DNA from: Hahella chejuensis KCTC 2396
GTDB taxonomy: Bacteria; Pseudomonadota; Gammaproteobacteria; Pseudomonadales; Oleiphilaceae
Assembly: GCF_000012985.1 (NCBI RefSeq)
Contig: NC_007645.1
Location: 3,502,501-3,566,500 of the forward strand
Reading direction: 5' to 3'
Length of the DNA stretch: 64,000 nucleotides
In this document: in pieces, positions 1 to 64,000 of the stretch
Layout of the letters: each line of letters starts with the position of its first letter
Position numbering within the stretch: the stretch's first letter is position 1
Notes under the pieces: model-generated
Databases searched by the model: none
What the model was told of the DNA's origin: nothing
What the model saw: only the letters and a program-made list of their open reading frames with translations
Program-made: the position numbers and the translations under genes

Positions 1-430
1 AACTGAGTAACGCGCCATAGACGCCGAATATGCCTCCCGAAGCCCCTGCGGAGACGACGCTGACGACATGCAAAGCGAGGGAAAATAAATTGCCGATGAG
101 ACCTGACGTTATAAAGATAATTAAAAAACGCATCTGGCCGTACATGCGCTCCACCCACTGCCCCCCATCCCATAGCGCCCAGGCGTTCAGGGTCAGGTGG
201 ACGATTCCGAAGTGGAGAAAAATCGCGGCGTCCAGCCGCCACCATTGCCCGTTCTGCGTCGCCGGGCTGAAGTTGGCGCCCCACTGCAGCATGACATGAC
301 TTGGGACATGCCAAAATTCACCGTTTTTTAACCATATAGAGACAAAAGCGAGTATAATCCCGAGAATGATTATCATTGAAGTGTAAGTAACGGCGACCCT
401 TTCTTTTAGCTGTTCATAGAAAGATGACAT
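1..430 (-). CDS. Rhomboid-family intramembrane serine protease (3' end beyond window)
   Basis: Seen: an open frame starts at the ATG at 430 and runs off the left edge (143 residues present). The peptide has an N-terminal hydrophobic segment (about residues 17-31), then a WWRL...FLHFGIVHLTLNAWAL stretch with the His and Asn of the rhomboid second helix. A further membrane segment leads to GASGGIFGVYGA, the GxSG nucleophile motif, near the edge. Known of the family: a Ser-His dyad inside the membrane cleaves transmembrane substrates; the catalytic His would lie in the missing part. The gene diverges from the sugar transferase at 767, so a shared job with the EPS genes is not implied. The ribosome-binding site is poor. 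The family call is firm; the substrate is unknown. Confidence 0.88.
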   Translation of the reverse strand, partial: MSSFYEQLKERVAVTYTSMIIILGIILAFVSIWLKNGEFWHVPSHVMLQWGANFSPATQNGQWWRLDAAIFLHFGIVHLTLNAWALWDGGQWVERMYGQMRFLIIFITSGLIGNLFSLALHVVSVVSAGASGGIFGVYGALLS

Positions 431-507
431 GGACGCGCTGGATTCCCTGCGATAGCTTTTAACTTATTGAAACTTAAAGGACATATTGCTCGGCACATAT
501 GGAAACT

Positions 508-536
508 AACATACCCCGGGCGCAGACGCACGTTAA
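508..536 (-). promoter_or_regulatory. Candidate sigma70 promoter for the rhomboid gene
   Basis: On the minus strand TTAACG (531-536) and TATGTT (508-513) are separated by exactly 17 bases, about 80 bases upstream of the rhomboid ATG. The -35 box overlaps one GTTAAC repeat. Each box is only a partial match to consensus, so this is a prediction by eye. Confidence 0.33.
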
Positions 537-560
537 CACAATGAAGACCCAGGTTAACAC
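532..560. promoter_or_regulatory. Paired GTTAACAC direct repeats, possible operator
   Basis: GTTAACAC occurs at 532-539 and again at 553-560. The 21-bp spacing is two helical turns, which would place a bound regulator on one face of the DNA. One copy overlaps the predicted -35 box of the rhomboid promoter. No known regulator is assigned. Confidence 0.3.
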
Positions 561-698
561 GACGAACAGAAACAGGCTTTCACAGCGGCCGCTGACGCCG
601 CCTTTTTGGGGCCCGCGAACAGTTGTTCCCAGCCCTCCCACCTCCGGACCCTAGAGGAGATTGACGCGCTTTCAGTAAAACAAGGAACCAAGGAAGTA

Positions 699-766
699 AA
701 GGATTAGATGTACACAAGGATTAGATGTACACAAGGATTAGATGTACACAAGGATTAGAGGTACAT
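699..766 (+). repeat. 17-bp tandem repeat, four copies, at the wcaJ start
   Basis: The unit AAGGATTAGATGTACAC occurs at 699-715, 716-732 and 733-749, with a fourth, slightly changed copy at 750-766 (AAGGATTAGAGGTACAT). Each of the first three copies carries a Shine-Dalgarno-like AAGGA and an ATG 5 bases later. The ATGs at 708, 725 and 742 lie in three different frames because 17 is not a multiple of 3. The fourth copy has lost the internal ATG, gained GAGG, and leads into the probable true start at 767. Copy-number change would alter the 5' leader and the number of decoy starts. Confidence 0.9.
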
Positions 767-2155
767 ATGGACAACCTGCAACGATCAATGAAGATCGGCT
801 TTGGCCGGAATAATCTGCATCAGTTTTGCGAGGCGCTGTTGGACCCCCTCGCCCTGTTCATCAGCATCTTGTTGGTGAGTTATTTATTTGAAGGCGCCAT
901 TGAAGCGCCATCGATGATCTCCGCATTATTTGCATTCTGCGTCGCCTTCCCCGGGCAATCGCGACTGCACCAACCCTTGAGCCGTTGTCTCATCAACATA
1001 TTATTAGGCTGGTTCGTTATCGCCTTTTTGATTCTATCTTTAGGCTACGCCACGCGATCGATAGACTTATTCTCACTGACCACCATCCTCCACTGGCTGT
1101 GGATCGGCCCCGCCATGCAAGTCAGCGCGCATCTGGCGTTCCGCTACTTCACGGTATTGCTGCAACTGCGCGGCGATCGACAGAAAGTGGTCATTGTGGG
1201 CATGAACGAACAGGGACTGGAGCTGGCCAAACGTCTGTGCCGCAGCCCCTATTACAACGTCGAAATACTGGGCTTTTTCGATGACCGAACGGCGGATCGA
1301 CTGCCGAAAGGCGCCGACTGGCCAGTGCTGGGGGATTTTTCTGAGTTATACGGATACTGCAAGGCCCAGCGAGTCAACAGTATTTACCTGTCGCTGCCCA
1401 TGACCACGCAGCCTCGCATCCTGGCGATTCTCGACAACCTGGGCGACACCACCGCTTCCGTTTTGTTTATTCCCGATATGTTCGTGACCAAGTTGATCCA
1501 GGGCAATGTCCACCAGGTCACCGGCATGCCGGTCGTCTCTGTTTGCGATACGCCGTTCCGGGGCGTTAACGGGCTGATCAAGCGCTGGAGCGACATTGTT
1601 CTTTCCACGCTGATTCTGCTGATGATCGCGCCGCTGCTGGCGGTCATCGCTGGCATGGTGAAAGTCAGTTCACCCGGCCCCATCATTTTCAAACAGCGCC
1701 GCTACGGTTTGGATGGCGAGGAAATCATCGTCTACAAATTCCGCTCCATGACCGTCTGCGAGGACGGCGATGTGATTAAACAAGCGCAAAATGGCGACAA
1801 GCGGCTCACGCCCATCGGCGGCTTTTTGCGCAAGACTTCACTGGATGAGCTTCCCCAGTTCATCAATGTGCTGCAAGGCAGGATGAGCATCGTCGGCCCC
1901 CGCCCGCACGCGGTGGCGCACAACGAGCAATACCGCAAGCTCATCAAAGGCTACATGGTGCGCCACAAAGTCCGGCCGGGCATCACTGGTTGGGCTCAGG
2001 TCAACGGTTTGCGGGGCGAAACACAAACCCTGGAGCGCATGCAGGCGCGGATCGAGTTCGATCTCGACTACCTGCGCAACTGGTCGCTGGCGTTGGACCT
2101 GAAAATCATCCTGATGACTGTCGGCATGGTCTACAAGGATGAGTACGCATACTGA
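767..2155 (+). CDS. wcaJ: Undecaprenyl-phosphate glucose-1-phosphate transferase-like EPS initiator
   Basis: Role (family knowledge): this membrane enzyme starts polysaccharide synthesis by moving a hexose-1-phosphate from a UDP-sugar onto undecaprenyl phosphate. Seen: four N-terminal membrane helices, a CoA-binding-like Rossmann region (about residues 140-250, VVIVGMNEQGLELAKRL), another helix, then the catalytic domain with KFRSM, LRKTSLDELPQ and VGPRPHAVAHNEQYR. That last motif is typical of WcaJ. Length 462 aa fits. The start at 767 is chosen because GAGG (758-761) lies 5 bases before it; the in-frame ATG at 725 would only add residues read from the tandem repeat. It is probably the initiating enzyme for the minus-strand EPS operon from which the IetAS module separates it. 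Glucose as the first sugar is inferred. Confidence 0.88.
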   Translation: MDNLQRSMKIGFGRNNLHQFCEALLDPLALFISILLVSYLFEGAIEAPSMISALFAFCVAFPGQSRLHQPLSRCLINILLGWFVIAFLILSLGYATRSIDLFSLTTILHWLWIGPAMQVSAHLAFRYFTVLLQLRGDRQKVVIVGMNEQGLELAKRLCRSPYYNVEILGFFDDRTADRLPKGADWPVLGDFSELYGYCKAQRVNSIYLSLPMTTQPRILAILDNLGDTTASVLFIPDMFVTKLIQGNVHQVTGMPVVSVCDTPFRGVNGLIKRWSDIVLSTLILLMIAPLLAVIAGMVKVSSPGPIIFKQRRYGLDGEEIIVYKFRSMTVCEDGDVIKQAQNGDKRLTPIGGFLRKTSLDELPQFINVLQGRMSIVGPRPHAVAHNEQYRKLIKGYMVRHKVRPGITGWAQVNGLRGETQTLERMQARIEFDLDYLRNWSLALDLKIILMTVGMVYKDEYAY

Positions 2156-2228
2156 AACCGGAACCTGGAACTTCATCCGGTTACCGCGCAATGGATATTA
2201 CCTCCCACTTAACTGAGAGATATTTGCA

Positions 2229-3767
2229 ATGAAAGGCCTGTACATTAACGTTACCAACGCGAGAGCCGAGGTAGAGTTATTTTCTTCTTCAATTGGCGCC
2301 CCCGCGGACATACATGAGTTCAATTCCCCTCTCGGCGCCCACATTTTGGTGGACGTGCATCGCGCCAACTGGCCGGAGGGCGTCGCTTACGCCGATGCGG
2401 CCACACATTCCCTGGCGGTGGGCTGCGGGCATTTCGTCTTCAACGGACGTTTGGGCAATATCAGCGAGTTCGCCCGCGCCTTTTTCAGGGCGGAAACGGA
2501 AGAAGAACGCACAGCGGTGTGTTCGCTGATCGAAGCCGGCAGTTACGTGTTCTATATCGAAACCGGCGGCGCGCACTACCTGGTGACCGACCCCTTCGCG
2601 CTGGCGCCGCATTTTCAGGACGTTCAGTCTGCAACGCTGCGCGTCGCGCCGGCGCCCTGCTTCATCGTTGAGGGCAAGGAAAAGGAAGAGGACCCGGCGC
2701 TGCAGAACATCCTGAACATCAAGCGCCACCTGTTCGGCGGCTACACCCTGTTCAAGGGAATAGAGCGGCTGGAAGTGGGCGCCATCGTGTCCCAAAGCCA
2801 AACCTCATTCTATTTCGATTATCTGAACGGCTCCGGCGACTTGCAGAACGTCAATGAAAAGATGCGTAAGGGCCTGGAGATTTTCGGCGATCGCAAAAGA
2901 ATTCTCCCTTTGAGCGGCGGGCTGGACTCCCGGTATTTGCTGTCGCTGGGCAAGACTCATTACGGTTACACCTATGGACCGGCGAATACCGGCGACCGCC
3001 CTGTCGCTCGTAAATTCGCCAGATTCTTCGACGACTATCGTGAGTTCTCCCTGTTGGATCTCAGTTATCCAAAGCGCTCGCAACAACTGGGCGAAAAGAT
3101 GTTCAAAGGCCTGGTGTCCCGACCGCTCTCCGAACTGCTGGTGGTGTACCGTCATTTCTATGAAGCCTGGGGCGACGGCAATCTGTTCGTCGACGGTTAC
3201 CTGGGGGGCACCTTACAAAGGGGCTACTACTTCAACATCGAGTCCGCCTGGGGAACCCTGTTCCGTATCTTCCCTTCCCTGATGTTCCGCTTCATCACGC
3301 CGGAAGACCTGATTCGTTATCGCTACCGTCAGTTGGATGCAACCGGCAAAGCCCTACTGCTGGATAACTTCCATGCCGTCACGGCGCGCTTCAACTGCGA
3401 CGGCTGGAAGAAAATATTCCTGTACGAAGCGCTATACGGGCGCAGCGGGCGCTGGATCACCCACGGCGGCTGCGTGATGGCGAGCCAGTTCTTTACGCCT
3501 GTGCAGCCCTTCGTCTTCTTCGACGTTTTCCGCACCTTCATGTCTCTGGACGTTCGCAAGTTCAACAGCTTTTCTTTGCTTTCGCCTTTGTGGCGCACGC
3601 TGCCGAAGGGCCTGAGCGACGTCGCCACCCTCGACTTGTACCGCCCGCTCTGGCCCGCCATGCTGAACCGCTGTCTGCACGTGGCGTCCAGAACCACCGA
3701 CAAACTCTCCCTCAGCCATCGTTTTGATAACTACAAGGAAGAACTGCCCAAGGTGCAGTGGGAGTGA
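2229..3767 (+). CDS. Asparagine synthetase-like ATP-pyrophosphatase protein
   Basis: Seen: 512 aa with a central PP-loop SGGLDSR at about residues 229-235, the ATP-binding signature of the asparagine-synthetase C-terminal domain. The N-terminal 190 residues follow the size and order of a class II amidotransferase domain but start MKGLYIN, so the Cys-2 that hydrolyses glutamine is absent. If it is an amide or amidine former, it would need free ammonia or another nucleophile. It starts 73 bases after wcaJ on the same strand, probably in the same transcript. AsnB-like proteins recur in capsule and EPS loci, where they may amidate sugar carboxyls; that role here is inference. An amide-forming role in the distant NRPS locus cannot be excluded. 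Confidence 0.72.
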   Translation: MKGLYINVTNARAEVELFSSSIGAPADIHEFNSPLGAHILVDVHRANWPEGVAYADAATHSLAVGCGHFVFNGRLGNISEFARAFFRAETEEERTAVCSLIEAGSYVFYIETGGAHYLVTDPFALAPHFQDVQSATLRVAPAPCFIVEGKEKEEDPALQNILNIKRHLFGGYTLFKGIERLEVGAIVSQSQTSFYFDYLNGSGDLQNVNEKMRKGLEIFGDRKRILPLSGGLDSRYLLSLGKTHYGYTYGPANTGDRPVARKFARFFDDYREFSLLDLSYPKRSQQLGEKMFKGLVSRPLSELLVVYRHFYEAWGDGNLFVDGYLGGTLQRGYYFNIESAWGTLFRIFPSLMFRFITPEDLIRYRYRQLDATGKALLLDNFHAVTARFNCDGWKKIFLYEALYGRSGRWITHGGCVMASQFFTPVQPFVFFDVFRTFMSLDVRKFNSFSLLSPLWRTLPKGLSDVATLDLYRPLWPAMLNRCLHVASRTTDKLSLSHRFDNYKEELPKVQWE

Positions 3768-3802
3768 GTGTCAGAAATAAGGCAGGGATCTGATTTTGCT
3801 TT

Positions 3803-3838
3803 CGCGCACCTCAGATGGAATATGATCAGAGGTGCGCG
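3803..3838. terminator. Perfect 10-bp inverted repeat between convergent genes
   Basis: CGCGCACCTC (3803-3812) and GAGGTGCGCG (3829-3838) form a perfect 10-bp stem with a 16-base loop. It lies between the ends of the convergent asparagine-synthetase-like gene and the protease gene at 3886. The plus-strand side is followed by TTAAATTAAT rather than a clean T run, so efficiency is uncertain. A bidirectional terminator is the simplest reading. Confidence 0.5.
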
Positions 3839-3885
3839 TTAAATTAATAGTAGAAGCAGATAGCGCATGCCTTACTAACGTCGAA

Positions 3886-6375
3886 TTAAACTTGGATAGC
3901 AACGGGAATAGGTAGCCCCAACATAGTCACTACTGGCGTATAAATATCTACATCGGCGGTGACTGTTTCTATCGACACAATCAGGCTATAGCGGGTCTTT
4001 CGATTCCAGCAGCCTAAATGGGCTCGCTCCCTCCACCATCCAATTTTTGGCATCACAGAGATAAAGTGGGAAGTTGCAAGTTCGGCGGAAGTGCCAATCC
4101 AAGTATCAGAATGGATGGAGCCACGATCCCTGGCATTCGAACCAAGAAACCAATAGCCAGACGCCGATTGAGTGTTGACAAGCTGCTCATCTTCTTCTCT
4201 AGCAGCTTTATTTATTCGCTTAACAAACTCTTCTTTTGATTCGCTAGGATTATTGATATCAAAACGTAACGCATGTGATGCATATCGATAACGATCCTTC
4301 CAGCCGATTTCACCAGGCCCTGGCTCAATAAAATATGACAACGTAACTTTCATTTTTACTTGGACATTATCGGGAAGCGCCTGAAGCACTTCTTTAGGCC
4401 ATGGTAAGTCATAGAAATGCATGTCCCGTGTGCACATACCAGTTTTGGGCTTCTTACGTCTATCAAATGGTTGAATTTCTGCCTGTGAAATTAAGGTTAA
4501 CGAATTCTTGGCGCTGAACAGCGCACGATTCAAGTCAGGTACGCCATAACCACAAATACTGAGCAATACCTTTAAATCAGCTTTTTTATTGCTTGACGTA
4601 AACTGATTTTTTAAAGGCTCAGGCCAATCTGCTGAATGAACCAAAAGAGCCCGGATAGTCTCTTCCCAGTAACTAGGGTACTCGGCTCTAAGAGCTCCCG
4701 CCATTCTTGCTAACTGAGCCGTAGCCGCACTAGTCATATTAAAAGGATAAAAATATCCTTGTGAGTGCGGTTGATGAGTGATCGAAAGTATTGACAGGTC
4801 ATCACACTCAGTTGCAAACCCTGTGCGGTCTATCGCTAAATTCCCTCCTTCTAACACTAATTCTGGCTTAATCGGCCACTTGTTTTCTTCCCATGTACTC
4901 GACGTTGTTGAAAATGGAGAGAGTGTTTGTGCCTGTGCGACAGGAGAATATGAGTCTAACTTTGGATCAGTTATATCAACGAGATTTGTTATCGCGCCAA
5001 CTGTCAGAGCATTCCAAGATTGGGCTGGGTCATGTGCGGATTCCGTCACTTGAATTGCAGGATAATCTTGTGCAGCTTTTGTAAAGTCTATGCCATGTAC
5101 AGAGTTACCCGCACTGATAATAAACAGCCTTTGCTCATTCCACCTTGCAGTAAGTTGGTCAATCTCAGCGGACCAAGAGCTTGGGCGACCTCTGTCACGT
5201 GTATCCGTTGCAGTAACAGCCATGCAATAGGTCCGCTTCCTTTCAGGTGCTTGTATTTCTGCTCTACTAACCCCCTGAGCGATAATGTATCCCCAAAGTT
5301 CTGGTTTGTTCTCACCATCATGCGGCAAAATTTTTACAGACTCTAAGGCATAGCGAATAGGTACAGTGTCATTGTTTTCCAAGAGAAGCGTTAAGTCTCC
5401 ATACAGGGCTGTTCCCGCCATGAGCGTCCCATGCTGGTCACGGTCATTTACCCCCCAATTTGGATCTATTGACTGGCAGTCTTCATCAGCTAAGTGTGGT
5501 CTGAGTAAAGGGTGACCATTGTTAACACCAGTATCAAGAATACATACTGAAGATACTGAGTGTTCCGGTTTATCAATTCTATTTAGAAGATCAGTCACCC
5601 ATTGGCTTTGCTCTTTTGCACTCATCTCCATAAAAAACGCGGACGTCGTTTTTGCTAAGCGATATTCTGCTATAAGGTCGCTTGTTTGCGTCAGCTTCTC
5701 CAAGTCGCTCATACTCGCGAAGATTACTTTAACAATTCGCTCTGGAAACTTTATAACTCCTTGGCGAGCATCTAAATTGAGCTGATGGATAAGTCTGTCA
5801 AATATCCTAACTTCCTCATCGGAGCTGCCTCGAAGCCATACTTCCACCCATTTCTTTTCTAGTCCTGGTTTAGTCGCACTCAAATCAGTCCAAAACGAAT
5901 CGACCAAGAGCGCACTCTTGATATCCGCAATACTTGCCACTAACCTTTGGTGCTTCGGGTTGCCCTTATCTGTATTTTGATTTATATACTCATCAAATTT
6001 TGAGGCAAAATATTTCCGCATTTTGTTTGAAACATATACTGTCGCCAAAGTGACTAACTGTCCTGCATCGTTCTCCACTTTCCGAATGTTTAACAGCCTA
6101 ATTTCTCTAGATCGCATATCTTCGAGGCTTTTGGTTACTAGCTCAGCCCCTGGATCGCTAATAAATTCTAAATAGACACCATTCCTGGCGCCAACTAAGG
6201 CTAGTTGGGTGGCTTGTGATTCGTGCCAAGCCTTTTTAAACTGGGCCTGCAAATAACTACCATGCTGAACTCGATTTCTGGCGGTAACTTCAATCGGATT
6301 TATTGCTGAGGAGGTACTGGTATATGGGCGAACTTCAGGTTGGCTGGGCAATACAATATGAGGAAGCTTATCCAT
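3886..6375 (-). CDS. ietS: Subtilisin-like serine protease, IetS-type
   Basis: Seen: 829 aa, no signal peptide, so probably cytoplasmic. The S8 triad is complete: Asp281 in CILDTGV, His315 in DQHGTLMAG and Ser549 in NMTSAATAQ, with oxyanion Asn424 in ISAGNS. About 270 residues precede the catalytic domain and about 270 follow it, both unassigned. Neighbour: it lies 17 bases downstream of an AAA+ ATPase gene on the same strand. Known: this pair matches IetA/IetS, described on Agrobacterium plasmid pTiC58 as a toxin-antitoxin pair (protease toxin, ATPase antitoxin) and later listed among anti-phage defence systems. The gene is clearly more AT-rich than the EPS genes on both sides, which points to transfer. 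The family assignment is by domain pairing and layout, not by alignment. Confidence 0.83.
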   Translation of the reverse strand: MDKLPHIVLPSQPEVRPYTSTSSAINPIEVTARNRVQHGSYLQAQFKKAWHESQATQLALVGARNGVYLEFISDPGAELVTKSLEDMRSREIRLLNIRKVENDAGQLVTLATVYVSNKMRKYFASKFDEYINQNTDKGNPKHQRLVASIADIKSALLVDSFWTDLSATKPGLEKKWVEVWLRGSSDEEVRIFDRLIHQLNLDARQGVIKFPERIVKVIFASMSDLEKLTQTSDLIAEYRLAKTTSAFFMEMSAKEQSQWVTDLLNRIDKPEHSVSSVCILDTGVNNGHPLLRPHLADEDCQSIDPNWGVNDRDQHGTLMAGTALYGDLTLLLENNDTVPIRYALESVKILPHDGENKPELWGYIIAQGVSRAEIQAPERKRTYCMAVTATDTRDRGRPSSWSAEIDQLTARWNEQRLFIISAGNSVHGIDFTKAAQDYPAIQVTESAHDPAQSWNALTVGAITNLVDITDPKLDSYSPVAQAQTLSPFSTTSSTWEENKWPIKPELVLEGGNLAIDRTGFATECDDLSILSITHQPHSQGYFYPFNMTSAATAQLARMAGALRAEYPSYWEETIRALLVHSADWPEPLKNQFTSSNKKADLKVLLSICGYGVPDLNRALFSAKNSLTLISQAEIQPFDRRKKPKTGMCTRDMHFYDLPWPKEVLQALPDNVQVKMKVTLSYFIEPGPGEIGWKDRYRYASHALRFDINNPSESKEEFVKRINKAAREEDEQLVNTQSASGYWFLGSNARDRGSIHSDTWIGTSAELATSHFISVMPKIGWWRERAHLGCWNRKTRYSLIVSIETVTADVDIYTPVVTMLGLPIPVAIQV

Positions 6376-6392
6376 AAACTATTACTCCTCTA

Positions 6393-7361
6393 TCAGAGAC
6401 TTGAGTAGACCTGTCTCCGTTGATTTAAAGTATAGATTAGGTCAGTAGATGTAACTTTTGAACGATCATGCAATACAGCTTCTTTAATGGCATCGCGGCA
6501 AGCTGAGCCTATTTCGGCTTGGCTCAGGTTTTCGCATGTAGACAGAACTTTCCGCCAAGCAAAGCGCGTCGCCAAGAACCCTCCTAACACTATTTCAATC
6601 AACTGTTTACATTCGCTCTCATCGGGTAACGTGTAATAAATTACATCATCAAATCTGCGAAACAGTGCTTGGTCTAAAAGTTTTGGGTTGTTAGTTGCTG
6701 CGATGATAATGCTGTCAGACTGATCAAGCTCAATAAATTGCAATAACGCATTCAGAACTCGACGCATTTCTCCGACGTCATTATCAAGGGATCGATCACC
6801 ACCAATGGCGTCGAATTCGTCAAAGAAATAAACTCCTTGCTTTTGTCCCATAATATCGAAAATTTGACGTAGTTTAGCACTAGTTTCCCCCATAAACTTA
6901 GTAACGAGCCGATCAACTTGAACTGTATAAAGCGGTAACTTAAGCTCATGAGCAAGCACTCTTGCTGACATTGTTTTTCCAGTTCCTGGAGGGCCAGCAA
7001 GTAGAACTCGACGACGGTTTGATAAACCGTGCATTTGTAACTTACTGCGCTGATAAAACTCCTTAACAACCCTATGAAACCGCTCCAAAGTATCCTTAGG
7101 GGCCACAAGTGATTTGAAAGGGGTGTCTGAAGTTTCAGAAACTACCAACCCTTTCAGTTCCTGAGGAAAAGGTACAACTGTTAAGCTCTTGCGAACCCTT
7201 TTGCGATGGTTATCAACTAGCTCTCGTATCTCATGAGCTAAAGTGGCGTGTCCTTGCTTTGCCTCATGAGCCGCCATCTGAAGAGCAATCGAATAAAAGC
7301 GCTCTCGATCTTCCTCTGAATAGGAGCGAATGAGGGATTTAATCTGGTCCGCGGTGGCCAT
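6393..7361 (-). CDS. ietA: AAA+ ATPase, IetA-type partner of the protease
   Basis: Seen: 322 aa with Walker A GPPGTGKT (123-130), Walker B VYFFDEFDA (177-185), sensor-1 Asn in IIAATNNP, and the paired arginines of QALFRRFDD near 231-238. The first 115 residues are charged and helical-looking, then a FtsH/Cdc48-like AAA core. It precedes the protease gene by 17 bases, so the ATPase is made first, as expected of an antitoxin or regulator. Role (from the IetAS family): it restrains or directs the toxic protease and may take part in sensing phage. The 200 bases upstream (7362-7561) hold no gene and must carry the promoter; no clear box was picked. AT-rich composition matches ietS. Confidence 0.83.
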   Translation of the reverse strand: MATADQIKSLIRSYSEEDRERFYSIALQMAAHEAKQGHATLAHEIRELVDNHRKRVRKSLTVVPFPQELKGLVVSETSDTPFKSLVAPKDTLERFHRVVKEFYQRSKLQMHGLSNRRRVLLAGPPGTGKTMSARVLAHELKLPLYTVQVDRLVTKFMGETSAKLRQIFDIMGQKQGVYFFDEFDAIGGDRSLDNDVGEMRRVLNALLQFIELDQSDSIIIAATNNPKLLDQALFRRFDDVIYYTLPDESECKQLIEIVLGGFLATRFAWRKVLSTCENLSQAEIGSACRDAIKEAVLHDRSKVTSTDLIYTLNQRRQVYSSL

Positions 7362-7561
7362 GGGGCATATCCAACTTAATCACGTCAAAAGGCTCGTAAT
7401 CCTACATGAAGCGGGCAACCAGCAACAGCTAAAAAACATTGGTATGAGATGGAGTGAAAGTTTAGCACACAAAATGCTTGGGGCCTGAGGAGCTGGATCA
7501 TTGTTGTCGGTCCTCCGAGTCCGCCAAAGCAGGCTCGGCGAACCGCTAATGAATCCTTCCG

Positions 7562-8683
7562 CTAGTCCAACTCCAAACTGGGTCTTTTTGGAATCGCCAT
7601 CCTGACTTTTTCCGGAATGGACGGATCGGGCTCGCAATCCGCGAGCGTGTTGCAGCCAATCATCTTCATATCATCCCACTGAATCGTCAGCAGCCCACCG
7701 TTGGCGGTGACGTAATCAATCAATTCCGCAGAGGTATAGAGTTTCATGGGACTGATAATACTGACGCCATCCGGAGAAGGATCGAGAGGATGGCGGGTGT
7801 AGTTGTGAATGTCGAAAATAGTCTGGGGAGCCTGATTGTCCAGAGTGGCGGTCATCTGGAAGCGTCCGGTCTCCGCATCCCCCTCAATAAACGTGTATTC
7901 AAGAGATATCCACTGTCCCACGGGGACTTCAAAGGTCTGGTTGACTTCACGCCATAGCGCGTCGTCCCACTTCTGCGTGGTTTGATTGTAGCTGCGCGCC
8001 CGCACGGCGAAACGCAGCTGATTTTGCCCCTCCTTTACGCTGGGTTTGTTGATATTGACGCTGACCACGAACGGATAGGGATCGCCATCCCAATGCGGGT
8101 TGTTCCACCAGGAAGACAGGGACAGCCAGTCAATGGTTTTCGGGTAGGTCCGCAGCATGCTGAAGCTGTTGCTCAGATACATGCGCACCTTCAGCTTTAA
8201 CTCTTTAAAGCCGGTCTTGCCAGTGACGTCCAGCTGCACTCTGCCTTTCTCGTTATTGACGTTGGGCTTTTTCAGTGCGAAAGCGAGCACCTTGTTGTTG
8301 GGATCGTCCAGCGCCGGCTGAACCTGCGCCCAGCGTTCGGTGAGGTCGCCCCCTTCATAGTTGATGAACGCGCCGCCAAATCCCATGGTGGTTTTCTGTT
8401 CATTGATCCAATTGCGCACGCAGGAAAACTGGTTGGTGCTTAGCTTGGGCTCTGCGGTTTTGCCGGGCTGGATGTCTTGAAAATATAAGCCTTCGTTGAA
8501 GTCCGAGCTGAAAACAACCCGATTCCCGTCGTTACATGACCAGAACCAGTCCAGTTGCGGCGTTTCCGCCTGGACCGAATCAAGGGGCGGAAGCAAACAC
8601 CCCAGAGCGGTAAGTAGAAGCGCCCATCGTTTCACAACGTCGGGCGACTTGGTCGAGTTGGCTGTCGGCCTGTCCATAAGCAC
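7562..8683 (-). CDS. Secreted protein of the EPS operon, possible beta-sandwich carbohydrate-active protein
   Basis: Not recognised by family. Seen: 373 aa. The N-terminus has basic residues, then a hydrophobic stretch WALLLTALGCLLPPL and a VQAET site, a signal peptide with cleavage near residue 39. The rest is rich in alternating hydrophobic and polar segments, with many Trp and aromatic residues (about 190-270). This suggests a jelly-roll glycan-binding or lyase-like fold. Four Cys remain in the mature part. It is the last gene of the EPS operon, so trimming or binding of the polymer in the periplasm is a reasonable guess. The start is GTG at 8683 (AGGAG 5 bases upstream) or ATG at 8677. 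The region before it is a decayed duplication that carries this ribosome-binding site. Confidence 0.6.
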   Translation of the reverse strand: MLMDRPTANSTKSPDVVKRWALLLTALGCLLPPLDSVQAETPQLDWFWSCNDGNRVVFSSDFNEGLYFQDIQPGKTAEPKLSTNQFSCVRNWINEQKTTMGFGGAFINYEGGDLTERWAQVQPALDDPNNKVLAFALKKPNVNNEKGRVQLDVTGKTGFKELKLKVRMYLSNSFSMLRTYPKTIDWLSLSSWWNNPHWDGDPYPFVVSVNINKPSVKEGQNQLRFAVRARSYNQTTQKWDDALWREVNQTFEVPVGQWISLEYTFIEGDAETGRFQMTATLDNQAPQTIFDIHNYTRHPLDPSPDGVSIISPMKLYTSAELIDYVTANGGLLTIQWDDMKMIGCNTLADCEPDPSIPEKVRMAIPKRPSLELD

Positions 8684-8725
8684 TCTGACTCCTGTTGGTT
8701 AGACTGACTAAAAAAATGGCGCTGC

Positions 8726-8965
8726 TCCGCAGCGACCGAATACAACCTGCCAGTTTATTAACCAAAGGCTCATCCGCGACCACGGATAGAAAAGAGCCCG
8801 ATTGCAATGACGGGGACCTCCACAAATGCTTGGGTAAGTCGAAGTCGTTCAGGCCCGATAATGCTTCTCCGGTTGGCCAGCCACTTCACGGCGGACAACT
8901 GATGCTATTAACGGCGCTCGCCGGAACATGCTTGCGCGGCGGTCCGATAACCGGCGCCGCGTCCC
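8726..8965 (-). pseudogene. Degenerate tandem copy of the 3' half of the Alg13-like transferase
   Basis: This stretch is similar base by base to the end of the intact transferase at 9055-9300, with an offset of about 329 bp. Shared segments read in the intact gene as KPVIIVPRK, HQLATAKWLANRKGII and VADGALVKKL; the copy gives HQLSAVKWLANRRSII and VADEPLVNKL. Two adjacent stop codons (TAA TAG) precede the HQLS segment and frames shift between segments, so no product is possible. The similarity continues into the flank: GACTCCTGTT followed by GTTAG occurs at 8687 and at 9016. A tandem duplication followed by decay explains it. Confidence 0.82.
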
Positions 8966-9054
8966 TCCGGCGAGCGGATTTTGTTGAGGCGGCTGTAGGT
9001 TTTCCCTAGCGGAATGACTCCTGTTAGTTAGTCTGACCTTACTAATAGTAGCCT

Positions 9055-9537
9055 TCATTGCAGAGACTGAATGTAACGTGACAGCTTTTTAACCAAAGCG
9101 CCATCCGCCACTTCGGAGATGGCGGGACCGGATTCCAATTGCGTGCGCCGGTCCAGTATGCGCGGCAAATCCGACGCTTCCCAGGCCACGATGATGCCTT
9201 TGCGATTGGCCAGCCATTTCGCGGTGGCCAACTGATGCTCATTGCGATGCTCGCCCAAAGAGGCTTTGCGCGGCACGATGATCACCGGTTTACGCAAATA
9301 CATGGCGGTGATGATGGAGCCCATGCCCGCATGAGAGACAATCAGCTCCGCCTCGCGCATGTAGTCGGTCACTTTTCCTGGTGCGAGAAAGTCCGCGAAG
9401 CCCATGTGTTGGGGCATGTATTTAGCCGGTCCGGTCTGCGCATAGACCACTACATCCTGGTTGCGGCCCGCCCAATCGTCCAGCGCGCTGATCATGCGAT
9501 CAAACGCAAGTTGAGTGCCTACGGTTGCGAAAATCAC
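9055..9537 (-). CDS. Glycosyltransferase catalytic subunit, Alg13/EpsF-like
   Basis: Seen: 160 aa beginning IFATVGTQ, the nucleotide-sugar-binding half of a GT-B enzyme. SHAGMGSI (about residue 70) and PRKASLGEHRNEHQ (about 95) are hallmarks of the Alg13/MurG C-terminal half. The start is GTG at 9537, which overlaps the stop of the upstream Alg14-like gene in a GTGA; longer readings would only run into that gene. Role: together with the membrane-anchoring partner encoded just upstream it should add one sugar to the lipid-linked EPS repeat. The donor sugar cannot be read from sequence. A decayed copy of its 3' half follows. Confidence 0.85.
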   Translation of the reverse strand: MIFATVGTQLAFDRMISALDDWAGRNQDVVVYAQTGPAKYMPQHMGFADFLAPGKVTDYMREAELIVSHAGMGSIITAMYLRKPVIIVPRKASLGEHRNEHQLATAKWLANRKGIIVAWEASDLPRILDRRTQLESGPAISEVADGALVKKLSRYIQSLQ

Positions 9538-9977
9538 AGCACAGCCCCCCAGTAATGCGGTCCGCTGGGCTTGCTCAGATGCTCCCACTGCGTCAGCCAC
9601 ACATGGGCCCATCTGCCGACTTTGGCGCCGGACTGGGACAACGCCTCACCATTGGCGATGCTGTCTATCCATATGGTGCGCGCGCCTAAGAGACGCCCGT
9701 ACAGGATGGCGGCGAAACCCGGCGCTGCGCCGGTGGTGACGACGATGTCCGGCCGGGTCTTAAGCATCACCAACGCCACCTGCAGGAACATTTTCACCAG
9801 CGCCAATTTATTCCACATGTTCGCATCCTGCACGATAAAACAGGGTTCGTTCTGAGGCGAACTGTAGTCCTTTACTGTAGTCATCCATGACAGTTTATGG
9901 TTCTCAAACGCGCCGCGCAGTCTTTGCAGTTGCACCCAGTGTCCCCCACCTGAGGCGACCAAAAGTATTTTTTTCAT
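9534..9977 (-). CDS. Glycosyltransferase membrane-anchor/acceptor subunit, Alg14/EpsE-like
   Basis: Seen: 147 aa starting MKKILLVASGGGHWVQL, the Gly-rich loop of the Alg14 family, followed by a hydrophobic segment LALVKMFLQVALVML and the conserved TTGAAPGF and TIWIDSIAN motifs. The start at 9977 has AGGAG about 7 bases upstream. It begins 2 bases after the preceding GT4 gene ends and overlaps the Alg13-like gene by 4 bases, so the two subunits are translationally coupled. Family knowledge: Alg14 recruits Alg13 to the membrane and binds the acceptor. Split enzymes of this kind are common in bacterial polysaccharide loci. Confidence 0.86.
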   Translation of the reverse strand: MKKILLVASGGGHWVQLQRLRGAFENHKLSWMTTVKDYSSPQNEPCFIVQDANMWNKLALVKMFLQVALVMLKTRPDIVVTTGAAPGFAAILYGRLLGARTIWIDSIANGEALSQSGAKVGRWAHVWLTQWEHLSKPSGPHYWGAVL

Positions 9978-9979
9978 TT

Positions 9980-11092
9980 TTATTCTCCTGTCATTCCCTG
10001 AAAGTTCCTTTTTTGAGACAGATTTCCGGCTCTGGGCCGGTTGACGATGCTCAACCAAAGCTTCGCCAGTTTGGGGTACACCACATTTGCGGAAAAGGTA
10101 TCCGCAAAACTGGCGTGTCCCCTTGCCGCCAGGCCCGCGCGCGCTTCATCATCGCTGATCGCGCAGCGTAAGGCCCGGCGTAATTCCTGAATGTCCCCCG
10201 CCGGCGTCAACATGCCCCGGCCATCGCTCAATACATTGGCGATGCCCCCCACCGGCGTCGAAATCACACAACAATGCCGCGCCAGCGCCTCCAGAATAAA
10301 CATCGGCATCGCCTCGTCTCTGGAAGGCAGCACCGCAATGGCGGCGCGGTCCAGCAGATCCATGAGCGCCTGATGGGATAGCGCCCCCACGAACTCGGCG
10401 TTGCGCAGCGACTCGGGAACCACGCCAGCATCGATCACCGGTCCGGCGATGACCAGTTTCCAGGCGCCGACGTTAAGAGTGGGATCGGTATCGCTTTCAG
10501 CCTGCAGCTCTTCCCAGGCCTGCGCCAACACATCCACGCCTTTGCGATAGGTGACGCCGCCGCCGAATACCGCCAGATTTTCCTTGTTCCCCGGACGGCC
10601 GGTCGCCACTGCGTTGGGAATATACACGATGCGCTCCGGCGCCAGCGTCTGCGCCACGATGGCGCGGGTCTCTTCACTCAGCACATGGACATAGGTCGCT
10701 CGCGAAAGGACAAAACGCACCAGTTTCGGATAGCGCCGACTGAACTCGGCGAAACGGCTGCCGTGTAATTGCGCGACCACTCCGAAGCCCAATAGTTGCG
10801 CCAGGGTGAGCAAAGCGCCCTCACGCACGAAAGAACCGTCCTGGGACAGGTGAATCACCATGGCGTCCCGGTTTCTACGTCCGCGCAAGCGCAGAATTTT
10901 CCAAATGGCGCGGAAGAACAGTCCCAAAGCCTTTACGCCCCTGGAGCCGTCCCGTGACGGGATCACCTCAACCTTTAAGTTTTCGAACGGCCAGTTCAGA
11001 TAGGCGTTGATCACCTGGGTCATGCCCCCCGCCACTTCGCCATGGCGTCCCACGTGCCATACCACTGGCGTCGTTGTTCTGTTCGCGCTCAT
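9980..11092 (-). CDS. Glycosyltransferase family 4
   Basis: Seen: 370 aa of GT-B fold. The N-terminal half begins with PVVWHVGRHGEVAGGMTQVI. The C-terminal half has FGGGVTYRKGVDVL and PSRDEAMPMFILEALAR, the E-x7-E region of GT4 enzymes, then VGGIANVLSDGRGMLTP. It overlaps the pyruvyltransferase gene by an ATGA at its start. Role: it adds a sugar to the growing repeat unit at the cytoplasmic face using a nucleotide-sugar donor. Specificity is unknown. Confidence 0.88.
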   Translation of the reverse strand: MSANRTTTPVVWHVGRHGEVAGGMTQVINAYLNWPFENLKVEVIPSRDGSRGVKALGLFFRAIWKILRLRGRRNRDAMVIHLSQDGSFVREGALLTLAQLLGFGVVAQLHGSRFAEFSRRYPKLVRFVLSRATYVHVLSEETRAIVAQTLAPERIVYIPNAVATGRPGNKENLAVFGGGVTYRKGVDVLAQAWEELQAESDTDPTLNVGAWKLVIAGPVIDAGVVPESLRNAEFVGALSHQALMDLLDRAAIAVLPSRDEAMPMFILEALARHCCVISTPVGGIANVLSDGRGMLTPAGDIQELRRALRCAISDDEARAGLAARGHASFADTFSANVVYPKLAKLWLSIVNRPRAGNLSQKRNFQGMTGE

Positions 11093-12162
11093 GCTTCACG
11101 CCCCCGCACCGCCTCCACGAAAGAAACCAGTTCTTTGCGAACGCCATCCAGGGACACTCTGGCCTGCCCCAGCGTATTCAGATAACTCTCCCGCTGTCGC
11201 AGCGTATCCTCCAGAAACTGACCGGTGCGCTCCGGGGACCAGGACGCGGCGCTTTGCCCCACGCCTTTCAGCCCGATGGCTTCGAAATGACGGTCCACCT
11301 TGCTGGAATTATCCGTGGTCAGCCCCGCCGGCGCCGCGCCTTCCGTATAGGCGGCGATGAGCACGTGAAGACGGTCGCTGACCACCAGCGCCGCGCGTCG
11401 ATAGACATCCCGCAAGCGCTGTTCCTGTTGCATATGGTCGTGGCCGTCCCAGTCCAGCACCTGTCCGCCCAGACTGCCGGCCAGCTCGCGGGAGCGCGCG
11501 GAGTCCATCAGCACCTGGGTCACCGCCATGATTTCCAGACGATGTTTGTGCGCGAAATCACGGACGGCCTTACGCCAGGCTTCATTGGGCGCAGGTCGGT
11601 CGCCGCGCATGGACACAATCAGATAGCGGCGGTTTTCCATGGAGGAAATACGGCTGAGTTCGCCGCCCTCCGCAAACGCCAGATCCGGCATCACGCCGCC
11701 GTGTCCCAGATACTGGAAAGAGCCCTGATCGCGCCAGTAAGTGAGATCGGAGACTTTCAACGACGGCGTTATCAAACGGCGATAGAAGCTGGAGAAGTTA
11801 CGCACTCCTGAGCCCAGGCGGGCGACGCTGCCGCCCCGCGCCTTGAAGCGTTTCGCCATGGGCAGAACGCCAAGGTGCTCCTTCATGCCTTTCAGACTCA
11901 ACTGGATTTCTCCGGGCTTGAACAGATAAATGCTTTTCTGGCGCCGACTGGCTTCCATGCCGGCGCGATACCAGGACAGAAACGACGTGTAGACATGATC
12001 GTCCGGACGCAACTGCAATGCTTCGGTATAGCCGGCGGGGGCGTCGCCGGTAAACACATGCAGCCGCGAATCGCCCTGCAGCCACTTGGCTAACGGGCGT
12101 CTCAGGATGATGTCGCCGATGTTCTGGTATTGACCGATGAGGGGTAAAAATATCGGAGTCAT
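11089..12162 (-). CDS. Polysaccharide pyruvyltransferase family protein
   Basis: Seen: 357 aa. The N-terminal GQYQNIGDIILRRPL matches the conserved NxGD region of this family. The C-terminal part has VVSDRLHVLIAAYTEGAAP, the typical S-x-R-x-H element. It lies between two GT4 genes with a 4-base overlap and a 4-base gap, clearly within the EPS operon. Family knowledge: these enzymes move pyruvate from phosphoenolpyruvate onto sugar hydroxyls to give acidic ketals. A negatively charged, pyruvylated EPS is therefore likely. Some family members do other chemistry, so the exact reaction is inferred. Confidence 0.82.
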   Translation of the reverse strand: MTPIFLPLIGQYQNIGDIILRRPLAKWLQGDSRLHVFTGDAPAGYTEALQLRPDDHVYTSFLSWYRAGMEASRRQKSIYLFKPGEIQLSLKGMKEHLGVLPMAKRFKARGGSVARLGSGVRNFSSFYRRLITPSLKVSDLTYWRDQGSFQYLGHGGVMPDLAFAEGGELSRISSMENRRYLIVSMRGDRPAPNEAWRKAVRDFAHKHRLEIMAVTQVLMDSARSRELAGSLGGQVLDWDGHDHMQQEQRLRDVYRRAALVVSDRLHVLIAAYTEGAAPAGLTTDNSSKVDRHFEAIGLKGVGQSAASWSPERTGQFLEDTLRQRESYLNTLGQARVSLDGVRKELVSFVEAVRGREA

Positions 12163-12166
12163 GATT

Positions 12167-13426
12167 TCAACTTCCTTGCTTCAGAGCCTCGTGACAGGCT
12201 TTCTCATGGATGGCGAAATAGGTTCCAGCCAATTTCCTTGCAATGACTGGATAGTCCCTGTGGGTTCTCAAATAACGAATGGCGTTTTCCATTCTGTGGC
12301 GGCGCATGTCCGGGGACTCCTTGAGCAGGGCTTCCGCGGCGTCGGCAAACGCTTCGGCGGTGTACGGAACGCACAAGCCCGCGCCGGATTGTTCGATCAC
12401 CAGTTTTTGGTCCGGGTTATCGTTACAGACCACGGGAACGCCCAGCGCCATGTATTCGATCAGCTTGGTCGGCGAGGAACAGTCAAGCAGTTCGCCCCGG
12501 GGAATGGGCGACAAGCCCACTTCCGCCTCACGAATGTATCGCCACGCCTCCTGCATCGGCAGCCAGCCGGTCCAGATCAGGATATCGTCGACGCCCAGCT
12601 GGCGCGCCCGTTCCTGCAGCCACGTCTTGTGCTGCTGGTCGTTGGTGTCGCCGACGATGGCGACCACGATATTGGGAAGACGCCAGCGCAACAGCGACGC
12701 CATCTCGAACAGGGTTTCGATGTTGCGCACGTAATCCAGACTGCCCAGATAAATCAGGGCGCGCCGGCCCCGCATGCGATTATCGACACAAACATCGTCT
12801 GCCACGTCCGCATCGAAAGCCGCCACGGAAGCCAACATGCGCTCCAGATCCACGCCCATAGGAACCGGGGTCATGCGGTCCGGCGGAGCCCCGCGGCGCG
12901 CCATATCCTGTTTCATTCTTTCCGACTGCACAAAGATATGATCCGCCCGGCTCAGCACGAGTCGGTACAGAACAAAGCGTCCCAACAGTCCACGCAACAG
13001 CAAAGGCAGCGATGTGATTTTCTTCAAGCCGTTGGCCCGGCGGGCCCGGTCTATCTGGCCTTCCGGATAGGGGTAAGAGCACCAGTACAGGAACGGCATG
13101 CCTTTAAGCCGGGCGAAAACCAGCGCCATTAGCGCGATAAAAGGCATGTCCCGCACCTGCACGCCGTCATGCCTGTCGCGCCGGGACTGCGCCAGCGCCC
13201 TGAACATATGCGCGAACCCCGCAAGATGTTTGAGCCTGCGCGGCGAGTCCGCCAGAATCGCCTCGCCGCCGCCCCAGGCCTCCTTCTGCGTCCCCGGTTT
13301 GCGGAACGCGACTATGTCGGAATAGACGCCGTGACGGTGTAAACAGTCGCCAAAAAGCAGGCCCACGTCCACCCGTCTGGCGGGAAACAACCCTGGCGTC
13401 AGATAAAGCAGTCTCATTGTTCTCAT
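12167..13426 (-). CDS. Glycosyltransferase family 4
   Basis: Seen: 419 aa, starting MRTMRLLYLTPGLFPARR. The C-terminal half carries YLGSLDYVRNIETL, VGLSPIPRGELLDCSSPTKLIEYMALG and VPVVCNDNPDQ, which place it in GT4 (Rossmann GT-B, donor-binding Glu in KLIEYM). It overlaps the flippase stop with ATGA. Role: sugar addition in EPS repeat assembly; the donor is unknown. It is not a close copy of the other GT4 in the operon. Confidence 0.88.
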   Translation of the reverse strand: MRTMRLLYLTPGLFPARRVDVGLLFGDCLHRHGVYSDIVAFRKPGTQKEAWGGGEAILADSPRRLKHLAGFAHMFRALAQSRRDRHDGVQVRDMPFIALMALVFARLKGMPFLYWCSYPYPEGQIDRARRANGLKKITSLPLLLRGLLGRFVLYRLVLSRADHIFVQSERMKQDMARRGAPPDRMTPVPMGVDLERMLASVAAFDADVADDVCVDNRMRGRRALIYLGSLDYVRNIETLFEMASLLRWRLPNIVVAIVGDTNDQQHKTWLQERARQLGVDDILIWTGWLPMQEAWRYIREAEVGLSPIPRGELLDCSSPTKLIEYMALGVPVVCNDNPDQKLVIEQSGAGLCVPYTAEAFADAAEALLKESPDMRRHRMENAIRYLRTHRDYPVIARKLAGTYFAIHEKACHEALKQGS

Positions 13427-15018
13427 GCAGTGCTCGCGCCTCTTTTGACTAGCGATTTCAACAATCCTGTCTCCTCCGCCGTGAACGGACGGAGCAGTAA
13501 CACCGACACCGCGAAGGCGCCGACAATCAACAGTGAATAACCCAGCAACGGAATGAGGCCGGCGCCGATCACCGCAACGGAAACGTCGGGGCCGATCGCG
13601 CCGGGAATGATCGCCACCGCCATGGCCAGGATGAGCTTGGTCTGATTGAGCCAGTCAAAGGCGTAATCGCAACGCCGCTTGAGACCCGCGATAATGAAAG
13701 TATTGAACAGCACATGCCCCAGCCCGATGGCGATCACCGCCGCCCACACGCCGAAGCCCAGGTGCAGCAGTCCCCAGAGACTGGGCAAGGTGATCAATCC
13801 CAGCGCCGCGCCCCATTTACACAGGTTGGCCTGATCCAGCGTCACTGCGGCGGTTTCCAGCAAAAGCCGCTGGCTGTAGGGGATCAGACACAACAAAAAT
13901 CCGAAGAACAGATAACCGGAATCGCTGAATTTGCCGCCGGAAATCAGGTGAATAAGATCATCGCCGAATACCGCCGCCACGGACACCAACGGCAACAGAA
14001 TCACCAGACTGACTTTGCCGGCGGAATTGGTCAGGCGGCTGAGTTCAGACGTGCCGCCGCCGTTGACGTAGACCGCCACCAGCTTGGGTCTGATCAGGCT
14101 GAACAGCAGCGACGCCGGTAGATAGCGCGCAATCTGGTCATTCAGGGTGCGCAGGAACCCGAACACAGCGGAGGCCTCCGGTCCCAGGTATTTCTGCAAC
14201 AGGTTGACCAGCGCCTGCGGGCTGTACAGCAGGGTGAGCAAATGTGCGAAATACATGTGCAGGGACAGCCACCATTGCTCCCGTATGGACGGCTCCGTCC
14301 AGCCCGCTTCCCCTTGTAATCCGCGCATTGAGCGACAGAACCTGAACAGGCAGGCCATGGCGATGAGGGTTCCAAATACGGACGCGATCAGTTCGATCAG
14401 AACCACTGCATAAAGCCCCCCCCCAGGCTGCGCCAAGGTTTGCGCCAAAGGAAACAGCGACAGTTGAGTCAGGTCGGAACCGGAGAGCCGCCACAGCACA
14501 AGTAACGCGACCAGATACAACAACTGCCGCCCCACCATGCTGGCCCGGATGCCGCCTTGCAACAGCAGCGGGCCCAAAACCGCCTCCCGCAGGAAGCGGC
14601 CGACGCCTTCCACCAGGAAGACGCCCAGAAACACCCAGGCGGCGGGACGAAACGCCTGTAATCCCGCCCAGTTGAGATAGGCGTCCATCAGCACGGCGAA
14701 TAACAGGGCGCAAGCAATGAGCGCCGCGCTTTGCCATACCGCGACGCGGCGGCAGAACCGGATCAAACGGGGCCCGTCCGCCTTGAGGCGATACTCGGGA
14801 AGTTGTCGCGCAGTGAGCCAGGCCAGCCCCAATTGCGCCAGAGAACGGCCGATTTCCGTCATGGCCAGCAACGTCACATAGGCGCCGTATTCCGTCACCG
14901 GCAGCAAACGCACCGTCACCAACAGGATGCCAAGGGTCAGCAAAGCCGATATGACTTTGCCGGATAAAAACTTCTTCGTGCCTGAAATCAGCGCCTGACG
15001 TGAATAAGGATGACTCAT
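13423..15018 (-). CDS. Wzx-like polysaccharide flippase (MATE/MVF superfamily)
   Basis: Seen: 531 aa with about 12-14 hydrophobic helices from SGTKKFLSGKVISALLTLGI near the N-terminus through pairs of helices to the C-terminus. An early pattern GAYVTLLAMTEIGRSLAQLG is typical of oligosaccharide flippases. It overlaps the polymerase-like gene by ATGA. Role: it moves the undecaprenyl-linked repeat across the inner membrane, upstream of polymerisation. Placement between the polymerase-like gene and the transferases supports a Wzx/Wzy-type pathway. Confidence 0.85.
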   Translation of the reverse strand: MSHPYSRQALISGTKKFLSGKVISALLTLGILLVTVRLLPVTEYGAYVTLLAMTEIGRSLAQLGLAWLTARQLPEYRLKADGPRLIRFCRRVAVWQSAALIACALLFAVLMDAYLNWAGLQAFRPAAWVFLGVFLVEGVGRFLREAVLGPLLLQGGIRASMVGRQLLYLVALLVLWRLSGSDLTQLSLFPLAQTLAQPGGGLYAVVLIELIASVFGTLIAMACLFRFCRSMRGLQGEAGWTEPSIREQWWLSLHMYFAHLLTLLYSPQALVNLLQKYLGPEASAVFGFLRTLNDQIARYLPASLLFSLIRPKLVAVYVNGGGTSELSRLTNSAGKVSLVILLPLVSVAAVFGDDLIHLISGGKFSDSGYLFFGFLLCLIPYSQRLLLETAAVTLDQANLCKWGAALGLITLPSLWGLLHLGFGVWAAVIAIGLGHVLFNTFIIAGLKRRCDYAFDWLNQTKLILAMAVAIIPGAIGPDVSVAVIGAGLIPLLGYSLLIVGAFAVSVLLLRPFTAEETGLLKSLVKRGASTA

Positions 15019-16520
15019 ACCGCTTCCTCCGCACGTTGGGACTCACGGTAAAGCCACGCCAGATACCCCAGCATGCTCCAGAACAGAATCTGAAAGGGCA
15101 AGCCCTCCAGCAGGGTGCTGCGGTAAACCGGATAGATCATGAAAATGCTCAGCGCCGCCTGGATGCCGGCGGCGTCCGCCATAATCCGGCGACCGAAGCG
15201 CGCCGCGCGCAGCCGGCCGGCGGTCAACCAGGCGGAGACTAATACGCCGTAGAACAGCATGGAGCCCAGCAGGCCCTGCTCCCACAGTAAGGAAGACAGT
15301 GCGGTGAGACTGACCCCGAAGCCCGGATAACGCAGCGCAATGGTTCCCCCGGTGGCGTCATGGGCGGAGCCGATGCCGCAGCCGAAAAAGAATGAGACGG
15401 GATCATGCAGGCCCTGCTGCTGGAACCAGAACAGCAACCCGGTGAGGCGATTCAGATAGTAGCCGCCATAGCCCTTGTCGCCCATGTTGTACGCCATGGT
15501 GTCGGACAGCATTTCCGACAGACTTTGCGCCTTCACCAGTTGCAGGTAAGCGTAGGCCACGCCCAGGGTCAGCAGTGCGCCGACGACCAGCGCCAGCAGC
15601 GCCAGATGGGGCTTTCTCAGCAGCTCGCGACCATACAGGGTGACGAACATCAACGGCAGGAAAATCACCACCACTTTGGTTTCACCGAGAAACAGCGGCG
15701 TCAGGGCGAACAGTCCCAATAATGCGAAGTGGCGCGGGGATATCAGCTTCTCACTGCGTCTGGCCAACAGAAAGCCCAGAGCGATCACCAGAAAGCTCGC
15801 CATTTCTGCGTTGGCGCCGCCGGCGTAGCGAGTCGCGCCGAACGTGCCGGCCACCACGTCGATGGGGATCATGCCGGGATAGGCGTATTGCAGGCTTTCT
15901 CTGACCGGCACGAGCCTGAGCAGCTCATAGAGCGCGAACGGCAATTGCACGATCACCAGCGCCGCGAAAAGCCGCACCCAGCGATCCATGTCGGCGCGGG
16001 AAAAGCTCAGCCAGGCCAGTGCGAAACAGACGCCCATGACCTGAAAGTAGCGTTTGAATCCGCTGGCGAGTTCGAAGAGCGTGGATTGCGCCGCGCCGTT
16101 CAATAAGGCATAGCCGACGAACACCAGCGCCAGCCAGATGAACAGCGGCTGCTTTTCCGCGCTGGCGGGATTGAGCAGGCGTCGCGAGGCGGCGCTGAGG
16201 AACAGAATCAGCCCCAGTACGGAAATACCCCATACTGCTTTCTTGCTCAGTCCTTCCGCCCAGATGGGCGCCAACCCGGCCACGAACAAGCCTAAAAACA
16301 GGATCAGCCACAGGGTGATGGCGGCGTTGGCGAACGCCAGCAGGCCGACGATCATTCCCGCCGCCAGACCCGCCAGCAACAGATTGCCCGTGGCGGCCAC
16401 CATGCCAAACACCACGGCGGCGGCCAGCGCGCCCAAAATAATCAACGCCTCCGCGCCGTAACGTTCAAGAAATACCAACGCGCCGCCTGCGCCTGCTTGC
16501 AACTGCTGACTGAAAATCAT
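15015..16520 (-). CDS. O-antigen ligase/polymerase-like membrane protein (Wzy-like)
   Basis: Seen: 501 aa, almost wholly hydrophobic with about 12 helices and one long periplasmic loop (about residues 355-410). That loop includes YYLNRLTGLLFWFQQQGLHD and GCGIGSAH, the position of the large loop in Wzy and WaaL proteins. The start at 16520 has AAAGGA 6-7 bases before it. Role: polymerisation of flipped repeat units in the periplasm. Ligases and polymerases are hard to tell apart by sequence; the Wzx neighbour and export genes favour polymerase. Confidence 0.78.
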   Translation of the reverse strand: MIFSQQLQAGAGGALVFLERYGAEALIILGALAAAVVFGMVAATGNLLLAGLAAGMIVGLLAFANAAITLWLILFLGLFVAGLAPIWAEGLSKKAVWGISVLGLILFLSAASRRLLNPASAEKQPLFIWLALVFVGYALLNGAAQSTLFELASGFKRYFQVMGVCFALAWLSFSRADMDRWVRLFAALVIVQLPFALYELLRLVPVRESLQYAYPGMIPIDVVAGTFGATRYAGGANAEMASFLVIALGFLLARRSEKLISPRHFALLGLFALTPLFLGETKVVVIFLPLMFVTLYGRELLRKPHLALLALVVGALLTLGVAYAYLQLVKAQSLSEMLSDTMAYNMGDKGYGGYYLNRLTGLLFWFQQQGLHDPVSFFFGCGIGSAHDATGGTIALRYPGFGVSLTALSSLLWEQGLLGSMLFYGVLVSAWLTAGRLRAARFGRRIMADAAGIQAALSIFMIYPVYRSTLLEGLPFQILFWSMLGYLAWLYRESQRAEEAV

Positions 16521-16589
16521 CGAATATCCTTTCGATTAAAAGTAAGAGTCCTTCCGGTTATTTACTGCGTCAACCTGTTATGCGAATCC

Positions 16590-17270
16590 TTACTGAGTCA
16601 AACCCGCCAGACGCTGTCGCGATGCTGGCGATATTTCCGTTAAAAGCGCGTCCACCAGCTCCCGCTGTTTCTGAAACGCGCGTAAGGAATTTTTATCCAC
16701 GGAGGACACGCGAAACAGCAGTCCATCCGGAATGTAACCACGAAAGCCGTAACTGACTTCCTTCAACTTCTTGTCGACTTTATTGGCGATCACCTGCTCC
16801 CCTACCGTCGCCCAATAAGTGACCGGTTCATGGCGTTGTCCCTGGGAGGTCAGTAAACGGGTAATGCGAATCTGACCGAAGTCCGTCTGCAACAAAGCGG
16901 AAGTCTTGTCCGCCAGCGTAAAACCCTGGGCCGGATAACAGACTTCCGGATAATGCATCTGTATGGCGTCGCGCTGATCTTTCCCATAAGCAACGGAAAC
17001 CATGACTCGGTAACCCGAATCGTCCACATAGGTGCGGGACAGCGTCTGGTTATAAATCCGGTTTATCGCCTGTTGGGTCTGCGGATCGACAATCTGGTTG
17101 GCGGACTGGGCGACTTCGCGCCAGCCGCCGAACACTTCGGGAATCATGGCGTCCAGCTTCACCTTGGCGATGTGGTCGGACAGCATTTCTCTCGGCGTCA
17201 GCGCATACGCCGACAACGCCGAGATCACCATCGCCGCGCATGCGACCAGACTTGTCCTGCGTTTACGCAT
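16590..17270 (-). CDS. epsI: Exosortase-associated protein EpsI
   Basis: Seen: 226 aa with one N-terminal membrane anchor or signal (SLVACAAMVISALSAYAL) and a periplasmic domain holding HYPEVCYPAQGF, the signature CYPxxG region of EpsI. A basic YGFRGYIPDGLLFRVS segment follows. Its ATG lies inside the end of the exosortase gene (8-base overlap), as usual for this pair. Family knowledge: EpsI accompanies exosortases in EPS loci, sometimes fused to them; its biochemical role is not settled. Confidence 0.9.
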   Translation of the reverse strand: MRKRRTSLVACAAMVISALSAYALTPREMLSDHIAKVKLDAMIPEVFGGWREVAQSANQIVDPQTQQAINRIYNQTLSRTYVDDSGYRVMVSVAYGKDQRDAIQMHYPEVCYPAQGFTLADKTSALLQTDFGQIRITRLLTSQGQRHEPVTYWATVGEQVIANKVDKKLKEVSYGFRGYIPDGLLFRVSSVDKNSLRAFQKQRELVDALLTEISPASRQRLAGLTQ

Positions 17271-18150
17271 GGGACGTTAGCCTCCCTGTCGCCGGGGTTT
17301 TCCGTCGCAACGCCAGATGCAGAATCGAGTCGACGCCAATAATGAGCAACAGCGCGCTGACAAACAAAACCATGCCGGCGAATCCATGCAGAAACCCCTG
17401 CCCCGCTTCATCGCCGTAGTGATAGGTGATCAAGGTCAGCGCCAGCACTCTGACGAAATTGGCGACAAACGAAATCGGAATAATAGCGATAGCAAGGGCG
17501 ACGTTACGCAGAATCGACTCATGACGGACGATATGCAGATAAAACAGCCCCATCGCTTCCAGGGTAAACAAAGTATGCAACCCCGCGCAGGCGTCGGCGA
17601 TAAGCAGCCGGTATTGGCCGACCTGTAAAATCACGCCTGACCGGGATACCGGATACCCCGCCCAGTACAGCGTCTGATCCACGGACCAGGACACTGCGGT
17701 TTTCATGGGCAGCGTCAACGCGCTCACCACCGGCCCCGGCAGCGGCGCCATAAAAATCATGAACAGCAGCGGAAACCACATCATTTTCACTGCTTCGCGG
17801 CCGCGTAACAGCAGAAGCAGCCCCGCGACCACCGGGATCTGCGAGCCGATCTCGAAAAGCAGAATGTCCTGGGAGCGCCCCAACACGTACAGAACCAGGC
17901 CCGCGCACAGGGCGGCATAGCCTTCCAACGACGCCGGAGCGCACTCAAGCCGGTGGATGTCCAGGCGTTTTTTCCAGAAAAACCAAAGCAGCAGAATGAG
18001 AATAATCGGCTCATGCCCCTGCTCACCCGACGTCCATAATGAGCCCGCCAGATCGTAGTAGGTGGGCAGATAAAGCACGACAACGCCAAGTAGCACGGGC
18101 GACCATTCGCTAATCGCCGGAATATGGGGTTGGGTGATCGTCTGCTGCAT
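17263..18150 (-). CDS. xrtB: Exosortase B (XrtB/EpsH), integral membrane transpeptidase
   Basis: Seen: 295 aa with about eight helices. The catalytic triad is visible as Cys188 in ADACAGLHTLFTLEAM, Arg234 in ANFVRVLAL and His255 in GFLHGFAGM. The CAGLHTLFTLEA context fits the XrtB type rather than XrtA (CSGLR). Role: cleaves the C-terminal PEP-CTERM sorting tail of exported proteins and probably passes them to a glycan or the surface. It sits inside an EPS operon, and a PEP-CTERM protein is encoded at 24585-25262. XrtB assignment rests on motif flavour. Confidence 0.9.
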   Translation of the reverse strand: MQQTITQPHIPAISEWSPVLLGVVVLYLPTYYDLAGSLWTSGEQGHEPIILILLLWFFWKKRLDIHRLECAPASLEGYAALCAGLVLYVLGRSQDILLFEIGSQIPVVAGLLLLLRGREAVKMMWFPLLFMIFMAPLPGPVVSALTLPMKTAVSWSVDQTLYWAGYPVSRSGVILQVGQYRLLIADACAGLHTLFTLEAMGLFYLHIVRHESILRNVALAIAIIPISFVANFVRVLALTLITYHYGDEAGQGFLHGFAGMVLFVSALLLIIGVDSILHLALRRKTPATGRLTSHA

Positions 18151-18180
18151 GATGTTTCAGTGATTTTACGCGCGTGGATT

Positions 18181-19050
18181 TCAGGTTTTGTTTAACAGAC
18201 TCCCGGCGATGGCGACGCCGTTTTGCTGCAAGTTCGCCACCAGGGATTTGAGGCCCCTGACGGCGGTTTTGTGCTGGTTCGCCACCACCAGCGCCCCGCC
18301 CGCCTGCGCGGAAATCGGCTGCGCGTCGGAGACCGTCGCCCCCGGCGGGGTATCGAAAATGACGATGTCATAGTGTTCTTTCAGCTCCGCCGTCAGGCTT
18401 GCGAAACGCGGCCTACTGAGCAGCTCCTGCGGATTGGGCGGAATCGCCCCGGCGGTCATCAAGAATAACCCCTGCAGACCGTCTATCTGTTTCACCGCAT
18501 CCCGCCAGGGAATACGGTCGGCCAGAACAGTGGAGAAGCCAAACTTATTCGCGCGCTTGAACAACTCATGCTGCCGCGGCGCGCGCAGATCCGCGTCCAC
18601 CATCAGAGTGCGTTGCCCCAGCTGGGAGAACACCACCGCCAGATTGGCGGCGACAAAACTGCGTCCTTCGCCGTGGTTGGCGCTGACGACAGACAGCGCG
18701 TTACGCCCGCTCTGCGCGTCGAACCAGCGCAGCAGCAATTGACTGCGCAGCGCCCGCAGCTGCTCAACGATATGGCTGAACGGGTTGAACGCGGCGACCA
18801 CTTCCTGACTGATGCGATCGTCGGACGCCTGCAGATAGGAGTAAACAAACTGCCGCGACAGAGCGAACTGAATATCCTGCTCCTCCAACAAACCCAGTTG
18901 CAGCGCGGCGTCGCCGAAACGCAGTCCGGGCTTGTTTTGCTGCAAACGAAGTATTTGCTCAGCCGCCTCCGGCTCCAGGCGCCCGCTGTCGATCAGGATG
19001 GCGCCGATTGATGGGGAGTGGCTGCTGAGGTTTAGAGCTTCCATGTTCAT
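18181..19050 (-). CDS. epsG: Polysaccharide co-polymerase ATPase/tyrosine kinase, EpsG
   Basis: Seen: 289 aa. Residues 1-90 are a regulatory or type-IV-pilus-ATPase-like N-terminal segment (IGAILIDSGRLEPEAAEQIL). The kinase core follows: a modified Walker A in VVSANHGEGRSFVAANLAVV (about 121-140), Walker A' LMVDADLRAP and Walker B DIVIFDTPPG. The protein stops soon after the core with no C-terminal tyrosine cluster, unlike Wzc or CapB. Its start overlaps the EpsF stop by one base (TGATG). Role: with EpsF it should control chain length by cycles of assembly. Autophosphorylation on Tyr is not obvious from sequence. Confidence 0.88.
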   Translation of the reverse strand: MNMEALNLSSHSPSIGAILIDSGRLEPEAAEQILRLQQNKPGLRFGDAALQLGLLEEQDIQFALSRQFVYSYLQASDDRISQEVVAAFNPFSHIVEQLRALRSQLLLRWFDAQSGRNALSVVSANHGEGRSFVAANLAVVFSQLGQRTLMVDADLRAPRQHELFKRANKFGFSTVLADRIPWRDAVKQIDGLQGLFLMTAGAIPPNPQELLSRPRFASLTAELKEHYDIVIFDTPPGATVSDAQPISAQAGGALVVANQHKTAVRGLKSLVANLQQNGVAIAGSLLNKT

Positions 19051-20498
19051 CAGGCTTCTCCCGCCAATGGATAAGAGCCGCCCGCCATCGCGCCGGTTTT
19101 CAGTCCCGACGGTCCGGCGGTATCGGTCTTCCCTTCTTTTTGTTTCATCATGGATACCGGCGCTTTACCCAATTGCGCCAATACAGGAACGCCAAGCGCG
19201 GATTGCAGATCCTCTATGGAGCGCACTACAGGATTACGTAACTCCAGGATCAGCGCGGCGCCAACGGACAACAGTCCTCCCAGCATCACCGCGATGACGA
19301 GATTGAGGAACAGTATAGGCTTGCTGTGCCTGAGAGGCGGCGACGCCGGCGTCAATACGGAGACATTGGTCTGCACCGTTTGCGCCTCCAACTGACTTTG
19401 CGTAAGCCGCTGGCTGATGGCGTCGAAATCCCGCTGCGCGGTTTCCACTTGGTGAGACAGAATCTGAATTTGATCATGCTGACTTTTCAGCTCCAGCATT
19501 TTCTTTTTCTGCTCCTCGATGGCTTCTTTCAACTCCGCCTGCTTGGCTTTGCTGACGCGTCCTACCGTGGAAATCGACTCCGCTATTTTGGCGGTTTCCA
19601 TACGCAGCCGGGACTTCATGCTGGCCAGCTCGGAGGCGGCGCTTTTGTATTGCGGATGATTGACGCCATAGTCTTCGGACAACTCCTGCAGCCGCGACTC
19701 CAGGCGCGCGATATCGGTCTTGAGCTGGATAATCAGCGGATTGCGCATGATCTCAGGCAGCGTGTCGCCGCCTTGATGAAAGCCCTGCTTGCTGGAGGAA
19801 TCCGTGCCTTCCGCCAGGGCCAGACTCAGTTGCGCCGTCAACTCGCCCAGCTTCTGGTTTTCAAAATCCAGGCGATCATTGGTCACCACGATGCCGGTTT
19901 GCTGCTGAAAGTCGGACAACGCTTTTTGCGCTCTTTGCAGGCGCTCGCGCTGGGTTTCGTATTGCTGTTCAAACCAGGCGGCGTATTTTCTCGCCGGCTC
20001 CGCCCGCAGATCGATAGTGGTGTCGATATAGGCCTGTGCGAAGGCGTTGGCCGCGGTGGCGGCGAAACGGGGGTCCGTCGCGCTGAACTCCACGCTGATG
20101 ACGTTGCTTTCCCGGGCGGGACTGACCTCCAGATTCTTCTTCAACCCCGGCGCCAGCCAGACAGCGAGGCTTCCCTGTCCGCCGGTTTCCTCCAGCCACT
20201 TTTCACGGGTCTCCGGGTTTTCGTCGAGTTTCAGCAGACGCACCACGCCCTGGGCGACGCGGTCGCTGGTGATGATGTCCATCTGCGTCGCCATATAACC
20301 CGGCGACATCATACCCGGCAGCACCATGCCGACAATACGGTCGGGCGTCTGCACATCCAGCACCACGGTGGTGGAGGCCGTATACTCTTTGGGAATGAGC
20401 AGGCTGACCACGGCGGTGGTCGTTATCGTGGCCAGCAGGACGCTCAACACCACCCAGCGTCGCGCCCACAGAACCAGTAATACATGTTTCAAGGTCAT
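19050..20498 (-). CDS. epsF: Chain-length determinant protein EpsF (Wzz/PCP family)
   Basis: Seen: 482 aa. TM1 is near residues 15-33 (VVLSVLLATITTTAVVSLLI). A long periplasmic region follows with coiled-coil heptads at about 185-380, then a Pro-rich VLTPASPPLRHSKPILF and TM2 (LNLVIAVMLGGLLSVGAALIL), ending with a short cytoplasmic tail. This is the classical Wzz layout. Role: sets polymer length and bridges the polymerase to the outer-membrane exporter. The cytoplasmic kinase is the separate EpsG encoded immediately downstream. Confidence 0.92.
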   Translation of the reverse strand: MTLKHVLLVLWARRWVVLSVLLATITTTAVVSLLIPKEYTASTTVVLDVQTPDRIVGMVLPGMMSPGYMATQMDIITSDRVAQGVVRLLKLDENPETREKWLEETGGQGSLAVWLAPGLKKNLEVSPARESNVISVEFSATDPRFAATAANAFAQAYIDTTIDLRAEPARKYAAWFEQQYETQRERLQRAQKALSDFQQQTGIVVTNDRLDFENQKLGELTAQLSLALAEGTDSSSKQGFHQGGDTLPEIMRNPLIIQLKTDIARLESRLQELSEDYGVNHPQYKSAASELASMKSRLRMETAKIAESISTVGRVSKAKQAELKEAIEEQKKKMLELKSQHDQIQILSHQVETAQRDFDAISQRLTQSQLEAQTVQTNVSVLTPASPPLRHSKPILFLNLVIAVMLGGLLSVGAALILELRNPVVRSIEDLQSALGVPVLAQLGKAPVSMMKQKEGKTDTAGPSGLKTGAMAGGSYPLAGEA

Positions 20499-20526
20499 TA
20501 CTTATCTTTCCTGGAACAGATCTTTC

Positions 20527-21366
20527 CTAGAACAAACTTTCGCGAATGTAGATAACGTCATCGGCGCGCACGGGGTCGTACAGCTCCGACTCTTTCAGCT
20601 CCACATCGCCTTTGGCGTCCTTGCGATACACCTTGATGCCGTTATCGGTGCCGCGCAGGCTGATTCCTCCGCCCTGGGCCAGGGCCTGTTGCACCGTCAT
20701 GTTGCGTTCGACCCGATACACGCCGGGACGCTGCACCTCGCCGTAGATATAGTAAACGGGGGCCTTATCCACGAAGATGACGTCGCCGCCCGCCACCAGG
20801 ATGTTTTCGTTACGCTCGCCCTGGGAGAAAATAGAGGGGAAGTCCACTTCTTTGTGGAACGGCCTGCCTTCGCGAATCCCTGACACTACGACAATGTCGG
20901 AGCCTGACGCAGTGACGCCGCCGGCCATCGCCAACACATCGGAAAGCCGGGTCTTCTGCGTATCCAGAGGAAAGCGGCCGGGCCGGCTCACTTGCCCCAA
21001 GACGGATACCTGATTGCCGCGAATTTCCAGTAGCGTGATGGTGACCTGCGGGTCTTTCACGTACTTGCCCTGACGCAGCCCTGCGGCGATTTGTTGCTCC
21101 GCCGCCGCCAGCGTCTCGCCGCCCAGCTGCAGACTGCCGATCAATGGGTAAGTAATACTGCCGTTTTCCGAAATACGGGTATCCAGGGTCAAATCCGGTT
21201 GTTGAAATACGTTGATGCGGATTGCATCTCCCGGCGCCAGGCGATAATTCAGGCTGGCGACCTCCGCCGCCTGAGCCGGCGTGAACAGAATCAGCGTCAA
21301 CAGACACAGCACTATCTTTGTTGGCATTTGCGTCAATTGCATGACGTAAGAAGAGAAAGCTTTCAT
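20527..21366 (-). CDS. epsE: Polysaccharide export protein EpsE (Wza-like)
   Basis: Seen: 279 aa with a signal peptide (TKIVLCLLTLILFTPAQAAE). The poly-export domain carries YRLAPGDAIRINVFQQPDL and GSITYPLIGSLQLGGET. Two SLBB-type domains follow, with VSVLGQVSRPGRFPL and YYIYGEVQRPGVYRV. No lipobox Cys is present. Role: forms the periplasmic/outer-membrane channel for EPS, working with EpsL. The start is uncertain among Met1, Met9 and Met14; Met14 gives the most typical signal peptide. Confidence 0.92.
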   Translation of the reverse strand: MKAFSSYVMQLTQMPTKIVLCLLTLILFTPAQAAEVASLNYRLAPGDAIRINVFQQPDLTLDTRISENGSITYPLIGSLQLGGETLAAAEQQIAAGLRQGKYVKDPQVTITLLEIRGNQVSVLGQVSRPGRFPLDTQKTRLSDVLAMAGGVTASGSDIVVVSGIREGRPFHKEVDFPSIFSQGERNENILVAGGDVIFVDKAPVYYIYGEVQRPGVYRVERNMTVQQALAQGGGISLRGTDNGIKVYRKDAKGDVELKESELYDPVRADDVIYIRESLF

Positions 21367-21380
21367 TTTTTCAGGCGCCG

Positions 21381-22331
21381 TTACGCATCATTTCCCAGTT
21401 GCAAAGAAACGGCGTCGGCATTGCGGATATCCTCTCCGCCATCGACGCCGGTGTTTTCATTCCCTTTTTCCCCGTCTGACGCAGGGATGGCGAGTCGCTT
21501 GAAGTCGCCGACATACTCAATGGCGGCGCTGCTTTTCAGGCGCTCGACTTCATCGGTGACGGCCTTTTTTACTTTGCGATTATGAAGAAACTGCGTGATG
21601 CGGGGCTTGGCGTCCTCTTCCGACACCGGCCTTTTCTGAGAGGCGGCCACTCTGACGACCAGATAATTGTTGGGGCCCTGGAACAGCGTCATCGCGCCGT
21701 CTTCAAGCCTGGCCACCTGGGTCAACAATTCCAGGCCGATCTGCTCTGCGGAGCGATTCGCCGCGTTGACGCGATACTGCACGCCTTCGGCTTTCAGCCA
21801 GGCGACAATGTCTTCCAGCTGCCCGGCGTTACCAACTTTATTTCTAAGCGGCGCAAGAAGTTCGTCCCGGGGCTCAATGGCGATTTCCTGCAGACTGTAT
21901 AGCTTGCGCTCGGCGAATAACGCGGGATGCTCTTGGTAATACTGATGAATTTCTTCCTGCGAGGGTTGTGAAAGCGCGCCTATCACCTGTTGCAGGTACG
22001 CCCGGGCGATGATGCTTTTCTTCATGGACTCAATCGCCATGACCACGTCGGGACTGCGGTCCAGCTTAAGCTCCACCGCCTTGTCGTAGGCGACTTGCTG
22101 CTCCACCAGCTCATCCAATGCCCGCGCCCGCGCCGTGTCGGAGCTGACGCCTTGGGCAGGCTGCTTGGCGAGTATGGCGTTAAGCTGATGAATAGAGATT
22201 TCCGAACCGTTGACTTTGGCGACCACCTGGGTTGCGTCAGTCGCCTCGCCTGCGCCGCCGCACCCGGCCAAAGAACCCGTCAGGGCGGCCAGAAAGACAA
22301 ACTTCGGAAAGGAAGTTCTATGGAGAAACAT
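21381..22331 (-). CDS. epsD: EPS-associated peptidyl-prolyl isomerase, EpsD lipoprotein
   Basis: Seen: 316 aa with a lipoprotein signal ending GSLAGCGG, SurA-like helical N-terminal region (VVAKVNGSEISIHQLNAIL) and a C-terminal PpiC-like part (about residues 140-240, YSLQEIAIEPRDELL). Start supported by AAAGGA about 7 bases upstream. It lies between EpsL and EpsE. Family knowledge: EpsD proteins of exosortase/EPS loci resemble chaperone-isomerases and may help fold the outer-membrane partner EpsL. Confidence 0.88.
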   Translation of the reverse strand: MFLHRTSFPKFVFLAALTGSLAGCGGAGEATDATQVVAKVNGSEISIHQLNAILAKQPAQGVSSDTARARALDELVEQQVAYDKAVELKLDRSPDVVMAIESMKKSIIARAYLQQVIGALSQPSQEEIHQYYQEHPALFAERKLYSLQEIAIEPRDELLAPLRNKVGNAGQLEDIVAWLKAEGVQYRVNAANRSAEQIGLELLTQVARLEDGAMTLFQGPNNYLVVRVAASQKRPVSEEDAKPRITQFLHNRKVKKAVTDEVERLKSSAAIEYVGDFKRLAIPASDGEKGNENTGVDGGEDIRNADAVSLQLGNDA

Positions 22332-22428
22332 TGCTAAATCCTTTAGTTAATATGTGCGGCGCGATTGACCACACAGTTACACATTCCTACATGTGGGCTA
22401 CATACTAAACCCAAAAATTTTTCAGTGA

Positions 22429-22443
22429 TAGTGATTCTCACTA
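22429..22443 (-). terminator. Small hairpin at the epsL stop codon, possible attenuator
   Basis: On the minus strand TAGTGA-GAA-TCACTA forms a perfect 6-bp stem that includes the epsL stop codon. A TTTTT run lies about 12 bases further on, inside AAAAATTTTT. As the operon continues into epsD, it could reduce rather than end transcription. The stem is short and AT-rich. Confidence 0.25.
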
Positions 22444-23664
22444 AAAAGTAAAGGTTAACGATAATGTCGCATTATCGCTGTTGAAATCAGCGTTCGCTTG
22501 ATTCGACGCACGCTTCTCCCGCTGCAGCGCGGCGCTTATCAGGACGTAGCTGGCGGGGCTCCAGTCGCCCCCTAAAACCAGCGTTTGCAAGCGGTCTTCG
22601 CGCGCCGGCGGGCCCGTGAGCAAACCACCTTCATAGTCCCTTTCTTCATAGCGCCAGCGGGCATGCAGACTCACCTTGGCGGAGTAACGCCACAGCGGTC
22701 CGATGGAGACCAGTCGTCGCCGGTAATAACTGCTGTTATAGAAAGCCCCGCCGCCCAGTATTTTATCGATGTCGGTCGCTGGCGAGCTTTGATAAGACGC
22801 CAGGCTCTGCTCGATCGCCGCGCTCAGGCTGGTTGAACCTGTCCATTGATAATCCAGACTCAGTCCGCCAATGGCGCCCTGGTAGTCTCGCTCACCGTAG
22901 TGATAGTGCTCGCGCTCGACATAGCCGAGACTGCCTCTGACCTTTGACTTGCCGCTGAAGATCCACAGAAAGCGCATCTCCGCAAGGGTTTGTTCAAAAC
23001 CGGAATCCACGCGGTCGGTAGTGCTGATCACGCGATTGGCGTAATCGCCGTCCGTCTTGCGCAACGAAATTGAAAGATGACTGCCGGAAGGCGCCTCGTA
23101 ACCCACTCCCAGCTCCAGTGAATCAGACTGATAGTCCCCTTCAACGCGATACAGAGAGCTGTTTTCCTGTTGATAATGAGCGCCGCCGGCCAGCAGTTTC
23201 CAGCGTCCCGCAACACGCCAGTCCGCATCAAGGTAATAGCGGCGTCGGGTGCGGATATTCTGTTCGGTTCCGGAAAAATCGGCGAAGCTGTTGATGGATT
23301 CATTGTAGTCGGCGCCGAGAACGCCCTGTAAACGGCTGGTGGCCAGCCAGTCCCACGCCGCTTCAGCCTCCCAGGCGGTGTAATCAAGATAGTCGTAATG
23401 CTGATAGCGGTGGTCGGAGAAGCGGGCGTCCAGTTTCAGGTTTTGCCGCGAGATCGACTGCTCGCCGCTGACTGCGGCGAATGCGGACACAATCTGCTCA
23501 TTGCTTTCGTTGCCGGAGGTCGACCGGAACAGATTATCTTCATGGCGCAGAAGGCTGCCTGCGCTGAATTCCCAGGCGTCGCCGACTTTCCCCTGCGCCG
23601 CTGCGCAGTAACACAATGACAGGCCCGCGGTAATCCATGCGGTAGGTTTGATCTGACAGAACAT
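22441..23664 (-). CDS. epsL: Outer-membrane beta-barrel protein EpsL of the EPS operon
   Basis: Seen: 407 aa with signal peptide (TAWITAGLSLCYCAAAQG) and then repeated amphipathic strands, with many alternating aromatic and polar residues. It ends in LSLTFTF, a C-terminal aromatic typical of barrel proteins recognised by BAM. Role: the outer-membrane pore or secretin partner of EPS export; EpsL-type proteins occur first or near-first in exosortase-type EPS operons. It is the first gene of this minus-strand operon; the promoter must lie in 23665-24072. Confidence 0.85.
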   Translation of the reverse strand: MFCQIKPTAWITAGLSLCYCAAAQGKVGDAWEFSAGSLLRHEDNLFRSTSGNESNEQIVSAFAAVSGEQSISRQNLKLDARFSDHRYQHYDYLDYTAWEAEAAWDWLATSRLQGVLGADYNESINSFADFSGTEQNIRTRRRYYLDADWRVAGRWKLLAGGAHYQQENSSLYRVEGDYQSDSLELGVGYEAPSGSHLSISLRKTDGDYANRVISTTDRVDSGFEQTLAEMRFLWIFSGKSKVRGSLGYVEREHYHYGERDYQGAIGGLSLDYQWTGSTSLSAAIEQSLASYQSSPATDIDKILGGGAFYNSSYYRRRLVSIGPLWRYSAKVSLHARWRYEERDYEGGLLTGPPAREDRLQTLVLGGDWSPASYVLISAALQREKRASNQANADFNSDNATLSLTFTF

Positions 23665-24072
23665 TTGAATTCGTCACTCACATTAAGAACGCGATCCTGC
23701 GTTCCAAAAAATTTAAGACGGACGCTGAACACCGTGCGCGTATGTCGTGAATGACTTGAACGAAGAGATACTAAGCCATGACGCACGCTTCAAGCGACGG
23801 AAAATCCAAGGTCCCTGGATGGCGTCTGTGTAGAACCAAACGAGGGCCATTCTAGAGGAGATTCCGTTTCCTTACTATTACGAAAAAGACTAACTCGGGA
23901 AGCCGGTTGCCAGCGCCCAGCCTCTTCGCCCTGGGGCTGCTTTGATGACGGAGATTGATGCGACTTACCGCGCATCAGCCGCAGATAAGCTAGACTGGTT
24001 AGGTTAAGCGGTTGAACAACAAAACAGGCCATAAGGGACCACAACAAGCTGTGATTAGGGAGAACAAAAAGG
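23665..24072. other. Divergent intergenic region upstream of the EPS operon
   Basis: No gene is seen in 408 bases. The region must hold the EPS operon promoter on the minus strand and probably one for the small gene at 24073. It contains a perfect small inverted repeat (23687-23704) close to epsL. On the minus strand a TTGAAG and a TATCTC 17 bases apart (about 23765-23793) are a weak sigma70-like pair. No sigma54 site or known operator was identified. Confidence 0.5.
23687..23704. promoter_or_regulatory. Inverted repeat in the epsL leader
   Basis: GAACGC and GCGTTC flank the 6 bases GATCCT, only about 23 bases upstream of the epsL start. Its position in the leader fits either an operator close to the start or a small RNA hairpin affecting translation. 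No regulator is assigned. Confidence 0.32.
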
Positions 24073-24366
24073 ATGACTCAATCTTTGATTGACGGCGACT
24101 GGCGCAAGCTGCTCGTTGACGACAACGTAAGCGAAGAACCCAAGCATCAGGTTATCGACGCCAAGCGCAGGCAGCTGCAGGAACTCAAAACAAGACCGGA
24201 GGCCCCCGTCCAGGTTCGGCGTCTGATCATTGCCGCCTGTGACGGCTTGGAACGTTTGAAAGGACATGTCGGCGCCGAAGAATTCTACGTTTATTACGGA
24301 CGTCTGACCGATTTGCTCAGAGTCATAGGCAAAGAACTGGAGGTGAGCGGCATCGCTGTTGATTGA
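24073..24366 (+). CDS. Small hypothetical protein (97 aa)
   Basis: Not recognised. Seen: 97 aa, charged, no membrane segment or signal peptide. The middle (QVIDAKRRQLQELKTR) and the C-terminal half (VRRLIIAACDGLERL... LTDLLRVIGKEL) look helical. GGGAG lies about 11 bases before the ATG. It is divergent from the EPS operon and might be a local cytoplasmic factor; nothing more can be said. It is kept because the frame is uninterrupted, in otherwise gene-free DNA, and its codon use resembles that of its neighbours. Confidence 0.5.
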   Translation: MTQSLIDGDWRKLLVDDNVSEEPKHQVIDAKRRQLQELKTRPEAPVQVRRLIIAACDGLERLKGHVGAEEFYVYYGRLTDLLRVIGKELEVSGIAVD

Positions 24367-24465
24367 GCGCCTGTCGCTTGCGGCCGCGGCTTCATGGAAA
24401 GCTGACCATGCGCAGGCGCCTGTGAGAGCGGGAGTGTTGGTCGCCCATGTCTCCCGCTTGCATCA

Positions 24466-24531
24466 TCAGACTTTCAATTCGTCAGACTTTCAATTCGTCA
24501 GACTATAGCTATTTGTCAGACTTTCAATTCG
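24466..24531. repeat. Short direct repeats TCAGACTTTCAATTCG (three copies)
   Basis: The 16-base unit occurs at 24466-24481, 24482-24497 and 24516-24531. A variant, TCAGACTATAGCTATTTG, fills the gap between the second and third copies. Read on the minus strand, the pieces (GTCTGACGAATTGAAA and CTGACAAATAG) match the arms and tail of the nearby palindromes, so this looks like a cluster of half elements, not a CRISPR. Confidence 0.8.
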
Positions 24532-24532
24532 C

Positions 24533-24561
24533 CAGACAAACAACGTCCGTCTATTTGTCTG
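24533..24561 (-). repeat. Palindromic element, copy 1, downstream of the PEP-CTERM gene
   Basis: CAGACAAA (24533-24540) and TTTGTCTG (24554-24561) form an 8-bp stem. On the minus strand the loop contains GACGGACG and the element is followed by GCGAATT. Related hairpins occur at 26553 and 30990, all downstream of minus-strand genes. It may act as a terminator, but there is no T run. Confidence 0.6.
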
Positions 24562-24584
24562 CAGACGACAATGTAAGAAAGAAT

Positions 24585-25262
24585 TCAGGCTTTCTGACTG
24601 CGTCGACGAGCGACATAGCCCACGATGCCCAGACCGGCCACCCACATAGCGTAGGCGTCGGCTTCCGGAACCATGGTCACAGCGGCTGCGCCGAACTGAT
24701 TGGAAGCGAAGTAAACGTCACCGATCAAGATTGAGTCAGTGGCGCCATTCAGGTTGAGGTTGATTTCGCCAAGCTTGGTTTTCCAACCATCGAAAACGCT
24801 GCTGTTGTAAGCGCCGATAATGCCTTCGTTGGCGGGGCCCGCATACCATTGAAAACTGGTGATGTTTCCGTCCACGATGGTCAAAACGCCACTGTCGCCA
24901 TCCTGGGTATCGTCAGGGGTCCAGGTAACGCCATCCGGCGCTTCCTGACGGGTCCCTTCAATACCGCCAAGCACGCCGCTCACAATCGCCAGATTCAGGC
25001 CATTGGAGTTGAGGCTCACCTGGTGCGTACCAGTCAGGTAGTTATCGAAGTTGGGAAGAATAATCTGACCGAGGAAAGTCGCGTAGGAAGCATCCTCCAT
25101 GAATATGTCAGTGTATTCGTCAATCGTTTGCTGGCTGTGATAATTCGGGTCAAATGTCAGGTCGACGCTCCCAGAAAAATCAAAAACCAGGGTGCTGGCG
25201 CTAACGCCCATACTAACCGCCGAAAGCGTTGTCGCCAGGATCGCCCCTCTAAAAGGATTCAT
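24585..25262 (-). CDS. PEP-CTERM sorting-domain protein
   Basis: Seen: 225 aa with an N-terminal signal peptide (AILATTLSAVSMGVSASTL), a beta-rich middle part and a C-terminal tail VPEADAYAMWVAGLGI followed by VGYVARRR. The tail is the complete PEP-CTERM signal: VPEA motif, a transmembrane stretch and an Arg cluster. AAGGAG lies 6-7 bases before the ATG. Role: exported, then cleaved at the tail by an exosortase, most simply the XrtB encoded at 17263-18150. The middle domain is unassigned; such proteins are thought to associate with the EPS or biofilm matrix. Confidence 0.93.
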   Translation of the reverse strand: MNPFRGAILATTLSAVSMGVSASTLVFDFSGSVDLTFDPNYHSQQTIDEYTDIFMEDASYATFLGQIILPNFDNYLTGTHQVSLNSNGLNLAIVSGVLGGIEGTRQEAPDGVTWTPDDTQDGDSGVLTIVDGNITSFQWYAGPANEGIIGAYNSSVFDGWKTKLGEINLNLNGATDSILIGDVYFASNQFGAAAVTMVPEADAYAMWVAGLGIVGYVARRRSQKA

Positions 25263-25557
25263 GTTTAACTCCTTGTTTTATTGGGTTGAGGTCCATTTCC
25301 ACAGGCGATACAAAGTTTCTAACCAATACGACTCATCATAGAAATACGACGTCGCCGACATGCATGATACTCACTGGCGTAAAAAAAACACAACCGTTGA
25401 CCCAAGAAAAGTCGGGCGGTCCTATGTCTTCTTTTACAACCTGATCATGATGTCGAACGACGTAATAAAAAGTTCTTATTCACGAGATGCAATCCGCTGG
25501 ACCGCCAGCCGCAGGATCGCCGCACAAATAGATTCTACGACCTGACGGACGGCGTCA

Positions 25558-26481
25558 TCAGTACTTAATACCATAGCCGCTCAGCAACGCTAAATTGTCC
25601 AGCCGATACATGTCTTTCAACTGCTCGATTCTTTTGCGGTCATCCGGCGTCATTTCATTCTTTTTTATCTGCAGCATGGAATAAAGACTATTCATACAAT
25701 GCCTCATTCTTTTACTTTTCAGGAAGTAAAAGGAGTTCAAATGGGTATCCAGTTCTTCCTTCGACATAGGGTTAAATCCCGCTATTTCCCTCAATCGCCG
25801 ATGTACTTCCGGAAATCGGACGCTGTAGGACTGGTTAATCGCCTTGAAGTTATACTGGTTGAAAAAACGCGAACTGACGCCCAGCCAGGCGCAGACTTTC
25901 TGCAAAAACGTCAGGGGGAAGGTTTCCATTTCTTCAAGCGCGCCGATGAAGATCCTGTCATTCCCCAACGCCGAGCGCCACTTATCCAGATAATGCACGT
26001 AGCGTCCCCACTCAAAAGCGTTGTTGAGGACATAATCGAATCTTATTTCACGCAGTGATCCTTTGACGCAGCTTTGATGCATCACCACATCCACAAACTC
26101 AGAAAACGAGTTGATTCTTAACCCCTGTATCACCTGCGTGAAAAACAAGTAGCTGGAATACATCCGCAGTTCGGGGCTGCGCAGAACAAAGATCGCTTTT
26201 ACGTTTTTATTTCTTCCGGCGTATTCGAAGCAGGTCTTTTGGTCAAAATGAAACGGCGAAGCCTCCAGCAAAATATCCTTGTTATCCCGGGCGAAGAAAC
26301 TCGCAAAATCGCCGCCGCTATGCTGGGTTTTCCACGGTGGTTGAAATAAACACTCCTTGTCCATGAAAAAGAAGGTTTCTTTGGGATTTGATGGAGAGAT
26401 GTCAGGATGATCGGAGAGCCAATAATAGAGAGAAGACGTTCCACACTTGGGAAACCCAAGAATCAGCAGAATTGTTTTCAT
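25558..26481 (-). CDS. Sulfotransferase family protein
   Basis: Seen: 307 aa. The N-terminal ILGFPKCGTSSLYYWLSDHP is the 5'-phosphosulfate loop that binds PAPS, and VLRSPELRMYSSYLFF (about residues 100-116) matches the 3'-phosphate site (R...S). The start is supported by AGGGAG before the ATG. Role: transfers sulfate from PAPS to a hydroxyl of a glycan or small molecule. It lies 89 bases downstream of a second sulfotransferase, between the EPS and NRPS/PKS loci, so the acceptor could be either product. The two enzymes are different subtypes, not a duplication. Confidence 0.88.
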   Translation of the reverse strand: MKTILLILGFPKCGTSSLYYWLSDHPDISPSNPKETFFFMDKECLFQPPWKTQHSGGDFASFFARDNKDILLEASPFHFDQKTCFEYAGRNKNVKAIFVLRSPELRMYSSYLFFTQVIQGLRINSFSEFVDVVMHQSCVKGSLREIRFDYVLNNAFEWGRYVHYLDKWRSALGNDRIFIGALEEMETFPLTFLQKVCAWLGVSSRFFNQYNFKAINQSYSVRFPEVHRRLREIAGFNPMSKEELDTHLNSFYFLKSKRMRHCMNSLYSMLQIKKNEMTPDDRKRIEQLKDMYRLDNLALLSGYGIKY

Positions 26482-26552
26482 AAGGTATCTCCCTATATCA
26501 GCGTCCCCTTCCTAAGATCAATTCATCAGATTTCGGCTAACTATTAATCAGG

Positions 26553-26582
26553 CAGACAAATAGCTTCCTTCTATTTTGTCTG
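26553..26582 (-). repeat. Palindromic element, copy 2, overlapping a sulfotransferase stop
   Basis: CAGACAAATAG (26553-26563) pairs with CTATTTTGTCTG (26571-26582), an 11-bp stem with one bulged base and a 7-base loop. The stop codon of the second sulfotransferase (26571-26573) lies inside it. On the minus strand the loop reads AAGGAAG and GATTAAT follows the stem. Confidence 0.65.
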
Positions 26583-27491
26583 TAACGACTTGCCTGCAAC
26601 GACAGGGTCTGCGCATGTCAGGGCCTGTCTCCCGCGGCCAGCCGCCGCGCAGCTTTTGTCGCCCGGGAACTGCAACATCGCTTTCACCTCGTTCATTTTG
26701 TGGGTCAGCGAATTTATTTGCGCCTCGCTCATTACTCTTCGATGATCGCCAATCGCGCCAACCCGATAGTGATGCGCCATCTCGGGCTCCCTCGCCTTCA
26801 TGGCGGCGAAGCGACAGGCCTCAGTAATACGCTGGACGTCGCGCTCCGTGACATCGACGCCGACAAAGTCGGCGATCTTTCTGACCGCCGTCGGCATGTC
26901 GGACAAGATCTCTTCATAGGTCAGATAGAGAATATTGGAGCGCCCGTAATGCCGGCGCCATGAATAATAATGATAAAAATAACTCCCCCAACGTAGTTCG
27001 GAGGTCATGAACTGCTGGAAAAAATCATCCCATGAGCGACGGTAGGATTTGTCCCCGTCAATGGCGTTCAAATACTGATAGTAATAAGACGTCACCATGT
27101 CCGGACAGTCTCTGGATACATGAATAAACCTGGCCTTTGATTTGATGGGGTCGACGTGTTCGGACGCCGTCCAGTGACTTTTAAAACAACGAGGCGCGAC
27201 AAGCTTTTCCAGATCATCCAGGGAAATATAATAGCGACTGTTTTCCCAGCCTACTTCAGGCCATGGGACAGTTTGATGACGGGAGGCGTCAGCGTTCAAC
27301 AGGTTGGCGAGAATGCCCTGGGTTAAAGTGGTGCCGGACCTGGGATAAGTGACCAGCCATACATCAGTGTTTCTTGGCTCCACCTGTTGCATCAGCTCAT
27401 TGATTCTGGATTCGGTAATAAAGTAAGGAACCCTCAAGCCATATACCATTCTGTCGCTTCGATCCACACCGTTTCCCTCGCCGTTCGCCAC
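26571..27491 (-). CDS. Sulfotransferase (Sulfotransfer_1 type)
   Basis: Seen: 306 aa with TYPRSGTTLTQGILANLL near residues 49-66 (PAPS 5'-phosphosulfate loop), CFKSHWTASE, then FIHVSRDCPDMVTSYYYQYL near 121-140 (3'-phosphate site with R and S). A C-terminal FMTSELRWGSYFYHYYSW and LTYEEILSDMPTAVRKIADF complete the classical cytosolic sulfotransferase pattern. The last ~30 residues overlap repeat elements and look added on. The start is GTG at 27491 or Met15 at 27449; neither has a good ribosome-binding site. Role: O-sulfation, acceptor unknown; tailoring of the NRPS/PKS product or of EPS are both possible. Confidence 0.87.
   Translation of the reverse strand: MANGEGNGVDRSDRMVYGLRVPYFITESRINELMQQVEPRNTDVWLVTYPRSGTTLTQGILANLLNADASRHQTVPWPEVGWENSRYYISLDDLEKLVAPRCFKSHWTASEHVDPIKSKARFIHVSRDCPDMVTSYYYQYLNAIDGDKSYRRSWDDFFQQFMTSELRWGSYFYHYYSWRRHYGRSNILYLTYEEILSDMPTAVRKIADFVGVDVTERDVQRITEACRFAAMKAREPEMAHHYRVGAIGDHRRVMSEAQINSLTHKMNEVKAMLQFPGDKSCAAAGRGRQALTCADPVVAGKSLQTK
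26601..26640. repeat. GACAGG...CCTGTC palindromic repeat, copy 1
   Basis: GACAGGGTCTGCGCATGTCA followed by GGGCCTGTCT and CCGCGGCC. The same order of words occurs at 29236-29273, and a weaker version at 31031-31056. This copy lies inside the 3' end of the sulfotransferase coding frame. Confidence 0.55.
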
Positions 27492-27767
27492 ATCATGATA
27501 ATCCGAAATGAAGTATAGACCAGGAAGTAAACGCCAATTGTAACCGTATCTGTTTTTATGTATCGACTTTTATTATCTTAATAACGTCGGTCTGGAGTGT
27601 TTGCGATTGAAATCAAATCATTAAAATAAACAATTAAAACCGCCATCAGATACAATATTTACTTTATATTTTTAAGTCATTCCTTTGACCTGGAAAATTT
27701 ATAACCTCCTGCTAATACTTTATCAAATGCGATGAATGCACCGCGCCTGACGTCACAGGAGGACGCC

Positions 27768-28385
27768 ATGAACTTCGATGGGAACTTCAAGCACATAGAC
27801 GTTTACGATATCGCTGCTCTAAGCAGGAAAGTGTCCGCGTTTACGGAGGACGAATGGGGAAAAATGTCCTGGAAGGACCGCATCGGCAAGGAGCATCGCG
27901 AAACCCAGACCATTCCGATCCTTTTTGATAAGGACTTCAGGCACGCCAACCCGTCCCGGCATTCCGCCGCCGATACACTGGCGACCGCGTATGCGGATAT
28001 GACCGCGTTCATGAAGCGTATTTACGAAGACGACGCCGGATACTTTATTCGCATGATACTCGTCAGGATGAACCCTATGTCGGAAATCCCACTGCATTAC
28101 GACACGGGCGCCTCGCTTCCTTATTCCCATCGCGTGCATTTACCTATCGCAACCAATGAAAAAATAACCTTTCAAGTTGGCGATGAAAGTAAATATTTAA
28201 AGCAAGGCGAGCTTTGGGAAATTAATAATCAAAGACGTCATGGCGTTTTCAACCGTTCGAGTGATTACAGGATTCATATGATCATGGATTGGGTGACCTC
28301 TGATCTGGCGAAGTTAAGAAAAGAGCAACTTGGGCTGGAGCCTGAGGATGTCGGACAGTTACCCAAAGAAGATTCGCGTAACTAA
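27768..28385 (+). CDS. Aspartyl/asparaginyl beta-hydroxylase-like Fe(II) oxygenase
   Basis: Seen: 205 aa with the metal-binding His and Asp in PLHYDTG, a HRVHLPI strand and the distal His in NNQRRHGVFN, followed by RIHMIMDW. This is the double-stranded beta-helix core of Asp/Asn-hydroxylase-like 2-oxoglutarate enzymes. The start at 27768 is chosen for the AGGAGG 5 bases before it; an in-frame ATG at 27732 lacks one. Role: beta-hydroxylation of an amino-acid side chain, possibly on a carrier-bound residue of the NRPS. The gene is on the plus strand, opposite to the assembly line, so it has its own promoter in the AT-rich 27492-27767. Confidence 0.8.
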   Translation: MNFDGNFKHIDVYDIAALSRKVSAFTEDEWGKMSWKDRIGKEHRETQTIPILFDKDFRHANPSRHSAADTLATAYADMTAFMKRIYEDDAGYFIRMILVRMNPMSEIPLHYDTGASLPYSHRVHLPIATNEKITFQVGDESKYLKQGELWEINNQRRHGVFNRSSDYRIHMIMDWVTSDLAKLRKEQLGLEPEDVGQLPKEDSRN

Positions 28386-28474
28386 TAACACTTATAAGGT
28401 TCCGTTGAATTATTTGATTTGACCTAAGCTAATTTTTTGCTGGTTTATTCTTAATATGGAATAAGGAAATAGTT

Positions 28475-29221
28475 ATGAGTGAATACATTATTGGCGGCTG
28501 GACGCAGAACCCTGCAGATACTTCACCGAACTCCTTTTCTTTCACCATGTACGGCATGGTGACCAACCTTTCCGGGCTAACGACCGGCACGCCTCAGTCT
28601 CCGGGGTGGAGTCCGGACACGACGGCTGCGCCTGGCGGATCGGGTAAAGTGCTTTGGACCTACGGCGGCGGTGGCTGCACGCCGAACAACATGCCCCAGA
28701 ACGCGACGGAAGTGAGCGCCATTGTCAACGCGACCCAAACCAAGAACTGGGCCGGCGTGGATTTTGATGACGAGTGCTACATGAACGTGGACATGCTGGT
28801 TGAGACGATGAGCAAGCTGAAGTCACTCAACAAGGAGTGCAGCTACACCTTTCTGGCCGGTTGGGATTACAACAACCCCAGCGCCTCCAGTGAGGGAACC
28901 AAGATTAATCAGGCGGTGCAAACCATAGCGCAATCCGGCGCGGTCAACCGCTTCTGCCTGATGTGCTACGCCGAGGCCATGTGGAGCATGAGCGACATTG
29001 AAGCCAACGTCGGTCCGGCGATAAAACGCACCATCGCCAACGGCGTTCCCGCCAAGCAGGTGATACTGGCGCTGACGCCCGCCGGATTGAATCAGCAGAA
29101 CCTGAGTTACTTCCTCAATGAGGTGACGCAAAACGGCATTGGCGGTCTCTTTATCTGGGACTACCCCGCCCTGCCCAGCAGCTATCTGCAGCAGATTGAG
29201 CAGGCGCTGTTGGGCGCCTGA
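28475..29221 (+). CDS. GH18-like (chitinase-fold) protein without signal peptide
   Basis: Seen: 248 aa. NWAGVDFDDE resembles the GH18 catalytic motif DGxDxDxE, with the final Glu kept and the first Asp replaced by Ala. CLMCYAEAMW fits the following MxY strand, and GGLFIWDYPAL the last barrel strand. The protein starts MSEYIIGGWTQNP with no signal peptide and is short for a chitinase. AAGGA lies 7-8 bases before the ATG. Role: hydrolysis or only binding of an amino-sugar glycan. It follows the oxygenase by 89 bases. It may be unrelated to the NRPS product. Confidence 0.72.
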   Translation: MSEYIIGGWTQNPADTSPNSFSFTMYGMVTNLSGLTTGTPQSPGWSPDTTAAPGGSGKVLWTYGGGGCTPNNMPQNATEVSAIVNATQTKNWAGVDFDDECYMNVDMLVETMSKLKSLNKECSYTFLAGWDYNNPSASSEGTKINQAVQTIAQSGAVNRFCLMCYAEAMWSMSDIEANVGPAIKRTIANGVPAKQVILALTPAGLNQQNLSYFLNEVTQNGIGGLFIWDYPALPSSYLQQIEQALLGA

Positions 29222-29235
29222 ATTTCAGGTTAAGC

Positions 29236-29273
29236 GACAGGACCTGCGCAGGTCAGGCCCTGTCTTTCGCGGC
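29236..29273. terminator. Palindromic repeat, copy 2, acting as convergent terminator
   Basis: GACAGG (29236-29241) pairs with CCTGTC (29259-29264); the interior CCTGCGCAGG (29243-29252) is itself a perfect palindrome. TTT follows on the plus strand. It lies between the convergent GH18-like and dehydrogenase genes, so a terminator is likely. It belongs to the same repeat family as 26601-26640. Confidence 0.55.
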
Positions 29274-29313
29274 TTGTCGCGTTAGTTAAAGTAATAGCTA
29301 GTAAGAATAAAAG

Positions 29314-30165
29314 TCAGTAAGAGTAAAAACCCTTGCCGGTCTTGCGGCCCAAATGGCCGGCATCCACCATGCTGCGCATTAACGGACAGACCCGGTATTT
29401 CGAATCCTGAAATGTCTGATAAAGCACATCCAGCGAGTTCACCACGGTGTCGACGCCGATCAGATCCGCCGTCTCCAACGGCCCCATTTTATGGCCAAAG
29501 CATTCCTTGAAGATGGCGTCCACATCCGCAGGTTGCGCGATGCCGTCCTGAATGGCGAACGCCGCTTCATTCATGAAAAGATGAGAGATGCGGTTGGAGA
29601 CAAAACCAGGGCCGTCCTTCACCACCACCGCTTTTTTGCCCAGCATCGCCAGCATTTCCAGACAGCGGTCTTTGGTTTGCTCTGAGGTATTCAGGCCCAG
29701 TATTACTTCCACGGTATGTTTCAGGTAAACCGGGTTCATGAAGTGAACGCCAATGACCTGCGCCGAGGTTTTATGGAAAGACCCCAGTTTGGTGATGGGA
29801 ATGCAGGAGGTATTGGCCGCCAGAACGGCGTTGGGCGCAATAAACTCAGCCATGCGGGTATACAGCGCCTGTTTAAGCTCAATGTTTTCCGGGATATTCT
29901 CGACCACGAAGGCGCAATCAGAGATCGCGCCCAGCTCATTCGACCAGCGAATGTTGTCCAGAATATCCTGAGGTTTCTTCCCTTTCGCCAATGGGCTGAA
30001 CAGGGGCGCGTATCCCGCCGTCTCCAGCACGCGCGCCCGACTTTGCTCGCAGGACGGCTCGTCTTTTTCAACCACGACGACGTTATGGCCGCGCAGTGCG
30101 CAATCAAACGCCAGGCTGGACCCGATGTTACCGCCGCCAATCACTGCAATGTTTAGTTTTGACAT
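29314..30165 (-). CDS. 3-hydroxyacyl-CoA dehydrogenase family protein (Hbd-like)
   Basis: Seen: 283 aa with an N-terminal Rossmann fold (IAVIGGGNIGSSLAFDCALR). The family motif is seen in IGVHFMNPVYLKHTVEVILG, including the catalytic His region, and KDGPGFVSNRISHLFMNEA leads into the C-terminal helical domain; ends RKTGKGFYSY. Length and order are those of 3-hydroxybutyryl-CoA dehydrogenases. AAGGAAG precedes the ATG. Role: NAD(P)-linked oxidation or reduction of a 3-hydroxyacyl thioester. Relatives in some NRPS/PKS clusters make hydroxymalonyl or methoxymalonyl extender units, but the companion genes of that route are not seen here, so a simple precursor or metabolic role is as likely. Confidence 0.88.
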   Translation of the reverse strand: MSKLNIAVIGGGNIGSSLAFDCALRGHNVVVVEKDEPSCEQSRARVLETAGYAPLFSPLAKGKKPQDILDNIRWSNELGAISDCAFVVENIPENIELKQALYTRMAEFIAPNAVLAANTSCIPITKLGSFHKTSAQVIGVHFMNPVYLKHTVEVILGLNTSEQTKDRCLEMLAMLGKKAVVVKDGPGFVSNRISHLFMNEAAFAIQDGIAQPADVDAIFKECFGHKMGPLETADLIGVDTVVNSLDVLYQTFQDSKYRVCPLMRSMVDAGHLGRKTGKGFYSY

Positions 30166-30214
30166 ACAAACTTCTTCCTTGTTGTGCTTTAAAAATCTGT
30201 TTTCCGTTGACTAA

Positions 30215-30958
30215 TCAGGCAGCAGAATCCGGCGAGATCACTTCCCACTTTCCAAACCAGGTCAGCCCTGCCGCCTTCGCCAATGACGCCGACGCCAGGT
30301 TGTCGAACTGACAACGGTATTGCGGTTCATAACCCCTCTCACTGGCGCGTCGGCAAATCGCGCGCACGACTCTGCGGGCGTAGCCTTTTCCTCTGAAGGG
30401 CGGCAGCGTCAGCACGCCCAGATCGGCGATGCGCGCGTCGTCGCCGGGATAACTGTCCCAGGGATACATGCTGGCGGCGCAAACCAGACTGTCGCCGATA
30501 AAAGCGCCGCAGACCTCCCAGTGATCCAGTTCAACGTAAGCGTCATCCAGGTCCTGCTCTGTTGCGGACGCCTGAAATTCAGCGAAAACGGCCTCATCCT
30601 CAATGTTTAGCGGGCGGATGTCGCCTTCTGTGGCTTCCTGCATCAGTGTTTCTTTATCCTGCGCAGAGAAATAAAAGATCTCATCGGCGCCATGCAGAAC
30701 CACTCCCGCGTCCTGCAATGTCTGGCGCAGGGCCGTCGTCGTTAAGGCGTCCAGCTGATAGAAGCCCAGCTTATCCGCCATCGCCGGCGTCATGACCGCC
30801 ATGACGCGCCCGTCCGACAATTCCAGCACCATCAGCCGTCGTTCCTCCGGCAACGTCGCATTCGCGATCACCGTCAGGCTCCCGGTTTGCAGCAGAACTT
30901 CCCCATGTGTAAAAGGGGTCATCCAAAAATCCATTATTGTTGATGAAAATACAGACAT
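30215..30958 (-). CDS. GNAT-family N-acetyltransferase
   Basis: Seen: 247 aa. The C-terminal half (about residues 120-240) is a GNAT domain with LGVLTLPPFRGKGYARRVV, the acetyl-CoA loop (Q/R-x-x-G-x-G/A), and FDNLASASLAKAAGL. The N-terminal 120 residues look like a second, degenerate domain of the same size. GAGAGAAG precedes the ATG. Role: acyl transfer from acyl-CoA to an amine. Because it is co-oriented with and 70 bases downstream of the thioesterase, it could acylate or detoxify the NRPS product; this is inference. Confidence 0.82.
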   Translation of the reverse strand: MSVFSSTIMDFWMTPFTHGEVLLQTGSLTVIANATLPEERRLMVLELSDGRVMAVMTPAMADKLGFYQLDALTTTALRQTLQDAGVVLHGADEIFYFSAQDKETLMQEATEGDIRPLNIEDEAVFAEFQASATEQDLDDAYVELDHWEVCGAFIGDSLVCAASMYPWDSYPGDDARIADLGVLTLPPFRGKGYARRVVRAICRRASERGYEPQYRCQFDNLASASLAKAAGLTWFGKWEVISPDSAA

Positions 30959-30989
30959 ACTTCTCTCTCGACTTCGTTGTCATTAATTC

Positions 30990-31018
30990 GGCGGACAGGT
31001 CGCTTCCGTCTGTCCGCC
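30990..31018 (-). repeat. Palindromic element, copy 3, downstream of the thioesterase
   Basis: GGCGGACAG (30990-30998) and CTGTCCGCC (31010-31018) form a perfect 9-bp stem around an 11-base loop. On the minus strand the loop holds ACGGAAGC and GAATTAAT follows, as in the other two copies. It lies 10 bases past the thioesterase stop and may terminate or attenuate the NRPS/PKS operon. Confidence 0.65.
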
Positions 31019-31028
31019 AATCACTCAA

Positions 31029-31850
31029 TCACAATACCTGTGATGTCAGGTCCTGTTTCTCTCTGCTTGGCGCCGCGCAGGCGCGACTGTCCTGCAAGCC
31101 CGTTAACTCGCTGACCCGCGCTTCAATCCATGGCGCCACCTGATTATCGGCGAACAGATAAAAGTGGCCGCCAGTGAACACCCGCTGCGTCAGCGGCGCA
31201 GCGAACGCCCGTCGCCATCCCGTCAGGCGAGACACCGGCACGCGATTATCGCTGTCGCCTCCCGCGATAAAGCCAGGAACGTCCAGCGGCGGTTTCGGCA
31301 TGCCGGCCAGGGCCGCCAACAGCATCAGATCATTGCGCATCACGCCAACCACATAAGTTCTCAACTCAGGGTCCGCCAGCACCTCCGGCGGTGTGCCTTC
31401 GTATTGCTCCAGCAAACGCAGGATCTCTTCGTCCGACAGGGACTCCCGAGGTCTTCCGCGCAGGTCAACAGGATCAATATAGCCGCGGGCGGAGAGAATC
31501 ACTCCCAGGCGCATCTCCGGCGCCTTGCGCCTGAGTCTGTGCGCAGTCTGGTAAGCCAGCTCCGCGCCCAGGCTGTGGCCGCATAGCATCAAGGGCTTGT
31601 CGCGCCCCAGCTGCAATCGCTCGACGGCGTCGAGAATCTCTTCTAAGACCGCATCAGCGTCCGCGTTAAGCGGCTCCAGAAAACGCGCGCCTCTTCCCGC
31701 CAGCTCCAGGCAATAGACTTCAATCGAATCGGACAGATTCTGCGCCAGTTGCATGTAGGTGTAACTGGAGCCCCCCGCATGGTGCATAAACAGCAATTGC
31801 GCGGCGGCGTCCGGCCTGTTTTTCGCAGCAAACAAGACTGAATCAGACAA
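31029..31850 (-). CDS. Type II thioesterase of the NRPS/PKS operon
   Basis: Seen: 273 aa alpha/beta hydrolase with LLFMHHAGGSSYTYMQLA, the nucleophile elbow GHSLGAE (about residues 93-99) and the late His in GGHFYLF. This is the TEII pattern. Role: removes misprimed or stalled acyl groups from carrier proteins. The start is TTG at 31850: an in-frame stop lies one codon upstream, and GGGAGG stands about 9 bases before the TTG. It overlaps the oxygenase gene end by 8 bases, so both are coupled to the assembly line. Confidence 0.92.
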   Translation of the reverse strand: MSDSVLFAAKNRPDAAAQLLFMHHAGGSSYTYMQLAQNLSDSIEVYCLELAGRGARFLEPLNADADAVLEEILDAVERLQLGRDKPLMLCGHSLGAELAYQTAHRLRRKAPEMRLGVILSARGYIDPVDLRGRPRESLSDEEILRLLEQYEGTPPEVLADPELRTYVVGVMRNDLMLLAALAGMPKPPLDVPGFIAGGDSDNRVPVSRLTGWRRAFAAPLTQRVFTGGHFYLFADNQVAPWIEARVSELTGLQDSRACAAPSREKQDLTSQVL

Positions 31851-32952
31851 GGCTTACTTCCTCCCTGGCTTCACTCCCGGAAACGGCGCGCTTCTGATAT
31901 ACCGACTTGAACGCCAACGCCGCCGCAATGGGAGCGCTGGCGATCCACCCCGGACCGCGCGCGCTTTTGAATTTAAAATAATCGTCGTACTCCGGGCTGG
32001 TGACGAAGTTATAGGTCAGGGAAATGCTGGGCGATAGAGTATGCACCTCATGGGGCAGCCCTTTGGGAATCAGCATGATTTCCCCCGGCTCCAGATCGAA
32101 GCGCCAAATCCTGTCCGCCTGCCCGCCGGGATCATTGGCGGCGGCGGGCGAATGGGCGAAAGAGCGACCTTCCGCAAGGGTTCTGGCGGCGCCTTCCAGC
32201 GACGAAGAAAAAATCCATCCCGCTTTTTTGCCCACTACCTGACACAACACCGCATTCGTGCGCATGCCGTCTACATGCAAACGGGTGCAGGCGCCCGGCG
32301 CGGAAAAATAAAGCCCCCAGTCCTGACACATACGCTTGTTCGGCTCTAAGGAGCCCATCTGCACCCAGGGAATCCGATAGCCGCTCCGGGGCAGAAAATA
32401 AGGTCGGCCCCAGTGCCGCTGAATGCGCTGAAACGCGAGGAAGCTGAACGACTGCGTTTTTACGCGATGACCGAACCCCCAGGTGAACAGCAGATGCTTG
32501 AAAAAGGAGTCATAGGTATAGCGCAGGTAGTCCAGCTCATTGCTCATACACCCCAGCTCCACCTCAGGAAGCGAAGCAATCTGCTTCAGGTAGGCGCGCA
32601 GCTCGACGCTGTCTTTCGGCTTGAATCCCGCGTCCTGCAAGCGGACCGACAGGTCGCCGAACTCCTCACAAAAGTAGTTGAAGCTCCACAACTGTTGCGC
32701 CGGCCAGTCCAGCAGTCCGTCTGCGACAATGACGGGCTCATTGCGCATCAGGTAGCGTTCGCTGAACGTCGCAGAGGTAATATCCGAGACTCTTTCCACA
32801 TGGCGGTAATCCGCCCCTTGCAGGCGCGACGCCGCCTCGCTCTCTTCAATCAACGGCTGCGTTTCCCGTTTGCGCCGATAGATGCTGGCTTCTTCATAGG
32901 TCCACAACGCCACATCCCCCAGCGCATTGCATACATCGCCAATAAAACTCAT
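31843..32952 (-). CDS. JmjC/cupin-8-like Fe(II) oxygenase, tailoring enzyme
   Basis: Seen: 369 aa. The cupin core carries TRLHVDGMRTN (metal His and Asp) and PKGLPHEVHTLSP (distal His), with KKAGWIF between as the 2-oxoglutarate-binding strand region and SLTYNFV at the end. The N-terminal 170 residues include the usual ITSATFSERYLMRNEPVIV opening of JmjC-like hydroxylases. It starts 12 bases after PKS-1 with AAGGG before the ATG. Role: hydroxylation of a peptidyl or amino-acyl side chain during assembly, inferred from operon position. Confidence 0.85.
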   Translation of the reverse strand: MSFIGDVCNALGDVALWTYEEASIYRRKRETQPLIEESEAASRLQGADYRHVERVSDITSATFSERYLMRNEPVIVADGLLDWPAQQLWSFNYFCEEFGDLSVRLQDAGFKPKDSVELRAYLKQIASLPEVELGCMSNELDYLRYTYDSFFKHLLFTWGFGHRVKTQSFSFLAFQRIQRHWGRPYFLPRSGYRIPWVQMGSLEPNKRMCQDWGLYFSAPGACTRLHVDGMRTNAVLCQVVGKKAGWIFSSSLEGAARTLAEGRSFAHSPAAANDPGGQADRIWRFDLEPGEIMLIPKGLPHEVHTLSPSISLTYNFVTSPEYDDYFKFKSARGPGWIASAPIAAALAFKSVYQKRAVSGSEAREEVSLV

Positions 32953-32964
32953 AACCGCCCTTCC

Positions 32965-35900
32965 CTAAAAATCAAACTCTAAGTCCACATCCCTTTCCGC
33001 CATTTGCGCGGCGTCTGTTTGGACGGGGTGGTATTCGAGGTTTTGCAGCAAGTCCCCCACTTCCGTTTCCGGGTCGGCGAGGATGGCGCCCACCAGTTCG
33101 AAGTAGTACTGGAACAACGCCAGAATTGTCGCCTGCTCGAACATGTGTTCGCGATACTGAATGGTGCAGTCGAAGCCGTCCCGGGTTTCGGAAACCTCCA
33201 GCACCAGGTCAAACTTCGCGGTGTCCGAACTGATATCGAGCCGCGACAGCCCTGCTTCCTGAGCCTCCTCAGCGCCGCCGTTCAGACTCTGGGGCAAATA
33301 CCCGAAAACCACATCGAACAGAGGATGCTTACCCTGACGATGCTGACAGTAAGACTCTGCGCTCAGGTCCTGCAAAAGCGCGCTCATGGGATAGGTTTGG
33401 TATGGCGCGCATTCGGCCCATTGTTCGTTCAGGTCCAGCAGATAATCCGCCACCGGGAACTCCGCCTCCGGCTCAAGCTTGAGGGCGAGCATGTTGACCA
33501 GATACCCGACCAGCTGCATCTCTTCGGGCTGCGTGCGTCCGGTAACCGGAACGCCGAGCAGCAACGCATCCGTGCGGGCGATCTTGCTCATCAGCACGCC
33601 AAACGCGCCGAGGAAAAAAGTAAACGTCGGCAGTCCCAGTTCCTCGCACAGCCGTTTGACGTCCTCGCCAAGCTGTCTGGGCAGCGCCTGCACCCGCGTC
33701 GCGCCCTGATTGCGCGCGGATTCGTCGCCATCGTCGCAGCCCTCCGCCCGAGGCAACGCCAGCGGCGCCGGCAAGGGTAATAAGTTGGCGAGCCAGAACG
33801 CTTTGTCCTTGCGGGTTTTTTCCTCATTTTCAGCCGCCTGCCGCCCCTGACGGAACGCGGCGTAACTGTATTCCAAAGGCGCTACGGACCGCCCGGCGAG
33901 GAAGTTCTGCAAATCGTCTGCGAGGATGCCGAGGGACACCGCATCGCAAACAATATGATGAACGACGATCAACACTTGATGAGGCCGCCCGGCGCCGGGA
34001 CTGGTTATCATCATGGCGCGAATGGGCAGCGTGGTTTGCAGATCGAACGGCATGGCGGCGAACTGCTCCAGGCGAGCCCGATTCTCCGCCTCCGTCGCAG
34101 CGCTTTCAAACACCACCAGGCTGGCTTTGGCCAGGACCTGGGGTTCCATCATCAGGTTGGCGCCCTGTCGCTTGAACAGGCACTTCAGCGCCAAATGCCT
34201 GTCGGCGACCTGCTCAATCGCCGCCGCAATATCTGTAGGGCTGTATGATGCGGGACATTCAAAGGCCACCGGCATGTTATAGCTGGCGTCCTGAAAGGTG
34301 GTCTGGTGTATGTAAAGCAGTTCCTGATCCGCGCTCGCCAATATGGGCGCGGCGGGATCGATCTCCAGCGCGGTCACTTTCGCGTCCTCCTGCTCCAGCA
34401 GACACTGGCGTTCAATTTCCCGAATGGTCGGTTGCGCGAAGAAATCCTGTATGGCGATCCGCTTGCCCAGCTTTTTATACACTTTCTCCGCCATCACGAT
34501 CGTTTTGAGGCTATCGCCGCCCAGTTCCATAAAGCGATCATCGACGCCCACGCCTTCCACGCCGAGAATGCCGCTCCAGATGGCCGCAATCTCTTCCTGT
34601 AAGGCATTGCCGGGCGCGGCGAACGCCGCCGCCACGGTCGCCGGCCGCGGCTTCAGCTTAATGCTGTTGACCGAGGACGAAGTCTGTCCCTCCCCGTTCG
34701 CCGGGCGCCGACCGCCCCAGGAGTACAAACGATCGCTAAACTGTCCGGCGGAGAAGATCTTCTGATTCTCGCGGTCGAACTCGCGCAAACTGCGTTCGAA
34801 CAAGGCGGGGAACTCCGCTCCCAGCAGCGCCGTTTCGTTGGCGCCCCAGGCGTTGGCGTCTTTTGGCGACGCTTCCTCGAAGTGGATGGTCTCCCAGTTC
34901 ACCGTCACCCAGCGGGTCGCCGCCAGTCTGTTGTTGCGCCGTTGGCTCCAGCCATCCAGAAACAGGTTGGCGGCCGCATAGGGCGCGTGGGCGATTCCAC
35001 CGAAAAACGCGGACATGGAAGAGGTGACAAAACAGGTCTCCACAGGCGCGCTTTCGAACACCCGCGCCAGCGTCTGCGCAACCCGCGCTTTCGGCGCAAG
35101 TTGCGCCAGATAGCGATCTGCGTCGAGCTGGGCGAGTGGCGCAAAGGAGTCGCCATCCGTCACCCCGGCGGCGTGAATCACCACCTGTATTGCGCCCAGA
35201 CGCTGGCGAATGCTCTCAAACAGCGCCAGGGCGTCGCTTTCTGACTCCAGCGCATAGGGAAACACCTCCACCGCACCAGCGCCGGCCGCCGTCAGTTCCT
35301 GCCGCAGGTTTTGCATAGCGGGTGAGTCCGCTGACTGACGGCTGATCAGAGCCAGTCGTCCCTGAAAGCGCTGGGCGAGGGTTTTCGCCATCGCTCTGGC
35401 CATTCTGCCCCCCGCACCTGTAATCACGAAGGTCCCGCCAGTAAAATGCGACGCGTCCAGCACCTCGTTTTCTTCTTCGTCAGGACTGCGAAAGTCCTCT
35501 ACGAACAGTCCTTCTGCGCTCAGCTTCAGAGGGCCATGCATGGGAGACGCCAACACGCTGGCGAGCGCCGCCGGCGTCCATTTCTCACTGGGATTGCAAA
35601 TCTCCACACAGGCGCACGCGATGCCGGGTATCTCCTGAGGCGCCACCAACGCCAGGGATTTCAGCGCGGCTGTCGTCAGCACCTGATCGGCTTCCTGCTG
35701 CAGGTCGTCCACGGCTAAAAAGGAAGGCGCCAGCAAATAGATATGCACGGACGCATACCCTGAGAAATCCGCGTCCGTCAGCGCCCTGCCCAGATCAGCC
35801 AGCGCCTGCAGGGACTCCGTGTTCATTGACAGGCCATCCGCAGGAAACGCCAGCGTCAACGTCAGCGCCTGCTCGCTTCGCGCGCCTGCAGCCAGCTCCG

Positions 35901-37959
35901 CCAGTGCGCCGCGCAACTGCACTGAACATAAGGGGTTACAGTCGAGCACTTCGATATCATGCTGGGTCAGCCCGGCGGTCAGCGCTTCTGTCGAAGCCGG
36001 GGCGAGCAGCACGCGCCGGGACCCGGGTTGCACCGGGGGTTTGCGAAGCCGTATGGATTTCCAGAATGGCGTCAGCATTCCCGCCGCGTTTTTGGAGAGA
36101 TTGCCGCCTTCCGGCGCCGACAGAACGTCCGCAATGCGTCCCCAGGTTTTATCCGAGACATGGCCTGCGCCGTGGTCTTCGCGGGCGAAAGCGTAACCCG
36201 GAACCTCTTTCAGGGGCGGTATGGATTGATCGCCCCAAAGAGACCGAGGCAATTCCTTGCTCACGCCGGAAAGCCATTTTTCGATACTGTCTTTATCAAG
36301 AGGCGCAGGCATCCCATTCAGGACTTCCGGCGTCAGTGACGCCAGGGTCGAGCGGACCAGGGACGGCGCATCGCCATCCTCTGCGAGCGCCAGATAGCGC
36401 TCGATTTCCCGCATCAGGGCGAATTGGGAGTCCGCCGCCAGCAGCGCCCGACAGGGAAAGCTGTGACGTTTGCGCAGCGTATGAGAGAGCGCGCGAAGAT
36501 CAGGACTCTCCTGCGTCACCAGCCACTGGGACACAGACTCCATATGCCGCGTCAACGACGCAGTGTTAACAGCGGAAAACGGGAAGAACAACGGTTCTGC
36601 GCGATCCGTGTCGACCGCCGTCTTCTGCGACGCAGGCGCATATTCCTGCAACACAATATGGGCGTTGGTTCCGCCAATGCCGAAACTGCTGACGCCACCG
36701 GTGCGCAGCTTGCCGTCCTGCGCCAGCCAGGGCTCGGCTTCGGTGTTGACATAGAAGCACGACTTTTCAAAATCCAGCTGCGGATTGGGACGCAGGAAAT
36801 GCAGCGTCGGCGGTATTACGCCGTGCTTGAGCGCCAGCACCATCTTGATGAATCCGGCGACCCCGGCGGCGGAGTCCAGATGGCCGATATTGCTTTTAAC
36901 GGCGCCCAGCGCGCACTGGTTCGGCGTGTCGCTGTCGGCGCCGCTCTCGCCGAATACCTCGCGCAAAGCCATGAACTCAATGCTGTCCCCCAATCCGGTG
37001 GCGGTGCCGTGGCACTCAATGAAATCCACGTCGGCGGCGTCCACTTCCGCCAGTTGCAGGGCGGCGCGAATCACCTCCGCCTGCCCTTTCACGCTGGGGG
37101 CGGTGTAACCCACTTTGCGGGCGCCGTCGTTGTTAATGGCGGAGCCTTTGAGAATCGCCCAAATAGGGTCATTGTCGGCGATGGCGTCACCCGCCCGGCG
37201 CAACACCACCGCGCCCAGGCCGCTGCCGAACACGCTGCCGCTGGCGTCGGCGTCAAACGCGCGGGTTTTACCGTCTTTGGAGAACAGCATGCCCTCCTGA
37301 TAGAGATGCCCGTTCTGTTGCGGCAACAACAGGCTGACGCCGCCGGCCACAGCAAAATCGCATTCGCCGTTCAACAGACTTTGCACCGCCTGATGAATGC
37401 TGACCAGACTCGTCGAACAGGCGGTCTGCATGGTGAAGCTCGGCCCTTGCAGCCCCAGTTTCCAGGAGATCAGCGTGCTCATGGCGTCTTTATTGGCCAG
37501 TTGCGAGGCCAGAAAGCCGCCGACGTTATCCACCTGCTCGGACAACATGGCCTGCATAGTCCACTGCACGGTGCTGCGCGCCCCCAGAAACAGACCGATG
37601 CTGCGTCCGCGTTTGTCAGGATCGACGCCGGCGTTCTCCAGCGCATGCCACACGCACTCCAGCATCAGCCGGGTTTGCGGGTCCATCAACGCCGCCTCCG
37701 CCTGGCTGTATCCGAAGAACTCCGCATCGAAATACTGCGCGCCGCCCAGCACGCCGTTGGCCGCTACGAAGTCCTTGTTGCGTATCTTGTTGACGTCGTG
37801 CCCGGCCTTGAGCAGTTCTTCGTCGGTAAAATGAGAAATGCCGTCCACGCCCATGAGCAGGTTGCGCCAATACTCACGGCAGTTGTCGGAACCGGGAAAG
37901 CGACCCGCCAGACCGATAACGGCGATATCCAGATCTTCTCTAATCTCTACAACACTCAT
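32965..37959 (-). CDS. PKS-1: KS-(no AT)-KR-ACP-C hybrid synthase
   Basis: Seen: 1664 aa. KS (about 10-435) with Cys181 in TACSTSLV, His317 in ECHGTATG and His360 in SNIGHLDSAAG. A KS-AT type linker (450-520) runs almost straight into a post-AT-like segment (PGYAFAREDHG, about 587), with no room for an AT. KR (about 840-1030) has TGAGGRMARAMA and the Ser/Tyr/Asn set around SSMSAFF and HAPYAAAN. ACP attachment Ser1150 lies in ELGGDSLKT. A full condensation domain (about 1190-1664) ends the protein, with HHIVCDA in place of HHxxxDG. Role: adds a beta-hydroxy ketide, then condenses it with the amino acid on the next protein, most likely NRPS-2. The start 37959 is chosen because it begins the KS; longer readings enter the upstream gene. 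Confidence 0.92.
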   Translation of the reverse strand: MSVVEIREDLDIAVIGLAGRFPGSDNCREYWRNLLMGVDGISHFTDEELLKAGHDVNKIRNKDFVAANGVLGGAQYFDAEFFGYSQAEAALMDPQTRLMLECVWHALENAGVDPDKRGRSIGLFLGARSTVQWTMQAMLSEQVDNVGGFLASQLANKDAMSTLISWKLGLQGPSFTMQTACSTSLVSIHQAVQSLLNGECDFAVAGGVSLLLPQQNGHLYQEGMLFSKDGKTRAFDADASGSVFGSGLGAVVLRRAGDAIADNDPIWAILKGSAINNDGARKVGYTAPSVKGQAEVIRAALQLAEVDAADVDFIECHGTATGLGDSIEFMALREVFGESGADSDTPNQCALGAVKSNIGHLDSAAGVAGFIKMVLALKHGVIPPTLHFLRPNPQLDFEKSCFYVNTEAEPWLAQDGKLRTGGVSSFGIGGTNAHIVLQEYAPASQKTAVDTDRAEPLFFPFSAVNTASLTRHMESVSQWLVTQESPDLRALSHTLRKRHSFPCRALLAADSQFALMREIERYLALAEDGDAPSLVRSTLASLTPEVLNGMPAPLDKDSIEKWLSGVSKELPRSLWGDQSIPPLKEVPGYAFAREDHGAGHVSDKTWGRIADVLSAPEGGNLSKNAAGMLTPFWKSIRLRKPPVQPGSRRVLLAPASTEALTAGLTQHDIEVLDCNPLCSVQLRGALAELAAGARSEQALTLTLAFPADGLSMNTESLQALADLGRALTDADFSGYASVHIYLLAPSFLAVDDLQQEADQVLTTAALKSLALVAPQEIPGIACACVEICNPSEKWTPAALASVLASPMHGPLKLSAEGLFVEDFRSPDEEENEVLDASHFTGGTFVITGAGGRMARAMAKTLAQRFQGRLALISRQSADSPAMQNLRQELTAAGAGAVEVFPYALESESDALALFESIRQRLGAIQVVIHAAGVTDGDSFAPLAQLDADRYLAQLAPKARVAQTLARVFESAPVETCFVTSSMSAFFGGIAHAPYAAANLFLDGWSQRRNNRLAATRWVTVNWETIHFEEASPKDANAWGANETALLGAEFPALFERSLREFDRENQKIFSAGQFSDRLYSWGGRRPANGEGQTSSSVNSIKLKPRPATVAAAFAAPGNALQEEIAAIWSGILGVEGVGVDDRFMELGGDSLKTIVMAEKVYKKLGKRIAIQDFFAQPTIREIERQCLLEQEDAKVTALEIDPAAPILASADQELLYIHQTTFQDASYNMPVAFECPASYSPTDIAAAIEQVADRHLALKCLFKRQGANLMMEPQVLAKASLVVFESAATEAENRARLEQFAAMPFDLQTTLPIRAMMITSPGAGRPHQVLIVVHHIVCDAVSLGILADDLQNFLAGRSVAPLEYSYAAFRQGRQAAENEEKTRKDKAFWLANLLPLPAPLALPRAEGCDDGDESARNQGATRVQALPRQLGEDVKRLCEELGLPTFTFFLGAFGVLMSKIARTDALLLGVPVTGRTQPEEMQLVGYLVNMLALKLEPEAEFPVADYLLDLNEQWAECAPYQTYPMSALLQDLSAESYCQHRQGKHPLFDVVFGYLPQSLNGGAEEAQEAGLSRLDISSDTAKFDLVLEVSETRDGFDCTIQYREHMFEQATILALFQYYFELVGAILADPETEVGDLLQNLEYHPVQTDAAQMAERDVDLEFDF

Positions 37960-38035
37960 AATTCCATACCTTGTTATGCTCTCAGACGAGGTCGTCTGAT
38001 ATAAATCCTTGTGGTCCTTGCTGCGCCCCTGATCA

Positions 38036-41000
38036 CTAAACCGGCTCGGGCTGACTTGCCGAAACGGGCGGCGCCTGGGAGAAATCTGCGGGCGACACAT
38101 CCTCGGCGCCCAACCTGCGCAAAAACTCAACGTGGTCCCCTTGCAGGCGTCGTATCTGTGCATTCGCCGGCGCCGAACGCTGCAACGCGGCGGCGCTTTT
38201 CTCATCGGCGTCATCGGAGAGAAACACCCGCGTCGGGATGCGATTCAACGGGGACGCCGACAACCGCTCAGGGAAGCGCGCGGGTTGGATGAGCTGATGC
38301 TGCAACCGGTAGTAACGCCATTCCATAAACAGAGACGGCGAGGCTTCCCGCAGCGCCGCTTCGTCTTCGATCGCCGCCAGCGCTTTTGTTGTCTCACTGT
38401 CTTCAGCGGACGCGGCGATATCCCGGAACATCGCCAGGAACTCCGCATACAGCTCTGGCCCATCGAACACACTGGTTTGCAGGTTGGGATCAAGAAACAC
38501 CAGCTGCTCAACATCCTGGCCTAATTCCGGACGCTGCGTCAGCAACGCCGCCAGCATCTCCGCCCCCAGGGAATAGCCGCCCAGCCACAGGGGCCGCGCG
38601 GGCGTTTCCCGGCGGCCCGCAGCAAGCGCCGACAATGCATCCGCCAACGCGGTCTGCAACGCCTCCGCAGAAAGATCAACGGCTGCGCCGGGCTCCAGAG
38701 TCAGCACCGATAGCGTTACGCTCCCCGCCAACGCATCCGCCAGTCCTTGCAGCTCCACCAGTCCGCCTAACGCGGGAGGCAGCAACACCCATTTGGGAAG
38801 CCTGGGGTCGTCCGCATTCAGCAAGCGCTCCTGCAGGCATGCCCCCGCCATGGGCCGGGACTGGCGACGGGTTGCGATCAGGGCCCGCTGGGCGGCCAGG
38901 GTGGCGTGGCGAAACACATCCACCGGGCTGAACGGGACGCCGAATCGCCTCTCAATCTGGCTGGCCAGACGCACTGCGCTCAAAGACGACCCGGACACCT
39001 GGAAAAAATCCGAATCCGGCGTCAACGCGCCATGGAAACCCAGACATTCGCGCCAGCACGCCGCCAATTCTCCCTGCTCTTCGTCCCAGGCCGGGTCCGC
39101 AGCGTCCGACGCTACCTGCGCGCGTTCACGCCACGCCTGAAACAGGGCGACGATTTGCGCCCGATCCAGCTTGCCGGTCTCGGTGCGGGGCAAACGCGTT
39201 ACCGGGAAGATGGCGGAAGGCAAATGGGAGCGCGGATAATGCCGGGCCAGATGCGCCTGCAGTCCTGAACCGCCGTCATCATCGCCTTCAACCGCCAGCA
39301 CCAGACAGGCCTCCGGCGTTCCCGCCTGCGCCACCGCCGCTCCCGCCGCGATTACGCCGGGATGTTGTCCCGCCCGGCTCTCCAGCTCGCCCAGGCCGAT
39401 AAAATTGCCTCGCACCTTGCAGCTGTCGTCCATGCGCCCTTTGAGAAAACACTGACCACTGGCGTCCACCATGGCCATATCGCCGGTGCGGAAATAAGCG
39501 CCCTGATCATCGTTCCCGAATTTCTGCGCAGTCAGTTCCGCTTCGTTCAGGTAGCCGTGCTGCGCAAAGTCTCCGTAGATCAACAGTTCGCCCCATTGCC
39601 CTGGACGCAGGCGACACCCCTGGGCGTCCACCACGGCGAAAGAGACGTGATCGAGAGGCGCGCCGATGGACAGCATCGGCGCCGAATCCATATCCGCGCA
39701 GTTCGCCATGGAGACGGCGATACAGGTTTCCGTCGGGCCATAACTGTTCCAGATCTGGGTGCGTTGCAGCAGACGGTCGATATCGCCGAGGGTGAGAAAA
39801 TCACCGCCGCTGATGCACACTTTGGGGAGCGGGGCCAGGTTTTCCATGCGGTTCCAGGCGGAAAACAGCGCCGGCGCTGCAGAAATCACATCGGGACGGC
39901 GCTGCGCCAGAAACGCTTTCGCCCTGCGCTCGTCGAGCAGGCTGTAGCGGTCCGTCACCAGACTGGTTCCCTGCACAGCCCAGGCCAGCAGTACTTCTTC
40001 CAGATAGCCGTCGAAGCTGGGTGAAAATTGCTGTGTTACGCGCGCCCCGGGTTGCAGGTTCAGCGTGCGGACCAGCGAATCCAGATACTGCGCGACGGTC
40101 TGCGCCGCGACGCAAATGCCCTTGGGGCGACCTGTGGTGCCTGAGCTGTACAGTATCCATGCGGTGGGATTGGTCTCCATGGACTTCAGGCTCGCAAACT
40201 GGCGCCAGTCGACGTCCCTGGCGGCGATCGCGTCCTCCGCATTCAGCACGATATCCGGCTGCCCATGGCGAATCACTTCCTCTACACGAGCCTGTGGCGT
40301 TCCCTCCTCCAGGGCGAGATAAGTGGTTCGCGTCAGAAAGCACGCCGCCAGAAACGCCTGCAACCGGCGTCCGGGACGGCCTTGGATCAGTGCGCGCCGA
40401 ATCTCTGAGCGGTTCAGGCGGTCTGCATAGCTCCCGGTCAGCGACGCCAACCCGGCCCAACTCAGCTCGCCTTCGTCGTCAATCACGGCGGGGCGATCGC
40501 CCAGGGTCAGAAAACCCTGGCGTAAAATATCTTCAATGGAGCGATAGGCTTCACGCCGTTGTGCAGGCCGGAACGCCTGGGCGGCGATGTCGCCGGCAAC
40601 CAGCAGGTCCTTCAGTCGTGGCGTTGAACTGTCGCCAAGCGCCTGCCGCAGGATATCGCGATAGCTTGCGGCGAGCTTCGCTATCCGCGCGTCCGACAAG
40701 GCGGCGCGCTGATATTCCAGCATCAGGCGGCTGTGATCTCCGCCGTGGAAGACGGTGAGGTTCAACGGGCCATGGGCCTCTTCGTCGTTCTCCTTATCCG
40801 TCCCGTCGCTGGCGAGGGCGTCACTTTCCTCTTCGGCGTCGAAATAGGAATAGGCGACGTTAAGCAATGGGTTGGCGCCAAACACCCTCGGATCGTGACG
40901 CAGTAACGCAAACACCTCTTCTACAGGAAAGAACAGCTGCTCCATGGCCCGCCACTGCGCCTCCGCCAGGGACTTGAGATAGGCGTCGAAACATTCTTCG

Positions 41001-44000
41001 TCGCGATCAAAACGAAACGCGCAGGGAGACAAAGACACGAACATGCCCACCGTGGTCTGCGCCTGAGGCGGACGGTACGCATTCGCGACAGAGATGGAAA
41101 ACCCATCGCTGCGGCCCTCCCGCGCCACGGCCAGTCCCCATATCCCCAGAAAGAACACCGCCGGCGTGACATTGTGGCGGGCGCATAATCGGTTCACCGC
41201 CTCGATCTCCATCGCGGTCAGAGACCAGGAGGTATATTTCACGCCATCGTCGTCATCCACGGCGCCATGGCCGAAAGGATCAAAATCGAGATCCTCAAGG
41301 TAATCCTTCCAGAATGCCTGCGCTTCCCCCCAGAGCGGTTGCTGACGGGCTTGCGCCAGCGCCTGCGCATAACGGCGGTAGCTCAGGCTGGATGGCGACG
41401 GCTGCGCTCCACGCAGAAGCTGCTCAAACTCATGCTTGAGCATCTCCATCGAGGGCTTGTCCACCAGAATATGATGGACCTGCAGATGTAACCGCGCCCG
41501 CTCCGTCTGCGGCTCCAACAGACATCCTCGCAGTAAGGGCCCCCGCTCCAGGGCGAACGCCCGGGTCCAGTCCGCGTCAGCGCCGATCAACACCTGGTCG
41601 ACGTTGAGGGTCGCCAGCGCTTCCGCGCAAGGCGCGCCCTGTTCATCAAGGGGGTAACGCGTGCGCAAAATAGCATGGCGGTCAAGCAAGGCCTGCAGGG
41701 CCTGTTTCACCGTGTCGCTGGCGACATCCCGCGCAAGGGGTATGTCTATTTCCAGCACATAGGCCATGGAGTCTGGATGCAGTCGGTACTGCGCATACAA
41801 GCGGGCTTCCTGAGGGGACAGCTCGCCGCGAACCACCTCGCCGGACTCCGCCGCCTTATCCAGCAGCCTGGAGAACGCGTTTCCGGCGCCCTCCCGCTGC
41901 CCGGCGCAGCGCGCGTCGATCAGCGCCGCCAGACTTGCGATGGCGTCATGCTTGAAGAATTCCAGCAAAGTCACCGCCTGGCCGAACTCCTGTTGTATTT
42001 CCGCCAGCACCCTGCCCGCTCGCAAAGAGTGTCCGCCCAATGCGAAAAAACTCCTGTCCGCTCCGATGACGCTGACCTCCAACTCCAGATGACGCGCCCA
42101 ACACGCCGCCAGCCACTCCTGGGTACGCCCTTGGGGACGCGGGCCGAGGTCGCTGTTGGCGACGTCACTGAGCATCTGCTTCAGCTTCTGTCGATCCAGC
42201 TTGTCGTTGCGGTTCAATGGCAATGAGGGAGTCAGAATGATCTGGCTGGGAACCATGTAGGCCGGCGTACGCTGTAACAGCCTTTCCCGCACATCACGCT
42301 CGTTGAGGCCGCTGTCGTTAGCGACAATGAAAGCGCCAAGCCGGGCGTGTCCTCGCTGGTCCGTCAGACTGATCACCGCCGCCTGAGACACGCCAGGCAA
42401 ATCCAGCACCTTTCTCTCGACGGCGTCCAGCTCGACGCGGAAGCCGTTGACTTTCAACTGCCGGTCCCGCCTGCCCAGAATTTCCAGTTCGCCGTTCGCG
42501 TCCCAGCAACAGATGTCGCCGCTGCGATAAAAGCGGCCCTGCAGAGCCCCGTTATCCAGCTCGATGAAGGCGTTTTCGGTCAGATCGGGGCGATTCAGGT
42601 AACCAGCGCCTACTCCGGCGCCGCCAATCAGCAGCTCCCCCGGCGCGCCGATCGGACAGGGTTGCAGGGTGTCGGGAAACGCCACCACGCACTGGCAGCC
42701 ATTGAAGGGCCTGCCAATGGTTATCTTCTGATCATTGCGGCTGATCTTCTGATAGGTGGTGAGCACCCCGGTCTCGCTGGGCCCATAGAGGTTGATCAGC
42801 TCGTAGTTATTTTTCTGAAAAGCGCGCAGACTTTCGCCGCCGAAATACAATTGCCGCAGGCTGGTAATATCCCCCTGCGCCATGATGTCCTCCGCCAGCA
42901 CCGTGGTCGTAAACATCAGATCAATGCGCTGCTCCCGCAGGAAATCCACGCACTTCGCCGCGTCGGTGCGAGCCGCTTCCGGCGCCACGACAATGACGAC
43001 GTCTTCCGTCAGCGCCAGCACGCACTCCAGCACAAAGTAATCAAAGGTATGGTTCGCCACAGAGGCGACCCGCGAGTGATCTGTGTGGTACTGGGCGCGC
43101 TCTTCCTGACAGATATTGAGCAGGGCCCGGTGGGTGTTGACGCAGCCTTTGGGCTTGCCTTCGCTGCCGGACGTCATCACCACGCACAAAGGGTCGTCCA
43201 GTGACGCCGCGTCGCCCTTGCGCAACGCTTCATCGCGAACACTCGCCGGTGCGGACGCCACAATTACGCCGCTGTATGACGGCAGGATAACGACGCGGCA
43301 GCCCTGAGCGACAAAGCGTTGCTCCAGCTCGCCGCCGCCATCCTGCAACAGCACCGTTTGGGTCCCGTGCAGGGCCACCACATCGGATAGCTGCTCTATT
43401 GGCGATTGCCGGGACTGCAGACAGAACGGTTTGCCGATGCGCATACAAACCATCGCCGCCAGTGTGGTCTCCACCCCTTTATCGCCAACGATCAAGACAT
43501 AGTCACCGAGGGCGTCCCAGTGCGGCCAGTTGGGAGCTTGCAGCAACGCGTCGATATAGCCGTCCAGCTGCTTAAAGTTGACCGTCTGGTCGTCGCACTC
43601 AAAAAACACCTGCTCGCCCCGATCGCGAATCGACGCGGCAATCGCCTGGGCGACATTGCGATAAGCCAACGGGCGGCCCTGGGTCGGCGCGGACAGCGCG
43701 TCAATGCGCGCCTGCTCCGCAGGTGGAATCCAGGGCATGGACGCGAGCACGCCGCCCGGGTCGAACGCCATCGCCTCCATCAGCGTCCGCAGGCGCTCAA
43801 GCAACAGCGCCGCCAGCGCCGGGTCCACTTGATCCGGGTTGAAACGCAGATGCAGCCGGGTCGCTTCGGGACGCGCCTCAACGCCAATACAAAGCCTGTA
43901 CTGAGAAGCGTCAATGCCTGCGCAGGGGACGCCCGTTTCCGAATATCCCACCAGCACCTGCGGCCCCGCCGACATGTCGCCCGACGCGCTTTGCGGCGAC

Positions 44001-44491
44001 AGACCAGCGATCAATCCGGCGACCTGCTTCCACTGCCTCAGCTCCGCGCCGATCAGTTGTTTGACTGGCTGCGCCAACTCCGTTTCCGTCAGCCGCCATT
44101 GGGCGGGAATGACGTAAAGGCCGTCACTCGGGCTGTGCGACGGCGCTTCAGACGCCGACGCGCCGCCTTGCCCCAGCTCTCCGGCGCCTAGCGCCCAGTT
44201 CAGCGCGCCCAGGGATTCGTGGCTGTGCGCAAACGCCAGATACTTGATACAGGCGGAGAACAGCGATAGCCGGTGCAACGGAGAGGCGGACGCCATCGCG
44301 TAAATCCGGCGGTTAAGCGCCTCAGGAAGCGCGCAGGTAATGGTCGTCGTCGCGTTCGCCTCAGGCGTCGCCTGCGCCATCACAAAAAACGGGCACTCCT
44401 GATAGTCCGCCGCCAACTGCTGGCGGACATAGGCTTTGAGCGCCTGTTTCCTTGCATTCATTGCAATGGGATCATTCGTGAGCATTTCCAT
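38036..44491 (-). CDS. NRPS-3: (half C)-A-PCP-C-A-PCP-TE terminal synthetase
   Basis: Seen: 2151 aa. Residues 1-255 resemble only the C-lobe of a condensation domain and lack HHxxxDG. A1 (about 270-800) has MTSGSEGKPKG and NLYGPSETG; A10 reads NRNDKLDR. PCP1 has ALGGHSLRA. C (about 900-1330) has HHILVDK, with Lys where Gly is usual. A2 (about 1345-1800) has YSSGTTGRPKG and NSYGPTET. PCP2 has QVSGSSLSA. The TE (about 1900-2151) has nucleophile GYSLGAE and late His in GDHVEF. Pocket residues read by eye (A1 D-Y-L-?-L-F-L-V-L; A2 D-G-E-?-C-S-S-I-A) fit no code I know. Role: last two residues and release or cyclisation of the product, although two more synthase genes follow or precede it. Confidence 0.92.
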   Translation of the reverse strand: MEMLTNDPIAMNARKQALKAYVRQQLAADYQECPFFVMAQATPEANATTTITCALPEALNRRIYAMASASPLHRLSLFSACIKYLAFAHSHESLGALNWALGAGELGQGGASASEAPSHSPSDGLYVIPAQWRLTETELAQPVKQLIGAELRQWKQVAGLIAGLSPQSASGDMSAGPQVLVGYSETGVPCAGIDASQYRLCIGVEARPEATRLHLRFNPDQVDPALAALLLERLRTLMEAMAFDPGGVLASMPWIPPAEQARIDALSAPTQGRPLAYRNVAQAIAASIRDRGEQVFFECDDQTVNFKQLDGYIDALLQAPNWPHWDALGDYVLIVGDKGVETTLAAMVCMRIGKPFCLQSRQSPIEQLSDVVALHGTQTVLLQDGGGELEQRFVAQGCRVVILPSYSGVIVASAPASVRDEALRKGDAASLDDPLCVVMTSGSEGKPKGCVNTHRALLNICQEERAQYHTDHSRVASVANHTFDYFVLECVLALTEDVVIVVAPEAARTDAAKCVDFLREQRIDLMFTTTVLAEDIMAQGDITSLRQLYFGGESLRAFQKNNYELINLYGPSETGVLTTYQKISRNDQKITIGRPFNGCQCVVAFPDTLQPCPIGAPGELLIGGAGVGAGYLNRPDLTENAFIELDNGALQGRFYRSGDICCWDANGELEILGRRDRQLKVNGFRVELDAVERKVLDLPGVSQAAVISLTDQRGHARLGAFIVANDSGLNERDVRERLLQRTPAYMVPSQIILTPSLPLNRNDKLDRQKLKQMLSDVANSDLGPRPQGRTQEWLAACWARHLELEVSVIGADRSFFALGGHSLRAGRVLAEIQQEFGQAVTLLEFFKHDAIASLAALIDARCAGQREGAGNAFSRLLDKAAESGEVVRGELSPQEARLYAQYRLHPDSMAYVLEIDIPLARDVASDTVKQALQALLDRHAILRTRYPLDEQGAPCAEALATLNVDQVLIGADADWTRAFALERGPLLRGCLLEPQTERARLHLQVHHILVDKPSMEMLKHEFEQLLRGAQPSPSSLSYRRYAQALAQARQQPLWGEAQAFWKDYLEDLDFDPFGHGAVDDDDGVKYTSWSLTAMEIEAVNRLCARHNVTPAVFFLGIWGLAVAREGRSDGFSISVANAYRPPQAQTTVGMFVSLSPCAFRFDRDEECFDAYLKSLAEAQWRAMEQLFFPVEEVFALLRHDPRVFGANPLLNVAYSYFDAEEESDALASDGTDKENDEEAHGPLNLTVFHGGDHSRLMLEYQRAALSDARIAKLAASYRDILRQALGDSSTPRLKDLLVAGDIAAQAFRPAQRREAYRSIEDILRQGFLTLGDRPAVIDDEGELSWAGLASLTGSYADRLNRSEIRRALIQGRPGRRLQAFLAACFLTRTTYLALEEGTPQARVEEVIRHGQPDIVLNAEDAIAARDVDWRQFASLKSMETNPTAWILYSSGTTGRPKGICVAAQTVAQYLDSLVRTLNLQPGARVTQQFSPSFDGYLEEVLLAWAVQGTSLVTDRYSLLDERRAKAFLAQRRPDVISAAPALFSAWNRMENLAPLPKVCISGGDFLTLGDIDRLLQRTQIWNSYGPTETCIAVSMANCADMDSAPMLSIGAPLDHVSFAVVDAQGCRLRPGQWGELLIYGDFAQHGYLNEAELTAQKFGNDDQGAYFRTGDMAMVDASGQCFLKGRMDDSCKVRGNFIGLGELESRAGQHPGVIAAGAAVAQAGTPEACLVLAVEGDDDGGSGLQAHLARHYPRSHLPSAIFPVTRLPRTETGKLDRAQIVALFQAWRERAQVASDAADPAWDEEQGELAACWRECLGFHGALTPDSDFFQVSGSSLSAVRLASQIERRFGVPFSPVDVFRHATLAAQRALIATRRQSRPMAGACLQERLLNADDPRLPKWVLLPPALGGLVELQGLADALAGSVTLSVLTLEPGAAVDLSAEALQTALADALSALAAGRRETPARPLWLGGYSLGAEMLAALLTQRPELGQDVEQLVFLDPNLQTSVFDGPELYAEFLAMFRDIAASAEDSETTKALAAIEDEAALREASPSLFMEWRYYRLQHQLIQPARFPERLSASPLNRIPTRVFLSDDADEKSAAALQRSAPANAQIRRLQGDHVEFLRRLGAEDVSPADFSQAPPVSASQPEPV

Positions 44492-44563
44492 GTTTTACTG
44501 CTTCTCCATTTTTACTACGTCTCCACGCCTTTCTGCTTATCCGTGTTTGCCTGGATTCTTTTT

Positions 44564-47500
44564 TCAATCCAGCGCACATTGCAGCGCTTCCTTGAAGCGG
44601 GCGCCCCAGTCTTCCTGGGCCGCCTCGGCGCGATACGCCAACGCCTCCAGCCGGATGTCGAAGCCGGCGTCATGTTCCGCCACCTCACAGGTCAGGCTCC
44701 ACTGCGACTGCGCTCCCGCCAGGCCGGGCAGCTCAAGCTGGCGACAAGGGACTCCGGCGATGCGGCCGGTGAAACCTTCTTTCTTGAAGTAACCGAAAAA
44801 GGCGGCGGGATACAGCGCCTCTCTGGACAGGTCAGGGTGACGGGCGCCGAGGTCCTCCGCATCGAACAGATAATGACGACAGGCCTCGCGAACCGCATTG
44901 GACACCTCTTGCAACAAGGCGCCCCCCTGCTCCGACGCCATGATCACCCGCACAGGCAACAGGGTCATCAGCGGCGCGATGACCGTCTGTTGCGCCAGAT
45001 TGTCGCGGCCGTGGAAGATCATGGAGACCAGTTGCTCCGCCTGCTGGTCGAGTCCACTCTTGAACAGGGCGAACACCGCCATAAAGTATTCTGGAACGCT
45101 GATCTTCAGTCTGGCGGTCAGCGCTTCAATGCGCGCCTTGCAGTCGGCGTCCACAGAGACCAGCCAGGCGCCGGTGCGCGGTTGAGCAGTGACCGCCGGC
45201 GAGGCCGGCGTCCAACCTTGCAGTTGCGCCAGCCAGTAATCCGCGTGCGTGCGTCGCTGAGCGGCGAAGGCCGGGCTGTAGAACAACTCGGAGTACGCGC
45301 TCAGATCGCCGCCGGCGTCGGACTGGGCGGCGTCCGCCGTCAGCTCATGCAGAACCTGGGTCAGTCCCGAGCCGTCAATGCAGGCATGAGAGAAGTCCAG
45401 CAACAAAACGCCGCCCTGAGCATCGGACACCCAGCGACCGCGCACGTTTACGCCATCTTCCAGAGAAAACGGCCGCACAAAGTCGCGCACGTCCTCTTCC
45501 AGACTCCCCAGGCTTTGCCGTTTTTCCAGACGAAACAGGAAGCGTTTGGCGGGACGCAGGAAAAGTTCGCCTTCCGCCAGCGTAAACTGCGCGCTGAGAC
45601 TCTCATGGCGTGAAAACACCGTTTGCAGCAGATTGCGCAGTTGTTTCAGATCCGGCTCCGCATCAAACGCCAGCGCCACAAAACTGTTGTTGCTGAGATC
45701 GCCGGGATTCAGTTTCACCGCCTTGTAAATCGCTCTTTGCGCAGGCAACGCCCGGATGCCCTGGGTTGGTGACTGAGTTGATGCTGGCGGCTTAGTTGAC
45801 GCTGACATGAGTGTCGCTGATTGCGCGTCCGCAGTCTGTTCCGCCTGAGAACGAACCAATTCGGCTTCAATCAACCTGGCCTGACTCTCCAGATCCAGAT
45901 GCGCCACGATCGCGCCCAGAGACAGAGCGAGATGGAACTCCCGCTGAATGCCCGCCATCAGCGCCACCGCCAGCAGCGAATGTCCGCCGGCTTCGAAAAA
46001 GTGCGTTTGACGGCCAATGGCGTCGGTGTTGAGCAGAGAGCGCCACAACTGCGCCAGCCTGGCCTCCACGCCGTCCCTGGGCGCTTGCGCCTCAGAAGGA
46101 GCCACGGCGCTGAAAGACGGCGCCGGCAATGCTTTGCGATCCAGTTTGCCATTGCTGGTGACGGGCATGGTCGCCAGCCAGACAAAGTTGGAAGGAATCA
46201 TGAACGCCGGCAGACGGTCTTGCAGATGTTCCCGCAGCGCGAGATTCAACGCGTCTGCCTGAGCGTCCACGTCTTCGCCGTTCGCCAGCGCCAGTGACGG
46301 CGCCGCCGTGACATAGGCGACCAGACGCGCGTCTCCCGGCGCATCTTCGCGCACCAGCGCAACGCATTCCCTGACGCTGGCGTGGGACGCAATCGCCGCC
46401 TCCACCTCGCCCAGCTCAATGCGAAAACCGCGCAGCTTGACCTGAAAGTCATTGCGTCCCAGGTACTCAATGTCGCCATTCGGTAGAAAACGCGCCAGAT
46501 CGCCCGTGCGATACATGGCCCGCCCCCCGTCAGCGCAGAATGGATCGGCGACGAATTTTTCGGCGGTCAGCTCGGGTTGATTCAGATAGCCCCGCGCCAC
46601 GCCCACGCCAGCGATATACAGCTCGCCAACGACTCCGACCGGACAGGGCTGGCGGTGCGGATCAAGGATATAAAGGCGGATGTTGTCGATCGGGCGACCG
46701 ATGGGAACCGTCGCGCCGACCTCATTGCCCACGCAATCCCACACCGTCACGTCAATGGCGGCCTCGGTCGGTCCATACAGGTTGTACAGTTCAACGCCGG
46801 GGAATCGCTCCCGAAACCGGCGCACGCTCTGAGCGGGCAAGGCTTCGCCGCTGCAAAATACATGGCGCAGGCTGTCGCTGACGCCGGCCGCCGCCTGATC
46901 CAGGAACGGCGACAGCATGGACGGCACGAAATGCAGGGTGGTGACGCGACGGGCGCGGATGAGGTCGCTCAAGTACACCGGGTCCTTGTGCCCCTCCGGC
47001 TTCGCCACCACCAGGCGCGCGCCGTACATCAACGGCCAGAAGAATTCCCACACGGAGACATCGAAGCTGAACGGCGTTTTTTGCAGCACCGCGTCCTCCG
47101 CCGTCAAAGCGTGGGCCTTCTGCATCCAGGTCAAACGGTTCACCACACCGCGATGTTCGTTCATCACGCCTTTCGGGCGTCCGGTGGACCCGGATGTGTA
47201 GATGACATACGCCAGATGAGAGGCGTTCACCGCCGTTTCTTCCCGGCTCAGATCGACGCTGCGCTTGTGCTCCCAGGCCGCTGTGGCGTTGAGATCAATC
47301 AGGCGCGCCTCGCGCTCTACGGCATAGGCCGCCAGCAGCGCATTAACGTCCGCGGGTACTTGAGCGTGAGTCAGCACCGCTTTCGGAGCGGCGTCGCGCA
47401 ACATGTAGTCGAGACGGTCGCCGGGATAATGCGGGTCCAGCGGCGCATAGGCGGCGCCGGCTTTCAACACCGCCAGCAAGGCCACCACCATTTCCAGACT

Positions 47501-50500
47501 GCGCTCCACGCAGACGCCGACGATGGCGTCCGGCCCGACGCCCACGTCTTCCTTCAGATAGCGCGCCAGTTGATTGGCGCGGCGGTTCAACTGCGCATAG
47601 GTCAGCGTTTCCTCGCCGAATTCCACTGCCACCGCGTCCGGCGTGCGCGCAGCCTGCGCTTCGATCAACCAATGCAGGCAGGCCTCGCCAGGAAAGTCCG
47701 CCTGGGTCTGATTCCAGCGTCGCACCACCAGATCACGTTCCTGCTCAGGCATGGCGCTCAGACGGCCAAGTCGGGTTTCCGGCGCCGCTTCCAGGGCGCC
47801 GACGATTTCCCGCAGCGCCGTCTCAAAAAAGTCGCACACCCGCTCTGGATCATGTCCCTGCGTCACCTGTGCGTTGACCACAAAATCATCGCCAAAATCG
47901 TCCACATTCACCGACACCGGATAGGTGGTGCGCTCCATCACGCCGGAGTAGCTGACGCCCTCTACGGCGGAGGGATTGAGGGCCTGAAACGGGTCCGCCG
48001 ACGGAACGTTGCGCACGTCACTGTGACGGTAGTTCAACATGGTCGTGAACAATGGCGTCTCGCCCTGAACCTGCGCGGACTTTTGCGCCTGCGCCAGGGA
48101 GGCCTGTTCATGCTTCACCAATTGCATCAGCCTGTCCTGGGCGTTCCACAATCCTTCCAGCACCGGCAGCGCCCCCAGACGCAGACGAATCGGCAGCGTG
48201 TTGATGAACTGCCCCATGGCGCTCTCCGCTTCGTCGCCGGCGAACATGCGTCCCAGCAGCACCGTGCCGAACACCACGTCATCGCGCCCGCTCAGGCTGC
48301 CCACTACCTGGGCCCAGGCCAGATGAATGATCGCTGCGACGCTGACGCCATGCGCCCTGGCCTGCCGCCGTATCTGCGCGGATTGCGCCGGAGAAAGCGA
48401 GCGCCAGGCCTCCGTGACCGCATCTTCGCCGGTCAGATACTGTTCCAGGCCAAGAGGCGCAGGCCCCGGTTCATAGTCCAGCAGCATGGCGTCGAAGAAG
48501 GCTTTGCGCTCCGCAGTATTGATGTCGGAATACAGGCCGGATCGGGTCAGGGAGAACGACACCGCGGACGCCGGCGCCAGCGCTTTGCCCAGCAATTGCG
48601 CTTCTATCTCCTGCTGCATTTTTTCTACAGTGGCGTGGTCCACCGCCAGATGATGCAACAGGTGCAGCAACACCCATTGCCCGTTCTGGGCGTCATAGCA
48701 GTAGTAACAACGCTGCAAGGGCGCCCTGGCGATATCGAAGCGTTGCGCGGATGCAGCGCAGCGTCGCTTCAGGGCGGTCACGGCGTCTTCACCCTCCCTT
48801 TCCGCATGCACTTCCTCTACGGCCAACGGCGCTTCTCGCCAAACCACCTGCAACGGTTGCGTCAGCCCTTCATAGGCGATGCCGACGCGGAAAGCGTCGT
48901 GCCGGGCGATGGTATTGCGCAGCGCGTCCAGATAGCCATGCAACAGATCGGCGCTGGCGAACCGGGTCGCCTGCCATAACACATAGGGGTCCGCCGCGGG
49001 GTTAGCGAGAGCATGATAGAACATGCCCTGCTGCAGCGGCCCCAAAGGACAGACGTCCTTGATGTTGGCGAGTCCGCCCGTGGTGGCGGCGATGGCGGTC
49101 TGTTCCTCCTGGCTCAGTTGCGACCACAACGTCGGCCGGGTTTCGTTCGCCTCTAAAGTCGCCGTCCCCTGCTGCGCGTCAAACCGCCGCAACTGCGTCG
49201 CCAGATCCGCCAGGACCGGGTGCTGATACAGGGTGTGCGCATCCACGATGAAGCCGCGACGACGCAGCGCCAGCATCATTTTCACGATAAGCAGAGAGTG
49301 GCCGCCCAGGTTGAAAAAGTGCGCATTGCGGCCGATGTCCTGAACCCCCAGCAGCTCGCTCCACACCTCCGCCAGCAGGCGCTCCAGCGCAGTCTCGGGC
49401 GGCGTGGCGTCGCCGTTGTTCGCCGCCCCGTGGGCGATGACCGGAAAGGCTTTACGGTCGACCTTGCCGCTGGCGGATAACGGGAAACGCTCCATGATGA
49501 CCACCGCCGCGGGCCTCATGTAGTCCGGCGCCTGCTCCTGCATATAACGGCGAATGCTTTCCTGAACGCCTTCTGAGGTCTGGCGTTGCTGCGCACGCTC
49601 CGAGACCAGGACGAAGGCCGCCAGACATTTGCTGTCCGCATCCTCTCCCTGCGCCGCCACGACCGCATCGCGCACCGCCGGATGCCGCATCAGCATGGCT
49701 TCGACTTCACCCAGTTCAACCCGATAGCCGCGTATTTTGACCTGAAAGTCGATGCGACCCAGAATGTCCAGCAGCCCGTCCGGCCGCCAGCGCGCCAGAT
49801 CCCCCGTGCGATACAGGCGCCGCGGCCCGCCGCCGTCCACATCGATATCGACGAACCGGGCGGCGGTCTCCTGCGGACGCTGATGATAGCCATAGGCGAG
49901 TTGCAGCCCGCCGATGCACAGCTCACCCGGCGTTTCGTCGCGCAACGGACGGTTGTTCTCGTCCAGCACAAACAACTCAACCTGATCGATGGGCGCCCCC
50001 ACTGAGGGCAGATCCGGCCATTGCCGGGGATGTCCGCTCAGGGTGTGCGCCGTCACCACATGGCTTTCCGACGGACCGTAGTGGTTATGCAGACGGCAGT
50101 TCGGTAAAGCGCTGAAGAATTGCCTGATGGCGGGGGTGATCACCAGCTGCTCGCCGGCGGTCACCACATCAAGCAGTCCGCCGGGATAGCGATCCTCCGC
50201 CACCGCCGCCAGCGCCAGGCTGTTCAGCGCCACATAAGGCAGGAATATCCGTTGCGCCTGCTGCGACTCAATCAGCGACAACAGCGCCAGCGGGTCCAGA
50301 CGCAGCTCGTTCGCCATCAACACCAGCTCGCCGCCGCTGGCCAGCGTGGCGAAGATTTCCTGAAACGACACATCAAAACTCAACGGGGAAAACTGCAGGG
50401 TTTTCTTGCCTGCGTAGTCGCCCTGCTCGCGAATCTGCCAGACCAATAAATTCACCAGGGCTTTGTGGGGCATACACACGCCTTTGGGCGCGCCCGTGGA

Positions 50501-51043
50501 GCCGGAGGTATAGATAAGGTACGCCAGATCCTCCGGCGTGCAGGCGCGGGACGGATTCTGCGACTCGTCGTCGTTTGCGTCGCCGGAAAAGTCATAGGCG
50601 TCCATATCCAGGAAGGCGAAGGTATCGGGCAGCGCGCGGATAATCTCGGCGCTGGAAATCACCACTGAGACATTGGAGTCGCGCAGAATATAAGCCTGAC
50701 GCTCAAGCGGATAACTCATATCCACCGGCGCATAGGCGGCGCCGGCTTTGAGCGCGCCCAGCACGGCGACGATAGCGTCTATGCCGCGATCCAGACAGAC
50801 GCCCACTACCGCCAGTTCGTCGCCATAACGCCGGCGCAATTCATGCGCCAGCCTGTTGGCGCGGCGGTTCAGCACGTCATAGGTCAGGGTTTCCGCGCCA
50901 AAGCTGAGAGCAATGGCGCTCGGCGTCAGCGCCGCCTGACGCTCGAACAGGTCGTGCACGCAATCGTCCGCGACGGCGTTTGCACCCGGGTCGGTTTGTT
51001 TGAGATGGCCAGAATTACTGTCTAACAACGATTTAGTAAACAT
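44564..51043 (-). CDS. NRPS-2: A-PCP-C-A-PCP-C synthetase, predicted Pro and Ser
   Basis: Seen: 2159 aa. It begins directly with A1 (YTSGSTGAPKG, YRTGDLARW, SASGKVDRK), then PCP1 (NLGGHSLL), C (HHLAVDH), A2 (YTSGSTGRPKG, NLYGPTEAAID, TSNGKLDRK), PCP2 (EAGGHSLLA) and a final C domain with SHACIDG. A1 pocket residues D-V-Q-I-V-A-H-V-V resemble the proline code; A2 D-V-W-H-F-S-L-I-D matches the serine code of EntF-like domains. With no C domain before A1, it must receive its upstream chain from a protein ending in C; PKS-1 is the only one seen. The start is ATG 51043 (AGAAG six bases before), overlapping the transporter gene by 11 bases; a TTG at 51064 is less likely. Confidence 0.92.
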   Translation of the reverse strand: MFTKSLLDSNSGHLKQTDPGANAVADDCVHDLFERQAALTPSAIALSFGAETLTYDVLNRRANRLAHELRRRYGDELAVVGVCLDRGIDAIVAVLGALKAGAAYAPVDMSYPLERQAYILRDSNVSVVISSAEIIRALPDTFAFLDMDAYDFSGDANDDESQNPSRACTPEDLAYLIYTSGSTGAPKGVCMPHKALVNLLVWQIREQGDYAGKKTLQFSPLSFDVSFQEIFATLASGGELVLMANELRLDPLALLSLIESQQAQRIFLPYVALNSLALAAVAEDRYPGGLLDVVTAGEQLVITPAIRQFFSALPNCRLHNHYGPSESHVVTAHTLSGHPRQWPDLPSVGAPIDQVELFVLDENNRPLRDETPGELCIGGLQLAYGYHQRPQETAARFVDIDVDGGGPRRLYRTGDLARWRPDGLLDILGRIDFQVKIRGYRVELGEVEAMLMRHPAVRDAVVAAQGEDADSKCLAAFVLVSERAQQRQTSEGVQESIRRYMQEQAPDYMRPAAVVIMERFPLSASGKVDRKAFPVIAHGAANNGDATPPETALERLLAEVWSELLGVQDIGRNAHFFNLGGHSLLIVKMMLALRRRGFIVDAHTLYQHPVLADLATQLRRFDAQQGTATLEANETRPTLWSQLSQEEQTAIAATTGGLANIKDVCPLGPLQQGMFYHALANPAADPYVLWQATRFASADLLHGYLDALRNTIARHDAFRVGIAYEGLTQPLQVVWREAPLAVEEVHAEREGEDAVTALKRRCAASAQRFDIARAPLQRCYYCYDAQNGQWVLLHLLHHLAVDHATVEKMQQEIEAQLLGKALAPASAVSFSLTRSGLYSDINTAERKAFFDAMLLDYEPGPAPLGLEQYLTGEDAVTEAWRSLSPAQSAQIRRQARAHGVSVAAIIHLAWAQVVGSLSGRDDVVFGTVLLGRMFAGDEAESAMGQFINTLPIRLRLGALPVLEGLWNAQDRLMQLVKHEQASLAQAQKSAQVQGETPLFTTMLNYRHSDVRNVPSADPFQALNPSAVEGVSYSGVMERTTYPVSVNVDDFGDDFVVNAQVTQGHDPERVCDFFETALREIVGALEAAPETRLGRLSAMPEQERDLVVRRWNQTQADFPGEACLHWLIEAQAARTPDAVAVEFGEETLTYAQLNRRANQLARYLKEDVGVGPDAIVGVCVERSLEMVVALLAVLKAGAAYAPLDPHYPGDRLDYMLRDAAPKAVLTHAQVPADVNALLAAYAVEREARLIDLNATAAWEHKRSVDLSREETAVNASHLAYVIYTSGSTGRPKGVMNEHRGVVNRLTWMQKAHALTAEDAVLQKTPFSFDVSVWEFFWPLMYGARLVVAKPEGHKDPVYLSDLIRARRVTTLHFVPSMLSPFLDQAAAGVSDSLRHVFCSGEALPAQSVRRFRERFPGVELYNLYGPTEAAIDVTVWDCVGNEVGATVPIGRPIDNIRLYILDPHRQPCPVGVVGELYIAGVGVARGYLNQPELTAEKFVADPFCADGGRAMYRTGDLARFLPNGDIEYLGRNDFQVKLRGFRIELGEVEAAIASHASVRECVALVREDAPGDARLVAYVTAAPSLALANGEDVDAQADALNLALREHLQDRLPAFMIPSNFVWLATMPVTSNGKLDRKALPAPSFSAVAPSEAQAPRDGVEARLAQLWRSLLNTDAIGRQTHFFEAGGHSLLAVALMAGIQREFHLALSLGAIVAHLDLESQARLIEAELVRSQAEQTADAQSATLMSASTKPPASTQSPTQGIRALPAQRAIYKAVKLNPGDLSNNSFVALAFDAEPDLKQLRNLLQTVFSRHESLSAQFTLAEGELFLRPAKRFLFRLEKRQSLGSLEEDVRDFVRPFSLEDGVNVRGRWVSDAQGGVLLLDFSHACIDGSGLTQVLHELTADAAQSDAGGDLSAYSELFYSPAFAAQRRTHADYWLAQLQGWTPASPAVTAQPRTGAWLVSVDADCKARIEALTARLKISVPEYFMAVFALFKSGLDQQAEQLVSMIFHGRDNLAQQTVIAPLMTLLPVRVIMASEQGGALLQEVSNAVREACRHYLFDAEDLGARHPDLSREALYPAAFFGYFKKEGFTGRIAGVPCRQLELPGLAGAQSQWSLTCEVAEHDAGFDIRLEALAYRAEAAQEDWGARFKEALQCALD

Positions 51044-54000
51044 AACTATCTTCTTTGAACTCAATAAGTTGACCGTTTTTCATGGTGATCAGGGCGTCCG
51101 CCTCGGAAAAATACTCATCATCATGGGTCACGACAAAAACGATGCGTCCCTGGGCTTTCAGCATAGGGACCCATTCCTTGTAAAACCGGGATTTGGAGCG
51201 CGGGTCCTGGTCCGCGGCCCACTCATCCAGCACCACCACCGGACTGGGGTCCGCCAGCAGCATGGCCAAAGAAAGGCGTTTGCGCTGTCCGGTGGACAGC
51301 TTGATGTTGTCGAAGGCGCCGTCGTCCAGCAGCGTGGACTTATCCGCCATGCCAAGCAGCGCGATGTTGCGGTTGATGGCGTCCCGCGCCGCGATCAGGG
51401 CGGGGTCGTATATCCGCTTGAACAGCCAGTTGTCGCTGAATATGGCGCGGGTGTGCTCCAGCAACTGGCTTTGCGACACCTCGACGCCGTCTATCCTGAG
51501 GGCGCCCTGGGCGGGGGCGTAGAGCCCCGCCAGAATCATCGCCAGGGTGCTCTTGCCGGAGCCGTTGCCTCCCGTCAGGAAGTAGGCCTTGCCGCTTGCC
51601 GCCGTCATGGAGACCGGCCCGACCCCGAAGCATTCGCTTTCCCCGCCCGGCGCGGGATAGTTGAAGCGAACGCCTTCAAGCTGGAGGGTTTTGACCGGTT
51701 GCAGGGTTTTGACCGATTGCAGAGTCGCGCCCGCCGCGCCGGACTCAACGCTCTGGATGGACTGACTGAACGCCACCATATTGCGCATCAGGCTGCGCAG
51801 CCGCACCAGTTCGGGCATCGCCGACATGACCGCGTTCAAAGGACCGATCAGGTACAGCAGGATGATCAGATACTCTTTCGACGCATCTCCGTCGAACCGG
51901 GGAATCAGCAACGGAAACAGCAAAGCCACAGCCACCAGCAACACCGTAAGCAGGGACTCGCCGATGAAGAACGCGCTCAGGAAGCCGCGGTCATACTGAA
52001 TTCTCAGTCCCTTGAAGCGGTCTGACACCGCCTGGGCGTGACGATGGAAACTGCGTTTCACCGCCTCCCGGCGCAGCCCTTTGTAGCCCTTCTGCAGGTC
52101 TTCAACGGTGTCCATGAACTCGCTGCGGGTCTGCAACGCCTGCGGCATGATGCGGTTGGCGCGCTCGGACACGTAGTAGTACAGGCCGATCATGGGAACC
52201 GCGCAGGCCAGCAGAATGGACGTCGCCAGCGTGGATTTGAACGCCATCAGATAGGCGAACAGAAACACAATCGTCAGCAGGTTGGCGAAGAACGGCACGA
52301 AGGCGAGCACGCTTTTGGCCAGCTCCTGGGAATCTTCACCCACCACGGACTGAATTTTTCCAGGCGAGAGTCGCTCCACGCTTTTGTAATCCGACGCCAG
52401 CAGCTTACGGATGATCTCCATGCGCCAGCCCTGCACGAAAGCGTGGCCGAACCGCATGATCTGCAGTTCCGCGGCCTTGCGGGCGGAAATGTAGAAATAG
52501 ATGCAGTTGAACAACAGCGCAGCGCTGTACGCCAGATTGGCCGCCGGGCTGTCAATCGCCTGGATGATGCACAGCACCAGGGCCGAGTTGAGCAGGCCGG
52601 AAATCACCGTCAGGCCGACCACTTTGGCGATCATCAGCGACGAAAAGGTTTTGCTGTTGAACTTGTCGCTGTGACGGGACGCCTGGAAAAAGAACAGGCT
52701 CAGAGCGTTGACGCAGACCACCAGTCCCGCCGCCGCAGCCAGCAGACTTGTTGGGCCCCACACCAGCAGGTTCGCCCATCCCAGTCCCAGGGTAAGGGGC
52801 GGCGCGATCATCAGCACCGACGCCAGCGCGACGTTCAGCACCAGCAGGCGTCCCAGGAATGCGCGCCAGCTCACCCTTTCCGCAGACTGCACGAAACTCT
52901 CCTGCACAATGGCTGCGTCCACCTGGAATCCCTTGGCTCCGCCATCCGCCGGGCCCGCGGAACGCGCTTGCAGACGCCTCAGTACAGGCAGCGTCAGCAG
53001 CGCGCACAACCAGAAAACCACGGCGGCGACGGTTGCGATCCAGTCTCCCGTATCCGCGGCGAAGCGCTCAGGCAGAGGCTGCGGCGACGCGCCGCGCAGG
53101 TGTTCGAAGACCGCCCGGCCCAGCTGAATCACTTGCGGACTGTTGCTGTTGCCCAGCAACGCAACGCCGACTCCGGTTTGCGGGTCGAACGCCACATAGG
53201 CGCCGGCGTTGGGGTTCTGTCCCGGATGACTCCAACTGGTGGTGGCCCCCGCCTCCACATCCCACCCATAGGCGTAGCCTGCGTCGCTGTCGCCGCCATA
53301 GGGACGTTTCGCCTGCTGCGACGCCCACTGCAAGACGTCCAAACGGGAGTCGCTTAGCTTTGGCGGCTGCAGCAGAAACTGCAGCCACCGCGCCATGTCC
53401 TCCGGCGTGCTGAGGATATATCCCGCCGGGGTGTTTTGCAGATAGCGCGGCGCCTCATACGGTCTGGCGACGGTGAAGCTGAGCTTGTAGCCCGATATGC
53501 GCGGCGCGGTGGCGGCGGGATCGCCTTCCACGAAGGTGTCCTTCATGCCCAGGGGCAGAAAGATTTTCTCCCGTAACAGGACCGCGAAGGATTTCCCCGT
53601 CGCCCGCTCCGCCGCCAGCCCCAGCAGGCTGTAGTTCAGCGTGGCGTACTCTTCCCTGGCGCCGACCGGGTAAGCCAGCGGCGTGTCCCGCAACAAGCCC
53701 GGCAATTGCTCCAGAGCGTTGGCGGCGTCGCTGGGGCGCAGCAGGTCCAGGGTATCCCCGGACAGACCGCTGCTATGGAACAGCAGATTATTCAGGCGAA
53801 TGGCGGAATATCCCAACTCCGGGCGTTGATTCAGCTCCGGAATCCAGCGCGTGATCGCATCCTGCCGGCTCAGCGCGCCCTCCTGCTCCAGCACGGCGAT
53901 CAACAGGCCGGTGAAGGCTTTCGAACAGGACGCCAGCTCGAATACGCCGGCCTCCTGCGCCCCCAGACGCAGCGTGTGCGCCTGACCATTGACGACCACG

Positions 54001-54176
54001 CTCAGTCCCCCAGTGGGAATCTGTGACGCGTCCCAGCGCCGGGTCAGCTCGCTGACCGTCTGCGCCAGGTCCGCCGCCGGCTTGACGCCCGCCATGTCGG
54101 CGAACGCGCGCCCCGTCAGCGCAAGCAGGAGGCTGATCAGAAGTACGCCAATGCGGATTAAGCCGACATTATTCAT
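51033..54176 (-). CDS. ClbP-like serine peptidase fused to a peptide-export ABC transporter
   Basis: Seen: 1047 aa. Signal-like N-terminal helix (IRIGVLLISLLLALTGRAFA). A class C beta-lactamase-fold domain follows (about 40-370), with Ser83-x-x-Lys86 in LASCSKAF, Tyr177 in EEYATLNYSLLG and HPG at 317-319. Three membrane helices lie near 379-400, 443-465 and 471-496. Then an exporter TMD (from about 512) and an NBD with Walker A GGNGSGKST, LSTGQRKRLSLA and VVLDEWAADQDP, typical of SyrD/PvdE cyclic-peptide exporters. Peptidase plus three helices is the ClbP/XcnG/ZmaM layout that removes an N-acyl-D-Asn prodrug cap; fusion to an ABC exporter is a known variant. Role: export of the NRPS product with cleavage of its leader on the periplasmic side. 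It overlaps PKS-2 by 8 bases. Confidence 0.9.
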   Translation of the reverse strand: MNNVGLIRIGVLLISLLLALTGRAFADMAGVKPAADLAQTVSELTRRWDASQIPTGGLSVVVNGQAHTLRLGAQEAGVFELASCSKAFTGLLIAVLEQEGALSRQDAITRWIPELNQRPELGYSAIRLNNLLFHSSGLSGDTLDLLRPSDAANALEQLPGLLRDTPLAYPVGAREEYATLNYSLLGLAAERATGKSFAVLLREKIFLPLGMKDTFVEGDPAATAPRISGYKLSFTVARPYEAPRYLQNTPAGYILSTPEDMARWLQFLLQPPKLSDSRLDVLQWASQQAKRPYGGDSDAGYAYGWDVEAGATTSWSHPGQNPNAGAYVAFDPQTGVGVALLGNSNSPQVIQLGRAVFEHLRGASPQPLPERFAADTGDWIATVAAVVFWLCALLTLPVLRRLQARSAGPADGGAKGFQVDAAIVQESFVQSAERVSWRAFLGRLLVLNVALASVLMIAPPLTLGLGWANLLVWGPTSLLAAAAGLVVCVNALSLFFFQASRHSDKFNSKTFSSLMIAKVVGLTVISGLLNSALVLCIIQAIDSPAANLAYSAALLFNCIYFYISARKAAELQIMRFGHAFVQGWRMEIIRKLLASDYKSVERLSPGKIQSVVGEDSQELAKSVLAFVPFFANLLTIVFLFAYLMAFKSTLATSILLACAVPMIGLYYYVSERANRIMPQALQTRSEFMDTVEDLQKGYKGLRREAVKRSFHRHAQAVSDRFKGLRIQYDRGFLSAFFIGESLLTVLLVAVALLFPLLIPRFDGDASKEYLIILLYLIGPLNAVMSAMPELVRLRSLMRNMVAFSQSIQSVESGAAGATLQSVKTLQPVKTLQLEGVRFNYPAPGGESECFGVGPVSMTAASGKAYFLTGGNGSGKSTLAMILAGLYAPAQGALRIDGVEVSQSQLLEHTRAIFSDNWLFKRIYDPALIAARDAINRNIALLGMADKSTLLDDGAFDNIKLSTGQRKRLSLAMLLADPSPVVVLDEWAADQDPRSKSRFYKEWVPMLKAQGRIVFVVTHDDEYFSEADALITMKNGQLIEFKEDSYVY

Positions 54177-57100
54177 TGACTTCGCTCTCCTGACGCTGGG
54201 TCGCGCCCCGCAACTTGCGACGGGCCTGCAGCGCCCGTCGCTTGTCGCCAAGGTCCGCCTGCGCAGACGGCGCGGGATCGACCGGCGCAGACTCCGCCGG
54301 CGCCAGTTCCTTGCTCAACTCACGCAGGGAGGCGGCTTTAAACAGCAGGGCCACCGGAATCTCACGGGCCAGCCTTTGCTCCAGTCGTTTGGCGAACTGG
54401 ATCAGGTCCAGTGAGGTCGCCCCCAGATTGAAGAAGCTGGCGTCAACATCCAGCCCGTCCGTGCCCAGGAAGCTTTCCAGCATGGCGCGCATCGCCGTCA
54501 GCAGCGTTTCCGCGTCCGCGCCCGCCAGAGATTCCGCCTCATCGGCGGCGTCCGGCGCGCCCTGAGAAGCGCTGGCGCTGAACAGCATCTGCTGAGTGCT
54601 CAATTGTTTCTCCAGCACCACGCCCACAGGCAGTTTGGAGACGGCGACAAAAGGCGTCTGCAGCTGACGCGCCAGGGTCGCCATCGCCAGCGCGATGCGC
54701 GTTCCTTCCTGGTTCGACAGTCCCTCCTCCCGCAGTTTGGCGGCGAAGCTTCGCTCCTCCGAAGGCGTCTCCATCGCAATGACGATCTTTCCGATGTGCC
54801 GGCCCTGGGCCATAAACTGAAACGCGTCGGCGATGTCTCTGGCGGCGTAGGCTTTGGTGGGCAAAGGTCTCAGCGCCTCCCGCTCCAGCAGCGCCACGAC
54901 TTCGGCCCAGGCTTCTTTGTAAGCAGGATGCTCCGCCCCAGCCTGTACGGCGTGGAAACTGCCGCCCTCGGCAAACATCGACAGGCCCAGTTTCCAGTCC
55001 TGCAAAATGTCCCGCAGCCCCAGCTCCAGGAAGCGCCCCTGGGGCGCCAGCAAGGACAGGCTCTCCTCCAGCAACTCACCCGCCAGCGCGTTGAGAATTA
55101 CCTGGAAAGGCCGCTCGCCCAGGCGCTCGCGGAAAACGTCGCCGAATTCACGGGTTCTGGAGTTCGCCGCGCCCTGGGCGCCCAGACTCACCAGCAGATT
55201 ACGTTTCTCTTCCGTACCGGCGGTGACCCAGACTTCCGCCCCCAGATGCAGCGCGATCTGCATGGCCGCCATACCCACGCCGCCAGCGGCGGAATGGATC
55301 AGTATGCGTTCCCCCGGCCTCAGATTGGCGGTGTGCCGCAACGCGATCCAGGCGGTGGTGAACGCGACAGGGACGCCGGCGGCCTGCTGATATCCGAGCA
55401 CAGGGGGGATAGGAGCCACCACCCGCTCCGGCATCAGGACATGCTCCGCCAGACAACTATGGCCCGCGCACATCACGCGGTCACCGACGCGAACCTTCGT
55501 CACCTCCGCACCAATCCGGGTGACGACCCCCGCCGCTTCCTGGCCGAAGGTCATGCTCGGGTCGGACGGCGCGGGTAAAACTCCCAGGGCGATCAAGACA
55601 TCCTTGAAGTTAAGTCCCGCCGCCCTGACTTGAATCTCCACCTCCAGCGGGCCGGGCTCCCGGCGCGGTTCCTGGCGGGATTCGAAGGCGAAATTGCCAT
55701 CGCGGGCGTCGCCATTGCGCAAGCGCATGACGGCGTGACGCGCCGAGTCATTACTGCGTAACGCCTCAGACGCATCCACCAGCAGCAGATCGTCGATCGC
55801 CACCAACAAGGCGTTCGCATCCGAATAGATTTTCACCTGTAGCAACTTGCCGGCGCCCAGATCGCTGACCTGCACCCGGCTCCTGACCTGGTCGCCCATG
55901 GGCGCATACTGTGTGAAGGCGCCGATGGACACTGGCGCATATTGCGCGTCTTCCTGTTCCGGAGAGGCGATCAGGGTGGCGGTGTCCAGCAATGCGACAT
56001 GCAGACCCTCCGCCGCCGCTTCGCCCTGATAAGCCGCCGGCAGCTGCAATTGCACAGCGACGGCGTCGGGGGCGACGCGATCCACCGCGATCACATTGCG
56101 CCAGCGCGGTCCGAAGGCCAGCGCGCCTTTGGGGCTGACGCCGACACCATCGCGAACGCGAAACAGAGGCTCCCTCTCCCCAACTGACTCCTCGTCCCCG
56201 ACTGTCTCCTTACCCCCGACTGGCTCTGGGCCCGCCTGTTGCGATGAGATCGCGCTGTCGCCAAGGCGGATTTTGCCGGTTGCGTGGCGGGTCCAGGACT
56301 CTGCGGAGAATGCGCCGACGCCGGAGAAAATCGTGAACGCGGCGTGGTCGTCGGAGAACGCCACCGCCACGTCTAACGCCACTCCGTCCTGCACCACCAG
56401 CGGCCTTTCAATGGCGACGCCGTGCAGGGAAAACCGTTGCGCCAGCGCTTGCTCGGCGATGGCGCGATAGGCCAGCGTCACCATGCCCATGGCCGGCATC
56501 ACCGTCGTGGCGGCATCCATGCGGTGCTCGTCCAGCCACCAGTCCCGCCTGGCGTCCAGGGAGCGGCGCCAAAGCGAGGCATGCTCCGCTTCGGACCGCA
56601 CAGGCTGTTTGAGGGCGTCATCCAGTTGCTGCGCCGAGCGCGTCGCCATGCCGGATTCCGCCCAGTCGTCCCAGGCGATGGCCAGGGCGCGGCCGCCCCG
56701 TCGACGCACCTGTTCGGCGTATGCCTCCAGGCAGGCGTTGGCGGAAACATAGGCGACCTGACCGACTTTTTCCTTCGGCAGTAAGTTGCCCAGACTGGAG
56801 AACAGCAACAGGGTCGGTTTCCCCAGCCGCTCCAGGTTGTCGCACAGGAAACGGGTTCCCGTGACTTTCGGCGCCAGGGTGGCGAGGGATTCCGCCTCCG
56901 AGCGCATCTGCATCATGGCGCCTTCGCCGCGACCGGCGGTATGGAACACATAGTCGACGCCAACGCCCTGCGCCGCGAGCTGGAACACCGGCGCGAACGC
57001 CTTGTTCAGCGCCGCTTCGTCGCCAAGATCCCCTTGCAGCAAAGTGACGCGGCCGCCTTTGGATTCAAGGCTCAGCACCCATTGCAGAAACTCAGCGTTG

Positions 57101-60100
57101 GCGCTCTGACCGGCGATCTCCGCCGCCCAGTCCCGTCGCGGCGGTAAAGACTTGCGCACCAGCAACAGCAGATGACAGTGGTAGACCTCCGCCAGATGCT
57201 CCGCAATCGCCGCGCCCATGCCGCCATTGGCGCCGGTGATGAGCACCCAGCTGTTGCGGCTGATATCCGGAAGCGCGCGCGCCAGAGGTTGCGCCTGTAT
57301 CCGTGCGCTTACACGCCGACGCCAGAACGCATCGCGTCGCAGGCAATACAACTGGCCGCCGCGCCAGCCGCGCTCCAGCCAGGGTTTGAGAGCCTGGGCG
57401 ACGCTTTCTCCATCAGGGCCGTCCGCCTGCTCGCTCGTCAGGTCTATGCACAGGGCTGACAGATCCGTGTATTCTTCCGGCGCAATCAGCAATGGGCCCA
57501 GCAACTGGCTTTTTTCCGCGTTCAGGGTTTCCGTTCCCTCCCAGGCCGCCATGCCGACGGCGGGAAATATCAGTCTTAATTTTGGCGAGGACGGCTGCGC
57601 CGCGCTCCACCTGGCCAGCGCCACCGGCAGCCAGAACGCCCAGAATTGCGCCTGTGTGGCGTCCAGGTCATCCAGCAATCCGGTGACAATCACGTCCATC
57701 GCCGCAGACGCCCGCACCCCCTGCTGCGTCAGCCAGTCCTGCAGCTCAGCATGGACCTTGCTGAAATCGCCCCGCCACTCGCCGCACTCGATCACTCCAC
57801 AGCGCTGGTTGCGGGTTTCCAGCGCCTGCGCTAGATCCCGTTCTCGTTGCGTCAATTGACGACAGATAATCCAGATATCCGGGGTTTCATCCATCGGCAA
57901 ACGTTCGGGCGGTTGCGCGCCAATGCTTTCCCATTCCTGACCATAAAAATGCGAGCCAAAGAACAGCGAAGCGACCCTGTTTGAATCCTGTGCGGAAGAT
58001 GCAGGTAATGAACGCGCCTTTAATGAACGCGCCTTCGTCAGTGGCGCACAAACGCGACGCTCAAAGGCGTGACCAGGCAGATGACTGCGCAGGCTCTCTT
58101 GATCCCGCGCCGGCCGTAGGTACAGCCGCGACCAGGCGATGCGCGCGCCCTGGGTCCAGGCTTTGGCGATGAACTGGCGTAACGCCGTCGCCTCTTGCCC
58201 CACCCCGGCGGAGCCCAGACTTGGCGTCAATCTCGACGCCTGCAGGCGCAGCCATTTGCGCGCATGCTGCAGCAAATCCACGCCGGTTCCGATTTGCGTA
58301 TAGAGCGCATCAGGATGCGCCGCATTCACTTCCGCCAGCGCCGCGCCCCACTGCACCGGCGACAGCATTTGCCGCACCCAGTATTGCGGATCGCACATAT
58401 CGCGCTCGTCGAGCTTGCGGCCCGTGGCGGTCGAGAAAATGGCGCATTGCGCCGGTTGCAGCGCGCAGGATTGCAGCATTTCGCCGAACGCCCGCGCCGC
58501 CGATTCGATCAACGGCGTATGGAAGGCGTGGGACACCGCCACGCGCTTGAACGTCAGTCCCTGGCGCGTCAGCCAGGCTTCCGCCGCCGCAGCGCCCTCC
58601 TCCGAGGTCGCCAGGGTCCAGGTTCCCGGACTCAGTTCCGCAACCCGCCACAGCTCAGCCGGCAATGGGTCGTCAAAGCCTTGCTTGCAGCTCACGGCGA
58701 ACACCGCGCCTTTGGGCGTGGCGTCCATCAGTCTGGCGCGGGCGACCACCAGCGTCATGCCCTCTTCCGGGGTGAAAACGCCTGCGACCGCCGCTGCGGC
58801 GAATTCCCCCAGACTGAAGCCGCACAGCGCCGCCGGTTGGCAGCCTATCTCGCGCAGCCAGACGCCCAGGGCGGTTTGCAGCGCATAGATCAGCGGTTGC
58901 AGATACAGCGTCGACAAGGATTCCGGCTGTTTGAGGCGCTCGATCAGGGCGTCCCGCTCAGCGCCGGGCTGCGCGCCAAGTTCTGTGATCAGTAATTGCG
59001 CCGCCTGCTCCAGCAGACGAAAATAACGTTCGCCGAATTCGGGAAATTCCGCCGCCAGACGCAGTCCCATTTGCGGGGATTGCGATCCCTGCCCCGGGAA
59101 CAGCCAGACTTGGTCGTCTCTGGGCTTCTCGGCGCCGTCCGTCCATTCCCATGCGTCCAGCTGCTGCTTCCAGTCCGCGCCGTCGGCGGCGACAAAGGCC
59201 GCGCGACAGGAATACTCGCTGCGGTTGTCCTGCAACTGCCGGGCGATTAGCGACAGATCCGCGCCGCCCTCTGCAAGCTCCAGGTCCAGATGCAAGGCGT
59301 AGGTTTGCGCCAACCGGGCCAGCGCCGCCGGCGAGGATGCCGACAGCGGCAGAATATGCCCCTGCGCCGCCGTCTGTGTCTCAGCGGTCTTCACGGCGCT
59401 CTCCACGGATCTGGCTGCGTCCAGATCGTCGATGCGCGGCGGTTGCTCCAGCAGTACATGCACGTTGGTGCCGCCGATGCCGAATGAGCTGACTCCCGCA
59501 CGGCGAATGGGTTGCCCGGCAGGCCAGTCCGTCGCCTGGGTCGGCGCCCAGAAAGGGGTTTTATCCAGTTCCAGGTGGGGATTGGGCTGGTTGAAATGCA
59601 GCGTGGGAGGAGTCTTGCCATAGCGAACGCTCAGGGCGGCCTTAATCAGACCCGCAACGCCCGCCGCCGCATCAAGATGCCCCATGTTGGATTTGACGCT
59701 GCCGATGGCGCAACGAAACTGCGCCAGTTGCTCCGGCGGCGTCAACGCCTGCGCGGCTTTGTTCAACGCCTGAATTTCTATCGGATCGCCAAGCACCGTG
59801 GCGGTGCCGTGGGCTTCGATCATGCCCAGACTGGAGAACGGAATATCCGCCAGTTGGTACACCTGGGAAATGACATCCGCCTGCCCCTGCACGCTGGGGG
59901 CTTCAAAGCTCACCTTGCGATCGCCGTCGTTGTTCATGCCGGACTCCAGGATCACCGCATGAATCGGATCGCCGTCCGCCAGAGCGTCTTCCAGAAGCTT
60001 CAGCAGCACCACGCCCACGCCATTGCCGTTGACCGTGCCCTGGCCCTGATCCGAGAAAGTCTTACAGTGACCGTCCGGCGACAGGATCATGCCGTTCTGG

Positions 60101-60750
60101 TACAGGTAGCCGCCCGTCACCGGATCGGTGATGCAGGCGCCGCCGGCCAGGGCCATGTCGCACTCTCCGGCCAGCAGGGACTTGCAGGCCAGGTGCACGG
60201 CGGACAGCGAGGTCGAACAGGCGGTCTGCACATGCACCGCCGGTCCCTGCAGTTTCATCCGATAGGCGATCTGCGTGGCGAAAGCAGCGGGATCGTTGTA
60301 GTTGCCGACGTCGAACATTTCCGCAATGTCCTGACTGGCGCCCGCGAACTGCTCCAGCCGCTCCATGTTCAGCGTCGAACCGATGAACACGCCGGCGTTG
60401 AGAGAGGACGCGCCTGGATTCAGCCCGGCGTCGAGAAAGGCGTTGTAGCTGACTTCGTGAAGCACCCGCAATTGCGGGTCCATTTTCTGGGCTTCCCGCT
60501 GTGAATAGCCGAAGAACTCATAGTCAAAGCACTCCGCATCCTCAAGCGCGGCTTTGGCCGGCACGTAGTTGGGCAGGTCGATGAGATCGGATGGCGCGCC
60601 GGCGGCCAACAGCTCGTCCCTGGAAAAAAACGACACCAGCTCGCGCCCCGCCAGGAGATTGCGCCAGAACGCGCGCCAGTCGGGGCTTTGGGGAAATCGG
60701 CAGGAAATACCAATTATGGCGACTTCGTTACCGCTAAATTCTCGCTTCAT
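54169..60750 (-). CDS. PKS-2: KS-AT-KR-DH-ER-ACP fully reducing module
   Basis: Seen: 2193 aa. KS (10-435): Cys178 in TACSTSLS, His314 in EAHGTATV, His358 in SNMGHLD. AT (about 546-850): FPGQGSQ, nucleophile Ser646 in CGFSLGEF (Phe where His is usual) and HAFH at 741-744, pointing to malonyl-CoA. KR (about 1000-1330): ITGANGGMGAAIA and the VAYVSAN active-site region. Then DH: WWLDEHRMDAATTVMPAMG with the catalytic His, and an Asp in LLDTATLIA. ER (about 1690-2000): GLNFKDVLIALG and HSAAGGVGMAAMQIA. ACP: NLGATSLDLIQF. The order KR-DH-ER differs from the usual DH-ER-KR. Role: adds one fully reduced two-carbon unit to the aminoacyl chain from NRPS-1. Its ATG overlaps the NRPS-1 stop (ATGA). Confidence 0.93.
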   Translation of the reverse strand: MKREFSGNEVAIIGISCRFPQSPDWRAFWRNLLAGRELVSFFSRDELLAAGAPSDLIDLPNYVPAKAALEDAECFDYEFFGYSQREAQKMDPQLRVLHEVSYNAFLDAGLNPGASSLNAGVFIGSTLNMERLEQFAGASQDIAEMFDVGNYNDPAAFATQIAYRMKLQGPAVHVQTACSTSLSAVHLACKSLLAGECDMALAGGACITDPVTGGYLYQNGMILSPDGHCKTFSDQGQGTVNGNGVGVVLLKLLEDALADGDPIHAVILESGMNNDGDRKVSFEAPSVQGQADVISQVYQLADIPFSSLGMIEAHGTATVLGDPIEIQALNKAAQALTPPEQLAQFRCAIGSVKSNMGHLDAAAGVAGLIKAALSVRYGKTPPTLHFNQPNPHLELDKTPFWAPTQATDWPAGQPIRRAGVSSFGIGGTNVHVLLEQPPRIDDLDAARSVESAVKTAETQTAAQGHILPLSASSPAALARLAQTYALHLDLELAEGGADLSLIARQLQDNRSEYSCRAAFVAADGADWKQQLDAWEWTDGAEKPRDDQVWLFPGQGSQSPQMGLRLAAEFPEFGERYFRLLEQAAQLLITELGAQPGAERDALIERLKQPESLSTLYLQPLIYALQTALGVWLREIGCQPAALCGFSLGEFAAAAVAGVFTPEEGMTLVVARARLMDATPKGAVFAVSCKQGFDDPLPAELWRVAELSPGTWTLATSEEGAAAAEAWLTRQGLTFKRVAVSHAFHTPLIESAARAFGEMLQSCALQPAQCAIFSTATGRKLDERDMCDPQYWVRQMLSPVQWGAALAEVNAAHPDALYTQIGTGVDLLQHARKWLRLQASRLTPSLGSAGVGQEATALRQFIAKAWTQGARIAWSRLYLRPARDQESLRSHLPGHAFERRVCAPLTKARSLKARSLPASSAQDSNRVASLFFGSHFYGQEWESIGAQPPERLPMDETPDIWIICRQLTQRERDLAQALETRNQRCGVIECGEWRGDFSKVHAELQDWLTQQGVRASAAMDVIVTGLLDDLDATQAQFWAFWLPVALARWSAAQPSSPKLRLIFPAVGMAAWEGTETLNAEKSQLLGPLLIAPEEYTDLSALCIDLTSEQADGPDGESVAQALKPWLERGWRGGQLYCLRRDAFWRRRVSARIQAQPLARALPDISRNSWVLITGANGGMGAAIAEHLAEVYHCHLLLLVRKSLPPRRDWAAEIAGQSANAEFLQWVLSLESKGGRVTLLQGDLGDEAALNKAFAPVFQLAAQGVGVDYVFHTAGRGEGAMMQMRSEAESLATLAPKVTGTRFLCDNLERLGKPTLLLFSSLGNLLPKEKVGQVAYVSANACLEAYAEQVRRRGGRALAIAWDDWAESGMATRSAQQLDDALKQPVRSEAEHASLWRRSLDARRDWWLDEHRMDAATTVMPAMGMVTLAYRAIAEQALAQRFSLHGVAIERPLVVQDGVALDVAVAFSDDHAAFTIFSGVGAFSAESWTRHATGKIRLGDSAISSQQAGPEPVGGKETVGDEESVGEREPLFRVRDGVGVSPKGALAFGPRWRNVIAVDRVAPDAVAVQLQLPAAYQGEAAAEGLHVALLDTATLIASPEQEDAQYAPVSIGAFTQYAPMGDQVRSRVQVSDLGAGKLLQVKIYSDANALLVAIDDLLLVDASEALRSNDSARHAVMRLRNGDARDGNFAFESRQEPRREPGPLEVEIQVRAAGLNFKDVLIALGVLPAPSDPSMTFGQEAAGVVTRIGAEVTKVRVGDRVMCAGHSCLAEHVLMPERVVAPIPPVLGYQQAAGVPVAFTTAWIALRHTANLRPGERILIHSAAGGVGMAAMQIALHLGAEVWVTAGTEEKRNLLVSLGAQGAANSRTREFGDVFRERLGERPFQVILNALAGELLEESLSLLAPQGRFLELGLRDILQDWKLGLSMFAEGGSFHAVQAGAEHPAYKEAWAEVVALLEREALRPLPTKAYAARDIADAFQFMAQGRHIGKIVIAMETPSEERSFAAKLREEGLSNQEGTRIALAMATLARQLQTPFVAVSKLPVGVVLEKQLSTQQMLFSASASQGAPDAADEAESLAGADAETLLTAMRAMLESFLGTDGLDVDASFFNLGATSLDLIQFAKRLEQRLAREIPVALLFKAASLRELSKELAPAESAPVDPAPSAQADLGDKRRALQARRKLRGATQRQESEVNE

Positions 60751-63700
60751 GATACTGAACTTCCTTTTACTTTACGCCGTCTGTCGGCCAGCCGGTTCTT
60801 GCCGGAACGGGCGGACGACAGGATATGTGCCTGAGTGGACGCAGCGCCGGCGTCAGCCGGGTCCGTCTGCGCGCCGGTGTGCTCTGCGGACGCTTCGCTG
60901 CGCCTGATCCAGGCAGCGAAGGAGGCGATGGTCGGATGCTCAAAAATAACCGCCACGCCAATGTCCCGGGCGAATCGTTGCTGCAGCTGCGACTGCAGGG
61001 TAATAATTTTGATGGAGTCGCCGCCGGCGTCGAAAAAGTTGATGTCCGACGCCACTGCCGGGGTCTCCAGAATGTCGCGCCAGATCGCCTGCACCTGCGC
61101 TTCCACCGGGTCCGTCAGCGGCGCCTGCGCAGCCGCCGTCAGGGCGTCTTGCTGAGCCTGTCGGGCGGCGATGTCGAGTAGTCGCCGACGATCGATCTTG
61201 CCGGTGAGCGTACGCGCAAAACCGTTCACCGCCAGAATTCGCGACGGGGTCCACGACTCCGGCAGATGCCGGCGAATGTGCTCGCGAACCCGGGGCTCCA
61301 GTTGCGCCGCTGGCGCAGCGCTGTCGACGAACAGCCGCCATTGCCGCTTGCCGCCTGCTTCGCTGACCGGCAGCAGACAACTGGCCCGCACCTCCGCCAT
61401 GGTTTCCACCATCCGTTCCAGCTCGCGGGGCTCGATGCGCACGCCGTTAATTTTCACCTGATCGTCGATGCGTCCCAGGTAGTTGAATCCGCTCGCCGGA
61501 GAAAAGGTCACTGCGTCTCCGGTGCGATAGAACGTCTGATCCTGGTAGCGGACGAAGGCTCTGGCGGTCTCGACCGGGTTTGTGGCGTAGCCCCGGGCCA
61601 CCGCACGCCCCGCCACCCACAGCTCGCCGCGTACGCCGGGAGGCAGCGGCTTGTCGAAGATATCCGCGCAATAGGCGACGACGTTCTGAATAGGCCAGCC
61701 AATGGCGATCTCCGCATCCAGCGATTGTCTGGCGCTCAGGCAGTCCACGGTCGTCTCGCTGGGGCCATAATGGTTGCTCACCGCATATCCCTGAGCCAGC
61801 AGTTGGTCCCGCAAGCGCAACGGCAGCTCTTCCCCGCCGAAGATCCACAACCGCATGGCGGGCAGCCTGGGGGCGTCTTCCAGCAACGGCGCAATGGCGC
61901 CGGGGATGAAATTGACCAAAGTCGCCTCTGTCTCCTGCATCGTGCGGATAAACGCCGTGCGTTCCTGTAAAACCCGCGGCGCGGGGTATATCAACGTAGC
62001 ACCCACGCAGAGGCTGCCGAACAGGTCTTCCACGCTGGGATCGAAATTCAGGTCCGTCAGTCCCAGCACCCGGTCCGCCTGGGTGAGCCCGGTTTCGCCA
62101 ATGAACCAGTCCAACAGGTTCGCGACGGATTCATTGCGAATGGAGATGCCTTTGGGCGCGCCGGTGGTGCCGGAGGTGAAAATGAAATAAAACTCGTCTT
62201 CGGGACGCCGTTGGGACCACAACGCTGGAAGTGGGGATGGGACATCGCTGTCCGTTTGCGTCGCCAGCGGCGCCTCTATCTCAACTCTTTCCACTATTTC
62301 CAATAGAAGACGACCACTATCCGCGCCTAATTCGGCGATCAACGCGGCGTCGCACAGCACAATGCCGCAGCCCGCCAGTTCCAGTAACGTCTGCTTGCGC
62401 GACGTTGGATCTTTCGGGTTGAGATAAAAGTAGCTGCCGCCGCTGAACAGGATCGCCAGAATCGCCACGGTCGATCCTTCGCCTTTCGGCGCATGCACGC
62501 CCACCCGGTCGCCAGCCACAAATCCTGCGCGCGCTAATTGCGCCTGCACGGCGGCGATGCGTTGCGCCAGTTCGCCGTGGCTGATGGGCCGGTCGCCGTC
62601 GATCAGGCCGATATTTTGCGGCGCCTCGATCAGGCGCTGACGTATGCCCTGCAATACGGCGTTGATGTCCGCCGTCGCAGTGGTCGCTCCCGCCACCAGA
62701 TGGCTCGCCTGCGCCTGATCCGGGACCAGCTGTAACAGGCAGTCCGCAATCGGCGCGTGATCCGCCATTGCGACCAGATCCGCCGCCAGACTGTCAAAGG
62801 CGTGAAACGCCGCCGTCACTGCAGCGGGATCGCCGTTAAAGGTCTCGCCCGCGCTTAACTCGACTTTCCAGGCGTCCGCGCCGGAAACCGTAAGGGTCAG
62901 GCCGAAATGGGTGGTTTCCTCGGTATGCAGATCGGTCAGGCAGGTTGCGTAGGACGCGTCCTGCAAACTGGGGTCGATAGGATAGTTGTCGAACACGACC
63001 AGCGAGTCATACAGCTCTTCTCTCTGTCCCGCTATTTCCCGAATCAGTAGCGGCGGCGTTTTTTCGTGGGCCTGAGTGCGCTGCAAGGTCTGAAACATCG
63101 CGCGCAGCGCCGCTTCCAGGGTCCAGGCGCCGTCCAGGATCAGCAACAGCGGCGTCGTGTTGGTGAACAGTCCCAACGGTTGCTGCTCGGCGTTTTGCGC
63201 CAGCGCCGCCTCGCGCCCGGAAAAGGCGCAGCCGAACGCCACGGTTTTCTGAAAGGTAAGCTTGCTTAAGGTCAGCGCCCAACACAGATACACAAAACTC
63301 GCCGGCGTCACGCCAGCGCGACGGCACAGCGCTTCGATCTCCGCCTTACGGGCCTGCGGCCACAGACGCCCGGCTTTTGCGGTGTTCTCTGCGAGCGGCG
63401 AGTCGTCACGGTTTGATTTCGATGTCGCGCGACGGAACAGGGGCTCATCCAGTAATTTAGTCGTGACCGCCACATCCCTGTCGTCAACGCCCTGCAACGC
63501 ATCGCGCCAATACTCCCGACTGCGTCGCAGCGCTTCCGGGTCCAGCCCTTTCCAAAGCTGTTGCGAATACAACCGCGACGCCAGCGGCGGGATAGCCTGG
63601 CCGCGCAGGCCCTGCACCCACAGGGAGACCAGTAACGAGCTGCTCCAGCCATCCATCAGTATGTGATGAAAACAGAAAGCAATGCTCAGCGTCCCCGCTG

Positions 63701-64000
63701 CAACGTCATGCAGGCAGGCGATGCGGAACACTTCGGCGTCCAGCTCGAAGGGCCGCGCCTTGGACTGGGCCAGCCAGTCGAGACAGCGGGCTTTGTGGGC
63801 TGACGCAACCAAAGGCGCATAGTCCAAAGCAATGCGGGGCGACGCATACACCGCCTGATGCGGCGCGCGCAGGCCACGCCACAGGAAAACGGATCGCAGG
63901 GCCGGCTGCGACGCCTGGATTCGCCGCCACAGATCGCCAATCTCCGCCTCGCTCGCCGGCGTGCGCAGAGTAAAGGACACGCCAATGTGATAGGCGCTGT
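60747..64000 (-). CDS. NRPS-1: C-A-PCP module (5' end beyond window)
   Basis: Seen: 1083 residues, open at the right edge. The frame is already inside a condensation domain at the edge (YHIGVSFTLRTP), so the GTG at 63980 is not a true start. The C domain has an intact FHHILMDGWS. The A domain shows FTSGTTGAPKG, SNHYGPSETT, FYRTGDAV and LTGKIDRR; pocket residues D-P-E-N-W-F-H-V-D give no known code. The PCP has DAGGDSIKI. A basic tail follows (KNRLADRRRKVKG). Role: supplies an aminoacyl or peptidyl chain to the KS of PKS-2. Given the ClbP-like exporter, an N-acyl-D-Asn loading module would be expected further right. Confidence 0.92.
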   Translation of the reverse strand, partial: SAYHIGVSFTLRTPASEAEIGDLWRRIQASQPALRSVFLWRGLRAPHQAVYASPRIALDYAPLVASAHKARCLDWLAQSKARPFELDAEVFRIACLHDVAAGTLSIAFCFHHILMDGWSSSLLVSLWVQGLRGQAIPPLASRLYSQQLWKGLDPEALRRSREYWRDALQGVDDRDVAVTTKLLDEPLFRRATSKSNRDDSPLAENTAKAGRLWPQARKAEIEALCRRAGVTPASFVYLCWALTLSKLTFQKTVAFGCAFSGREAALAQNAEQQPLGLFTNTTPLLLILDGAWTLEAALRAMFQTLQRTQAHEKTPPLLIREIAGQREELYDSLVVFDNYPIDPSLQDASYATCLTDLHTEETTHFGLTLTVSGADAWKVELSAGETFNGDPAAVTAAFHAFDSLAADLVAMADHAPIADCLLQLVPDQAQASHLVAGATTATADINAVLQGIRQRLIEAPQNIGLIDGDRPISHGELAQRIAAVQAQLARAGFVAGDRVGVHAPKGEGSTVAILAILFSGGSYFYLNPKDPTSRKQTLLELAGCGIVLCDAALIAELGADSGRLLLEIVERVEIEAPLATQTDSDVPSPLPALWSQRRPEDEFYFIFTSGTTGAPKGISIRNESVANLLDWFIGETGLTQADRVLGLTDLNFDPSVEDLFGSLCVGATLIYPAPRVLQERTAFIRTMQETEATLVNFIPGAIAPLLEDAPRLPAMRLWIFGGEELPLRLRDQLLAQGYAVSNHYGPSETTVDCLSARQSLDAEIAIGWPIQNVVAYCADIFDKPLPPGVRGELWVAGRAVARGYATNPVETARAFVRYQDQTFYRTGDAVTFSPASGFNYLGRIDDQVKINGVRIEPRELERMVETMAEVRASCLLPVSEAGGKRQWRLFVDSAAPAAQLEPRVREHIRRHLPESWTPSRILAVNGFARTLTGKIDRRRLLDIAARQAQQDALTAAAQAPLTDPVEAQVQAIWRDILETPAVASDINFFDAGGDSIKIITLQSQLQQRFARDIGVAVIFEHPTIASFAAWIRRSEASAEHTGAQTDPADAGAASTQAHILSSARSGKNRLADRRRKVKGSSVS

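Follow-up and report, generated by a model that had tools for sequence, protein, structure and literature searches.

A probable prodrug-activating peptidase fused to an ABC half-transporter in a rhabdobranin-type gene cluster of Hahella chejuensis

A single gene of Hahella chejuensis KCTC 2396, at positions 51033..54176 on the minus strand of the window (the whole 64,000-nucleotide stretch of contig NC_007645.1 that was analysed), encodes a protein, P0001, that very probably serves a rhabdobranin-type NRPS/PKS cluster as its prodrug-activating peptidase and has the fused 'type II' architecture. This assignment rests on a match to full-length ClbP, conserved residues, an Asn starter module, aminomalonyl genes together with an AT-less PKS, a conserved gene order, and specificity letters for Pro and Ser. 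Neither the peptidase-ABC architecture nor the cluster family is new.

Architecture of the fused protein

P0001 is read from an ATG at position 54176 as a single open frame of 1047 amino acids; the plus strand across 51033-54176 contains stops. The original prediction had the coordinates right and gave no strand, and its picture of a ClbP-like peptidase, membrane helices, and an exporter in one protein is borne out by Pfam, by the PDB match, and by the frame. The predicted signal peptide (residues 1-27, 54096..54176) has a hydrophobic stretch at residues 4-22, with the cleavage site judged by eye. It is followed by a periplasmic S12 serine peptidase domain (residues 45-348, 53133..54044), which includes S83, K86, Y177, T179, and N321 and matches Pfam family Beta-lactamase (PF00144) with an E-value of 4.6e-58. 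A ClbP-type three-helix membrane domain with W467, W473, and P475 (residues 378-497, 52686..53045) leads into an ABC half-transporter (residues 516-1040, 51057..52631), with Walker A at 869-876, LSTGQ at 960, and Walker B at 980-985, all on the minus strand. Half-transporters of this family act as homodimers. Residues 854-987 match ABC_tran (E 7.9e-22), while the membrane part of the exporter scores 20.6 bits against PF00664, under the Pfam cut-off of 28. The top PDB match of P0001 is full-length ClbP, aligned over residues 74-494 and thus including the membrane domain, with an E-value of 6.8e-47. The fusion recurs at full length, with 72-76% identity, in four genomes of Photorhabdus, Xenorhabdus, and Chromobacterium, which argues against a sequencing or assembly artefact.

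The exporter had originally been called SyrD-like. Its relationship to cyclic-peptide exporters stands, as the best family matches of residues 516-1043 are to half-transporters of this architecture; however, residues 516-1038 score 256.8 bits against TIGR01194 (cyclic-peptide exporter), where the curated cut-off is 286.2, and residues 516-1043 score 270.9 bits against the YojI-type model NF007813, where it is 604. Because both curated cut-offs are missed, the labels 'SyrD-like' and TIGR01194 should be taken to express kinship only, and P0001 differs further from members of these two families in its fusion to an extracytoplasmic peptidase. C39 peptidase-containing ABC transporters (PCAT) likewise join a peptidase and an exporter in one chain, but theirs is a C39 cysteine peptidase domain, whereas in P0001 a signal peptide precedes a serine peptidase of the S12 type. 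The type I enzymes ClbP, XcnG, and AmiB share with P0001 the catalytic residues, the Asn that selects D-Asn, and the three-helix domain, but lack the ABC half. The closest architectural parallel is to the type II prodrug peptidases ZmaM, PamJ, and EdeA, described in parts of PMC9889268 and PMC4234257 as peptidase plus ABC fusions, which by those descriptions are single proteins of ~1,100 aa made up of a ClbP-like peptidase, membrane helices, and an ABC half-transporter. Both ClbP and ZmaM have been assayed with a fluorogenic probe (PMC9889270). Their hosts are given there as Bacillus, Paenibacillus, and Brevibacillus, whereas the named hosts of the P0001 lineage are Proteobacteria.

We aligned 23 peptidases, 15 of them from rhabdobranin-type clusters and eight distant ones from the genus of Xenorhabdus bovienii. 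Ser83, proposed at the outset as the catalytic serine, does align to ClbP S95, and the S12 catalytic set of ClbP (S95, K98, Y186) corresponds to S83, K86, and Y177, identical in all 23 sequences, as are T179, N321, W467, W473, and P475. N321 is the equivalent of ClbP N331, the residue for D-Asn selectivity, whose conservation is reported as strict; at the second D-Asn contact, ClbP S188, every sequence has Thr (Thr179). In parts of PMC9889268, ClbP W460 and W466 are described as strictly conserved and P468, D381, D387, K240, and F243 as highly conserved, with F462 variable. The counterparts of W460, W466, P468, and D381 (W467, W473, P475, and D378) are kept in 23/23 sequences; K231 and F234, equivalent to K240 and F243, are found in all 15 cluster peptidases and replaced by Gln and Tyr in the eight distant ones. 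ClbP D387 and F462 do not match, being paired with A384 and N469 in weakly aligning stretches. ClbP K235, described as the residue that orients N331, does not appear among the positions given as conserved in those parts of PMC9889268; its weakly aligned equivalent, Arg226, is Arg in ten of the 15 cluster peptidases and Leu, Gly, or Pro in the others.

The surrounding cluster and its proposed product

P0001 lies within a cluster of 15 genes at 29314-72995 (window numbering; the cluster runs past the right edge of the window). All genes placed here are on the minus strand. A starter module of C-A(Asn)-PCP-E type had been predicted to lie to the right, and one was found there, beyond the window, at 65323-69894 in window numbering (L002:7823-12394), with condensation and adenylation domains, a GGDSI carrier motif, and the epimerase-type motifs HHxxxDxxSW and VGWFT. 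The specificity letters of its A domain, DLTKVGEVG, are what we take to be an Asn code; they are identical in 13 of 14 aligned rows, with one row off by a single letter, and the same letters were read separately in Chromobacterium subtsugae, which was outside that alignment. Next come a C-A-PCP module with letters DPENIGHVD (60747..64000, the gene extending to 64085 past the window) and a PKS module, P0003, of KS-AT-KR-DH-ER-ACP type (54169..60750). Beyond P0001 lie an RdbH-like NRPS, A(Pro)-PCP-C-A(Ser)-PCP-C by its domains and specificity letters and with no C domain at its start (44564..51064), an RdbI-like NRPS, A-PCP-C-A-PCP-TE (38036..44491), and an AT-less PKS module of KS-KR-ACP type with a C domain after it (32965..38214). 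The cluster also encodes a set for aminomalonyl-ACP supply (an ACP, a Ser-A domain, an acyl-CoA dehydrogenase, and a 3-hydroxyacyl-CoA-dehydrogenase-like protein at 29314..30165, the last gene of the conserved cluster) and a free AT.

The original prediction held that the product was not recognised. Compared by genes and specificity letters with the description in the available parts of PMC9177418, the cluster appears to match the published rhabdobranin (rdb) family: aminomalonyl supply and a separate Pro-Ser branch, both rdb traits, are present. With the rdb clusters of Xenorhabdus and Photorhabdus it has in common the prodrug peptidase gene, the aminomalonyl unit, the Pro-Ser branch, and differences in the first A domain of RdbH, which PMC9177418, in those parts, uses to type rdb clusters. 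It differs in its host, which belongs to a genus other than those of X. bovienii, P. khanii, and C. subtsugae, and in the fusion of exporter to peptidase; the main-text parts of PMC9177418 mention no fusion and contain no occurrence of Chromobacterium. Pioamide of Photorhabdus khanii was also considered as the product and dropped, its published assignment, as given in part of the source, being to an NRPS cluster with five A domains.

A rather unlikely reading, which overlaps with our preferred explanation, is that the cluster is related to the rhabdobranin ones but makes a clearly different product, in which case the rdb label would be only approximate. Identity to the four multi-domain NRPS proteins of the H. 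chejuensis cluster is 51-67% in the other genera, counted without the mis-picked C. subtsugae rows, and the RdbH-like first A domain is Pro-like, Ser-like, or absent, depending on the cluster (it is missing in two of 15, both from Photorhabdus). Accessory genes come and go as well, with a full match to the stand-alone thioesterase (31029..31850) in five of the 15 clusters, a partial match in one, and none in nine, and no match to the Cupin_8 protein (31843..32952) in two. Against a different product, the clusters hardly differ in the specificity letters of their Asn, B, H2, and Ser-A domains and keep the same gene order.

Under the preferred assignment to the rhabdobranin type, we infer the substrate, the transport, the coupling of transport to cleavage, and the bioactivity of the product. 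The starter module would load Asn, a C domain adding a fatty acyl cap and the E domain turning the capped Asn to D-Asn, after which the chain would be extended. Aminomalonyl-ACP would be made from Ser by the supply set, and the AT-less PKS module would receive the aminomalonyl unit from the free AT. Pro and Ser, assembled apart as a dipeptide, would be attached to the nitrogen of the aminomalonyl unit, in line with what PMC9177418 (in the parts available) describes for pre-rhabdobranin. As a homodimer, the ABC half would carry or flip this acylated compound to the periplasmic side of the inner membrane, where the peptidase would remove acyl-D-Asn, so that the active form would arise only outside the cytoplasm. 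The activity of rhabdobranin is entered as 'unknown' in a table of the review PMC11547657, in the part available.

The peptidase could be imagined in the opposite role, as a D-stereospecific resistance enzyme that destroys a peptide antibiotic containing D-amino acids and does not activate the cluster's own product. We consider this very improbable: deletion of the peptidase gene rdb1P in Xenorhabdus budapestensis makes acyl-D-Asn-capped pre-rhabdobranins pile up (PMC9177418, in the parts available), the Asn-E starter module stands within the same gene run, and the Asn that selects D-Asn is conserved. The GNAT acetyltransferase of the cluster (30215..30958; present in 15/15 clusters, with a single weak PDB match at E 0.0083) is a possible second self-resistance gene and may also mean self-protection. 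Broadly similar peptidases, too, are said to have been reported for resistance by Li and colleagues in 2018. These two points favour the resistance role. The rdb1P deletion amounts in effect to the peptidase-loss metabolite experiment suggested with the original prediction, carried out in a relative (PMC9177418, same parts).

A siderophore system, in which a PvdE-like exporter and a deacylase would work with adjoining iron-uptake genes, was rejected as barely credible: the exporter half is akin to cyclic-peptide exporters and an iron-uptake set (a binding protein, two FecCD permeases, an ATPase, a ferredoxin-like protein, and a TonB receptor) does adjoin the cluster at 73467-80737, but the whole set does so in just two of 15 loci (G000, G001), it is absent from G005, whose P0001 is 98% identical, and no siderophore-type building block was recognised in the cluster.

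Two forms of the cluster across genomes

In the genus of X. bovienii, nine of the 30 genomes carry a matching cluster, as do two of 12 in the genus of P. khanii. Apart from gene gains and losses, 14 genomes besides that of H. chejuensis share the gene order. In C. subtsugae, the GNAT, cupin, AT, PKS2, starter NRPS, and Ser-A genes were absent or mis-picked in the ORF table, where longer overlapping ORFs had been chosen, but all are present by tblastn. The fused protein is encoded in eight of the 15 clusters, from the host's own genus, Chromobacterium, Photorhabdus, and two genomes of the X. bovienii genus. The other seven, all belonging to the genus of X. bovienii, encode the peptidase without the transporter half, and no exporter gene was found within them; otherwise they correspond almost gene for gene to the fused clusters. 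The exporter half is therefore not needed in cis for this cluster family. Our literature searches found no published mention of the two forms.

A single branch with full support separates the fused from the short clusters. In the ten-gene tree, rows below 50% identity and PKS1 of G459 were left out, and C. subtsugae is represented by six of the ten genes. In the peptidase comparison, the distant outgroup joins among the short forms on a very long branch with support of 0.195, a placement compatible with either gain or loss of the exporter half. Fused clusters occupy four unrelated sites in four genera; of the seven peptidase-only clusters, all from one genus, six lie at the same chromosomal site. 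At the G460 locus, the G+C content of the cluster is not above that of its flanks.

Full-length P0001 matched 77 records in a plasmid collection, none covering more than 80% of the query, and the best 40 of the 77 matched the exporter half only. The peptidase half matched four plasmid records (three annotated as class C beta-lactamases, one as a serine hydrolase) and two unannotated places in phages, at 24-26% identity in each case; ZmaM, PamJ, and EdeA were not among the plasmid and phage matches listed.

A bolder reading, less probable than not, is that the exporter joined the peptidase once within the cluster family and that the fused, self-contained form is the one crossing between genera. 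If this is true, fusion to the exporter made it possible for the cluster to move, since the new host would not have to provide a transporter for the acylated precursor. An orphan cluster of a large-genome bacterium and of Chromobacterium subtsugae is now tied to a known product family, and its product can therefore be looked for by simply deleting the peptidase gene.

The fused peptidase-exporter protein

The gene at 51033-54176 (minus strand) encodes, as a single gene, a protein of 1047 residues. Its N terminus carries a hydrophobic signal (residues 4-22), a domain of the beta-lactamase family spans residues 45-348, and three strong hydrophobic segments follow the peptidase domain (residues 380-398, 439-457, and 478-496). 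A simple hydrophobicity scan places four further segments in the exporter part, and the ABC ATPase shows Walker A (869), Walker B (980), and the signature LSTGQ (960). This domain, segment, and motif evidence bears out the original observation that a peptidase, its three membrane helices, and an exporter are joined in one protein. Among solved structures, the best match is to full-length ClbP, the peptidase that activates colibactin (residues 74-494, E 6.8e-47). The top models for the exporter half are YojI-type and cyclic-peptide-exporter models, with scores under both curated cut-offs. Elsewhere in the same genome (C1:2899348-2900949), a stand-alone cyclic-peptide exporter scores over the TIGR01194 cut-off and is 29% identical to this exporter half.

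A scan of named genomes, which requires exact short peptides and so misses most relatives, returned five loci: full-length or near-full-length relatives in Photorhabdus khanii, P. tasmaniensis, Xenorhabdus bovienii T228, and Chromobacterium subtsugae, and an exporter fragment from Treponema. Compared with the four relatives, the fused protein is 82-85% identical in the exporter half, 72-74% in the peptidase, and 50-54% in the membrane linker part. Because the exporter half is the most conserved of the three, we read it as constrained rather than as a relic.

Alignment to ClbP pairs the catalytic trio S95/K98/Y186 with S83/K86/Y177, the D-Asn-selecting N331 with N321, W460/W466/P468 with W467/W473/P475, D381 with D378, K240/F243 with K231/F234, and S188 with T179; the roles of the ClbP residues are as described in PMC9889268. 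Our alignment of 23 peptidases comprised 15 from rhabdobranin-type clusters and eight more distant sequences from Xenorhabdus, presumably XcnG/AmiB-like. S83, K86, Y177, T179, N321, W467, W473, P475, and D378 are identical in all 23; K231 and F234 are found in all 15 cluster-type peptidases and are replaced by Gln and Tyr in the eight distant ones. On the contrary side, ClbP K235, which orients N331 according to PMC9889268, falls at Arg226 in a weakly aligned stretch, with Arg in 10 of 15 cluster-type peptidases and Leu, Gly, or Pro in the others. The counterparts of ClbP D387 and F462 are A384 and N469, likewise in weakly aligned stretches.

A rhabdobranin-type gene cluster

The cluster consists of 15 genes, all on the minus strand, at 29314-72995. 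The original prediction hinged on an Asn-loading, epimerising starter module, and a C-A-PCP-E module lies to the right of the window, on its 7,215,267-base contig, at 65323-69894, its C and A domains recognised by Pfam, its carrier by the motif GGDSI, and its E domain by HHLICDVHSW and VGWFT. The A domain specificity letters are DLTKVGEVG, which we take to be an Asn code. An 83-residue ACP (72744-72995) is the first gene of the cluster, and a 3-hydroxyacyl-CoA-dehydrogenase-like gene (29314-30165) is the last. Together with an acyl-CoA dehydrogenase (71600-72751), a stand-alone Ser-type A domain with letters DVWHYSLID (69895-71490), and a free AT (64082-65326), these presumably make up an aminomalonyl-ACP set of the zwittermicin/colibactin kind. 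The amicoumacin gene table in PMC5055758 places comparable dehydrogenase and ACP genes beside one annotated as methoxymalonate biosynthesis; we prefer aminomalonyl here because the Ser-type A domain is present. By Pfam, the PKS module at 32965-38214 (minus strand) has KS, KR, ACP, and a C domain; neither an AT by Pfam nor a GHSxG motif was found in it, which fits the free AT serving this module. At 44564-51064 (minus strand), an NRPS starts directly at an A domain, with no C domain ahead of it, and its letters read Pro then Ser.

The product had been called unrecognised, but these features match the published rhabdobranin cluster. Deletion of the peptidase gene rdb1P in X. budapestensis is described as abolishing N-myristoyl-D-Asn congeners, with the appearance of pre-rhabdobranins (PMC9177418); the function or activity of rhabdobranin is listed as unknown in PMC11547657 and in one further paper. 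The fused architecture and the cluster family are both already known: ZmaM, EdeA, and PamJ are described as fused peptidase-ABC proteins in PMC9889268, and PMC4234257 reports that Reimer et al. 2011 distinguished type I from type II.

Clusters with and without the exporter half

Full-length relatives of the fused protein (E 1e-80) occur in three of 58 genomes among the relatives of Hahella chejuensis, its own included; all three belong to its genus, of which seven genomes were covered. A sample of 398 genomes from the phylum gave a full-length match (E 1e-60) only in the H. chejuensis genome, three others matching by the exporter half alone, and the starter NRPS (1e-200) found only that genome among 369 of the class. 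Fused relatives are encoded by two of 12 Photorhabdus genomes, the two species already named, and by one of 19 Chromobacterium genomes at full length, plus another that is truncated at the end of its contig but extends into the exporter half. Among 30 Xenorhabdus genomes, two have the fused form (about 75% identity) and seven encode a protein related to its peptidase half alone (60-64%).

We compared 15 clusters gene by gene, nine from Xenorhabdus and six from other genomes with the fused form. Gene order is preserved throughout, and the GNAT and dehydrogenase genes are present in all. Two clusters (G458 and G482) gave no match to the cupin gene. For the free thioesterase, five have a full-length match and P. 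tasmaniensis a partial one; the other nine have none. In the seven short clusters, -4 to 39 bases separate the peptidase from the RdbH-like NRPS that directly follows it, and tblastn with the exporter half over their 60-kb regions found no match within any cluster. Weak ATPase matches lie outside the cluster in five of the seven and none in G460; in G459, a separate ABC gene 27% identical to the exporter half lies outside but adjoins the cluster. A concatenated tree of ten proteins, read as unrooted, separates the eight fused from the seven short clusters by a branch with FastTree support of 1.000, and the fused forms likewise group in the peptidase tree (1.000).

Within this set, the G459 cluster (3453001-3513000 on its contig C1; L066-L068) looks broken, with a reducing PKS in pieces and a short RdbI-like NRPS reading frame. 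The first A domain of the RdbH-like NRPS has Pro-type letters in 11 clusters, is Ser-like (DVWHFSLIV) in X. bovienii T228 (L012) and G457, and is missing from P. khanii (L010) and P. tasmaniensis (L011), the latter retaining a C-terminal part; these differences suggest Ser-Ser or Ser-only side branches.

Flanks were covered over some kilobases only (0.7 kb on one side for X. bovienii). Flanking reading frames are common to six of the seven short clusters (15 of 15 pairs); in G471, they include PTS enzyme I, EIIA, and PLP-dependent enzymes by Pfam. The fused clusters fall into four groups with no common flanking reading frames: Hahella, C. subtsugae, the two Photorhabdus, and the two Xenorhabdus, that of X. 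bovienii adjoining fliF/fliG. At 14 of the 15 loci, the cluster is richer in G+C than either flank; in G460, it is richer than one flank only. Sites and composition fit movement of the cluster between hosts.

An iron-siderophore uptake set (binding protein, two FecCD permeases, ATPase, ferredoxin-like protein, and TonB receptor) directly adjoins the H. chejuensis cluster at 73467-80737 (plus strand; L002:15967 to L003:4237); since it is so placed in only two of 15 loci, G000 (H. chejuensis) and G001, it is not part of the cluster. On the other side, two sulfotransferases and an aspartyl/asparaginyl-hydroxylase-like gene (25558-28385), without a match in the 14 other cluster regions, lie between the cluster and a PEP-CTERM protein gene (24585-25262), near which are an EpsH-type exosortase and polysaccharide-export genes (ParA-like, Wzz, SLBB, rotamase; 17263-22331). 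Another group of very long reading frames (113765-140032; L004-L006), up to 2369 residues, lies some 41 kb to the right of the cluster and is NRPS/PKS-sized as judged by length and start letters only.

Proposed working and significance

The assembly line would make an acyl-D-Asn-capped, rhabdobranin-like product, which the exporter half would carry across the inner membrane. The peptidase, set on the periplasmic face by its signal peptide and seated on the three-helix domain as in ClbP, would then remove the acyl-D-Asn. The present analysis shows the domains, residues, gene set, and conservation, and others have shown dependence on the peptidase in a relative; transport by the exporter half and its coupling to cleavage we infer. 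Cleavage in a Gram-negative host would release the product into the periplasm, with the outer membrane still to cross; no gene for that passage was recognised among the 15.

In the literature passages covered, we found no description of the two-form split; Chromobacterium does not occur in the main text of PMC9177418, and nothing related on a D-asparagine peptidase biosynthetic gene cluster in that genus was found in those passages. This analysis contributes the match to rhabdobranin, the occurrence of the cluster in Chromobacterium and Hahella, and its clean division into forms with and without the exporter.
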